Of a DNA stretch of 41,653 nucleotides, positions 1 through 41,653 are shown in pieces (the first letter of the stretch is position 1; every line of letters begins with the position of its first letter). The stretch comes from a virus. Location of the stretch: positions 1 to 41,653 of IMG/VR virus record IMGVR_UViG_3300004369_000039, one strand, 5' to 3'. The notes below the pieces were generated by a model. That model was not told the DNA's origin, did not search any database, and saw only the letters and a list, made by a program, of their open reading frames with translations. The position numbers and the translations under genes are program-made.

Positions 1-375
1 TCTTGCAAGGCTTCTGCTGTCCATTATCATACGATCGGCCAGTGTAGCTGTAGCGTGTCCTAAATCTGTAAGATACTGCCCAAAGGTGTACGTTCGCATC
101 TGAACATCATTAAGTCCACCTGCTACATCGTCTGCAAATCTACTGACTGCACCCCCTGCCCTATTCGCACTAGAAGCTATACCACCAAATTGAGAACTAG
201 TCGCACGTGCCGTTCGTTCTTGAATTTGATTTTGGTACGCAATAGTCGACTCGTTAGATCGTATAATGGTATTTTGGCCACGTGTTGCGGCCAAAAGTGC
301 TTGCAACGTCGACTCAGTTGCCGCGTTAGTAGCACTGACAGTACCAATTCCAGGAATATTAATATTAACAGCCAT
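1..375 (-). CDS. N-terminus of large virion protein, probable tail tape measure (partial)
   Basis: The reading frame is open from an ATG at 375 down to the window edge, giving 125 residues of a protein that continues outside. The N-terminus (MAVNINIPGIGTVSATNAA) is followed by polar, Ala/Thr/Gln-rich helical sequence (about residues 18-65) and a Gly/Ala-rich stretch, as is common at the start of phage tape-measure proteins. No catalytic motif is visible. It is transcribed away from gp26 and has its own perfect late promoter (411-418), so it is a late structural gene. The ribosome-binding site is weak. The tape-measure role is an inference from composition and from its position next to gp26; another large structural protein is possible. 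Confidence 0.6.
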   Translation of the reverse strand, partial: MAVNINIPGIGTVSATNAATESTLQALLAATRGQNTIIRSNESTIAYQNQIQERTARATSSQFGGIASSANRAGGAVSRFADDVAGGLNDVQMRTYTFGQYLTDLGHATATLADRMIMDSRSLAR

Positions 376-386
376 ATGTTTTCACT

Positions 387-394
387 TATAAATA
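387..394 (+). promoter_or_regulatory. T4-type late promoter for gp26
   Basis: This is a perfect TATAAATA box. T4 late promoters consist of this -10 element alone, recognised by gp55. The predicted start is near 401, about 30 nt before the gp26 ATG. It overlaps the footprint of an oppositely oriented late promoter at 411-418. Confidence 0.8.
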
Positions 395-410
395 TTGTAT
401 CTATTATTAC

Positions 411-418
411 TATTTATA
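411..418 (-). promoter_or_regulatory. T4-type late promoter for the leftward virion gene
   Basis: TATTTATA on the plus strand reads TATAAATA on the minus strand. The predicted start is near 405, giving a leader of about 30 nt to the ATG at 375. It lies 16 bp from the plus-strand box at 387-394, with the two boxes facing each other. Confidence 0.75.
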
Positions 419-430
419 GGATTCAAAACC

Positions 431-1264
431 ATGGTTAATGAACCGAACAACCCGTTATCAAAACATTTTAGGCAGCCTGCAATTTATTTAGATTTACCTA
501 GCAAAGGCCAGCATTGGTCTCCAGGATCTATAGACTTGCCCGAGTCAGGTCAAATTCCTGTATACTCAATGACTGTAAAAGATGAGATTACTATCAAGAC
601 GCCAGATGCGCTTATGAATGGCGAAGGCACTGTTAATGTAATACAAAGTTGCTTCCCTAGCATAAAGAATGCATGGAAAATTCCTGTTTGTGATCTCGAT
701 GCTATTCTCGTAGCAATGAGAATAGCCAGCTATGGGGATGAATTGACTCTTACATCACAGTGCAAACATTGCAACGAAACTAATGAACACGCTATAGACT
801 TGCGAGTGTTAATGGATACCATGACAGAACCTGTGTTCGACAGCATAGAAACTGCTGAGTTAGTAATAGAGTTTAAACCGCAACTTTTCGAAACGATTAA
901 TAACAGTAACTTGGCCAACTTCAAGACGCAAAGTCTACTACAAACAATCATGGCAAGTGACCTCACCGAGGAAGAAAAAACCAAAAGATTCAACCAGTTA
1001 TTGCCAGAAGTTACAGATCTAAATGTGTCTGTTATTGCTGACAGTATTAAAAGTATTACTGTTGAAGACACCGCTGTTACTAATCAAAAGCATATTTTAG
1101 ACTTCTTAAATAACTGTGATAGAAAAACATACGAGCAAATCAAAACACACGTAGAAAGTTTAGCACAACAAAATAAAATTAAACCATTTGATGTTGAGTG
1201 TGCAGGATGCGAAAAGCAGTACGAGACTTCAATGAGTTTTGAGTTTAGTAATTTTTTCGGCTAA
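431..1264 (+). CDS. 26: gp26-like baseplate hub / tail assembly protein
   Basis: This 277-residue protein resembles the T4 gp26 family of baseplate hub assembly proteins; T4 gp26 is about 208 residues. Two CxxC pairs, C111/C114 and C257/C260, could bind zinc, the second near the C-terminus. I chose ATG 431 because AGGA at 418-421 lies 9 nt upstream; the upstream TTG at 395 is inside the late promoter region. The last codons before the stop (TTT TTC GGC TAA) contain a T TTT TTC slippery heptamer, and the downstream small gene is in the -1 frame. A minority of ribosomes may therefore make a 352-residue gp26-gp51 fusion, as lambda G/GT does. The family call is fairly firm; the frameshift is inferred from sequence. 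Confidence 0.82.
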   Translation: MVNEPNNPLSKHFRQPAIYLDLPSKGQHWSPGSIDLPESGQIPVYSMTVKDEITIKTPDALMNGEGTVNVIQSCFPSIKNAWKIPVCDLDAILVAMRIASYGDELTLTSQCKHCNETNEHAIDLRVLMDTMTEPVFDSIETAELVIEFKPQLFETINNSNLANFKTQSLLQTIMASDLTEEEKTKRFNQLLPEVTDLNVSVIADSIKSITVEDTAVTNQKHILDFLNNCDRKTYEQIKTHVESLAQQNKIKPFDVECAGCEKQYETSMSFEFSNFFG

Positions 1265-1335
1265 GGCTTTTGACCATGTCGCAACCGGACATGTTAAAAT
1301 ATTTTGACCAACTAGAAAAAGAGTCAAAAGCCTTA
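1252..1335 (+). promoter_or_regulatory. Probable programmed -1 frameshift site with stimulatory stem-loop
   Basis: T TTT TTC (1252-1258) is in the gp26 frame, two codons before its stop. A -1 slip continues CGG CTA AGG CTT TTG ACC into the ATG of the next gene with no stop. Three nt downstream, TAAGGCTTTTGAC (1262-1274) pairs perfectly over 13 bp with GTCAAAAGCCTTA (1323-1335). Inside the loop, CATGTC (1275-1280) pairs with GACATG (1288-1293). The stem sequesters the ribosome-binding site (AAGG, 1263-1266), and the inner hairpin sequesters ATG 1276. The 3-nt spacer is shorter than the 5-9 nt usual for such elements, so partial melting of the stem base is assumed. Confidence 0.7.
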
Positions 1336-1488
1336 AAAGAAGAAATCCTTAAATTGTGTTGGTATATGCGGGGTAGTCTTTCTTACGACGAAGGAATGCA
1401 TTTGTCTTACGAAGATAGATCACTTATGTCTAAACTAATCAAAGAAAATCTAGAAACAACTAAAAAGTCAGGAATGCCATTCTTTTAA
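1276..1488 (+). CDS. 51: gp51-like tail/hub assembly chaperone, likely expressed partly as a gp26 fusion
   Basis: This is a small 70-residue helical protein with the pattern CWYMRG...S...LS..DR..M..LI.EN.E.TKKSG.P. It is similar to short proteins that follow gp26 in marine T4-like phages and occupy the position of T4 gene 51, the hub assembly catalyst. T4 gp51 itself is much longer (about 249 residues). ATG 1276 has AAGG 9 nt upstream, but both signals are paired in the predicted stem-loop, so free initiation should be weak. The -1 frame from gp26 enters it without a stop. By analogy to lambda G/GT, it would be the T-like part recruiting tail tube protein or tape measure. The numbering as gp51 is by position and general resemblance. 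Confidence 0.65.
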   Translation: MSQPDMLKYFDQLEKESKALKEEILKLCWYMRGSLSYDEGMHLSYEDRSLMSKLIKENLETTKKSGMPFF

Positions 1489-1506
1489 GACTAACTTCGT
1501 TAGTCT

Positions 1507-1541
1507 GTTGATTTCGTTAGCACTCATCAACTTGTTTTTTT
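1507..1541 (+). terminator. Rho-independent-type terminator after the gp26/gp51 genes
   Basis: GTTGAT (1507-1512) pairs with ATCAAC (1526-1531) and is followed by a T-rich run (TTGTTTTTTT, 1532-1541). An 8-bp hairpin, AGACTAAC/GTTAGTCT with a TTC loop (1488-1506), sits directly upstream and overlaps the gene's stop codon. It may strengthen pausing. Confidence 0.55.
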
Positions 1542-1909
1542 AGTAAGGTGCTTTTACACGTTTCATCTAGATCATATGGTCACTCTTTGCCCAGGGCGGG
1601 CAAAAAAGTAAAACTGCTTCATCTGAGTATAACAGTCACTTAGCATTAGAGCATTACAGAGGCGGTTGTCCGGTACCTCGAGCTCCGTCTTAACAACGGC
1701 GGCTTGTATAACATACGCTAACATATTACACAAACGTGCAGTATCGCTACTGCGTCTTTTTAGCTTTATTGAATCCTGTTCAAACAATCAAACTCTAGCA
1801 TTGAGAGTCTTCATCCATACGGGTAGTGATTGAGTGCTTGCTGTAGCGGCAAGTCTTACGTCCCTGTACACATCACTGTCAGGTTTGGTACACACGAAAT
1901 TAGCCTGTG
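1542..1909. other. Non-coding zone between convergent operons
   Basis: About 370 bases separate the rightward gp26/gp51 genes from the leftward recombination operon. I see no convincing gene here. A 71-codon minus frame (1572-1787) starts only with TTG, has an in-frame stop just upstream and no ribosome-binding site. Several hairpins are visible: TTTGCCC/GGGCAAA at 1586-1604, GCAGTA/TACTGC at 1738-1753, and CTTGC/GCAAG near 1838-1855. No tRNA T-loop signature (GTTCGA type) is present on either strand. A small structured RNA is possible but unsupported. Confidence 0.5.
1736..1761 (+). terminator. Second terminator-like hairpin in the convergence zone
   Basis: GCAGTA (1738-1743), loop TCGC, TACTGC (1748-1753). 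Two G-U pairs extend the base, and TTTTT follows at 1757-1761. It reads as a terminator for rightward transcripts that escape the one at 1507-1541. Confidence 0.45.
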
Positions 1910-2332
1910 TTAGCTGTTACTACTTAATTTGTTTATAATGTGTGAGCCATGGACACGGACTTGAATATGTCCGTTATAGTATTCTTGTGATTCTAAGACT
2001 TTGTGTCTGAATTGTTCTCGAGCCTCGATATAACTGCATTCTGCCTTGCTATTACAATAGTAGAGTATTTCTCTTTTGAAGTTTTCTGTGCCTAGTTGTT
2101 TTATATCTTCGTTAAGTTCGTCGTTTGAGCCATAATATTCGCGCCAGTCACTTTCTTTTGTTCCCCGGCGTCTGTTTTTTCTACCTTTAAGGGGTGGCTT
2201 GCTGGTTTTAAACCGTGCAAGTTTCTTCCCGATGTATTTACGATTATTTGTTAAATTTGTTATTAAATATACAAATCCAACACAATCCTCAGGTAGTACT
2301 TCTATTTCTTTAGATTCAAATAACCATGACAT
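1910..2332 (-). CDS. GIY-YIG-family nuclease-like protein
   Basis: This 140-residue protein opens its core with VGFVYLITN (18-26) and RKYIGKK (31-37), matching the two beta-strand motifs of GIY-YIG nucleases, with FVY in place of GIY. A basic loop follows (KGRKNRRRG, 49-57), then DWREYYGS (62-69), which offers the conserved Arg. A Glu-containing helix (SYIEAREQF, 100-108) and Asn134 near the end could complete the site. This length is a single nuclease domain with no separate DNA-binding module, so it is not a typical homing enzyme. It is last in the gp47-gp46 operon, 28 nt after gp46, with no clear ribosome-binding site. It may process DNA ends or recombination intermediates (inference). Substrate unknown. 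Confidence 0.65.
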   Translation of the reverse strand: MSWLFESKEIEVLPEDCVGFVYLITNLTNNRKYIGKKLARFKTSKPPLKGRKNRRRGTKESDWREYYGSNDELNEDIKQLGTENFKREILYYCNSKAECSYIEAREQFRHKVLESQEYYNGHIQVRVHGSHIINKLSSNS

Positions 2333-2360
2333 TAAGTGTAATTATCAAGACTAGTTGACC

Positions 2361-4130
2361 CTATGAAATTTCTACATCGTTATTGTATGAGGTGAAGCCA
2401 TTTTCTTTCACCACACTTAATACATTGTTAACACGCCCTGCTAGTTCATCTTTGTGTGATACTAACCACACACTGCGATTACCTTCACGTGCCATCTTTT
2501 TAAGTATTGCTAAACTATTTTCAACTCCGCTGGCATCCATACCAGTGTCAATTACTTCGTCGATAAACATTAAATTAATTTGTTGATATAAACTTTCCCA
2601 CACATCACGGAATGCCCAACTCATGCTTAGTATCAGCCTGTTGCGCTCACCCCTGCTTAAATTATCAAAGTCTAGTTCTCTACCCAGTTCCTCAATGCTT
2701 ACTGTTAAATCGTTATTAAACTGCACAGTATGCGGAAGTCCAATCCTGTCCAAGTACTGTATTAGTCTTGTGTTGAGATAAGTTAAGTTTTGATCAATAA
2801 TTCGTTTACGTATAAAACTGTCCTTGTTGGTTAACAGTTTTAACAAAAAGTCTTGATGTTCTTTTATGTTGGTAAGCGAGTTTATTTTAGCATAATCAAC
2901 TTCTTGTACTGCTTGTGTTTCCATTTCAGTAATCTGTTCTTCATAAGGATCAGATTCTGCTAATTTTGTTTCAAGTTGATTAGTTAAGTTTTCGATTGTG
3001 TTTTTATGATTGATTGCGTCTTCTTTTGAGTCGTAGAACACATTTGGGATTGGCCCCGGGTCGCCGAGCTCTGCAAGTTTGTCAACTTGAATCTGTACTT
3101 TTTCTTTACTTTCATTGTGTTGCTGTTCCGTTTCTGCTAGTGTTGCTCGTTTCTTTTCTAATACTTCCAAGTGCTTTTCGTCGTGTATTTCTTGCCCGCA
3201 TGCATAACACTCATGCTTTTCCAACTTGGCAATTTCTGCAGTCAAACTCGTAATATGTTTCTCTAATCGTGTACACTCTTGCTCTCCTGACGCACGCCAA
3301 CGACTTGCTTCGCTTATGTCTTTGGATACCGCACTGTGCTTATCCAGTACGTCGTGTGCAGACAGCTCTGCTTCAATGTCTATACTGTCCAAGTTTTCAA
3401 GAGCTTTGGCTAACTTATCAATTTCTTCTTGTTTTTTGTTTTTCCACAGTGTTTGTCTGCGACGTGTTGCTTCTACTTGCTCTTGCACACGCTCATTAGC
3501 TTGTTGTACTGCTTTAATACGATATTCTTCTTCTGTGATATCGTTTTTTGTTTGTTTGTTCTGTTCTTTGAGGGCATCAGCTTTCTCACTCAACATGGTA
3601 ATGCCCAGCAACTGCTCAATAATAGTGCGCTGATCGTTTGCACGTAGACTTAAGAAAGGCTCTGTGTAAGTGTTAAGTGCTACAATATGTTTAAACATAT
3701 CATGACTCATGTTCAACATACGCTCTATTTCTGCTTGTGTTTCCCTTGAATCACCTTGTGACTCATCTGTAATCTCTTGCTCTTGCCCACCAACATAAAA
3801 TGCCACAGTGTTTGGCTTACGTCCACGTTCGATCTTGTAGTCAACACCATTATTCTCAAACTCAATAGTAACCAACATGTTCTTATCATTGGTTTTGTTG
3901 ATTAAATTGTCTTTACGTATCTTGGTTAGTGCTTCGCCGTATAGTGCATAACTTAGCGCATTAATAATTGTAGTCTTGCCTGTACCATTACGTGCCCCAG
4001 TATCATCCCCACCTAAGTCTAAATTTTGACCCAATACAAGTGTTAAGTCCTTGCGGTTAAACTGCACAGCTTGGGTAGAGTTACCCACGCTCATAAAGTT
4101 TTTTACTGTAAGAGTTTTTACTTTAAACAT
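2361..4130 (-). CDS. 46: gp46 recombination endonuclease subunit (Rad50/SbcC-like ATPase)
   Basis: gp46 is the SMC-like ATPase partner of gp47. Together they resect DNA ends for recombination-dependent replication and host DNA breakdown. The 589 residues show Walker A GARNGTGKTT (45-54), long coiled-coil arms (about 180-300 and 320-460), a zinc hook CYAC (C308, C311), the ABC signature LSRGE (491-495), Walker B MFIDE (521-525) and an H-loop His at 559. Length is close to T4 gp46 (about 560). The ATG at 4130 overlaps the end of the upstream gene by 13 bp, so translation is probably coupled. All key ATPase residues are present. Confidence 0.96.
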   Translation of the reverse strand: MFKVKTLTVKNFMSVGNSTQAVQFNRKDLTLVLGQNLDLGGDDTGARNGTGKTTIINALSYALYGEALTKIRKDNLINKTNDKNMLVTIEFENNGVDYKIERGRKPNTVAFYVGGQEQEITDESQGDSRETQAEIERMLNMSHDMFKHIVALNTYTEPFLSLRANDQRTIIEQLLGITMLSEKADALKEQNKQTKNDITEEEYRIKAVQQANERVQEQVEATRRRQTLWKNKKQEEIDKLAKALENLDSIDIEAELSAHDVLDKHSAVSKDISEASRWRASGEQECTRLEKHITSLTAEIAKLEKHECYACGQEIHDEKHLEVLEKKRATLAETEQQHNESKEKVQIQVDKLAELGDPGPIPNVFYDSKEDAINHKNTIENLTNQLETKLAESDPYEEQITEMETQAVQEVDYAKINSLTNIKEHQDFLLKLLTNKDSFIRKRIIDQNLTYLNTRLIQYLDRIGLPHTVQFNNDLTVSIEELGRELDFDNLSRGERNRLILSMSWAFRDVWESLYQQINLMFIDEVIDTGMDASGVENSLAILKKMAREGNRSVWLVSHKDELAGRVNNVLSVVKENGFTSYNNDVEIS

Positions 4131-4981
4131 AAGTGTTTGATTATCTCAGCGGTGTTTGTAAAATACTTTTCTTGATAAAAAGGCATTTCAATGTCATACT
4201 GTTTTTCCAGTACACCATTGATATAACTTTCTTGTAATAAATCTAAATTAGGAATAGCTAGACTTTCTTTGTTTCTTACGTAAGTAATTATTTCGTCGCA
4301 CTGCTGTTTGTAATTTCTAAAAATCTGTTTACTGTAAAACTTATCCCAGATAGTATTGTTGATATCTAAACTACAACTCTTACCAACCCAGTCGGCAATC
4401 TTGTTAAGGCTTTTGTAAAACAACTGTTTATTATAAAAACTTTTATACGAAAAGTCAAAACATTTTACATCAGACGGATAAGATAGTTTGCCGTACTCTA
4501 AAATTAAACCATTTTGTTCTGGGTGTGCGAATCCAAACTTAAAAAACTCTCTAAGTATGTGTCTTGGGCAGTTGGGATTTGTTGCCGATAAATCAAGTTC
4601 GGGATACGAATTGTTTAACGATTCTACTAACCAAGAAAAATATGTGCTGTCGGACAGTGTATGATATGTGTTGTTCTCTAAACTGTTTAAGTTAATGTTG
4701 GAATCTCCTGCACGTAAAAATGTTCCTGCAGTAAGAACTAACAAGTCGTCGTGATCTATGGTAATTCGCAGTACAGTATCGGATCTATCTATGTTTTCTA
4801 TAGAATAATGTAATGCACGGAAGTGCTTGTTTTTGTTATAGTTTTCGTTATTGAACTTCGCATGACTAGCACCTATGCTGTTGAACGGATCAAAGTCCAC
4901 AACTTGTCCCGTTATGTACTTGTTGCATACATATTCTAAGAAGTGTCCGTGCGACCCTGGAACGAAATCAATCGAAATCAT
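4118..4981 (-). CDS. Conserved-type phage protein of unknown function
   Basis: This is a 287-residue soluble protein with no signal peptide or membrane segment. It begins with a compact FVPGSHGHFLEYVCNKYITG-like element; a PG.xGxFL motif of this kind recurs near the N-terminus of various uncharacterised phage proteins. The rest is rich in Asn, Tyr and Phe with several short helices. I do not recognise a catalytic site. Both ends overlap neighbours (14 bp with the gene before, 13 bp with gp46), placing it firmly in the gp47-gp46 operon. A nucleotide-binding or sulfotransferase-like fold suggested by the Gly-rich opening is only a guess. Confidence 0.6.
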   Translation of the reverse strand: MISIDFVPGSHGHFLEYVCNKYITGQVVDFDPFNSIGASHAKFNNENYNKNKHFRALHYSIENIDRSDTVLRITIDHDDLLVLTAGTFLRAGDSNINLNSLENNTYHTLSDSTYFSWLVESLNNSYPELDLSATNPNCPRHILREFFKFGFAHPEQNGLILEYGKLSYPSDVKCFDFSYKSFYNKQLFYKSLNKIADWVGKSCSLDINNTIWDKFYSKQIFRNYKQQCDEIITYVRNKESLAIPNLDLLQESYINGVLEKQYDIEMPFYQEKYFTNTAEIIKHLCLK

Positions 4982-5516
4982 ATGTTGTTTTAATTTTCAT
5001 TTCCACGTAAAGATTTTCTACAGTGTAATTAAACTTGGTAACAAAGTATTCATCTGGGATAGTGTTTAGTAAACTTTGTACTCTGTTTTCAAAGCGTAAG
5101 TCATTTAGTGTTATAGTAACCATGCGTAGCACAATCATTGATGGTTGTAACCGTTCTGCCAAATATGCCAACGATTGTTTTATTTCTTGTGCAGTTTTGT
5201 ATTTTAAGTAAGTGCCGTTATCATACACAAGAGTGCTTTCTCCTAGCTCTAACGCAGGAACTTTAGCATCTGTATAAATGTAATCAAATTGTTGTCTCTC
5301 TAGTTTGTAAGAACTACAAGAGTCTAAGTGTTCTAGTTTAACAATCTTTTGATCCGCAAACAATTGTTCGTAACGCCACCCTGCACTGTCAAACAATACT
5401 TTTGTGCCAGGTAACTGATTTAAATCTATCAGCTCGTGTTTATCCATACCCACAACAGGGTATACAGTTCTATAAAAATCTTCACGATTGTCTGCTGTGA
5501 TTTTAGTTTGTCGCAT
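4968..5516 (-). CDS. Unknown protein, possibly a degenerate methyltransferase-like fold
   Basis: This 182-residue protein has alternating short strands and helices. GTKVLFDSAGWRY (about 37-49) and later LVYDNGTYL resemble strand-turn elements of Rossmann-like SAM-dependent methyltransferases, but the Gly-rich SAM loop is not complete. I therefore do not assign activity. It overlaps both neighbours by 14 bp, with the ATG embedded in the end of the preceding gene, so it is translationally coupled inside the gp47-gp46 operon. The function is unknown; a structural or accessory role with the nuclease complex is possible from context only. Confidence 0.55.
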   Translation of the reverse strand: MRQTKITADNREDFYRTVYPVVGMDKHELIDLNQLPGTKVLFDSAGWRYEQLFADQKIVKLEHLDSCSSYKLERQQFDYIYTDAKVPALELGESTLVYDNGTYLKYKTAQEIKQSLAYLAERLQPSMIVLRMVTITLNDLRFENRVQSLLNTIPDEYFVTKFNYTVENLYVEMKIKTTYDFD

Positions 5517-5937
5517 ATACCCAAGTCAAAGGTTGCACAAAGTTAAAGTAACGTCCTTGATCATTATCATAGGTTCCTGACTGCACTATATTGCAGTTTA
5601 GTATTTGCTGTACCGTAAAAAACAAATTTTCGCTATCTGTTTTATTGACAGTGTCGTATGTCAATGTAGTATCATTGCCTAATATAAAATAGCGATTTAT
5701 GCCCAAATAAAACGTTTTATACTTGGCTAACTGCTGTGTAAAATTAATGAAATCTGACAGTAAGCCTGGCTGATTAAACACTGCTACAGCATGTTTGCTA
5801 TTGATATCTAATGTTAATTTACTGGCAAATTCAGGATCATTGCCTATGTAATCAACAGCAGTGTCTTTATATAAGTCTAATATAATTTGATCTTGATCAC
5901 AGTTGCTGTTCCCTAGCTGTACAGTACGCCAACTCAT
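5503..5937 (-). CDS. Unknown protein following gp47
   Basis: This is a 144-residue protein without recognisable motifs, acidic overall, rich in Asn, Asp, Tyr and Phe, with no membrane segment. It starts (ATG 5937) within the last codons of gp47, overlapping it by 4 bp, and overlaps the next gene by 14 bp. The overlaps make it a real member of the operon. Nothing in the sequence reveals its role. Being placed between the two subunits of the Mre11/Rad50-like nuclease, it could be an accessory factor, but marine T4-like genomes commonly carry unrelated small genes here. Confidence 0.6.
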   Translation of the reverse strand: MSWRTVQLGNSNCDQDQIILDLYKDTAVDYIGNDPEFASKLTLDINSKHAVAVFNQPGLLSDFINFTQQLAKYKTFYLGINRYFILGNDTTLTYDTVNKTDSENLFFTVQQILNCNIVQSGTYDNDQGRYFNFVQPLTWVYATN

Positions 5938-6953
5938 AAGTTCCTGTAGATATCTAACAGCATGTTTGGACTATATTGTTCGCTGTTGATGTTTGTTAGT
6001 TGATCAGTAACAATAGTGTCTACACTTTCAAACTTAATGTTACCCTGTGTATCAAAACTTATATCGTCTGACACATGCTTTTGCGGAATAAGCGTGATCT
6101 CTCGTAACTTGTATTTGTCTACAAATTCTTCTTTGATAAATGTTGCTTCTTCATAACTGATCTCTACATCCAAATCAACACGCACATGCATGCCGGGTTG
6201 TAGTCTTGCTTCAGTGTGTTGTAGCAGGTCACTTAATTGATATACACGATAGCGTGGCTGATCTGGCCAACTAAAGTATTCTGGATCTTTACCCCAATCC
6301 AATACCATCATGCCACGTTGATCATCTGCGGCATCTGCATAGTTGTGTGGGAAGCAGTTGCCAATATAGTGTATGTTGCGTTGCACTTGACGTTTGTGGA
6401 AGTGTCCGGTGAACACCGTTTCGATACCACCAAATGCTTCTGCTTTGATTTCACCATGGTCAGGCATCTGCACCATAGCATTCATAAAGAAGTTGGGCAA
6501 CTCAAAGTGTCCGAACATGTACTTGCCTGAATACTTGGGCACACGTTTGTAGTCTTCGCCTACCATCCATGGTGCAAAGATAACATCGCCTTCCTGTAGC
6601 CAATCGTTCATGATATGCACGTTGGGCAAGTGTCTGGCCCATTCTACACTTTGCACATCACGCTTGTCTCTGTAGTACAAATCGTGATTGCCTGGAATAA
6701 AGAACACATGATCAAAGTTGTTGTTTAGATGCTCCAGTGCTTTGAGACTGTAGTTCAACGTAACAATATTGATACTGGCACGATTGTTATGCCAATCACC
6801 TGTAAAAATACAAGTTTCACATCCTTCTTCTTTGGCTTTAGCAGTAAACCATTTGATGAAGTTTAAACAGTCTTCATTGTGTTGAGTACTATTGCTTTTT
6901 AGCCCAAAGTGGATATCCGTGCATACCGCGGCTTTTTTAAATAGATTTGTCAT
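5934..6953 (-). CDS. 47: gp47 recombination endonuclease subunit (Mre11/SbcD-like)
   Basis: gp47 is the manganese-dependent phosphoesterase of the gp46/47 complex. The 339 residues carry all metallophosphatase motifs: DIH (D13, H15), GDWHNNR (D53), GNHD (N89, H90, D91), GHF (about H149) and GHFHK (H184, H186). Length matches T4 gp47 (about 340). No alternative start fits, because the first metal ligand is at residue 13. A near-perfect sigma70 promoter lies immediately upstream, with its predicted +1 at the A of the ATG. There is no ribosome-binding site, so the message is probably leaderless. It is the first gene of a six-gene minus-strand operon. Confidence 0.96.
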   Translation of the reverse strand: MTNLFKKAAVCTDIHFGLKSNSTQHNEDCLNFIKWFTAKAKEEGCETCIFTGDWHNNRASINIVTLNYSLKALEHLNNNFDHVFFIPGNHDLYYRDKRDVQSVEWARHLPNVHIMNDWLQEGDVIFAPWMVGEDYKRVPKYSGKYMFGHFELPNFFMNAMVQMPDHGEIKAEAFGGIETVFTGHFHKRQVQRNIHYIGNCFPHNYADAADDQRGMMVLDWGKDPEYFSWPDQPRYRVYQLSDLLQHTEARLQPGMHVRVDLDVEISYEEATFIKEEFVDKYKLREITLIPQKHVSDDISFDTQGNIKFESVDTIVTDQLTNINSEQYSPNMLLDIYRNL

Positions 6954-6959
6954 TTAGCA

Positions 6960-6988
6960 ATTATAACACATAAAGTTGTATGTGCCAA
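6960..6988 (-). promoter_or_regulatory. Sigma70-type promoter of the gp47-gp46 operon
   Basis: On the minus strand TTGGCA (6988-6983), a 17-nt spacer and TATAAT (6965-6960). The -10 ends 6 nt before the gp47 ATG, so counting the last T as -7 puts +1 at position 6953, the A of the start codon. It sits just downstream of the gp55 stop (6998-7000). Confidence 0.8.
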
Positions 6989-6997
6989 GGACTTTGG

Positions 6998-7855
6998 CTA
7001 TTTCTCTGCGTTCTGTCTAGTATGACTAGGAGTTAAATTGTTCATCTCTAAGATGTCATCACGCAAATTTTGATTTCGTTTTTCCATATTTAATACTCTA
7101 GTAAAACTATTTGTGATCGCGGCAGTGTAGTAAGCAAACGGATTTTGTGACTTTGACTCATCAAACTGTAATCCAATTTGGCTTAACTGTACAAGCGCAG
7201 TACTACGCATTTCATCATTGTATGTGTAACCACGCCAGTTTGAACGAGTAGCATAGCGTTCGCATAACTTAATAAACATGTGAGCCAGTTTGTTGGTCAT
7301 AGTGCCATGGTCTTTTGAAAACTCTCCCGTTTCAAGATCTCCAATCCAATGACTCTTGCCTACTAGATACGGCTCTCCATCCTCGGTAATCTTGTAGTGA
7401 AAAAACGGAGGAAAGTTACATCTTATGTGTTTTTTTGCTACAGGAGTATCGTCGGTTACAATATCTTCGATAATGTCATCCTCGTCTTCGGTAAACAATT
7501 CTTTTATTTGTTTCTTTTTTCTTTTCCCACCAGTTGGGTCAAGCGGTATATGCTCAAAAGTCATAACTCTAAAAACAACATCAGTAGCAGGCACGTCACG
7601 AGTGTTTACCTTAAACTCGTCTAATTTAAGTTTTACTGTTGACTCTAGTTGTGCGGCATCAAATGCGGCCCTGCCCAGTCTTTCAGCACGTAGTTTGCGT
7701 CCTTCTGCTATGTTTGTTTTGTTGATTCGCTCGACACTAGGGAGAATAATATCAAAGTCACCGTTTTCTGGTGTTGTAAATTTGCAGTACGTTTTTTTAC
7801 TCTTGTGTATCTCTTTTAATATATCTCTGTTGTTGAGATAGTTTTGTTTTCTCAT
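6998..7855 (-). CDS. 55: gp55, phage late-transcription sigma factor, with large internal insertion
   Basis: gp55 binds host RNA polymerase and recognises late promoters. The N-terminus (NYLNNRDILKEI, 5-16) resembles the T4 gp55 start. The sigma core is residues 186-270, with MTNKLAHMFIKLCERYATR, WRGYTYNDEMRS and FDESKSQNPFAYYTAAITN matching T4 gp55. Between them lie about 160 extra residues, including a Lys-rich stretch (111-117) and an acidic stretch (121-137). The 285 residues compare with about 185 in T4. The T4 C-terminal sliding-clamp motif (SLDFLYE type) is not seen; the end is polar. I chose ATG 7855 over 7864 because AAAGGA directly abuts 7864 but is 9 nt from 7855. Confidence 0.88.
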   Translation of the reverse strand: MRKQNYLNNRDILKEIHKSKKTYCKFTTPENGDFDIILPSVERINKTNIAEGRKLRAERLGRAAFDAAQLESTVKLKLDEFKVNTRDVPATDVVFRVMTFEHIPLDPTGGKRKKKQIKELFTEDEDDIIEDIVTDDTPVAKKHIRCNFPPFFHYKITEDGEPYLVGKSHWIGDLETGEFSKDHGTMTNKLAHMFIKLCERYATRSNWRGYTYNDEMRSTALVQLSQIGLQFDESKSQNPFAYYTAAITNSFTRVLNMEKRNQNLRDDILEMNNLTPSHTRQNAEK

Positions 7856-7891
7856 GGAATGCATTCCTTTATATAAGCATATAATTTAACA

Positions 7892-7899
7892 GATAAATA
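7892..7899 (+). promoter_or_regulatory. T4-type late promoter of the gp48 operon
   Basis: GATAAATA, one base from TATAAATA. The predicted start is near 7906, followed by AGAGGA (7911-7916) and the gp48 ATG at 7928. It lies in the divergent gap with gp55, so gp55 can activate the operon next to its own gene. Confidence 0.65.
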
Positions 7900-7927
7900 T
7901 CTAAAGAGCAAGAGGAATTTAAAAAAA

Positions 7928-8869
7928 ATGGCAGTCGTTAAATTATTTTCCAATCCTGGTATAGGGTTTAGTACGAGTAATAGAAAGACTAATCAAAGTC
8001 CTAATGGACCTCGTGGCGGAATCAGCGACGCTGATTTTGCATTTGTAAACGGCAAGCCAAATAATAGGCCAGCCGCTATTTCATCAGACCCTAACCCACA
8101 AAATGTCAGACTAGCTGGAGCAGGATTAGCCTCCGGGGGCGGAGTAAATCTTTTTGCTGGTGGCACAGATCCTATTGTTGCAGGAGCATTAAGTGGTCGA
8201 GTATTTAGCGAAAATGGCGGTGCTGTAGTTACATTTGGGAATGGTGGAAGTCAGGTGCCGGATGCAAATAGCGGAAACGGTGGTGATTGGCGTGTGCGAA
8301 TCAGTGTTTCCCCAAATGCAAATATATTATATAGAGCTGGCGGAGATATTATGTTTCCGTTGCTGAATACTGATGGAGTAATATTTCCTTATGTTCCTAC
8401 CCTACAAATACAGCAATCAGCAAAATACAACTCCACAGATCTAACACACAGTAACTATACAAACTACTTTTACCAAAGCAGTCAAGTACAGGATATCCAA
8501 ATCAGTGGGGAATTTTCAGCACAAACGTCTAGCGAAGCAGACTACGTGTTGGCGACCATACACTTTTTTAGATCAGCTACGAAAATGTTTTTTGGTAATT
8601 CAGGAGAATTTCAAGGATCTCCACCACCGATAGTATATTTAGATGGATACGGTAAACACTATTTGCCACATGTTCCGTGCTTGGTTACTAATTTTACCCA
8701 TGCAATGCCGCCTGAGGTAGACTATATCGCGGCGAGCAACGGACAGCGCATCCCAACATTAAGCACTATAAATGTTAGTTTACAACCAGTGTACAGCCGT
8801 AAGCGACAACTGGAATTCAATTTTGAACAATTTGCAGCCGGCCAACAGTTAGATAAAGGATTCATTTAA
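7928..8869 (+). CDS. 48: gp48-like baseplate tail-tube cap/initiator
   Basis: This 313-residue virion protein resembles gp48 of marine T4-like phages, which caps the baseplate hub and starts tail-tube polymerisation (T4 gp48 is about 364 residues). The first 120 residues are Gly/Asn-rich and disordered-looking. The conserved core starts near residue 145 (FPYVPTLQIQQSAKYNS) and includes LTHSNYTNYFYQSSQVQDIQ and a ligand-like DIQISGEFSAQT strand, then a tube-like beta domain to the end. A ribosome-binding site AGAGGA precedes the ATG. The stop overlaps the gp53 start (TAATG), so the two are coupled. It could instead be numbered gp54, a related cap protein; the family is firmer than the number. 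Confidence 0.78.
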   Translation: MAVVKLFSNPGIGFSTSNRKTNQSPNGPRGGISDADFAFVNGKPNNRPAAISSDPNPQNVRLAGAGLASGGGVNLFAGGTDPIVAGALSGRVFSENGGAVVTFGNGGSQVPDANSGNGGDWRVRISVSPNANILYRAGGDIMFPLLNTDGVIFPYVPTLQIQQSAKYNSTDLTHSNYTNYFYQSSQVQDIQISGEFSAQTSSEADYVLATIHFFRSATKMFFGNSGEFQGSPPPIVYLDGYGKHYLPHVPCLVTNFTHAMPPEVDYIAASNGQRIPTLSTINVSLQPVYSRKRQLEFNFEQFAAGQQLDKGFI

Positions 8870-9174
8870 TGTCAAACGTAAAGTATTCAACATCAAGTCC
8901 TTATGCCAGCACTAGCGTGTCCGGCAACTATCTTAACGTAATGGTCAACAGACCAATAACCAAAAGAGCAGATGATGTGTTGTATGAAATAGACAAAGTT
9001 TACGATTTACGTCCGGACATATTAGCGTTTGACTTGTATGGCGACAGTAGACTATGGTGGGTATTTGCACAACGCAACCCTAATGTACTTAAAGATCCTT
9101 TGCGTGATTTCAGACCAGGCGCACAAATATATATCCCCAAGAAAACAACTCTCCAATCAGACTTAGGGGTATAA
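8869..9174 (+). CDS. 53: gp53 baseplate wedge subunit (LysM-like)
   Basis: gp53 joins baseplate wedges to each other around the hub. This 101-residue protein matches the N-terminal LysM-like part: YEIDKVYDLRPDILAFDLYG, SRLWWVFAQRNPN and GAQIYIPKK, the last being the typical LysM closing strand. T4 gp53 is about 196 residues, so this is a short form holding essentially the LysM core. The start overlaps the gp48 stop by one base. Its position between gp48 and the hub proteins agrees with the call. Confidence 0.85.
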   Translation: MSNVKYSTSSPYASTSVSGNYLNVMVNRPITKRADDVLYEIDKVYDLRPDILAFDLYGDSRLWWVFAQRNPNVLKDPLRDFRPGAQIYIPKKTTLQSDLGV

Positions 9175-9177
9175 TAG

Positions 9178-11901
9178 GTGGCAGATCTTCAAAACAGAAT
9201 TAATGAAATAGAGCAACGACTCAATCGAATAGATGGAAGAAGAGAGAGCCTAGAATCTCAGATTGAATTTAAAAATACAATCGGAGCTGACACTTTCTTT
9301 GATGAGAGAATCCTTAGAGATTTAAATAGGGAAGCAGAAGCTCTCAGCGCAGAACTTAATACGTTAAAAAATCAACAAGGCGAACAAAATCGCGCCAAGG
9401 GACAAACTGCTGAATCTAAAATAGAAAACACACAATCTGAACCGTTTGAAGGCGAAGGGGTACAAGCATTTCAAACAAACTCCGAACCTTTAACTGAAGA
9501 AGAAGAAAACAGAGCTGCTGGAGCAGTGTTTAACCCAGACGGTGAAGCAGTTGCGTTTGGCGCAGAGCGTCCAACTATAGCAAGCGAAGACGATGAGTAT
9601 GTAATACCGGGTCTACAAGGGGGAGCTAGTAGTAACTTCATAACCACAGCAGGCCAGCAAACTAATTTAGATGGTGATCCCACCAGACAACAAAATGCAC
9701 TAGCACACGAAGCGGCAGTATCCCGAGACAACGCACTGTTTACAAATGTTCTGCATGATTATGCAAGTAGCACATACAGAATTAGCCTATATCTGTTAAC
9801 CAAAGATCAGTATAACGGAATGATCGAAAACCCGGGTAGTTTTGTACCTAAAAACTTGTTAGTGCAAAGTGGCGGCGGAGAACTGAACAATAGGCATCCT
9901 GATTTTAAAACAGTATTCGGCATTGACAACTTTAAGATGTATACTGTGGTTGGTTTAAATGCTAATTCCAGAGCAAGTAACACACTTACATTTAACTTTG
10001 ATATCATCGAGCCATATGGCATGACACTACTGGATAGATTAATTAGTGCAAATTTTAGTACGGGTAGTGAAAATTATTTAGAACAACCATACTTACTACA
10101 GATTGACTTTCTTGGCAATGCAAGCGACTCGGATAACGATAATTTTAATATTTCTACTAAGCGTATTCCTATTAGATTTTTAAATATGAAAATTACACCA
10201 GGTGAAGGCAATACTGTTTATAAAATTAGTTCTATTGCATATAATCATCTGGCTTTCCAACAGACTGTTGCAACTGTGCCTACAGTAATGTCTATTAATG
10301 CAAGTACTATTGGAGAATTTTTTGATAACGAAAACGCTCAAGAAGACGGTGACGAAGTAAACAGTTTCCCAGCAACCATGAATGAATTTTACAGGAGTGT
10401 TAGTGGTGACGAGAAAAAGTTTAAATTTCCTCAATTGAAAATAAAATTTAACATTGATCCGTTATTTGCTGACAGCAAGATAGTTAATCCTTTAATAGCA
10501 GAGACGACAAAGATTCCCATGAATGCTAAGGAGGCAACACAAAGTGTGTCATGGGGGCAGACATCGATTCCTAAGGCTAGATCGGAACAAACTTTTAATA
10601 TAAATGCAGGATCCAATATTATTAGTGTAATCGACAGGATAATGCAAAAAAGTGACTACATTACAAGTCAAGTAAAAGAGTTTAATGCTAGAAGGGAAGC
10701 AGGAGACAATCTTGACGAGTTTAAGTTCCTTGACTGGTATAAGATTATACCAGATGTTAAATTAAATCAATACGACAATGGACTTGCTCAGGCGTATGCA
10801 AAGGAAATTACATATAACATTGTTCCTTATCGTACAGCAAATACACGCCATCCTGACTTTGCTAAGACGAGAATTTCAAAAGACAATATTGTAAGAACCT
10901 ACAACTATAGATACACAGGCAAGAATACTGATGTTATTGATCTTGACATAAACTTTGATACTGCATTTTTTACTTCACAAACTGCTTTCTTAAAAAACAG
11001 AGCCGGAGCCGCTTTTACAAAGCGTAACCCAGAGTCTTATGTAGGCGAGAACAAAATAAACGATCAGGGAAATGGACTACAGGATCTCCCTAACCCAATT
11101 GTTTCTCAAAACAGGAATGCAGAATACGAAGGCCAAGTAAACAGAGTTGATGATTTTAAGAGTGTTACTGTAAGTGATTTGGCAAAAAGCATATACACCA
11201 GTTCTGCTGGGGATATGCTTAACATACAAATGCGTATCATTGGCGACCCTGCATTTATCAAACAAGATGATATGTTTTTTAATCCGTCTCGTGGAGGCTA
11301 CGATGAATTCAAGCAAGGCATAGCAACAGATCTTCCCATAAACAATACAGGACAAATAGTATTTGACACTAATCAAGTTTATGTGCAGTTATTGGTTAAA
11401 AGTGCTACAGATATAGACGACACTACTGGCATAGTGGACCCAAATAAAGCTGATACACTGTCTACAGGATACAAGTTAGATTCTACGTTCAGCGGAGTAT
11501 ATCAAGTGCTTACTGTCGAAAGCTCCCTCTCACAAGGACAGTTTGAACAAAATCTGCAAATTATAAAAATTCCCAATGCCCTTTCTGATGCAGTTGAAAA
11601 CACTGATGTCACTGATGCTACTAATAATATATCTTTTATTACCGCCAATGATACAAATCAAAATGCTGTAACAGCTCCGGTACAACAACCTGTTAATGTT
11701 TTAGGCATAGCCGGTAACGATATCACCGCATTAGTACAAGCAAGTAACAGTCCTAACCAGGGTGTGTTTCCTATAGTTAACGGAGAAGGCGTTACAGACC
11801 AGTCACAGCAGGTAATAGACGCCTCACCGGCCAACATAAACAACACAACTGTAGAAATACAACAAAACCCACCTTTTAGTAATCCTGCAGGAATCGCATA
11901 A
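9178..11901 (+). CDS. Large baseplate hub protein in the gp27 position
   Basis: This is a 907-residue virion protein. The start is GTG 9178, supported by TAGGGG 8 nt upstream. Residues 1-75 form a coiled coil (NRINEIEQRLNRI and later LRDLNREAEALSAEL), then an acidic linker to about 165. The central part (about 180-400) has phage hub-like strands, such as TYRISLYLLTKDQY and FNFDIIEPYGMTLLDRL. The region near 830 (SGVYQVLTVESSLSQGQFEQ) resembles closing strands of hub proteins that read VYxVxxVxSxFxxGxFxQ. Its place just before gp5 suggests it does the job of T4 gp27 (391 residues), which trimerises under gp5. The C-terminus is polar and Asn/Gln-rich. The family number is inferred; the structural-protein call is solid. 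Confidence 0.68.
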   Translation: MADLQNRINEIEQRLNRIDGRRESLESQIEFKNTIGADTFFDERILRDLNREAEALSAELNTLKNQQGEQNRAKGQTAESKIENTQSEPFEGEGVQAFQTNSEPLTEEEENRAAGAVFNPDGEAVAFGAERPTIASEDDEYVIPGLQGGASSNFITTAGQQTNLDGDPTRQQNALAHEAAVSRDNALFTNVLHDYASSTYRISLYLLTKDQYNGMIENPGSFVPKNLLVQSGGGELNNRHPDFKTVFGIDNFKMYTVVGLNANSRASNTLTFNFDIIEPYGMTLLDRLISANFSTGSENYLEQPYLLQIDFLGNASDSDNDNFNISTKRIPIRFLNMKITPGEGNTVYKISSIAYNHLAFQQTVATVPTVMSINASTIGEFFDNENAQEDGDEVNSFPATMNEFYRSVSGDEKKFKFPQLKIKFNIDPLFADSKIVNPLIAETTKIPMNAKEATQSVSWGQTSIPKARSEQTFNINAGSNIISVIDRIMQKSDYITSQVKEFNARREAGDNLDEFKFLDWYKIIPDVKLNQYDNGLAQAYAKEITYNIVPYRTANTRHPDFAKTRISKDNIVRTYNYRYTGKNTDVIDLDINFDTAFFTSQTAFLKNRAGAAFTKRNPESYVGENKINDQGNGLQDLPNPIVSQNRNAEYEGQVNRVDDFKSVTVSDLAKSIYTSSAGDMLNIQMRIIGDPAFIKQDDMFFNPSRGGYDEFKQGIATDLPINNTGQIVFDTNQVYVQLLVKSATDIDDTTGIVDPNKADTLSTGYKLDSTFSGVYQVLTVESSLSQGQFEQNLQIIKIPNALSDAVENTDVTDATNNISFITANDTNQNAVTAPVQQPVNVLGIAGNDITALVQASNSPNQGVFPIVNGEGVTDQSQQVIDASPANINNTTVEIQQNPPFSNPAGIA

Positions 11902-13394
11902 TGGCAAATTCAACAAATAGAAGAAATATCAATAAAAGTTACGATAAACGTATTGCTTCGGGTATCGTAATAGATTCTGGACCTTATATAGGAATCGTTA
12001 AAAATAATGTAGACCCTGCGAGACTGGGTAGACTAGAAGTTTACATTCCGGATTTAGCCGGACTAGTTGATGGTCCCAATGTACCGATTACAGTAACCTA
12101 TGCAAGTCCTTTTGGCGGGTCAACTAAAGGCATACCGTCACCTGACAAGTTCTTTTCATATGAACAGCAAACTTACGGGTTCTGGGCAGTTCCTCCCGAT
12201 TTAGACAATCAAGTATTGGTTACGTTTGTAGCAGGTGATATCAGTAGAGGATATTGGTTTGCGTGTGTCCCCAATGCCGATTCAAGACACATGTTGCCGG
12301 GCATTAGTAGACTAAAAAATGATAAAACAATATTCGAAGGTAGCGGGCTTGAAGGCAGGGGATTAAAGGACGGAGACGTTTACTTGCCTACCAGTGAGGT
12401 TAATTTAAACTCTAAAGAGAAACAACAAGATGGAAACATGTTGAATTTGGACAGAATAGCCCATCAGATACAAGCCGAAGTGGTATTACAGCAAGGCTTA
12501 GAAACAGATCCTGTCCGCGGAACTATTACAAGTAGTAGCCAACGAGAATCACCCAGCAGGGTGTTTGGTTTAAGTACACCAGGAAGACCATATCCCGACA
12601 TTGCAAAAACCGCCGAGTCAAAGCAAGCAATCGACGAGCTTTTAAATAACCCAGACATTACTATTCAAAATAGTCAGATTAACAATCCGCAAGGACGATC
12701 GGGTGGACACACACTGGTTATGGATGACGGTGATGTGTATGGCGATAACGATCTAGTAAGGTTGCGCACCGCTGGCGGGCATACCATATTGATGCATGAC
12801 ACAGAAAACATCATCTATATAACCAACAAAGACGGAACAGCATATGTTGAACTGACTCCAAATGGTGCAGTAAATGTATACAGTGCTAAAACTGTAAGTG
12901 TACGTAGTGAGTTGGATATTAACCTGCATGCTGATGCAAATGTAAATATACAAGCAGGAGACAGTATCAACTGTTTTGCAGAAAAGAACATAGAAGTACA
13001 AACACAACAAAAGCGTGAACGTGTTGCTAACGAGCATTTGATGGATGCTGGTAGGTATGACTTGAGAGTAGGCGGTCAAATAAAGATCAAGTCAGGCACA
13101 ACTAGTGGATGGACAGTTGGCCAAGGAGAACTATGGTTAACTGGCACACAGGTACATTTGAACACGTCAGGCAAAGCCGTTGACGTTCCTAATCGTGTGG
13201 CATCGTTGGAACAGTACAAAAAACAAGATGTTAAGTTTGATGCAGGAACTAAACGATGGGTAATTGATGAAGCCAGTACACTCGACAGCATAGCAACCTT
13301 TACCCCGACACACGAACCATGGTCTAGAGAAACTGGCCCTTTGCAAAAAAATAACGGCACTTCGACGCCTAGTAAAAAACAACAGGATATATAA
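11901..13394 (+). CDS. 5: gp5-like central spike/hub protein lacking the lysozyme domain
   Basis: This 497-residue protein has an OB-fold N-terminal domain (about 18-130: GIVIDSGPYIGIVKNN, ARLGRLEVYIPDLAG, VLVTFVAGDISRGYW) like T4 gp5. It has a beta-helix needle (about 255-420) with Vgr-like strands (GGHTLVMDDG, GGHTILMHDTENIIYI, ELTPNGAVNVYSAKTV, NINLHADANVNIQAG). T4 gp5 carries a lysozyme domain between these parts; here the linker (130-255) shows no lysozyme motifs. The next gene may supply that activity. The ATG overlaps the preceding stop (TAATG) with CAGGA 8 nt upstream. Confidence 0.85.
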   Translation: MANSTNRRNINKSYDKRIASGIVIDSGPYIGIVKNNVDPARLGRLEVYIPDLAGLVDGPNVPITVTYASPFGGSTKGIPSPDKFFSYEQQTYGFWAVPPDLDNQVLVTFVAGDISRGYWFACVPNADSRHMLPGISRLKNDKTIFEGSGLEGRGLKDGDVYLPTSEVNLNSKEKQQDGNMLNLDRIAHQIQAEVVLQQGLETDPVRGTITSSSQRESPSRVFGLSTPGRPYPDIAKTAESKQAIDELLNNPDITIQNSQINNPQGRSGGHTLVMDDGDVYGDNDLVRLRTAGGHTILMHDTENIIYITNKDGTAYVELTPNGAVNVYSAKTVSVRSELDINLHADANVNIQAGDSINCFAEKNIEVQTQQKRERVANEHLMDAGRYDLRVGGQIKIKSGTTSGWTVGQGELWLTGTQVHLNTSGKAVDVPNRVASLEQYKKQDVKFDAGTKRWVIDEASTLDSIATFTPTHEPWSRETGPLQKNNGTSTPSKKQQDI

Positions 13395-14905
13395 TGGCTA
13401 TTCCAGATCAAGGCATAATTGTAGCCAAACAAACTCCAAGGACCAATCAATTGGCCCAAAGGAGCATTTTAAACTTGCCCAGTGCTGGCAGGGGATTTGA
13501 AATAGAAAGTATAAAACCTGGCATTCCGGGCTTGCGTAGAAGCAGTGTCAAAGCATTAATGACGCAGATTGCATTCATGGAAACAGGAAACGATCTTGCT
13601 TACAGCGTAGGCCCTAGATTTGGCAGATACGCTGTGCATATCAAGACTCTAATCAACTATGGCTATATCATCGAGAATGGCGAAGTGTGGACGAACAAAG
13701 ATGGTATAGATTCGATTGCAACTTTTCTAAGTAATCAAGCAGTGCAAGACAGCATAATGGAAAGATATTTAACTGAACAGTACAAAGCATGTATTGACGC
13801 AGGAGTAATAGAAGTAGGCGATACCGGTGATGTTATTTGCGGTATCCTTGCTGTGGCATATCAGTTCCAAGATCATATATCCACCTATCGCACCAGTTTT
13901 ACCATACCCGACGAAGTGTATATTACTGCTAATGTTTCTCGAGTGAGTAATGTTGCGTTTATAAACACGTACCCTGCTACACACAGTTTTGGTTCAGGAA
14001 GAACTGTTAATGTGGATACAGATTTAGGTAAATCCAACCTAGCTAATGTGCTACTTACTTCACTTAACGGAGTAAAAACTGTTGGTAATGTAATAAACTT
14101 ATATGAATTTGATTACAGTGACCAACAAGAAGGCAATGCAAACATTGCTGTTACAGTAGACACAGGAACTGTTACCAGTTCGGCACAATATCCTGTTAGC
14201 AGTATTGGTAGCGCAAATCAATCACTAAGTGACGTGTCTCCAACAGGATTAAGAACACTGTTTGTGCAAGGACTACCGGTACAGGTGTCTGGTGCTGGAA
14301 CATATAATGGTATCTATGAAATACACACCATGACAGATACAACCAACAACAGCACCTTTAGATTAGGCAAAGCAATTACCAGTAACATTGCAACAGGCAC
14401 AGTATCAAGATTGCGCAACACAGACCTAAGTTACATCATTGCACGTACATCAAATCTTGCTATACAATTAGCAAACACACTAAGTTACTTGGGCAGTGCT
14501 GACACAGCATACCAACACTACGTTGACAGTGGCATTGCTGACATTGCTGACAAGTTCACAATAACATCTACTACACCTATCAACGAACGAAAGTTATACT
14601 CAACCGTTGAAGACTTAACTAATGTTGCAATAAAAACAACACAGGTTGTACAAAGTGCGTTGTTTAGCAACGTTGAAGGATTAGCAAAACTTAGAGCTAT
14701 AGACTCAGCAGGAGCAAATATTAATATTCTCGATTCGAGATTAACTAACGTCTATACATCAGTTATAACTTCCAAGGTTAAAGAATGGAAACAAAACGCA
14801 GATGTTGTAGTAGACGGTCAAGGTAGACCAGGATCGCTATTTTATAATGCTGGCAAATATGCTTTTAATACACTAGGCTCAGGGGTAGTTATTTCTAACG
14901 GTTAA
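13394..14905 (+). CDS. Virion structural protein with lysozyme-like N-terminal domain
   Basis: In this 503-residue protein, residues 50-160 read like a small muramidase/transglycosylase domain. ALMTQIAFMETGND places a candidate catalytic Glu at 63, followed by GPRFGRYAVHIKTLINYGYI, NKDGIDSIATFLSNQAVQD, and ILAVAYQFQD (helix). Such METGND...GPRFG...Q patterns are typical of lysozyme-like domains tuned to the baseplate. The remainder (170-503) is beta-rich and helical structural sequence. Adjacent to a gp5 without lysozyme, it is a candidate for local cell-wall digestion during infection (inference). The one-base start/stop overlap with gp5 and AGGA upstream support the start. Activity is not proven; the domain could be structural only. 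Confidence 0.6.
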   Translation: MAIPDQGIIVAKQTPRTNQLAQRSILNLPSAGRGFEIESIKPGIPGLRRSSVKALMTQIAFMETGNDLAYSVGPRFGRYAVHIKTLINYGYIIENGEVWTNKDGIDSIATFLSNQAVQDSIMERYLTEQYKACIDAGVIEVGDTGDVICGILAVAYQFQDHISTYRTSFTIPDEVYITANVSRVSNVAFINTYPATHSFGSGRTVNVDTDLGKSNLANVLLTSLNGVKTVGNVINLYEFDYSDQQEGNANIAVTVDTGTVTSSAQYPVSSIGSANQSLSDVSPTGLRTLFVQGLPVQVSGAGTYNGIYEIHTMTDTTNNSTFRLGKAITSNIATGTVSRLRNTDLSYIIARTSNLAIQLANTLSYLGSADTAYQHYVDSGIADIADKFTITSTTPINERKLYSTVEDLTNVAIKTTQVVQSALFSNVEGLAKLRAIDSAGANINILDSRLTNVYTSVITSKVKEWKQNADVVVDGQGRPGSLFYNAGKYAFNTLGSGVVISNG

Positions 14906-14922
14906 ATGGAGTAAATATATAC

Positions 14923-15300
14923 ATGGCTATAAGATATAATGGTTTTAGTACCGTAGGTAGAATTAAAAAGTTCCACCTGACTGACTTTGAGTTGGTTAGA
15001 CAGGACTTGATAAATCACTTTAACATACACAAAGGTCAGAAACTAATGAGCCCAGATTTTGGTACGATAATTTGGGGGCTTCTTTATGAGCCGATGACCG
15101 CGGATCTAAAAGCAATTCTAGTAGATGATGTTACCCGCATTGTGAAATACGACCCTAGATTACGTGCAGATAGGGTAGTTATAAACGAATTTGAACAAGG
15201 TCTCAAAGTAGACATTGAACTAACGTTCCTCCCCGGAAACTTCTCATCTAGTCTCCAGTTAGAGTTTAACTCAAACAGCGAACAAGTAGCCGTAGTATAA
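14923..15300 (+). CDS. 25: gp25 baseplate wedge subunit
   Basis: This 125-residue protein matches the gpW/gp25 family. gp25 links the wedge core to the sheath and is essential for sheath initiation. Diagnostic parts are LVRQDLINHFNIHKGQKLMSP, PDFGTIIWGLLYEPM and DPRLRADRVVI. The EFEQ-type motif after that (INEFEQGL, about 88-95) corresponds to the conserved EPR-like region of the family. Length agrees with T4 gp25 (132). TGGAG at about 14907-14911 precedes the ATG. It is followed by a late promoter that serves gp6. Confidence 0.92.
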   Translation: MAIRYNGFSTVGRIKKFHLTDFELVRQDLINHFNIHKGQKLMSPDFGTIIWGLLYEPMTADLKAILVDDVTRIVKYDPRLRADRVVINEFEQGLKVDIELTFLPGNFSSSLQLEFNSNSEQVAVV

Positions 15301-15320
15301 TAGTAGCACATTTCAAATGC

Positions 15321-15328
15321 CATAAATA
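15321..15328 (+). promoter_or_regulatory. T4-type late promoter upstream of gp6
   Basis: CATAAATA, one base from consensus, with predicted start near 15334. It lies between the gp25 stop and the gp6 ATG (15354) and would give the long gp6-giant-protein transcript its own start. Confidence 0.65.
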
Positions 15329-15353
15329 CTGAATAACAGGTATTAATGACAAT

Positions 15354-18300
15354 ATGGCCACTACTACAAGACAAACAAGTTTATTAGTTCAACAGGATTG
15401 GACTAAAATTTATCAGACATTCAAAGACGCTAACTTCCAGAGTTTTGACTTTGAAACTATACGCAAGAGCATGATTGAGTACTTGCGTACTTACTATCCA
15501 GAAGACTTTAACGACTTTACTGAATCAAGTGAATATATTGCACTTATTGATTTAATTGCATTCTTAGGTCAAAGTTTAGCATTTAGAACAGACTTAAATG
15601 CTAGAGAAAACTTCTTAGATACAGCAGAGCGTAGAGATAGTATTCTTAAACTGGCTAAGTTAATTAGTTATAACCCAAAACGTAATATACCTGCCAGTGG
15701 CTTTATAAAATTCCAAAGTGTTTCGACCAGCGAAAGAGTTTTTGACAGTGAAGGCAATAATCTCGCAAATACTATTATTAACTGGAACGACAGTACTAAC
15801 GAAAATTGGTTAGAACAATTTACTGCCGTACTTAATGCTTCGTTGTTAACTACCCAATCTATAGGTAAACCTGGAGCGACGAAAACACTCAATGGTATCA
15901 AAACTGATGAGTACACTGTAAAAATGTTAAACAACATTGTTCCAGTCAAGTCGTTCAATGCCAGCATATCAGGTATTACTACAAGATTTGAAGTTGTAAG
16001 TGCATCAACCGCAGACTATAATTATGTCTACGAAAAGGACCCGCAGCCTAACGGTATCTTTAATTTCCTATACAAGAATGACAATCAAGGTAATGCATCA
16101 AACAATACTGGATATTTCTTTTACTTTAAACAAGGCGAACTACTAAATTTAAATTTTAATGTTAGTGAAAGTTTACCTAATCGTGTTGTAAATGTAAACT
16201 TTAATAACATTAACAACAATGACGTATGGTTGTATGGATTAGACGCCAACGGTAATATTGACACAGAATGGACTAAAGTGCCAGCAGTCAATGGTATTAA
16301 TGTTATATACAACAATACCGCAGAAAGGAATCTGTACAGCGTAGGCACACGAGCAAATGATCAAATTGACTTAGTGTTCGGAGATGGGTCATTCACAAAT
16401 ATTCCAGATGGTAATTTTAGGTTGTACTACAGATTGTCAAACAATCAAACATATAAAATTACACCAGAGGAAATGAGCTCCATTAACGTTAGTATTCCTT
16501 ATCGTAGTAAAACAGGACGTACTGAAACGTTAACAGTTCGTGCTAGTTTACAATATACGGTTACTAATGCAACCAGTCGCGAATCACTTGACGAAATTAG
16601 AACAAAAGCACCACAGCAGTATTATACACAGAATCGCATGGTATCGGGCGAGGACTATAATGTCTTACCGTATACAACTTTTAGTACAATACTCAAAGCC
16701 AAGGCTGTTAATAGAAGCAGTTCAGGCATAAGCAGATATTTAGATGTAGTAGATGCAACAGGCAAATACTCTAGCACAAACATTTTTGCTGAAGATGGCG
16801 AAATCTACAAAGAAGACGTATCTACTACAGCAGTTACATTTCAGTTTACCAGCAGGAGTGAAATAAGTAACTTAGTACAAACTTCTATACAAAATCTTAT
16901 TTCGCAGTCAGATGTAAAGCATCTGTACTACAGAACAGCAACACGCCAAACACCAACAGCAACTTGGACACAGGTTACTAACAGTAGTGGACGCAGTACT
17001 GGTACATTTAGTTCTAACAGTTATGTGTACTTAACACAAGGAGCTCTTGTGAAGTTTAATGCTCCGTCCGGCAAGTATTTTAATGCACAAAATCAACTGG
17101 TTACAGGAACTCCCACAACAGAGTTTCAGCGCACCAGCATATGGGCAAGCATAATCAGTTACCCCACTCCCGGAGTAGGCAATGCTATACTAAGTGTGGT
17201 TGTCCCCAGTACTGCTATAGTAGCAGAAGTGATTCCGGTGTTTGAAAATTCATGGCCATCAACACTTATTACTACTATTATTGATAATATATTAAGTTAC
17301 AAAACATTTGCTCTGCGTTACGATGTGAGCGATATGGAGTGGAAAATCGTTACTGAAGCAAACATTGGTACTGGCGAGTTCAGTTTAACTAATGCCGGAA
17401 ATACCACAGGAACTAATTTAGATAACAGTTGGTTCTTGAAATTAAGTTACGATAATCAAGAATACAACGTAGTCAGCAGAGGAACAAAGTACTTTTTCCA
17501 AAGTGTAAGGGAAACACGTTTTTACTTTAATCCAGATGCAAAAGTATACGACTCAAGAACAGCAACTACACTTATTGACGAGATAAAGTTATTAAGAACC
17601 AATACAGAACCTGACAGTTCAGACAGTATTTTCTATTCGCAAACCTGGAAGATTGATAATCGTGTTATTGCCAGTGACGGTACTGAAGACAATAGAAAAA
17701 TACTAGTTACATTCTTAGACGAAAATCTAGACGGTGTGCCAGACGACCCGGATCTGTTTACCACGTTTGTTGCGCCTACGGTTAACCCACAGAACAAGTA
17801 TATATTCTTTGTGCAGTCTCAGGATAACGTAAACTTCTTGCAATATGATCCTGTATCGAGAACAGACATAGTATCCAGTTACGCAACTGAAAGTGATGTA
17901 CTAAACAATATATCTTTGTACGCAATTGATACAATTTTTTATGCGTACACAGATGATAAGTTTTTCCAGTCTAGCGGCACAGCACTAACACAGTTAACGA
18001 ACTATATTGCCAGAGTCGGTAGAGAGCAGATTTCGTTCCAGTACAAGCATAACAGCCCGAATAACAATAGAATAGACCCTAGCCCAAATAATCTAATAGA
18101 TTTGTATATATTAACCAAAGCGTACAGTGATGACTATACTGCATACATTACAGATACAACATCGACACTAACAGAGCCAGTTGCACCAACTAGCGAAGAT
18201 TTGCAAACAGATTACAGTACTATTGAAAATCTCAAAACTGTAAGTGACAGTTTGATATATAATGCCGCAAAGTTTAAACCTTTGTTTGGAAGCAAAGCCG

Positions 18301-18644
18301 AATCAGCATTGCGAGCTACGTTTAAAGTAGTTAAGAATCCAAGTTCTAATGTAAGTGATAACGAAGTTAAGAGTTTAGTGATTGATTCTATCAACACTTA
18401 CTTTGATATCAACAATTGGGACTTTGGTGAAACATTTTACTTCAGTGAGCTAAGTGCATATTTGCACAGCGAACTAACACCAACAGTAAGCAGTATCATT
18501 ATCGTTCCTAATTCAGGATCAAACAGTTTTGGTAACTTATATCAAATTAACACAGAGCCAAACGAAATACTTGTAAGTGCGGCAACAGTTAATGATGTAC
18601 AAATTATTTCTGCTATTACAGCAGGACAACTTAATAGGGTATAG
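15354..18644 (+). CDS. 6: gp6 baseplate wedge subunit
   Basis: gp6 forms the inner dimeric ring of the baseplate wedge, on the gp25-gp7 core bundle. The N-terminus is typical of marine T4-like gp6: QQDWTKIYQTFKDANFQSFD, SMIEYLRTYYPEDFNDF, ESSEYIALIDLIAFLGQSLA, RENFLDTAERRDSILKLAKL and YNPKRN. Further parts (about 395-470: VRASLQYTVTNATSRESLDE, KAPQQYYTQNRMVSGEDYN) match the gp6/baseplate-J arrangement. At 1096 residues it is longer than T4 gp6 (660), as in cyanophages. The TAG stop is followed by AGGAAGG, the ribosome-binding site of the next gene. Confidence 0.92.
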   Translation: MATTTRQTSLLVQQDWTKIYQTFKDANFQSFDFETIRKSMIEYLRTYYPEDFNDFTESSEYIALIDLIAFLGQSLAFRTDLNARENFLDTAERRDSILKLAKLISYNPKRNIPASGFIKFQSVSTSERVFDSEGNNLANTIINWNDSTNENWLEQFTAVLNASLLTTQSIGKPGATKTLNGIKTDEYTVKMLNNIVPVKSFNASISGITTRFEVVSASTADYNYVYEKDPQPNGIFNFLYKNDNQGNASNNTGYFFYFKQGELLNLNFNVSESLPNRVVNVNFNNINNNDVWLYGLDANGNIDTEWTKVPAVNGINVIYNNTAERNLYSVGTRANDQIDLVFGDGSFTNIPDGNFRLYYRLSNNQTYKITPEEMSSINVSIPYRSKTGRTETLTVRASLQYTVTNATSRESLDEIRTKAPQQYYTQNRMVSGEDYNVLPYTTFSTILKAKAVNRSSSGISRYLDVVDATGKYSSTNIFAEDGEIYKEDVSTTAVTFQFTSRSEISNLVQTSIQNLISQSDVKHLYYRTATRQTPTATWTQVTNSSGRSTGTFSSNSYVYLTQGALVKFNAPSGKYFNAQNQLVTGTPTTEFQRTSIWASIISYPTPGVGNAILSVVVPSTAIVAEVIPVFENSWPSTLITTIIDNILSYKTFALRYDVSDMEWKIVTEANIGTGEFSLTNAGNTTGTNLDNSWFLKLSYDNQEYNVVSRGTKYFFQSVRETRFYFNPDAKVYDSRTATTLIDEIKLLRTNTEPDSSDSIFYSQTWKIDNRVIASDGTEDNRKILVTFLDENLDGVPDDPDLFTTFVAPTVNPQNKYIFFVQSQDNVNFLQYDPVSRTDIVSSYATESDVLNNISLYAIDTIFYAYTDDKFFQSSGTALTQLTNYIARVGREQISFQYKHNSPNNNRIDPSPNNLIDLYILTKAYSDDYTAYITDTTSTLTEPVAPTSEDLQTDYSTIENLKTVSDSLIYNAAKFKPLFGSKAESALRATFKVVKNPSSNVSDNEVKSLVIDSINTYFDINNWDFGETFYFSELSAYLHSELTPTVSSIIIVPNSGSNSFGNLYQINTEPNEILVSAATVNDVQIISAITAGQLNRV

Positions 18645-18655
18645 GAAGGTAGGCA

Positions 18656-21600
18656 ATGGCAGCATTCAAAACTCATCAGTTTTTACCTGACGTTTTTCAA
18701 ACTGATACTAACAAAAAGTTTTTAAACGCTACAGTTGATCAGTTACTTAGTGAGCCACAACTTAAACAGGTCAATGGCTACATTGGTAGAAAATTAGCAC
18801 CTTCTTATAAAGCAAACGACAGTTATGTATCTGAGCCAACAGCGTCAAGAGCAGACTATCAGCTAGAACCAGGTGTAGTAATAAAAGACCAACTGACTAA
18901 AAAAGTAGATTATGCAACAACTTATGTAGACATTGTTAATAAAATTGGATACGAAGGTGGTATTACTGATAACCACAATAGACTGTTTGACAATGAATTT
19001 TATTCTTATGACCCTAGAATTAGTTTTGACAAGTTTGTTAACTTTAGTCAGTATTATTGGTTAAGCCTGGGTCCAAATCCTATACAAATTACCAGCACTG
19101 GCGTAAGTACTCGGCAAACATTTACAGTAACATACAATCCTGTTAACAATGCTTACGAATTCACAGGTAATGATAACGTGCCTAACCCAAGTATTACGCT
19201 GGCACGTGGCGGAGTGTACGAATTTGTAATTAACAATCCAGGAAATAACTTTTGGATTCAAGGCAAGCCAGGCACAGATGGTATAGACCCCGATCAAAGC
19301 AACGTAGAAACTAGAGATGTACTTGGTGTTGCAAACAACGGAACAGATTCCGGAACGGTGACTTTTACAGTCCCTAGTGCAACAGCACAAGATCAGTACA
19401 CAAGTTTTCCGACTGTAGAGTCAGTTAGTTATGCTACTGATTTAGCATTTAATCAAGTGCAAGGTGCAAAGCCACAAGACTTGATTGACACATACGGTGG
19501 TATTGACGGCCCTGTTGCATACCTAGATGGTGCAACAGTTGTTTTTGTAAATAGAGCGTACATTGACGATAGTTTTTGGATAGATGTTGCTAGAACAGAA
19601 AACGGAATTGTTTACCTAGATCAGAGTGTACAGATTCCACTTGCTGACAGGACTAACGTTTATACAGTTTCAATACAGCCAGACGCAGAAGGCAATGACA
19701 GAATTTTATTATTACCTAAAATTGCTGTTCCTGAAGACCACAAAGTACGAATAACAGGCGGCGCAACGTATGCAAGCAAACAATGGTTTGTTAGAAATTC
19801 AGTGTACGAACTTGTTCCTTACATTACAGCACCACTTGCAAATTTATACTATCAGAATCAAGCTGATTCAGCCGCAAGTGGTATCATAAACCTAGTTGAT
19901 CTCGATGTTGATACTATAGATCCCAGTACAGATATACTAGGAGAACTTAATTATACAAGCCCTAATGGTGTAGTATTCACAAACGGTTTAAAAGTTAATT
20001 TTGATTCTACAGTACCAGCAAGTTGGCAAAACAAGAACTACTATGTTGAGGGTGTGGGCACAGGTATAAGACTAGTGCCAGAGAATGAACTTATCAGTAT
20101 AGAAACACTGAACAACAGTTTTGTTACAGCAGGCGGTTTAAACTACCAAGTTGATGATCGAGTTACCATCCAAGGTGGTACCTTTACTACTGCGGCAGTA
20201 GCAGTTGTTGATAGCATAACTCAAGATACTGCCGTGTTGTCAGCAACTATAGATCCTACTTCGGGCTCAGTTACAGCAGTTACCATTATAGACGGCGGTA
20301 GCGGTTACTTGGCAACACCAACATTGACTTTTGCCGCTCCTGCCAGCGGAAGTTTAGCCAGTGCCACAGCAACAATAACCAACGGTGTTGTTACAGCAAT
20401 TACACTAGCGAGTGGCGGTAGTGGTTATGAATCTAATCCTGTGATTACAGTTACAGCTCCAGAATCTGGACCTATCAAAACATTCAAGATTAAAGAACGG
20501 GGAAACTACACAGTCTTACCTACCAATCCTGTTAGTGTTACAGGCGGATCAGGATCAGGCGCAAGTTTTGAAGTGTATCTGCAACCAGAGTTTCCTGATT
20601 ATATTACAATTAATAGATCCAGTTTAGATAGAAATGCATGGAGTCGCGGCAATAGATGGGTCCACATAGATGTAATAGAAAAAACAGCAGGCTATCTTGA
20701 TCAAGAAGTATTACTTAATCAGACACAACGTGCCAGCAGACCTATCATAGAATTTGAAGCAGATTATCAATTATACAACAATGGAGCGGTTGCCAAGCTA
20801 CCTGTTGATATATTAGATACAACTATTACTCGTGCATTCCAGCAGATCCAAGGTGTAGTGTCAGTTGATACAACAGTGTTTACTGTAGGAACACTTACTC
20901 TTACAACTGGCGATAGGGTTGTATTTGCAAACGACCAAGACAATAATGTAAGAAACAAGATTTACAACTTCACAATCGAAAAAGCAGTAGACGATCCAAG
21001 TGACGTTTACAAAGCATACCTAGTTGAAGCAGATGATGCAACTGTTGTGGATAATAATACTGTGCTGGCACTGTCGGGTGCAAATGGTGGCAAGGGATGG
21101 CACTACAATGGCACAAGCTGGACAATAGCACAAGAAAAAACAGCAAACAATCAAGAACCCTTATTTGACGTAGTTGATAGTACAGGTATAAGTTATGCCG
21201 ATGCAAGTACATATACTGGTACAACGTTTACCGGATCTAAAGTAATTTCCTATAAGCGAGGAACAGGCACCAACGATACGGTACTAGGCTTCCCTTTAAG
21301 TTATAAAAACTTTGCAAATCAAGGTGATATTGAATTTGAGAACACGTTTGATTCTCAAACATTCACATACTTAACAGGCGATACTAATGTCGTAACTACA
21401 CAAAAAGTCAATGCTGGTTACTTGCAGAAAAATGCATCAACCACAACTTGTAGTAGAGAAAACATTTGGCAAATTGCGAGAAACTTTAGTAAACAATTTA
21501 AGATCTACGATTTTATTTACGACGGTGTTACTAACTTATTCCCGATTGATCATCTTCCTGATGTAAGCACAGATTTCCCACATATTAAAGTTTATGTGAA

Positions 21601-24600
21601 TAATGAAATTCTAAGTGTAGGTAATTTTGCAACTACAAAAGTTGTGGATAAATTTGCCGTATTGGTTAATCCCGATCTTATTACAAAAAATGATGCAGTA
21701 TTTGTTGCCATCTTTAACCAAGATGTACCTGTAACAGCCAACGCACATTACGAAGTTCCTATTAACTTAGATATTAATACGTTAAATAAAAATCTGTCTA
21801 CGGTTACACTAGGGCAGATGCGAAATCATCTAACTGAGTTGAAGAACAACAGTCTCAACGTTGTCGGTAGTGTTCCGGGTAGCAGTAATCTTAGAGACAT
21901 TGAGTATAAAAATACATCTGGAAGTATACTACAACACAGTGCACCTGCTGTTTATGCAGGACTGTTCTTAAATCATCCAACAATGGATGCTGTTAACGCC
22001 ATTAAGTTAGCCAATAGAGAGTATTCAAAATTTAAAAAGAACTTCCTAGAAGTTGCAGGTAAAATTGATTTAGATTTAAATGACGCACAAGCTAGTTTTG
22101 ATACAGTGCTTCTACAGATGCACAGCATTAAGAACGAAAGTTTCCCGTGGTACCACAGTGATATGATACCACACGGTGATGAGAACAGAACTGCGATACC
22201 TACCTATACTGTGATTGATCCAGACATTGTATCTTATGAAATCACAAGTATATTTAATGATACCCAACCAAACAATAAATCTGTTTTGGTTTATGTGACC
22301 AGGACCATAGACAATGTAACAACAAAGTCGTTGGTAATAAAAGGCAGGGATTATACTTTTAATACTGATCGTGCCGCAATTACTTTTACAAGTAATTTTA
22401 AATTATTATTTAATGATCTAATAGACATCGTAGAGTACAGTGATACAGATGGAAGTTTTATTCCTGAAACTCCTACTAAGATGGGTATGTATCCAAAGTT
22501 TATTCCTGAGAAGTATTTGGACAACACACTACGTACACCAGTTAATGTTATCCAAGGACATGACGGAAGCATTACACCTGCATTCAATGACTTTAGAGAT
22601 GACTTGTTGTTAGAACTAGAACGTAGAATTTACAATAATATTAAAGTTACCTACGATACCAATACCTTTGACATTATTGACTACATGCCTGGCAAGTTTA
22701 GAGATACTGACTATACCAGAGCAGAATTTACTCAAATTCTTAGTCAAGGATTTTTAGCATGGGTAGGTACAAACAGAGTTGACTTTTCGACAAACAGTTA
22801 CTTTAGTGCAAGCGATCCATTTACTTGGAACTACAAAGCATTTAGAGATGTAGTCAACGGCGAAACTTTACCGGGTACCTGGAGAAGCATTTATAGGTAT
22901 TTTTACGACACTGATAGACCACATACACATCCATGGGAGATGTTAGGCTTCAGTGAGAAACCAGATTACTGGGATACTAGATATGGTGTTTCTCCGTACA
23001 CAGGCGGAAACAGCACATTATGGAGTGATTTAAGTGTAGGGTACATACATAGCGGCACAAGACAAGGTATCGATCTACGCTATCAAAGACCAAACCTAAG
23101 TCAGTTTATACCTGTTGACGACAACGGTAATTTGCGTAGTCCGGAGCAAATACTAGTTACTGATTTCGATGGTAGTCGAGCCAATATAAGTTATGCAGTT
23201 GGAGATATAGGCCCTGTTGAACTTGCATGGAGACGCAGTAGTGAATATCCATTTGCGTTGATGTTGGCACTGGCGTTGGCAAAACCTGCAAGATTCTTTG
23301 GATTGCAGGCAAATGTACATAGGTACAATAGAAACAGTTTTACAGGCCAGTTTGAGACAACTGGCACTAGTCAGCACATAACTCCTACATCTCTACATGT
23401 TAACGGCTATGTGGATGCAAACAGTGCAACACAACGCACTGCTGGATATCTTAACTGGATCAAGGATTATATAACCAATCTAGGTGCTGGGTCCGCATCA
23501 TCGGTGGTAGTTGACAATCTGTCAAAACTTAACGTACAACTGGTACACAAAGTAGCAGGTTACACAGATAAAAAGTTTGTTGAATTACTCGCAGAACAAG
23601 TAAGTCCTAGCAGTATCAATAACAGTGTTGTTATTCCTGACGACAACTATGCTTTAAAAATATACAAAGGTAGTCCCGTTAGAAAGATTGAATATAGTGC
23701 TGTAATTGTACAAAAAAGTGCTAACGGTTATACAGTTAGCGGTTACAATACTACGAATCCGTTCTTTACTATTATTCCTAGTGAACCCAACAACAATGCA
23801 TATAGCATTGAAGAAAGTGGTGTTCGTGCTGTAATATTCAGAGACTTCAAAAAACAAAAAATTACAATACCTTACGGTTTTGAATTTAACAGTGTACAGC
23901 AAGTAACAGACTTCCTAGTAGGATATCAAAGATTCCTACAAAGTCAAGGATTTATTTTTGTAGACAACGAAGACGCTCTTAAACAACAAAAAGATTTCGT
24001 ATTAAGTGTTAGAGAATTTGTCCACTGGACAACACAAGGATGGAAGGTTAACAGTGTTCTTGTCCTGAGTCCAGTCAGTGATACAGTAAAGGTATTTGAA
24101 CAAACAGCTATTGTAGACGAAATTAAGAATGCACCGTTTGATAGTAGAGTACTTGACTTAAACTTTAAACCGATTAGTAAAAATGAATTTTCAGTATATA
24201 GGGAGGATAACCTATTTACGTTCCAATCTAATACACAAAAGTCAGTGGGTTTTGCTGAGCTAAACTTAGTGCAAACAGAACACCTACTGATACTGGACAA
24301 CGTTACTGAATTCAACGACGTTATCTACGTTCCAGAGTTAGGTAATAGACAATATAGATTAAAGTTCGTTGGATACAAAACAGACTCTTGGAGTGGTAGT
24401 TTAGAACTGCCAGGGTTCATGTTTAGTAGTGATAACATTGACGTATGGAGCGGTGGAACTGACTACCTCAAAGGGTCTATAGTCCAGCACAAAAATAGGT
24501 ATTACACAGCATTACAGAACATAACTGCTGACCCTAATTTCCAAACTACTAAGTGGAAGCAGTTTGAAAAATCAGAACTACAAAGCGGAATGCTAAGAAA

Positions 24601-27600
24601 CCTTGCATCAAATGCACAACTTGGCGCTAGTTTCTACGACATAGACAACCAACCTGCAAACGAAGAAATACAGTTATTCAGTGATGGTATTACTGGCTTT
24701 AGAGAAAGACAGTACTTCACTGACTTGGGCATAGATGTTACTACCCAGTCAAAGTATTACCAAGGATTGATTACACAAAAAGGCACACCTAACTCTATTA
24801 ACGCACTAGAAGGTGGAACATTTGGAAATTTAGACACAGACATTGACTGGTATGAGAACTGGGCATTCCGTATAGGTGAATACGGATCGTTAGACACTAA
24901 TGCGTTTGTGGAAACAACTCTAAGCGACACAGCAATCACAAACAATCCTACACTTGTGCAGTATACAGACAGCAATAATATTGCGCAACAAGGTACCGTG
25001 GCATTAACTGAAAATGACATCTATAAGATATCCGGCACTTATAACGCAAACGTATTTGTAACAGAGGATCGTACACAGTTTCCGAAACTACGTCCTTTAC
25101 CAGTGGCAGGATTTGTAAATTTAGCAGACGTAGATACCACACTGTTTAATTTAAACAATTACGATTCATTATCTTCTTTAATTGACCTAATAGGAACAGG
25201 GTACAAGATTTGGGTAGCAAAAGATTTCAACAACACGTGGAATGTGTTTAGAGCTACTTATATAGATGGTTTAGTATTCATCCTGCGAGATCTAGATGAA
25301 GGGTCTGCAGAAGTTGTGTTTAATGAAAACCACGGGTTGGCAGTTAACGATGTAGTGGTTATTAAAAACTTTGACGACAGATTTAATGGCGCATACAAAG
25401 TAGACAGTGTTATTGATACAACTAGATTTACTATTACTATTACAAGAAACCTAGACGAACTACAAGAAGAAGCAGTAGTTAGTGGATCGGGATTGTTGTA
25501 TAGATTGTCCAGTGCTAAAATAAGTAACCCTGTTGACATACAAAGTGTTATGCCAGTCAGTGGATGGCTAGAGAATGACAAGGTATGGGTAGAAAATTTA
25601 GATGCTAACGGTAACTGGGGTGTGTACAACAAAACCAGTCCGTGGGTTTATAACAGCAAAGCAGAACTAGATCCCAGTAAACTATCTGGCAATGATAATT
25701 TTGGACAAACAATTAGCATAGAGCCCAATCTTGCTCAATTGATGTATGTTGGTTCGCCAGGATCAGGCGAGGGTAGAGTTAATGCATTTACTAGATCCGT
25801 TACTAATTCTTGGACGGCGAGTTTTGCTTTGAGTGCAAACAGCACAGGACTAGACAGCTTCGGACACAAAGTAGTAAATGCGCAAGGATATGTTGCAGTC
25901 AGCGCACCAGACAGTTCAAGTGGAAAAGGATATGTTTACATCTTTAAAGATGGTATCATACAACAAATATTAACTGATTCATCTGGTAGCCCGAGTGACT
26001 TGTTTGGATCTAGTTTAGCAATCAGCAGAGATGCAAACTATTTGTATATTGGAGCAAGCGGTGCAGATAAAGTTTTCTGTTACCAATTGAATCTGAGAAC
26101 AGCAGTTGATCCAGTTCTTTTACCAGTCGAACGATATAATCTAACACTAGATGCCAATGTTAGTGTTGCTGTGGATGATGCAATAACATACCAGAGTCCA
26201 GGTACAACATCAACCGCAAGTGGTACAGTTGTGTTTGACAGCACAAGAGATTTAGCAGATACTAATGTTGTTGTTGTTACAGGAAACGTTGCGGCGTTTA
26301 CTGACACAGACTTAATCGCAATCAATGGAGCCAATGTGGCGGCAAATATTGTGTCCGACACACAAGCGGTTGCTACTGACACATTTAGTAACGTATCAAT
26401 ACTAACAAGCGATGCTACAGAAGTTGTTGTGTACTCACAGTTACGTGCAGTAGAGTATGTACCGACTATTGAGTACAGTGTAAGTGGTGAAACAATAACT
26501 TTTGTAACACCACCTGCAACTAATGAAGTCATACAGGTATTCAAGCGTGGCAGTTACTATACAAATTTAACTACTATAAATGGAAACGCCAGTACAAACT
26601 TCGGGTCAAGTCTTGCTACAAATGCAGGCGGTAGCGTACTTACTGTCGGAAGTGACACAGCAGTTGTGGGAACACAGGGTAACGAAGGCTTGTTGTATGC
26701 GTATCATAGGACAATTACAGAGTTTACCACAGACGGTACGTCGTCGTCGTTCACTGCCCCAGACGTTTTTGCTAATGACTACAGAGTATTATTGAATGGC
26801 GTAGAGTTAATAGAGGACAGTGATTATTATGTAATTGCACCGAGTACTGTACAGTTTCCAGATATCCAAACAGCAGGACAAACTTTAAGAGTCGAAACCA
26901 ACAACTTCGTACAAGATCAAATTATTCCTCCTAGTACAACAGGAGTTAACGGTCAGAGATTCGGAACTGATATCCAGTTATGCGGCACTGGTTGTAATCT
27001 ATACGGAAGTGCGCCATCCTACTTCGCAAATCAATATAGCTCAGGAGCAGTTTACAGATTAGTAAACGTAGGAAGAGTTTATGGTAACGTAACAGGTACT
27101 GTAAGTAATGCCACAGTCACTTCGGGTGATAGTATCGTTATTAACGATAGGCCAGTAGAGTTTACCGGAACTACTATAACAGACGTAGCCAATGACATTA
27201 ATGCAACAAGTATTCCGGGTGTTACTGCAAGTAACGCTCTGGTGTTTATCAGTAACGTAACGTCAGGGGAAGTTGAAAGTCATTGGAGATTACAAATTAC
27301 AAGTAATGTACAAGTTGCTACAGAAAAACTTAACATTACCTCAGGCAGTACAGGTACCGGTTTAACTGATCTTGGAATAGAAATATACAAGCACACGCAA
27401 GTTATAACACATCCCAATGACATTGGAGAAAAGTTTGGTACTGCAATAGGTATAAGTCAAAGCGTGGGCAAGTTAGCAGTATCTAGTGAAGGTGCAGATA
27501 CTACAACACCTACTACTTTCGACGTAGCTGAAACAGTAACAACATTTGATACTCTGTCTACCACGTTTGTTAAGATAGTTAAAGACTCTGGCGCAGTATA

Positions 27601-30600
27601 CATGTACGACCTAATAGATAATCCTTACGAGTCGGAAGATAATCCATCTATATTTGCGTTCAGTCAGAAACTTACCGCACCTGGGATCGAAACAGGTGAT
27701 GACTATGGCGCCGATATTGATATTGTAAATGATATTATGGTCATTGGTGTTACTAATGATTCAGATGTTAAAGTTGGTGGCGGAAGTGTTTATACCTACT
27801 ACAACGAAAATAGCAAGCCAGGATGGGAATTGCTTAGATATAAGGAACCAAGGGTAGCGATTGACGCATTGAACTCTGCGTTTATCTATAATAAGAAATC
27901 GCAGACTATAATTAATTACTTAGATATACTAGATCCTGCTAAAGGCAAACTGTTGGGAGTAGTAGAACAAGAACTTGATTACATAGAAGAATTTGACCCT
28001 GCTTCTTATAATACCGCAACAAGCAGTGCTGTTATATCCAATGATTCTTTTTATTGGACTACACAACAAGTTGGTAAGACATGGTGGGATACCAGTGTAG
28101 CTCACTTTATTGATTATGAGCAAAGCACTCTATTGTATAGAAGTATCAACTGGGGAAGTTTGTTCCCGGGTAGTGTAGTAACAATTTATGAATGGGTAGA
28201 AAGTAATGTACTTCCTAGTCAATATGTAGCCAATGGTGGGGACGGTGTACCTAAGAATGCAGATGATTCTGCTTATACTCAATCAACTTTTGTTGATCCT
28301 GCTACCGGCATCATTGTAAGCAAATACTATTTCTGGGTAAGTGGAAAATCTGGTGTTGATGCAAACATTGCAAAACGCCAAATCAGCACTAGCCGGTTAG
28401 AGCAATACATAACCAGCCCCAAAGATCAAAATATTCCTTACGTGGGATTGACATCTCCTAGCAGTCTTAACTTGTACAACATAAACGAAAAGACTACAGG
28501 TAGTGATGTTGTATTGCATTTAGACACACAGACCATCGATGACGATCAACTGATACACAATGAGTTTGGGTTGATACAACAAGGTAGTCCCACAAGCATT
28601 ATCCCACAGCGTGTGATAGATAAACTGCGTGATAGTTTACGAGGCGAAGACAGTGCAGGTAGACTAGTACCCGACATTACATTGAAGCCACAAGACAGAC
28701 TAGGTATACTTTCTAAACCTAGACAAGCACTATTTGTTAACAGAACAGCTGCCTTAGAAGTTTTTGTGAACGAAGCAAATAGGATGTTAGCACTGTATCC
28801 AGTATTGCTAACCACTACAGCAACCAGTTTGTATACACAAGAACCGTTTCCTGCTAGTTATGATGCACAAGTAGCATCATACACAGATGTAGAATATTTA
28901 GACACCACAGACTTTGCTGATGGTTATACTATTTTAATTCCACAAGATAGTCGTTATGAAAACAGATGGACATTGCTTGAATTTAATGGCACAACAAGAG
29001 AGTTTGATTTAATACGTAGTCAGAGTTATAAAACAGACTTGTGGTGGACACCTTCGGATTGGTATGACAGTACTTACATTGTAGGTAATGCTATAGCACA
29101 CACTGTTAACATGTATGGCGACATTCAAAAATTAGTACTAGCAGACAACGACTACATAAAAATACTAGATGATGGCGCAGGAAACTGGTCCATATATAGA
29201 TATGAAACTACAGGACAGCTTTCTTTAATTGCGGCAGAAAATGCCACAGTAAAACTAAATGCCTCACTGTACGACACAACAACTACATTAGGCTTTGACA
29301 GTGCTGTTTTTGATTCTTTAGCATTTGACAAGCAAGCAGGTACAGAAACTGGAAGTATTTTTGACAGTTTGTTCAGCCAGATTTTTATTGATAGTTTGTC
29401 TTCTGAATTTAATAAACTATTCTTCAAAATAATAAATTATGTGTTCGAAGAACAGAAAAACCCAGACTGGGTGTTTAAAACCAGTTTCATTGACGTACTA
29501 CATAATATTAGATCACTTGAGCAGATTCCTAACTACAGTAAAGACAATCAAGATTTCTATGAGCAGTACATAAATGAAGTAAAGCCTTATAGAACACAAC
29601 TCAAAGAGTTTATACCTGTTTATACTAAAACCGACACTGCAACAGGTAGTTGGACAGACTTTGACATTCCGGCACGTTGGTATGCTGACGAAAATACCTT
29701 CCGTTCACCAAATATACAAATTGCGTCTGACAGTACCTATTTCACGGCTGACTTGTATAAGCCATACGCTGACAACTACAAGTTGAAAGTTGGTGAAATT
29801 ATTGTTGGTAACATAGGACAAAACTACACAATTGCCCCTAACGTTGAAATATCAGGAGGTGGCGGATCAGGAGCAAATGCAGTTGCAACAATTAGTGCCG
29901 CAGATGGTACCGTAACAAGTATAACTGTTCTCAAATCTGGTTCCGGCTATACTACTACGCCAAACGTTGTAATTAACGGTACAGGTGAAGGTGCAACCGC
30001 ATACGCAGTACTAAGCAGTGAATTTGATAGTCAAGGTGCGTACAGCACAGTCAGAAGCATAGACAGTACTATTAAGTTTGACAGAATCACTTACACCAGT
30101 AATGTAGCACAATGGCAGGCTAATACCGCATACGAAGACACTATTGTGGTAAATGGTAACTTTGCAAACAGTTATGATTTAAACAGAATAGAACTTGATG
30201 GTAACGCAAATGTTGCACCACAAGACTCTACAGTTACAGATGTGTACTTTAAACCAGACGGCACTAAGATGTACATCGCAGGCGATACGTCAGATAGTGT
30301 TTATGAGTACACACTAGGTACACCATGGGAAGTTACAACAGCAAGTAATGTTGCTGTAGCAAATGTAAATGTACAAGATACTAGTATACAAGGTTTGTTC
30401 TTCAGAGAAGACGGAACTCGTATGTACACTGTTGGTGACACCAGCAACAGCGTTTACGAATATAGACTTGCTACCCCTTGGTTTGTTAACACAGCCGCTA
30501 ACATTTCAGTAATCAGCGTAAGCAGTGAAGAAACTAGCGCAACCAGTGTTGAGTTCAGTACAGATGGTACAAGAATGTATGTATTAGGTACAGCAAATGA

Positions 30601-32806
30601 CACAGTGTTTGAATACGAACTTAGTGTTCCATGGTTAGCAAGCAGTGCAACCTACAGCACACGAAGCAAGAGTGTAGCCAGTGAGGAGAATACTCCAACA
30701 GGCATGCGCTTCCGTGAAGATGGTAAAGAACTGTTTGTAACTGGACAACAGTACAACAAAGTATGGAGTTACACACTTTCAACTGCATGGGATATATCAA
30801 CTGCTACACTTAATAATTCAGCAGATTTGAATGCAACTAATCCAACTGGTATGTACATGAGACACGATGGTACACGCTTGTTTGTAGCAGACGATGCGGG
30901 CAATTACGTACAACAATATGATTTCAACAGCAACGGCATCACACAGATAGATGGCAACTTGTACATCACAAGCGGCAACATCATATTCTATAACAACACA
31001 GCATATCTAGCAACTAATGCTAATGTAAGTTCTGAAAGTGTGTTTGACTTTACACGCTTTACAGAAATTGATAGCGGTAACGTGTTGTTAAGTGCCGCGG
31101 ACAGAATAACCAGTTACTACGTACCTAGTTTTGGTAGACCAGGTAAAGATATTGATCAATTAATGTTTGGTACAAGTTATCCCGGCAACAAAGTAATTGG
31201 AGAGACATTTACATCTAACAGCTTCACGCTAACAAGTAATGTAATTGGGTTCAACTACACAGGACATAAGATTACTAGTGCAAACACACAGCAGGTTGAT
31301 TTTATTGATCGTGGCTTTAATCTAAATGATCCTATTAGAATCGAAGGCATGTATGACAACTTCAACTTTGAAAACAATGCAACATTTAGAGTAGTGAGCT
31401 TGTCACGTGATGAGATGATGCTTAGTGGGCAACCAATTGAAAGTGTAGTTACACTATTCTTGGGAGAAACTATTAGTGCTAATGCTGGCGATTATATTAC
31501 ACAGAGTAACACAACTGCTAATGCAAGAGTACTAAACAACTATACGAACTCAGCTAATATTGCAGTAATACAAGAAAAGTACGGTTGGTTAGAACTAGAT
31601 GCAAATGTTGTAAGCGTCAACGGTGTTGCAACTACAGCAAACGTCAGAGATGTGCTGAGTTCTGGTACTGCTAACGTTAAGATCAGTAACTTATACATTG
31701 ATGACATACTTGACAGCAATATTGCAAGTTTCTACACAGACACCGCACTAGGAACCAGACCAGAAGACATAAACATTGTTGGTGGTTTCTACTTGGATGC
31801 TTACAACAGTCATGCACCAGAAGAACTGATTCCAGGCAGAATGTACGACACACTTGAAATGCGTGTGTTTACTAACACTGCTTCAAACACTGCAAGTTAT
31901 GGATTCAGAGTGTTTGAACCAATGGATCGTGACAGGGAATACTACAGAATAAGTGCAAACAGTACCACAACACTTACTGCCAATTTGGCTCTTGACGATG
32001 TTAACATATTTGTTGACAACGCTGCCTTGCTGCCGGATCCGGGCACAGGAGTTGGTGGAGCACCAGGTGAAGTGTTTATTAACGGCGAATTGATTTACTA
32101 CTATCAGAAGTACGATGATGCTAAGATACTTACTGCTGATGTGTGGACAGCCAACACTGAGTTTGCAACGGATAGTTTAATCACATACAGCAGTAATGTT
32201 TTCCTAGTATTAGGAAACGTGTATGCTAATACCACAGCATACATCAACACTGCAAACGTTAAGCAGGTATATGCTAACACAATTTCACAGTTGCGTAGAG
32301 GAGTTGATGGTACTGGCGCAAATGTACACTATGCTAATGCACGTGTAGTTGACAGTTCGTTGGTACAACAGTTACCAAACATAGCACTAACATCAACAGA
32401 TTCGCTAACAGGCGAAAAGAAAGTTGCTGCCAACGTTACATGGCGTGTGTCCTTAAACAACACAATCAGTGCTAACATTGGTGACTACATGACCATGACT
32501 GCACCTACAGCAAATGTTAGAATACTAGAGACTGTTGCAAATGCCAATGTGGTTGCTGTGGACTTTGTTGATGGTAATTTGAGAATTGCAAATGCCAATG
32601 TAAGCATCAATGGAACCACAACCACAGCCAATGTTACTGCACTCAACATACTAGGTGAAGTACTCAGCACTGGTAACGTAAGTGTAACAGGCAAAACAAT
32701 TAAACAGGACTACTTATGGAAAGCATACGGAACTGGTGATACACTAGATTCTAGCACCACCGAGTGGGCCGAATTCATCAAAGCAGAGAGGAGTTATACT
32801 CCATGA
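18656..32806 (+). CDS. 7: Giant baseplate wedge protein in the gp7 position
   Basis: This single uninterrupted frame of 4716 residues starts at ATG 18656 with AGGAAGG upstream. Position after gp6 and the N-terminus (HQFLPDVFQTDTNKKFLNAT, then FYSYDPRISFDKFVNFSQYY) match gp7-position proteins of marine T4-like phages; T4 gp7 is 1032 residues. Regions: gp7-like part (about 1-530), GSGY-type repeats (about 530-600), long mixed body (600-2330), seven FG-GAP-like blades (about 2345-3055), further body, a GSGY unit (about 3730), five DGTxMY-type repeats (about 3856-4090), then Ala/Asn/Val repeats with TTANV units to the end. No enzyme motif or signal peptide is seen. The wedge role is by family; the extra modules may bind surfaces. 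Confidence 0.75.
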   Translation: MAAFKTHQFLPDVFQTDTNKKFLNATVDQLLSEPQLKQVNGYIGRKLAPSYKANDSYVSEPTASRADYQLEPGVVIKDQLTKKVDYATTYVDIVNKIGYEGGITDNHNRLFDNEFYSYDPRISFDKFVNFSQYYWLSLGPNPIQITSTGVSTRQTFTVTYNPVNNAYEFTGNDNVPNPSITLARGGVYEFVINNPGNNFWIQGKPGTDGIDPDQSNVETRDVLGVANNGTDSGTVTFTVPSATAQDQYTSFPTVESVSYATDLAFNQVQGAKPQDLIDTYGGIDGPVAYLDGATVVFVNRAYIDDSFWIDVARTENGIVYLDQSVQIPLADRTNVYTVSIQPDAEGNDRILLLPKIAVPEDHKVRITGGATYASKQWFVRNSVYELVPYITAPLANLYYQNQADSAASGIINLVDLDVDTIDPSTDILGELNYTSPNGVVFTNGLKVNFDSTVPASWQNKNYYVEGVGTGIRLVPENELISIETLNNSFVTAGGLNYQVDDRVTIQGGTFTTAAVAVVDSITQDTAVLSATIDPTSGSVTAVTIIDGGSGYLATPTLTFAAPASGSLASATATITNGVVTAITLASGGSGYESNPVITVTAPESGPIKTFKIKERGNYTVLPTNPVSVTGGSGSGASFEVYLQPEFPDYITINRSSLDRNAWSRGNRWVHIDVIEKTAGYLDQEVLLNQTQRASRPIIEFEADYQLYNNGAVAKLPVDILDTTITRAFQQIQGVVSVDTTVFTVGTLTLTTGDRVVFANDQDNNVRNKIYNFTIEKAVDDPSDVYKAYLVEADDATVVDNNTVLALSGANGGKGWHYNGTSWTIAQEKTANNQEPLFDVVDSTGISYADASTYTGTTFTGSKVISYKRGTGTNDTVLGFPLSYKNFANQGDIEFENTFDSQTFTYLTGDTNVVTTQKVNAGYLQKNASTTTCSRENIWQIARNFSKQFKIYDFIYDGVTNLFPIDHLPDVSTDFPHIKVYVNNEILSVGNFATTKVVDKFAVLVNPDLITKNDAVFVAIFNQDVPVTANAHYEVPINLDINTLNKNLSTVTLGQMRNHLTELKNNSLNVVGSVPGSSNLRDIEYKNTSGSILQHSAPAVYAGLFLNHPTMDAVNAIKLANREYSKFKKNFLEVAGKIDLDLNDAQASFDTVLLQMHSIKNESFPWYHSDMIPHGDENRTAIPTYTVIDPDIVSYEITSIFNDTQPNNKSVLVYVTRTIDNVTTKSLVIKGRDYTFNTDRAAITFTSNFKLLFNDLIDIVEYSDTDGSFIPETPTKMGMYPKFIPEKYLDNTLRTPVNVIQGHDGSITPAFNDFRDDLLLELERRIYNNIKVTYDTNTFDIIDYMPGKFRDTDYTRAEFTQILSQGFLAWVGTNRVDFSTNSYFSASDPFTWNYKAFRDVVNGETLPGTWRSIYRYFYDTDRPHTHPWEMLGFSEKPDYWDTRYGVSPYTGGNSTLWSDLSVGYIHSGTRQGIDLRYQRPNLSQFIPVDDNGNLRSPEQILVTDFDGSRANISYAVGDIGPVELAWRRSSEYPFALMLALALAKPARFFGLQANVHRYNRNSFTGQFETTGTSQHITPTSLHVNGYVDANSATQRTAGYLNWIKDYITNLGAGSASSVVVDNLSKLNVQLVHKVAGYTDKKFVELLAEQVSPSSINNSVVIPDDNYALKIYKGSPVRKIEYSAVIVQKSANGYTVSGYNTTNPFFTIIPSEPNNNAYSIEESGVRAVIFRDFKKQKITIPYGFEFNSVQQVTDFLVGYQRFLQSQGFIFVDNEDALKQQKDFVLSVREFVHWTTQGWKVNSVLVLSPVSDTVKVFEQTAIVDEIKNAPFDSRVLDLNFKPISKNEFSVYREDNLFTFQSNTQKSVGFAELNLVQTEHLLILDNVTEFNDVIYVPELGNRQYRLKFVGYKTDSWSGSLELPGFMFSSDNIDVWSGGTDYLKGSIVQHKNRYYTALQNITADPNFQTTKWKQFEKSELQSGMLRNLASNAQLGASFYDIDNQPANEEIQLFSDGITGFRERQYFTDLGIDVTTQSKYYQGLITQKGTPNSINALEGGTFGNLDTDIDWYENWAFRIGEYGSLDTNAFVETTLSDTAITNNPTLVQYTDSNNIAQQGTVALTENDIYKISGTYNANVFVTEDRTQFPKLRPLPVAGFVNLADVDTTLFNLNNYDSLSSLIDLIGTGYKIWVAKDFNNTWNVFRATYIDGLVFILRDLDEGSAEVVFNENHGLAVNDVVVIKNFDDRFNGAYKVDSVIDTTRFTITITRNLDELQEEAVVSGSGLLYRLSSAKISNPVDIQSVMPVSGWLENDKVWVENLDANGNWGVYNKTSPWVYNSKAELDPSKLSGNDNFGQTISIEPNLAQLMYVGSPGSGEGRVNAFTRSVTNSWTASFALSANSTGLDSFGHKVVNAQGYVAVSAPDSSSGKGYVYIFKDGIIQQILTDSSGSPSDLFGSSLAISRDANYLYIGASGADKVFCYQLNLRTAVDPVLLPVERYNLTLDANVSVAVDDAITYQSPGTTSTASGTVVFDSTRDLADTNVVVVTGNVAAFTDTDLIAINGANVAANIVSDTQAVATDTFSNVSILTSDATEVVVYSQLRAVEYVPTIEYSVSGETITFVTPPATNEVIQVFKRGSYYTNLTTINGNASTNFGSSLATNAGGSVLTVGSDTAVVGTQGNEGLLYAYHRTITEFTTDGTSSSFTAPDVFANDYRVLLNGVELIEDSDYYVIAPSTVQFPDIQTAGQTLRVETNNFVQDQIIPPSTTGVNGQRFGTDIQLCGTGCNLYGSAPSYFANQYSSGAVYRLVNVGRVYGNVTGTVSNATVTSGDSIVINDRPVEFTGTTITDVANDINATSIPGVTASNALVFISNVTSGEVESHWRLQITSNVQVATEKLNITSGSTGTGLTDLGIEIYKHTQVITHPNDIGEKFGTAIGISQSVGKLAVSSEGADTTTPTTFDVAETVTTFDTLSTTFVKIVKDSGAVYMYDLIDNPYESEDNPSIFAFSQKLTAPGIETGDDYGADIDIVNDIMVIGVTNDSDVKVGGGSVYTYYNENSKPGWELLRYKEPRVAIDALNSAFIYNKKSQTIINYLDILDPAKGKLLGVVEQELDYIEEFDPASYNTATSSAVISNDSFYWTTQQVGKTWWDTSVAHFIDYEQSTLLYRSINWGSLFPGSVVTIYEWVESNVLPSQYVANGGDGVPKNADDSAYTQSTFVDPATGIIVSKYYFWVSGKSGVDANIAKRQISTSRLEQYITSPKDQNIPYVGLTSPSSLNLYNINEKTTGSDVVLHLDTQTIDDDQLIHNEFGLIQQGSPTSIIPQRVIDKLRDSLRGEDSAGRLVPDITLKPQDRLGILSKPRQALFVNRTAALEVFVNEANRMLALYPVLLTTTATSLYTQEPFPASYDAQVASYTDVEYLDTTDFADGYTILIPQDSRYENRWTLLEFNGTTREFDLIRSQSYKTDLWWTPSDWYDSTYIVGNAIAHTVNMYGDIQKLVLADNDYIKILDDGAGNWSIYRYETTGQLSLIAAENATVKLNASLYDTTTTLGFDSAVFDSLAFDKQAGTETGSIFDSLFSQIFIDSLSSEFNKLFFKIINYVFEEQKNPDWVFKTSFIDVLHNIRSLEQIPNYSKDNQDFYEQYINEVKPYRTQLKEFIPVYTKTDTATGSWTDFDIPARWYADENTFRSPNIQIASDSTYFTADLYKPYADNYKLKVGEIIVGNIGQNYTIAPNVEISGGGGSGANAVATISAADGTVTSITVLKSGSGYTTTPNVVINGTGEGATAYAVLSSEFDSQGAYSTVRSIDSTIKFDRITYTSNVAQWQANTAYEDTIVVNGNFANSYDLNRIELDGNANVAPQDSTVTDVYFKPDGTKMYIAGDTSDSVYEYTLGTPWEVTTASNVAVANVNVQDTSIQGLFFREDGTRMYTVGDTSNSVYEYRLATPWFVNTAANISVISVSSEETSATSVEFSTDGTRMYVLGTANDTVFEYELSVPWLASSATYSTRSKSVASEENTPTGMRFREDGKELFVTGQQYNKVWSYTLSTAWDISTATLNNSADLNATNPTGMYMRHDGTRLFVADDAGNYVQQYDFNSNGITQIDGNLYITSGNIIFYNNTAYLATNANVSSESVFDFTRFTEIDSGNVLLSAADRITSYYVPSFGRPGKDIDQLMFGTSYPGNKVIGETFTSNSFTLTSNVIGFNYTGHKITSANTQQVDFIDRGFNLNDPIRIEGMYDNFNFENNATFRVVSLSRDEMMLSGQPIESVVTLFLGETISANAGDYITQSNTTANARVLNNYTNSANIAVIQEKYGWLELDANVVSVNGVATTANVRDVLSSGTANVKISNLYIDDILDSNIASFYTDTALGTRPEDINIVGGFYLDAYNSHAPEELIPGRMYDTLEMRVFTNTASNTASYGFRVFEPMDRDREYYRISANSTTTLTANLALDDVNIFVDNAALLPDPGTGVGGAPGEVFINGELIYYYQKYDDAKILTADVWTANTEFATDSLITYSSNVFLVLGNVYANTTAYINTANVKQVYANTISQLRRGVDGTGANVHYANARVVDSSLVQQLPNIALTSTDSLTGEKKVAANVTWRVSLNNTISANIGDYMTMTAPTANVRILETVANANVVAVDFVDGNLRIANANVSINGTTTTANVTALNILGEVLSTGNVSVTGKTIKQDYLWKAYGTGDTLDSSTTEWAEFIKAERSYTP
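20240..20460 (+). repeat. GSGY repeat pair within the giant protein
   Basis: Two consecutive units of about 37 codons share the pattern VTAxTxxxGGSGYxxxPxxT: one reads GGSGYLATPTLTF, the next GGSGYESNPVITV. A related unit, SGSGYTTTPNVVI, occurs again at about 29815-30000. These are typical short beta modules in marine phage structural proteins. Confidence 0.6.
25696..27812 (+). repeat. Seven FG-GAP-like repeats (integrin-type beta-propeller) in the giant protein
   Basis: Seven units begin with F/Y-G and a hydrophobic strand: FGQTISI, FGHKVVN, FGSSLAI, FGSSLAT, FGTDIQL, FGTAIGI, YGADIDI. Most are followed by a second strand with VGxP/VSAP/IGAS-like turns and a third like YVYIF/VYRL/VYMYDL. 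Seven is the number of blades in an integrin-type propeller. Inserts separate blades 3-4 and 5-6. Confidence 0.65.
30224..30925 (+). repeat. Five tandem DGTxMY repeats (second propeller-like region)
   Basis: Five units of about 47-50 codons follow the pattern T-x-V-x-F-x-x-DGT-x-MY-x-x-G-x-x-x-x-x-VYEY-x-L-x-x-PW-x-x-x-TA. The first three are closely alike (PDGTKMYIAGDTSDSVYEYT, EDGTRMYTVGDTSNSVYEYR, TDGTRMYVLGTANDTVFEYE). The fourth and fifth are divergent, and the fifth lacks the PW part. They resemble YncE/surface-layer-type propeller blades. Confidence 0.65.
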
Positions 32807-33510
32807 TTAAACCCCAGATAAATACTCTAGACACGGAAAAAACTAATATGCAAAACATACCTGAACAATCGGAACTTGAGCGCAAACCAGACGAACACGG
32901 TGGTTTACACGTTCAAGGACACATTAAGATTTTTGACCCAGAGTCTGGGGAAGTCTTTATTGACAAACGCAATGCTATACACTACGAAAACATCAGTGAA
33001 GCAATAGCATACAACTTAGCCAATAAAGGACAAAGCTACATTTACGAAATGCACTTTGGTAACGGTGGTACTAGTGTTGACCCAACAGGGGTCATCAACT
33101 ATTTGCCAAGCAATACCAATACCAGCAACAGTAACTTGTACAATCCAACTTTTGCTAAAATTGTAGACAATACCAGTACACTTAATGCTGATCCTACACG
33201 CAACAAGATGGAAATTAGACATACACCAGGTAGAGTATACACAGATATAGTAGTAAGTTGCTTGCTTGATTATGGCGAGCCAACAGGACAAAGCGCATTT
33301 GACAATTCAACTACCCTTGATGACACATACACATTTGATGAGCTTGGACTTAAAGCAAGAAGCACAGACGGTACAAGTGGATTAGCAACAACAGGCAAAT
33401 TGCTAACACATGTTGTTTTCCACCCTGTACAAAAGTCACTCAACAGATTGATACAGATTGACTACACAGTTAGAATACAAACACTGACTAACTTAACTAG
33501 CCAAGGGTAA
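32803..33510 (+). CDS. Virion structural protein following the giant, possible wedge subunit (gp8 position)
   Basis: This is a 235-residue protein. VQGHIKIFDPESGEVFIDKR (about 34-53), NAIHYENISEAIAYNL and FHPVQKSLNRLIQIDYTVRI match a conserved protein found after gp7 in marine T4-like phages. I cannot confirm homology to T4 gp8 (334 residues), only the position. ATG 32803 overlaps the giant's stop (ATGA) with AGAGGAG about 9 nt upstream. A second in-frame ATG at 32848 lies 24 nt after an internal late promoter (32817-32824), so a 15-residue-shorter form (220 residues) could also be made. Confidence 0.75.
   Translation: MIKPQINTLDTEKTNMQNIPEQSELERKPDEHGGLHVQGHIKIFDPESGEVFIDKRNAIHYENISEAIAYNLANKGQSYIYEMHFGNGGTSVDPTGVINYLPSNTNTSNSNLYNPTFAKIVDNTSTLNADPTRNKMEIRHTPGRVYTDIVVSCLLDYGEPTGQSAFDNSTTLDDTYTFDELGLKARSTDGTSGLATTGKLLTHVVFHPVQKSLNRLIQIDYTVRIQTLTNLTSQG
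32817..32824 (+). promoter_or_regulatory. Late promoter inside the start of the structural gene
   Basis: GATAAATA, one base from the late consensus, inside codons 5-8 of the gene. The predicted start near 32830 would leave ATG 32848 as first start. The box-to-ATG distance (24 nt) equals those at 15321 and 36128 within a few bases. Confidence 0.5.
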
Positions 33511-33516
33511 TAAACA

Positions 33517-34644
33517 ATGGCATATAATGTAAACAAAACAGACGGATCAACAATTGTAGTATTAGATGGCACTAAGGATACTACCAGTACCAGTATTACG
33601 TTATTTGGGCGTCTAGTTCAAAACTACGGTGATGCTACTAACGAGAATTTTGTTCATCTACTAGAAAACTTTTCTTTTACTACTTCTCCTGCTAATCCAA
33701 TCAAAGGACAACTTTGGTACGACGCTAATGCAACAGTGGAAAACATCAAAGTATATGATGGCACAGACTGGGTTGCAGTAGGGTCAAATCTCAAAGGTAA
33801 TGTTGATGTATCTGGCAACTTAACTGTTGGCGGTGGTGGCAACTTAGAAATTAAAGAAGTAGGCGGATTAGTAAACATTACTAACACAAATACCGATGGT
33901 AATGTTGCGTTCTTTGCTAACGTAGGCGGAACCTATACCAATGTACTTAATATTGACGGTAGTACAGGATTAGTAAGTGTATCAGCAAACGCCACAGCAG
34001 AATTCGGAATAACCCCAAAACTACAAGTTGACAGCATTGACGCCAAGAATAGATACGATGCCAGTGTAGCAATGACAGCAAATGTAGCAACCATAAATGC
34101 AAATCTTGCTACAAGAACAAATGAAGAATCACAACTTAGAGCAAACATAACAGCAGCCAATGTTGAAATAGATACCACACAAGCCAATGTTGGTTCGTAC
34201 CAGACATTTTCCAACACTAGAGCAGACAGCACAAGTGCAAACTTGGGTACAGTGGTAGGAACAACCGTTCCTGGTATAAATGCCAATGTTGGTGCATTCC
34301 AAACTTATGCAAATACCAGTATTAGTACAATTAATGCTAATGTTACTGGCGCAAACACAAGTATAAGCACATTATCTACTAGACTTGATAGCGTTAACCT
34401 TGCACAAACTGCCGCACTTAGTGCAAATATTAACCTAAAAGCAGACACAGCAGGACCGACATTTACAGGAACTCCTGTTGCACCAACACCAACATTCGGT
34501 GCCAATACCACACAGGTTGCCACAGCACAGTATGTGATGACACGTAGTGTGTTCTGGGACGGTAGTAGAAAATTTGTAAGCACAGCAGACCCAACTGTGA
34601 GTGATGGTGACGACGGAGACATTTGGTTTAAGTATACCCCATGA
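33517..34644 (+). CDS. Tail-fibre-type structural protein with baseplate-attachment N-terminus
   Basis: In this 375-residue protein, the N-terminus (MAYNVNKTDGSTIVVLDG, then TLFGRLVQNYGDATNENFVH and KGQLWYD) is the same module as in the fibre gene at 36158, marking a shared anchoring domain. Residues 90-165 hold beta strands with GNLTVGGGG and NIDGSTGLVSV units. Residues 180-310 form a trimeric-coiled-coil-like stretch of ANITAANVEI, NANVTGANTSISTLSTR type heptads. The C-terminus (RSVFWDGSRKFVSTADPTVS, DGDIWFKYTP) resembles short fibre tips. No enzyme motif. The start follows AAGGGT; its stop overlaps the next ATG (ATGA). A fibre or connector role is inferred. Confidence 0.65.
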   Translation: MAYNVNKTDGSTIVVLDGTKDTTSTSITLFGRLVQNYGDATNENFVHLLENFSFTTSPANPIKGQLWYDANATVENIKVYDGTDWVAVGSNLKGNVDVSGNLTVGGGGNLEIKEVGGLVNITNTNTDGNVAFFANVGGTYTNVLNIDGSTGLVSVSANATAEFGITPKLQVDSIDAKNRYDASVAMTANVATINANLATRTNEESQLRANITAANVEIDTTQANVGSYQTFSNTRADSTSANLGTVVGTTVPGINANVGAFQTYANTSISTINANVTGANTSISTLSTRLDSVNLAQTAALSANINLKADTAGPTFTGTPVAPTPTFGANTTQVATAQYVMTRSVFWDGSRKFVSTADPTVSDGDDGDIWFKYTP

Positions 34645-36104
34645 GCACTAGGCTAACTGTATTAGAATTTCTAGTAGATCCTTTACCAACAGGCAAAACA
34701 AATCTGGTAAGGAGAAGTCTTTACGGTACCTGGCCTAACTTTTTATCAGATAACGGAGTGTGGCCTAACTATAATAATGGTGTAGAGACACATACAATTA
34801 TTAGATACTATATCCCAACAGAGTCCGGAGAACATACATTACAAGCAACATGTGATAATAATTTTACTTGGTCTATTACTGGTGGAACCTTTAATGGTGA
34901 GCAAGTCCTAAGTGGCAACTGGTGGGGTAATATATTTTCAGTCACAAAAACATTTGTTGCAGGTACAAGGTATAAATTTACCTGGCAGGTAGCCAATTCG
35001 GGTGGTCCAGCTGGATTTGCCGCAACAGTCACAGCACCTGCAGGCGGAAATAACTACAATTTAGCAAACAATTTAACTGTGCAGTCTGCCGCAAACGGTA
35101 GGTACCAAACCACATTGCCGGTTGATGCGTCTATTACTGCCCATATATGGGGTGGCGGTGGCGGGGGTGGCGGAAATGATGCCTTCAGTCGTGGAGGAGT
35201 AGGATCGCCGGGACTGTACAATACATTATCTTTTACAGCATCAGCAGGCGACACGCTAGAAGTAGCAGTCGGTCAACGTGGTGCTGGTGGCATAGGTGAT
35301 ATGCCAAGAGGTCCACTCGGTGGCGTTGGTGGAGTAGGCAGGACAAACATAAACAGTAATTCTACACTATCACTCAACGGTGGTGAAGGTGGAAGAGCAG
35401 GTATCGGAGGAGCATCAGGAGCAGGTGGCGGAGGAGGAGGCGCCTCCGTTGTGATTCTCAACGGCACTCCTATTTTAATAGCAGGCGGTGGAGGTGGCGG
35501 TGGCGGTGCCGGGCTTTTCCGTGCATTTAACCCCGATGCATCAATTGGCAACAATGTCATAGGTGCAACACCATCAGACTATAGAGGCATGAACGGAAAA
35601 AACAAAAGTGGCGACGGTGGAGGCGGTGGCGCCGGAGGGGGTGGTTATCCAGGTGGTACAGGAGGCCAAACAAACAGTATAACTTTTTACCAGCCAGCTG
35701 GCAGGGGCGGCCCTGTGTCCCAAGGCAGTATCCAAGATGTTCCAGCTGATCCTGGTAAAACAGGTGGCAACTTTCCCGCCAATAGTGCATCAACAGGTGT
35801 TGGTACGTTGTACTACAAATCAGGGTTTGCAGGCGGCGGATCAAGTGGTGGTGGTAACGGACAAGATGGTCGCATAGTATTAGAAATTGAACCAGTAGGA
35901 ATACTATCTACTAAAGTAAGTGGAGAATGGAAGCAGGTTCCAGAAATATTTGTTAAAGTAAGTGGAGCTTGGAAAACTGTTAGTGAAGCACAGATAAAAG
36001 TTGACGGTTCCTGGAGAAAAGTAGAAGATTCCGGTCGCGGAGATATAGAGTTACCAATAGCAAGTGGGAACTATGGAACAGTAGTTAGGAGCTACTCTAG
36101 TTAA
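34641..36104 (+). CDS. Glycine-rich fibre/adhesin, candidate receptor-binding protein
   Basis: This 487-residue protein has a beta-rich N-terminal domain (about 40-160, with SGEHTLQATCDNNFTWSI). A strongly glycine-rich domain follows (about 165-415) with runs of eight to nine Gly, GGGGGG spacers and ASVVILNGTPILIAGGGG. Poly-Gly domains of this kind occur in S16-type gp38 adhesins and in Gly-rich marine phage proteins, where stacked polyglycine helices present receptor loops. The C-terminus carries three short repeats, VSGEWKQV, VSGAWKTV and VDGSWRKV (about 425-465). It overlaps the previous gene by 4 bp (ATGA). The receptor role is inferred; no direct evidence exists. Confidence 0.65.
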   Translation: MSTRLTVLEFLVDPLPTGKTNLVRRSLYGTWPNFLSDNGVWPNYNNGVETHTIIRYYIPTESGEHTLQATCDNNFTWSITGGTFNGEQVLSGNWWGNIFSVTKTFVAGTRYKFTWQVANSGGPAGFAATVTAPAGGNNYNLANNLTVQSAANGRYQTTLPVDASITAHIWGGGGGGGGNDAFSRGGVGSPGLYNTLSFTASAGDTLEVAVGQRGAGGIGDMPRGPLGGVGGVGRTNINSNSTLSLNGGEGGRAGIGGASGAGGGGGGASVVILNGTPILIAGGGGGGGGAGLFRAFNPDASIGNNVIGATPSDYRGMNGKNKSGDGGGGGAGGGGYPGGTGGQTNSITFYQPAGRGGPVSQGSIQDVPADPGKTGGNFPANSASTGVGTLYYKSGFAGGGSSGGGNGQDGRIVLEIEPVGILSTKVSGEWKQVPEIFVKVSGAWKTVSEAQIKVDGSWRKVEDSGRGDIELPIASGNYGTVVRSYSS

Positions 36105-36127
36105 ACAAATTAATAGATTTAAATACG

Positions 36128-36135
36128 CATAAATA
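36128..36135 (+). promoter_or_regulatory. Late promoter of the second fibre gene
   Basis: CATAAATA, one base from the late consensus. GAGGA (36144-36148) and the ATG at 36158 follow. It gives the fibre genes 36158-38759 a start independent of the upstream operon. Confidence 0.65.
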
Positions 36136-36157
36136 ATAAAGTTGAGGAAAACTTAAA

Positions 36158-37813
36158 ATGGCATACAATATTACACAAACCAACGGTGCAGAGCTGATAT
36201 CAGGAGGCTTAGCCGATGGTACTATCGATAATACAACCACAAGTTTAACACTTGTTGGTAAAAACTACCCAGGATACGGTACATTTTTAAATCAAAATGT
36301 TGTTCGCATTGTGGAAAACTTTGCTAACGGTTCAAGCCCAACTGGCCCATTGCCAGGACAGTTATGGTGGGACACCAGCACCAAGTTAATGAAAATCAAC
36401 ACAGCAACAGCAAAAGGTGCCGCAAGCCAAGTATTTAAACCACTAGCAACAATGTCTAGCAGTGCAAGCGCACCAAATAGCCCAGTAACTGGCGAACAGT
36501 GGTGGGACACAAGCAATCTTCAACTTAAAGTATATAACGGAACCAGTTGGACTACAGTAGGACCAGTTGCGACAAGCTCAACAGGTAATACTGGTGCTAT
36601 TCCGGATACTATTGTTTCAGTAAGCCCAAGCGCAACATACGTTGTTGTAAAAATATATGTAGACAATACTCTAGTTGCTATTTGGAGTAAAGAATCAGAC
36701 TTTACAACAACAGTTTCAGGCTTTGCAACTATCAAGCCTGGATTGAACCTATCAACAGCAATTGCAAACAATGCATTCCAAGGTAACGCAAGCTCAACTT
36801 TAGGTATATTTAGAACAGGTGATAGTTCAGCTACTAGTGTTGATAACATCATATTAAACGGTGGTGTTGGAGCACAAACAATTAATGGTGCAGTATCATT
36901 AACAAACGATTCCGGCCTAACAGTTGGCGCAGGAAGCGACGGACAAATTTTAGTTACATCTGATCAATTGCATGTCAAAGGACTTACAAATAACAAAGAT
37001 GTAATATTCAGTTTAAACAAAGGTAGTGTTGACACTAACTTCTTCAAAGGTAATGCAACATCAGGCCTTGCAGAAGTATATGCAACTCCAACAGCAAGCT
37101 CAAGCGGTTTCTCAGTAGCAACCAAAGACTATGTTGACACAAGATTAGGTGGCGGCGTCGGAACAACTACATTTACAGCAAACGTAAACCCAAGTGCAAA
37201 TGTTACATACACTTTGGGTAATGTTACCAACCGTTGGAGTAATGTAATTAGCCAAACCAGCTTTACAGGCAACCTGTTTAGTGCTAATGTAGCCACTACA
37301 AGAGCTAACGTAACAGACATTTACATTGCCAATTCAGTATTTCCTACTGTGGGTAATACTGTTAACTTGGGAAGCAACGGTATGCGATTCAACACAATTT
37401 ATGGTGTTTCGCTACAAGCACAATATGCTGACTTGGCAGAGCGTTTTGCTAGTGATTCAGCATACCCAGCAGGCACAGTTGTTGCACTAGGTGGGGCAGA
37501 AGAAATTACAGCGGCATCAGACGCATTAAGTGATGATGTGTTTGGTGTTATCAGTACCAAGGCAGCATATTTGATGAACAGTAGTGCTGGTACTGACGCA
37601 ACACACCCAGCAGTTGCAGTAAATGGTCGTGTTCCAGTTAGGGTAGTTGGCCCAGTCAAGAAAGGGCAACGATTGGTTGCCGCAGGAAACGGATTAGCTC
37701 GTGCAGGCAGCAGATCAGAAGTTACAGCATTTAATGTGATTGGAAGATCATTACAAAATAAATTAGATGATGGCGAAGGCGTAGTTGAAGCCATTGTTAA
37801 ACTAAATAGTTAA
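36158..37813 (+). CDS. Tail fibre protein with YADLAE-type C-terminal domain
   Basis: In this 551-residue protein, the N-terminus (MAYNITQTNGAELISGGLAD, QNVVRIVENFANGS, PGQLWWDTS) is homologous to the gene at 33517. Here the GQLWWDTS unit is duplicated (GEQWWDTSNLQLKVYNGTSW). The middle is repetitive beta sequence with many Asn/Val/Thr. The last 130 residues (from about 422) are YADLAERFASD, GTVVALGGAEEIT, DDVFGVISTKAAYLMN, VAVNGRVPVRVVGPV and FNVIGRSLQNK. This YADLAE-type tip resembles the C-terminal domains of many marine T4-like fibres and the Peptidase_G2-like self-processing chaperone fold, but I see no proof of cleavage. Own late promoter; ribosome-binding site GAGGA. Attachment to the baseplate through the N-terminus is inferred. 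Confidence 0.75.
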   Translation: MAYNITQTNGAELISGGLADGTIDNTTTSLTLVGKNYPGYGTFLNQNVVRIVENFANGSSPTGPLPGQLWWDTSTKLMKINTATAKGAASQVFKPLATMSSSASAPNSPVTGEQWWDTSNLQLKVYNGTSWTTVGPVATSSTGNTGAIPDTIVSVSPSATYVVVKIYVDNTLVAIWSKESDFTTTVSGFATIKPGLNLSTAIANNAFQGNASSTLGIFRTGDSSATSVDNIILNGGVGAQTINGAVSLTNDSGLTVGAGSDGQILVTSDQLHVKGLTNNKDVIFSLNKGSVDTNFFKGNATSGLAEVYATPTASSSGFSVATKDYVDTRLGGGVGTTTFTANVNPSANVTYTLGNVTNRWSNVISQTSFTGNLFSANVATTRANVTDIYIANSVFPTVGNTVNLGSNGMRFNTIYGVSLQAQYADLAERFASDSAYPAGTVVALGGAEEITAASDALSDDVFGVISTKAAYLMNSSAGTDATHPAVAVNGRVPVRVVGPVKKGQRLVAAGNGLARAGSRSEVTAFNVIGRSLQNKLDDGEGVVEAIVKLNS

Positions 37814-37832
37814 AAGTACAAAGGATTAATGC

Positions 37833-38759
37833 ATGGCATACGAATCAGGTGGATTAATAGAAGCAACCGATTACAACAATCTACTCAATGGCAGTAATAA
37901 GTTCAATACAGTATGGTCCACAGGTACCGGCGATGCTGGATACGGGCAAACAGCAGTTACCACCAAAACTGCTGGCGATACAGTTAGTGCAACAGAGTGG
38001 GCTTCACTGGTTAACAAAGTGAACATTGTTAGTAACCACCAAGTTGGCAATTCCACAGGTGATGTTGCACCAGTTGCGGGTGATGTGGTTCAATTTTTAG
38101 CAAGTATAGAGGGCAGTATTGATACTTTTTATACAAACCGTACAAATTTTAATGCACAAGGCACAACCACAACTGACGCAGGCACAACACACAATATAGT
38201 CGATGCAGACGGTACTTTTACATTCACAGCTACACGCACAGCAACTTTTGCCAGTGCAGACCAAGCACGTTACTTCTTCAACGCAGGCGGCGAACTTAAC
38301 CTAGTACTAACCGCAGGTGCAAACACAGGTGGTACAGGTGGCGGCGCACAGATACTAAGTTTAATAACAGCAGTTGGCGGTGTTGCAGATTTTAGAGCAG
38401 CCGGTAACGGCGGACGTACAGGATCAGGCGAGACAGAAACCACAAACGATTTAACCATTGGTTACTATGATTTAACAACCAGTAACCAAATAATTTCAAG
38501 AGTCGACGAGTCAGGTGCGGCATATACTCCATACACATCAGACTTTATTACTGTTGGTGTAAAATCAAACGGTGTACAAGGTGCAAATGGTGACGTAGGA
38601 ACGATCGTTACTTGGACAATAACAGTGACAGGTGGTGCAGCCAGTAGTGGTGGTTTTAACGACAATGTTAACGTAAACTTTACATCAGCACTAAACTTCA
38701 CTGACCCAGAAACAGCGTCAGGTTTGGCTGATACTTGGGGATCAGTAACTATTGGTTAA
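37833..38759 (+). CDS. Virion structural / fibre-associated protein
   Basis: In this 308-residue protein, the N-terminus (SGGLIEATDYNNLLNGSN, TVWSTGTGDAGYGQ, VSATEWASLVNKVNIVSNHQ) matches a conserved structural family of marine T4-like phages that lies in the fibre region. The C-terminal 170 residues are a Gly/Thr/Asn-rich beta domain without motifs. AAAGGA lies 8-10 nt upstream of the ATG. It is the last gene before the terminator at 38783-38820, so it closes the late block. Its exact role (fibre, whisker or neck) is unknown. Confidence 0.65.
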   Translation: MAYESGGLIEATDYNNLLNGSNKFNTVWSTGTGDAGYGQTAVTTKTAGDTVSATEWASLVNKVNIVSNHQVGNSTGDVAPVAGDVVQFLASIEGSIDTFYTNRTNFNAQGTTTTDAGTTHNIVDADGTFTFTATRTATFASADQARYFFNAGGELNLVLTAGANTGGTGGGAQILSLITAVGGVADFRAAGNGGRTGSGETETTNDLTIGYYDLTTSNQIISRVDESGAAYTPYTSDFITVGVKSNGVQGANGDVGTIVTWTITVTGGAASSGGFNDNVNVNFTSALNFTDPETASGLADTWGSVTIG

Positions 38760-38772
38760 TAGTTAATTGTAG

Positions 38773-38801
38773 TTGACAAAAGAATGGATAGGCAGTATAA
38801 T
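38773..38801 (+). promoter_or_regulatory. Perfect consensus sigma70 promoter
   Basis: TTGACA (38773-38778), a spacer of exactly 17 nt and TATAAT (38796-38801). The predicted +1 is at 38808, 23 nt before the ATG at 38831. The leader has no clear ribosome-binding site. The -10 box lies in the loop of a terminator hairpin. Confidence 0.88.
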
Positions 38802-38820
38802 ATGCTTATCCATTTTTCTT
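38783..38820 (+). terminator. Rho-independent terminator of the fibre operon
   Basis: AATGGATAGGCA (38783-38794) pairs over 12 bp, with one G-U, with TGCTTATCCATT (38803-38814). The 8-nt loop is GTATAATA. A TTTTTCTT tract runs from 38813 to 38820, the first two T also serving as the last stem bases. It overlaps the sigma70 promoter at 38773-38801, whose transcript would start within the right arm and lack the hairpin. Confidence 0.8.
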
Positions 38821-38830
38821 ATATAATACC

Positions 38831-39145
38831 ATGACAGAAATAGACAACATAGTTGCAGAAATCAAGCAGGCCACGGATTATCAGGCCAACAGACGCACTC
38901 TAAGAGAACACATTCAAACAGAGTTGCACATGACATACGGTAATGGGTTGTTCAAGATCACACCTGAGCTGATAGCATTTGTGGCGACGTGGAACGGTGA
39001 TGAAATGTACATAGAAGACACATACGAGAATCCAATCAAAGTAGATAGAACAGAATTCTTAGAATTAGCCCAACAACGATATCAAGCGGTAATGAATGAC
39101 TGGCATCAACAATATAATGAACTTAGAAGACTCCGCAGAGTCTAA
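38831..39145 (+). CDS. Small conserved-type phage protein of unknown function
   Basis: This 104-residue protein is highly charged and helical at both ends. ITPELIAFVATWNGDEMYIE and YENPIKVDRTEFLELAQQ are in the middle, a pattern I associate with an uncharacterised small protein of marine T4-like phages. The C-terminus is an amphipathic helix (NDWHQQYNELRRLRRV). No DNA-binding or catalytic motif can be named. It is the first gene of the sigma70-driven cassette, with a 23-nt leader and no Shine-Dalgarno. Its end overlaps the next gene. Confidence 0.65.
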   Translation: MTEIDNIVAEIKQATDYQANRRTLREHIQTELHMTYGNGLFKITPELIAFVATWNGDEMYIEDTYENPIKVDRTEFLELAQQRYQAVMNDWHQQYNELRRLRRV

Positions 39146-39941
39146 AGGTGTAGTATTTTTTGCTCATAACACTGTTGATGTTGACTATGTCCGCATTGCA
39201 GATCTTTCTGCACGACTGGTAGAACAGCATCTCGATTTGCCTATCACGTTGGTAACTGATACAGAGTCACAACCCGAGCATGATTATGATCATGTTGTAC
39301 GTGTTGACTACACAGGCAACAACTTTAGAAACGATCACATATCTAAAGAAGTAAAACAGTGGAAGAATCATGGTCGTTATACTGCATACGAACATAGTCC
39401 ATATGACAACACACTACTGATAGACACAGACTACTTGGTATTAGACAATGGCTTACTAAAGTTGATGGAACTGGATTACGATTATCGTGTTATGGAAAAC
39501 AGCAACAGCAGTGCAGAAACCATGCCAGCACGTATGGGCCAGGTAAGTTTGCCTTACTTGTGGGCCACTGTGGTAATGTTCAGAAAATGTCCACGTAGCA
39601 AGATGTTTTTTGATCTTGTGGGACGTATACAGCGCAACTGGGCTTATTACAGAAACTTGTTTATGGTAGATGGCACAAGCTATCGCAATGATTACTCTTT
39701 TGCTATGGCCAATATAATACTAAATGGCTATTGTTCCACGTCTAAAAACATTATTCCGTGGAAGATGTTTACTGTGGTACAAGAAGTTGTGCGCATGGAC
39801 ACAAATTTAAAAGATAAGATTATTGTGCGACTTAACGATTTAGCAATTACCATACCAAAGCACAACGTACATGTTATGGACAAGAACTTTTTGACTAGCG
39901 AAGCATTTGAAGAGTTTGTTGAGGAAATACTTGATGTTTGA
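39117..39941 (+). CDS. Glycosyltransferase-like protein (GT-A-type DxD)
   Basis: This 274-residue protein (start ATG 39117; ATG 39096 in frame would add 7 residues) reads like a GT-A fold. The N-terminal strand GVVFFAHNT is followed by a helix and the strand LPITLVTD. Then YDNTLLIDTDYLVLDNG carries a DxD (D103, D105), the usual Mn/nucleotide-sugar site. The acceptor side (RMGQVSLPYLWATVVMFR, FFDLVGRIQRNWAYYRNL) is helical, with Tyr/Trp residues. There is no signal peptide or membrane segment. It overlaps the previous gene by 29 bp, and its own stop overlaps the next ATG. The family is inferred from motif and topology; donor and acceptor are unknown. Confidence 0.6.
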   Translation: MNLEDSAESKGVVFFAHNTVDVDYVRIADLSARLVEQHLDLPITLVTDTESQPEHDYDHVVRVDYTGNNFRNDHISKEVKQWKNHGRYTAYEHSPYDNTLLIDTDYLVLDNGLLKLMELDYDYRVMENSNSSAETMPARMGQVSLPYLWATVVMFRKCPRSKMFFDLVGRIQRNWAYYRNLFMVDGTSYRNDYSFAMANIILNGYCSTSKNIIPWKMFTVVQEVVRMDTNLKDKIIVRLNDLAITIPKHNVHVMDKNFLTSEAFEEFVEEILDV

Positions 39942-40755
39942 TCACAAAGAACAGCAAGGATTTATGACCTTAGCAATAGGTGCAGACTATTTGGAAATGG
40001 CTTACTTGCAAGCATTAAGTATAAAGTTGGTAATGCCCGACGCACGATATTGTGTAGCAGTAGACTCAAACACACAAGACTTGATCACAGACAAACAGAG
40101 CAAGGTGTTCGATTACGTTAGAACTGTACCAGACACAGACTGGCCCATGGAACGAGAACCAGACCTGTTCTCAAGTTCGCCTTTTAAAGAAACAATCAAA
40201 GTAGAAGCGGATTTGTTGTTCACACGCAATGTAGATCACTGGTGGAATGCGCTTAGATTAAAACCCGTTGTGCTCGCAACGCATTGCAGAAACTTAGAAG
40301 ATCAAGTGGTTGTTGACACTGGATACAGAAAATTTTGGGTTGACAACGACTTGCCAAACATCTACAATGGTATGATGTATTTTAGATTTACACGTGAGGC
40401 AACTGAATTTTTTCAACTTGCCCGCACTTTGTATAAACACTATAGTCATATTAGAGACAATGTGTTGATAAACTGCAGGGAAGAGCGTCCCAGCACTGAT
40501 GTTGTGTATGCACTTGCCGCTAAGATGTATGGTGTTGAAAATTGCACAATACCCAGTTTGGATTACTTCAACTTTGTACACATGAAACCACATATACAAG
40601 GATGGTCTGGGTCGAGCAAATGGACAGACACAGTCATGTGCGAAACAGATCCACCAGTAATCAGGATCAACAACATCAATCAACTTAACCCTGTACACTA
40701 TCATGTAAAAGAATGGTGTACACAAGAACTTATTGAACAGTATGAACGAGCTTGA
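39931..40755 (+). CDS. Glycosyltransferase-like protein (GT-8-like)
   Basis: This 274-residue protein has N-terminal FMTLAIGADYLEMAYLQALSI (a GT-8-like opening strand and helix) and CVAVDSNT. TIKVEADLLFTRNV contains ExD (E91, D93) where GT-8 enzymes have DxD. NIYNGMMYFRFTREATEFF (about 160) resembles the NxG(M/V)xxF acceptor strand. Activity is uncertain because of the ExD. The start at ATG 39931 is preceded by GAGGA and overlaps the previous stop by 11 bp; an upstream TTG at 39907 is less likely. The stop overlaps the next gene by 14 bp. Probably paralogous or complementary to its neighbour at 39117. Confidence 0.6.
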   Translation: MMFDHKEQQGFMTLAIGADYLEMAYLQALSIKLVMPDARYCVAVDSNTQDLITDKQSKVFDYVRTVPDTDWPMEREPDLFSSSPFKETIKVEADLLFTRNVDHWWNALRLKPVVLATHCRNLEDQVVVDTGYRKFWVDNDLPNIYNGMMYFRFTREATEFFQLARTLYKHYSHIRDNVLINCREERPSTDVVYALAAKMYGVENCTIPSLDYFNFVHMKPHIQGWSGSSKWTDTVMCETDPPVIRINNINQLNPVHYHVKEWCTQELIEQYERA

Positions 40756-41101
40756 AAAGTTTTTAGCAGAAGTTAATGCACTGGTTGATACTCCTAAGGA
40801 AATAGTAAAGGAGTACAGAGTATACCATGACGATAAGGGAAACATTGTAGGCCAGTCAATGACAGAGCCGCACTTGGAGGGCGATTACATTGTTGTCGAA
40901 CAAGATGAATATGAAAACATGCACAAATATGCACGAGTAAAAGACGGTGAACTAAAAGTAAAAGTGTTTAATCCAGGATACAAACGACAACTAGTGCAAG
41001 GTGAAGGTGATTTTCAAGTAGTAAAGAACCACGCAGGCTTATTGTTAGAGCAAGACGAAATCTACAACAACACAGAATATTATGGATACACAAATTATTG
41101 A
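40742..41101 (+). CDS. Small unknown protein within the glycosyltransferase-like cassette
   Basis: This 119-residue protein is acidic, with an N-terminal helix (NELEKFLAEVNALVDTPKEI) and then beta strands (EYRVYHDDKGNIVGQSM, YARVKDGELKVKVFN). The tail NNTEYYGYTNY is Tyr/Asn-rich. I do not recognise the fold; alternating Val/Lys strands suggest a small beta domain. ATG 40742 lies within the end of the preceding gene, and the stop overlaps the next gene's start by 20 bp. The overlaps on both sides indicate a real gene. Function unknown. Confidence 0.6.
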   Translation: MNELEKFLAEVNALVDTPKEIVKEYRVYHDDKGNIVGQSMTEPHLEGDYIVVEQDEYENMHKYARVKDGELKVKVFNPGYKRQLVQGEGDFQVVKNHAGLLLEQDEIYNNTEYYGYTNY

Positions 41102-41653
41102 CATAGCAGACTTAGATTGCATTTATCTAAGTTATGACGAGCCCAAGAAAGAAGAGTTTTGGATACAAATACAAAACATGGTGCCTTGGGCAGATCGTGT
41201 TGACGGAGTAAAAGGTAGTGACGCCGCACACAAAGCCGCGGCAGCTAAAAGTAATACAGAATGGTTTGTATTGATCGACGGAGATAACTTACCAGATCCA
41301 GAGTTCTTTAACCTACAGTTGGAAATAGAACCAGCATTCAAAGACGGAGCATTCCGTTGGAAAGCAAAAAATGTTATAAATGGACTACGTTACGGCAACG
41401 GTGGATTGAGTGTTTGGTCACGTGCTTTTGTAAACAACATGCAAACACACGAAGCCAGTGACGGAAGTGATGACACAGCAGTGGAGTTTTGTTTTGATCC
41501 CAAGTACATAGCAATGCACAACTGCTACAGCACAACATACCCAAATGGTACACCCAAGCAAGCATGGCGAGCAGGATTTAGAGAAGGTGTTAAGATGTGT
41601 TTAGATCGTGGTGCAAAGCCAACACTGGCGGAGTTTGAAAAGGCAGTAAACAA
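41082..41653 (+). CDS. Glycosyltransferase-like protein (partial, runs off the window)
   Basis: At least 190 residues are visible; the frame is open to the window edge. DLDCIYLSYDEPKKEEFWIQ is a GT-A-like first strand and helix. RVDGVKGSDAAHKAAAAK and EWFVLIDGDNLPDPEFF (about 60-76) contain a DxD (D66, D68) of the usual nucleotide-sugar/metal type. Similar proteins occur in marine T4-like phages, generally as unknowns. GGLSVWSRAFVNNM and the Gly/Tyr-rich part after it may form the acceptor side. The start ATG 41082 overlaps the previous gene by 20 bp. The C-terminus is unseen. The glycosyltransferase call rests on motif and topology. Confidence 0.6.
   Translation, partial: MDTQIIDIADLDCIYLSYDEPKKEEFWIQIQNMVPWADRVDGVKGSDAAHKAAAAKSNTEWFVLIDGDNLPDPEFFNLQLEIEPAFKDGAFRWKAKNVINGLRYGNGGLSVWSRAFVNNMQTHEASDGSDDTAVEFCFDPKYIAMHNCYSTTYPNGTPKQAWRAGFREGVKMCLDRGAKPTLAEFEKAVN

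Follow-up and report, generated by a model that had tools for sequence, protein, structure and literature searches.

The junction between a gp26-like gene and the small open reading frame (ORF) behind it, in the viral DNA analysed here (IMG/VR record IMGVR_UViG_3300004369_000039, positions 1 to 41,653; the whole stretch of 41,653 nucleotides is hereafter the window), probably carries a programmed −1 ribosomal frameshift signal of the lambda G/GT tail-assembly-chaperone type, a reading to which we give a probability of about 0.92 on comparative sequence evidence. The original prediction of such a lambda G/GT-like frameshift is supported because an in-phase slippery heptamer is followed by an open −1 frame under selection and by a stem that covaries in relatives, and because few alternative starts are available to the small ORF. 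Re-reading of the window sequence also showed that the heptamer, its phase and the stem had been placed correctly to the base (Table 1).

The gp26 frame of the window ends in ...AAT TTT TTC GGC TAA, with an X_XXY_YYZ heptamer in the zero frame, and the −1 frame reads CGG CTA AGG CTT TTG ACC ATG and onward to a stop ending at 1488. Counted from the sequence, the predicted fusion comprises 276 + 76 = 352 residues. All 13 bp of the stem are paired, its core starts 6 nt past the heptamer, and five of the six pairs of the inner hairpin are present in one predicted MFE structure. Positions 1252–1345 fold with an MFE of −28.3 kcal/mol (z −5.1), and 0 of 200 shuffles reached a value as low.

Table 1. 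Parts of the candidate frameshift junction in the window
Feature	Position	Strand	Basis
gp26-like gene, zero-frame short product, putative TAC-N	431..1264	+	PF12322 and phrog_150 matches
Slippery heptamer T_TTT_TTC	1252..1258	+	in-phase conservation
Zero-frame stop TAA of the short product	1262..1264	+	
Putative stimulatory stem, 5' arm	1262..1274 (conserved core 1265-1274)	+	folding, covariation
Putative stimulatory stem, 3' arm	1323..1335	+	folding, covariation
Inner 6-bp hairpin, 5' arm (holds the internal ATG)	1275..1280	+	read from sequence; folding prediction
Inner 6-bp hairpin, 3' arm	1288..1293	+	read from sequence; folding prediction
Putative TAC-C (T-like domain) encoded in the −1 frame, 76 residues beyond the slip site	1258..1488	+	open, selected frame
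Possible internal start: AAGG, then ATG 1276-1278, within the stem-loop	1262..1278	+	

Ribosomes reaching the end of the gp26-like gene would stall at the hairpin, whose core lies 6 nt beyond T_TTT_TTC, and a minority of them would slip one base back, bypass the stop and append a helical domain of 76 residues. Two forms, which the sequence predicts to arise from one start by frameshifting as in the G/GT type, would then cooperate as tail assembly chaperones: a short one (TAC-N, like gpG) and a rarer long one (TAC-NC, like gpGT). We infer the slippage itself, its frequency and the role of the products as tail chaperones.

IMG/VR was searched for relatives with the small ORF (the best 80 of 529 kept) and with the gp26-like protein (22), which gave 102 loci, many of them near-identical and four of them repeat fetches of the same contigs (L081–L084, same contigs as L001–L004), which were dropped. 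Among the named phages, 10 of the 63 records matched by the gp26-like protein were examined. Removal of duplicates from 108 loci including the window yielded 82 distinct junctions in 66 clusters, which comprise IMG/VR loci, nine named jumbo phages and the window, with L112–L114 standing outside them. A cyanophage-like set of 80 loci, one of which ran off its contig, was reduced to 63 by merging identical junctions; L158, where a contig end cuts the locus, was excluded from the folding z, the cyanophage −1-frame and the start and SD counts.

Heptamer and phase proved to be kept across the relatives whose alignment had been proposed as a check: each of the 102 IMG/VR loci has T_TTT_TTC in the phase needed for slipping, the 66 clusters carry the heptamer without exception (65 TTTTTTC, 1 TTTTTTT), and TTTTTTN is in phase at 63 of 63 cyanophage-like junctions (60 TTTTTTC, 2 TTTTTTA, 1 TTTTTTG). 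Nine of the ten named phage records combine an in-phase T-run heptamer with an open −1 frame (eight with TTTTTTC, XacN1 with TTTTTTT), and the tenth, the weakly matching Microcystis phage Mel-JY01, carries the small ORF in the +1 (or −2) frame. The argument that such a coincidence exceeds chance holds up well, heptamer and phase being found in 66/66 clusters versus an in-phase X_XXY_YYZ of any kind in the last 10 codons of 100/487 ORFs of at least 100 codons from the same 66 loci, a control in which the sites themselves are counted. No SD-like 4-mer occurs within 18 nt upstream of the heptamer in 65 of the 66 clusters.

The −1 frame is open for 72–81 codons in all 66 clusters, extending beyond the zero-frame stop, and sequence comparison indicates that it is under selection directly after the heptamer. 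Its codon 3 encodes Arg in 63 clusters and its codon 7 Leu in 59. Across the 34 clusters in which one zero-frame codon separates heptamer and stop, the mean pairwise identity of codons 5–8 is 0.59 in the −1 frame, whereas the remaining frames give 0.30 and 0.22, and stops occur there in 0 of the 34 clusters in the −1 frame versus 17 and 6 in the others. This conservation upstream of the ATG argues against the small ORF being a separate gene that starts from ATG 1276 with its own AAGG, its start gated by the stem through translational coupling and the heptamer incidental. The window and five clusters related to it do have an ATG behind AAGG or GAGG within the stem, which makes separate initiation possible in the window itself, and annotators assign a separate small gene in several relatives (most of the jumbo genomes examined; it is unannotated in PA5oct and RaK2). 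However, 21 of the 66 clusters have no ATG, GTG or TTG within the first 20 −1-frame codons, PA5oct has no start codon in the first 45 and RaK2 none before codon 33. A start codon with an SD-like sequence in the first 20 codons is found in only 7/66 clusters, six of them the window's clade, when all starts and a one-base-longer search window are allowed, and in 0/45 when the first start codon only is considered; the heptamer is kept even where such a start is missing. We therefore regard a separate gene as improbable. The original prediction that the stem covers an internal ribosome-binding site and ATG applies to the six clusters of the window's clade and to one further cluster among the 66, and not to the family as a general conserved feature.

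RNA folding also points to the predicted ribosomal frameshift. The 75-nt segment starting right after the heptamer marks the minimum of the folding profile, with a mean z of −1.97 and 30 of 66 clusters below −2; segments starting 45–195 nt upstream average −0.25 to +0.15, and those starting 15–150 nt downstream −0.80 (overlapping) to +0.02. Shuffles that preserve the −1 frame protein gave a mean z of −2.22 after the heptamer (36/66 below −2) and of −0.34 over the next 75 nt (4/66 below −2). The putative stimulatory structure downstream is thus conserved, while being absent or weak in some relatives: the L015 and RaK2 junctions fold no better than shuffled sequence, and the effect is small at the 62 usable cyanophage-like junctions (mean z −1.07 versus −0.65 in a control window).

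A helix of at least 7 bp starting at columns 9–20 was found in 53 of 66 clusters by a scan without a null, and begins 6 nt after the heptamer in 23 of them, 3 nt in 14 and 5 nt in 7. Stimulatory structures usually lie about 5–9 nt downstream of the slippery site. The best helix falls in register 57 in 19 clusters, 95 in 15 and 88 in 10 (44/66 combined), the predicted 5' arm staying directly behind the heptamer and the predicted 3' arm occupying one of three coding sites in the −1 ORF; L104 and L106–L111, with shifted or other pairings, belong to none of the three covariation classes. The part conserved among the 15 clusters with the window's register is the core, columns 14–23, and two of the three outer pairs are unpaired in 4/15 and 7/15 clusters, respectively. 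A stem starting 3 nt downstream, as first described, is exact for the window, and the conserved core starts 6 nt after the heptamer.

The compensatory changes that had been suggested as a check were found in all three pairing registers. Double-sided changes occur in 4, 5 and 3 pairs and were matched by 1, 4 and 43 of 500 shuffles, further pair types were matched by 1, 79 and 82 of 500, and the covariation score of each class was reached neither by any of the 500 shuffles nor by any slid version, in classes that were assigned by best helix, so that the percentage paired is itself selected, and whose kinship lets sequences beat column shuffles. As the classes were defined by their helix and relatedness inflates shuffle tests of this kind, the case for the stem is built jointly on the folding profile, the controls with slid sequences and the pairs changed on both sides.

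T-runs can make RNA polymerase slip, although six T is short for this. Moreover, TTTTTTC recurs in 65/66 clusters, always in the phase that tandem slippage requires but slippage of RNA polymerase would not, and the covarying stem lies at ribosomal spacing downstream in many relatives. We accordingly consider it very unlikely that transcriptional slippage on the T6 run (polymerase slippage is treated in sections of a review, PMC5009743), and not the ribosome, reaches the second frame.

Codon choice at the heptamer is tightly restricted. The codon preceding the Phe-Phe (FF) pair ends in T in 66/66 clusters and encodes Asn, Ser, Asp, His, Arg, Thr, Ala or Tyr, residues for which the T-ending share elsewhere in these genes is about 29–69% (Asn 724/1169, Ser 590/1223, Asp 907/1319). 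FF is encoded by TTT TTC at the junction in 65/66 clusters and by TTTTTC elsewhere in the same genes in 9/24 cases; both Phe are among the 8 invariant columns of 344 in an alignment of 39 proteins, and T4 gp26, which lacks the frameshift, uses TTC TTT at the equivalent pair. That FF is retained for the chaperone C-terminus, the remainder being chance and AT-rich sequence, finds a parallel in T4 gp26, with FF near its C-terminus yet no frameshift signal, and is hardly credible when codon choice is (nearly) fixed over a run of three codons, even in the third base of the variable residue that precedes FF, and both the −1 frame and the folding behind the heptamer are selected.

The gp26-like protein matches PF12322 (T4_baseplate) at 61.5 bits, above the cut-off of 24.5, and phrog_150 (baseplate hub) with E 3.9e-19, and a BFVD structure search yielded phage baseplate hub proteins. 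The AlphaFold2 model of the small domain (1276–1485) is all-helical with a pLDDT of 94.7. Foldseek against the PDB returned nothing at E <= 0.001 for the small domain, nor among the best 50 of 232 matches of the gp26-like model, and PDB sequence searches with both families returned nothing below E 0.2. The gp26-like model aligned with the HK97 tail assembly chaperone 2ob9 (Z 5.4, rmsd 3.6, 88/107 residues), which ranked 20, tied with unrelated rows in the fold comparison; among solved structures, no tail chaperone was distinguished by its fold. PMC3004832 counts T4 gp26 and gp51 among the hub assembly chaperones, and the AM101 record names gp26/gp51 tape measure protein assembly chaperones; we infer the tail chaperone function of the products from this family.

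The chaperone gene of the window is flanked by a divergent ORF cut by the edge and by a GIY-YIG gene, and family matching revealed no adjacent tape measure gene. The divergent ORF (1–375, − strand) has no significant family match and showed no similarity to the divergent neighbours in five named jumbo phages (best E 2.1). The divergent neighbour in RaK2 bears the note 'similar to phiFL4A gp48 tail tape measure protein' and is a virion structural protein in PHROGs, and the annotated order in the distant relatives immuto and SP-15 is tube, gp26, small ORF, tape measure.

Several other features of the window are recorded here in their own right. A SegE-like GIY-YIG endonuclease adjoins SbcC- and SbcD-like (gp46/gp47-type) genes (1910–2332, 2361–4130 and 5934–6953, all on the − strand), and an ORF of 4716 aa (18656–32806) lies between baseplate-hub-like (11901–14905) and tail-fibre-like genes (from 33517). 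On the strand opposite to the frameshift gene and downstream of it, positions 1782–1915 (−) match the Polynucleobacter-1 RNA (Rfam RF01718) at 94.6 bits. A search of loci from 20 relatives found the same RNA in 10, some of which are close kin of one another (L002, L003, L008, L013, L027, L069, L074, L086, L087 and L090), which suggests that the Polynucleobacter-1 family is at least partly a phage RNA.

Cyanophage gp26 and the adjacent ORF annotated 'baseplate hub assembly catalyst' (Kyanoviridae, S-CAM8 and IMG/VR relatives) share heptamer, phase and position with the window, but their C domain belongs to another, T4-like type of sequence (hhalign 0.1% against the window family), and their stem signal is weak. 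The −1 frame is open well beyond the stop in 62/63 cyanophage-like junctions, the remaining one being cut by a contig end. Heptamer and −1 frame are both present in S-CAM8 and in Vibrio phage Bakedbeans, a search for relatives of whose gp26 found none. Cygsa01 has a −1 frame ORF without the heptamer, and for immuto, SP-15 and RM378 the frame of the small ORF is +1 (or −2). These last three (L119 ~3235, L120 ~3232 and L121 ~3175) and Mel-JY01 (L112, 3734–3970) are candidates for a +1 or −2 frameshift, Mel-JY01 and RM378 with a T7 run. S-SCSM1 (L116, ~3187) has an in-phase heptamer with the small ORF in the +1 frame, from a sequencing error or another mechanism.

An in-phase heptamer was sought at the end of the gp26 gene in T4, phiAS4 and AM101, and none was found. 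T4 gp26 and gp51 (Straboviridae) both match PF12322, in common with the window protein, but they are encoded by separate, divergent genes. The 70-aa ORF of the window was rejected as T4 gp51, which is a 249-aa gp26 paralogue with a C-terminal extension. This extension matches the cyanophage small ORF with an hhalign probability of 98.7% (two non-Straboviridae added) or 95.8% (Straboviridae alone), and gave 52.8% with the small ORF of seven jumbo phages and 9.5% with that of the window family, the reversed controls reaching up to 3.7%. The description of the small gene as 'gp51-like' is loose: the gene matches the T4 gp51 extension by position, but it is not T4 gp51, and the similarity of the window family is weak. 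T4 appears to carry as two genes the short and long forms for which its relatives use the frameshift.

The −1 frameshift of the lambda G/GT tail assembly chaperones and their relatives was reportedly described by Levin in 1993 and by Xu in 2004, and chaperone genes of T4-like phages are said to have been published already by Vladimirov in 2022. The lambda heptamer is G_GGA_AAG. The window resembles lambda G/GT in its short product, an in-phase heptamer just before the stop, an overlapping −1 ORF with a second small domain and wide conservation, and differs in its heptamer, T_TTT_TTC, in the covarying downstream stem of its family and in that no tape measure gene was found adjoining it. According to a review (PMC5009743), long-tailed phages 'except T4' share a conserved G-T frameshift. 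Citing Vladimirov 2022, PMC12846349 notes that TAC-N genes in T4-like phages have poly-T signals for frameshifting, and an excerpt of PMC10885494, also citing Vladimirov 2022, states that short and long fused chaperone genes replace frameshifting in some T4-like phages. The TAC locus of Pseudomonas phage Adele and the Vandenendeviridae likewise has a poly-T −1 signal ending the TAC-N gene but an invariant GTTTTT motif, and the available portion of PMC12846349 mentions no stem. A literature search, covering papers in part, turned up none that describes frameshifting from gp26 into the small ORF. New here are the comparative evidence and the rewired stem; such frameshifts are already known in phages.

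Tentatively, and with the odds somewhat against it, the stem may have been rewired at least twice (registers 57, 95 and 88, with the 5' arm fixed), and the hairpin of the window's clade, by also hiding an internal start, could set the levels of the long chaperone and of a separate C domain alike. As to the direction of change between the T4 two-gene and the frameshift arrangement, the same proposal would make T4 genes 26 and 51 a derived, frameshift-free replacement of an ancestral single-gene system.

Our data suggest that the frameshift signal is retained in most of the examined cyanophage-like and jumbo phages that have PF12322-type genes, and that T4 and the two other Straboviridae examined are the exception among their wider relatives. 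The small ORF should probably be annotated as part of a joined product with the gp26-like gene.
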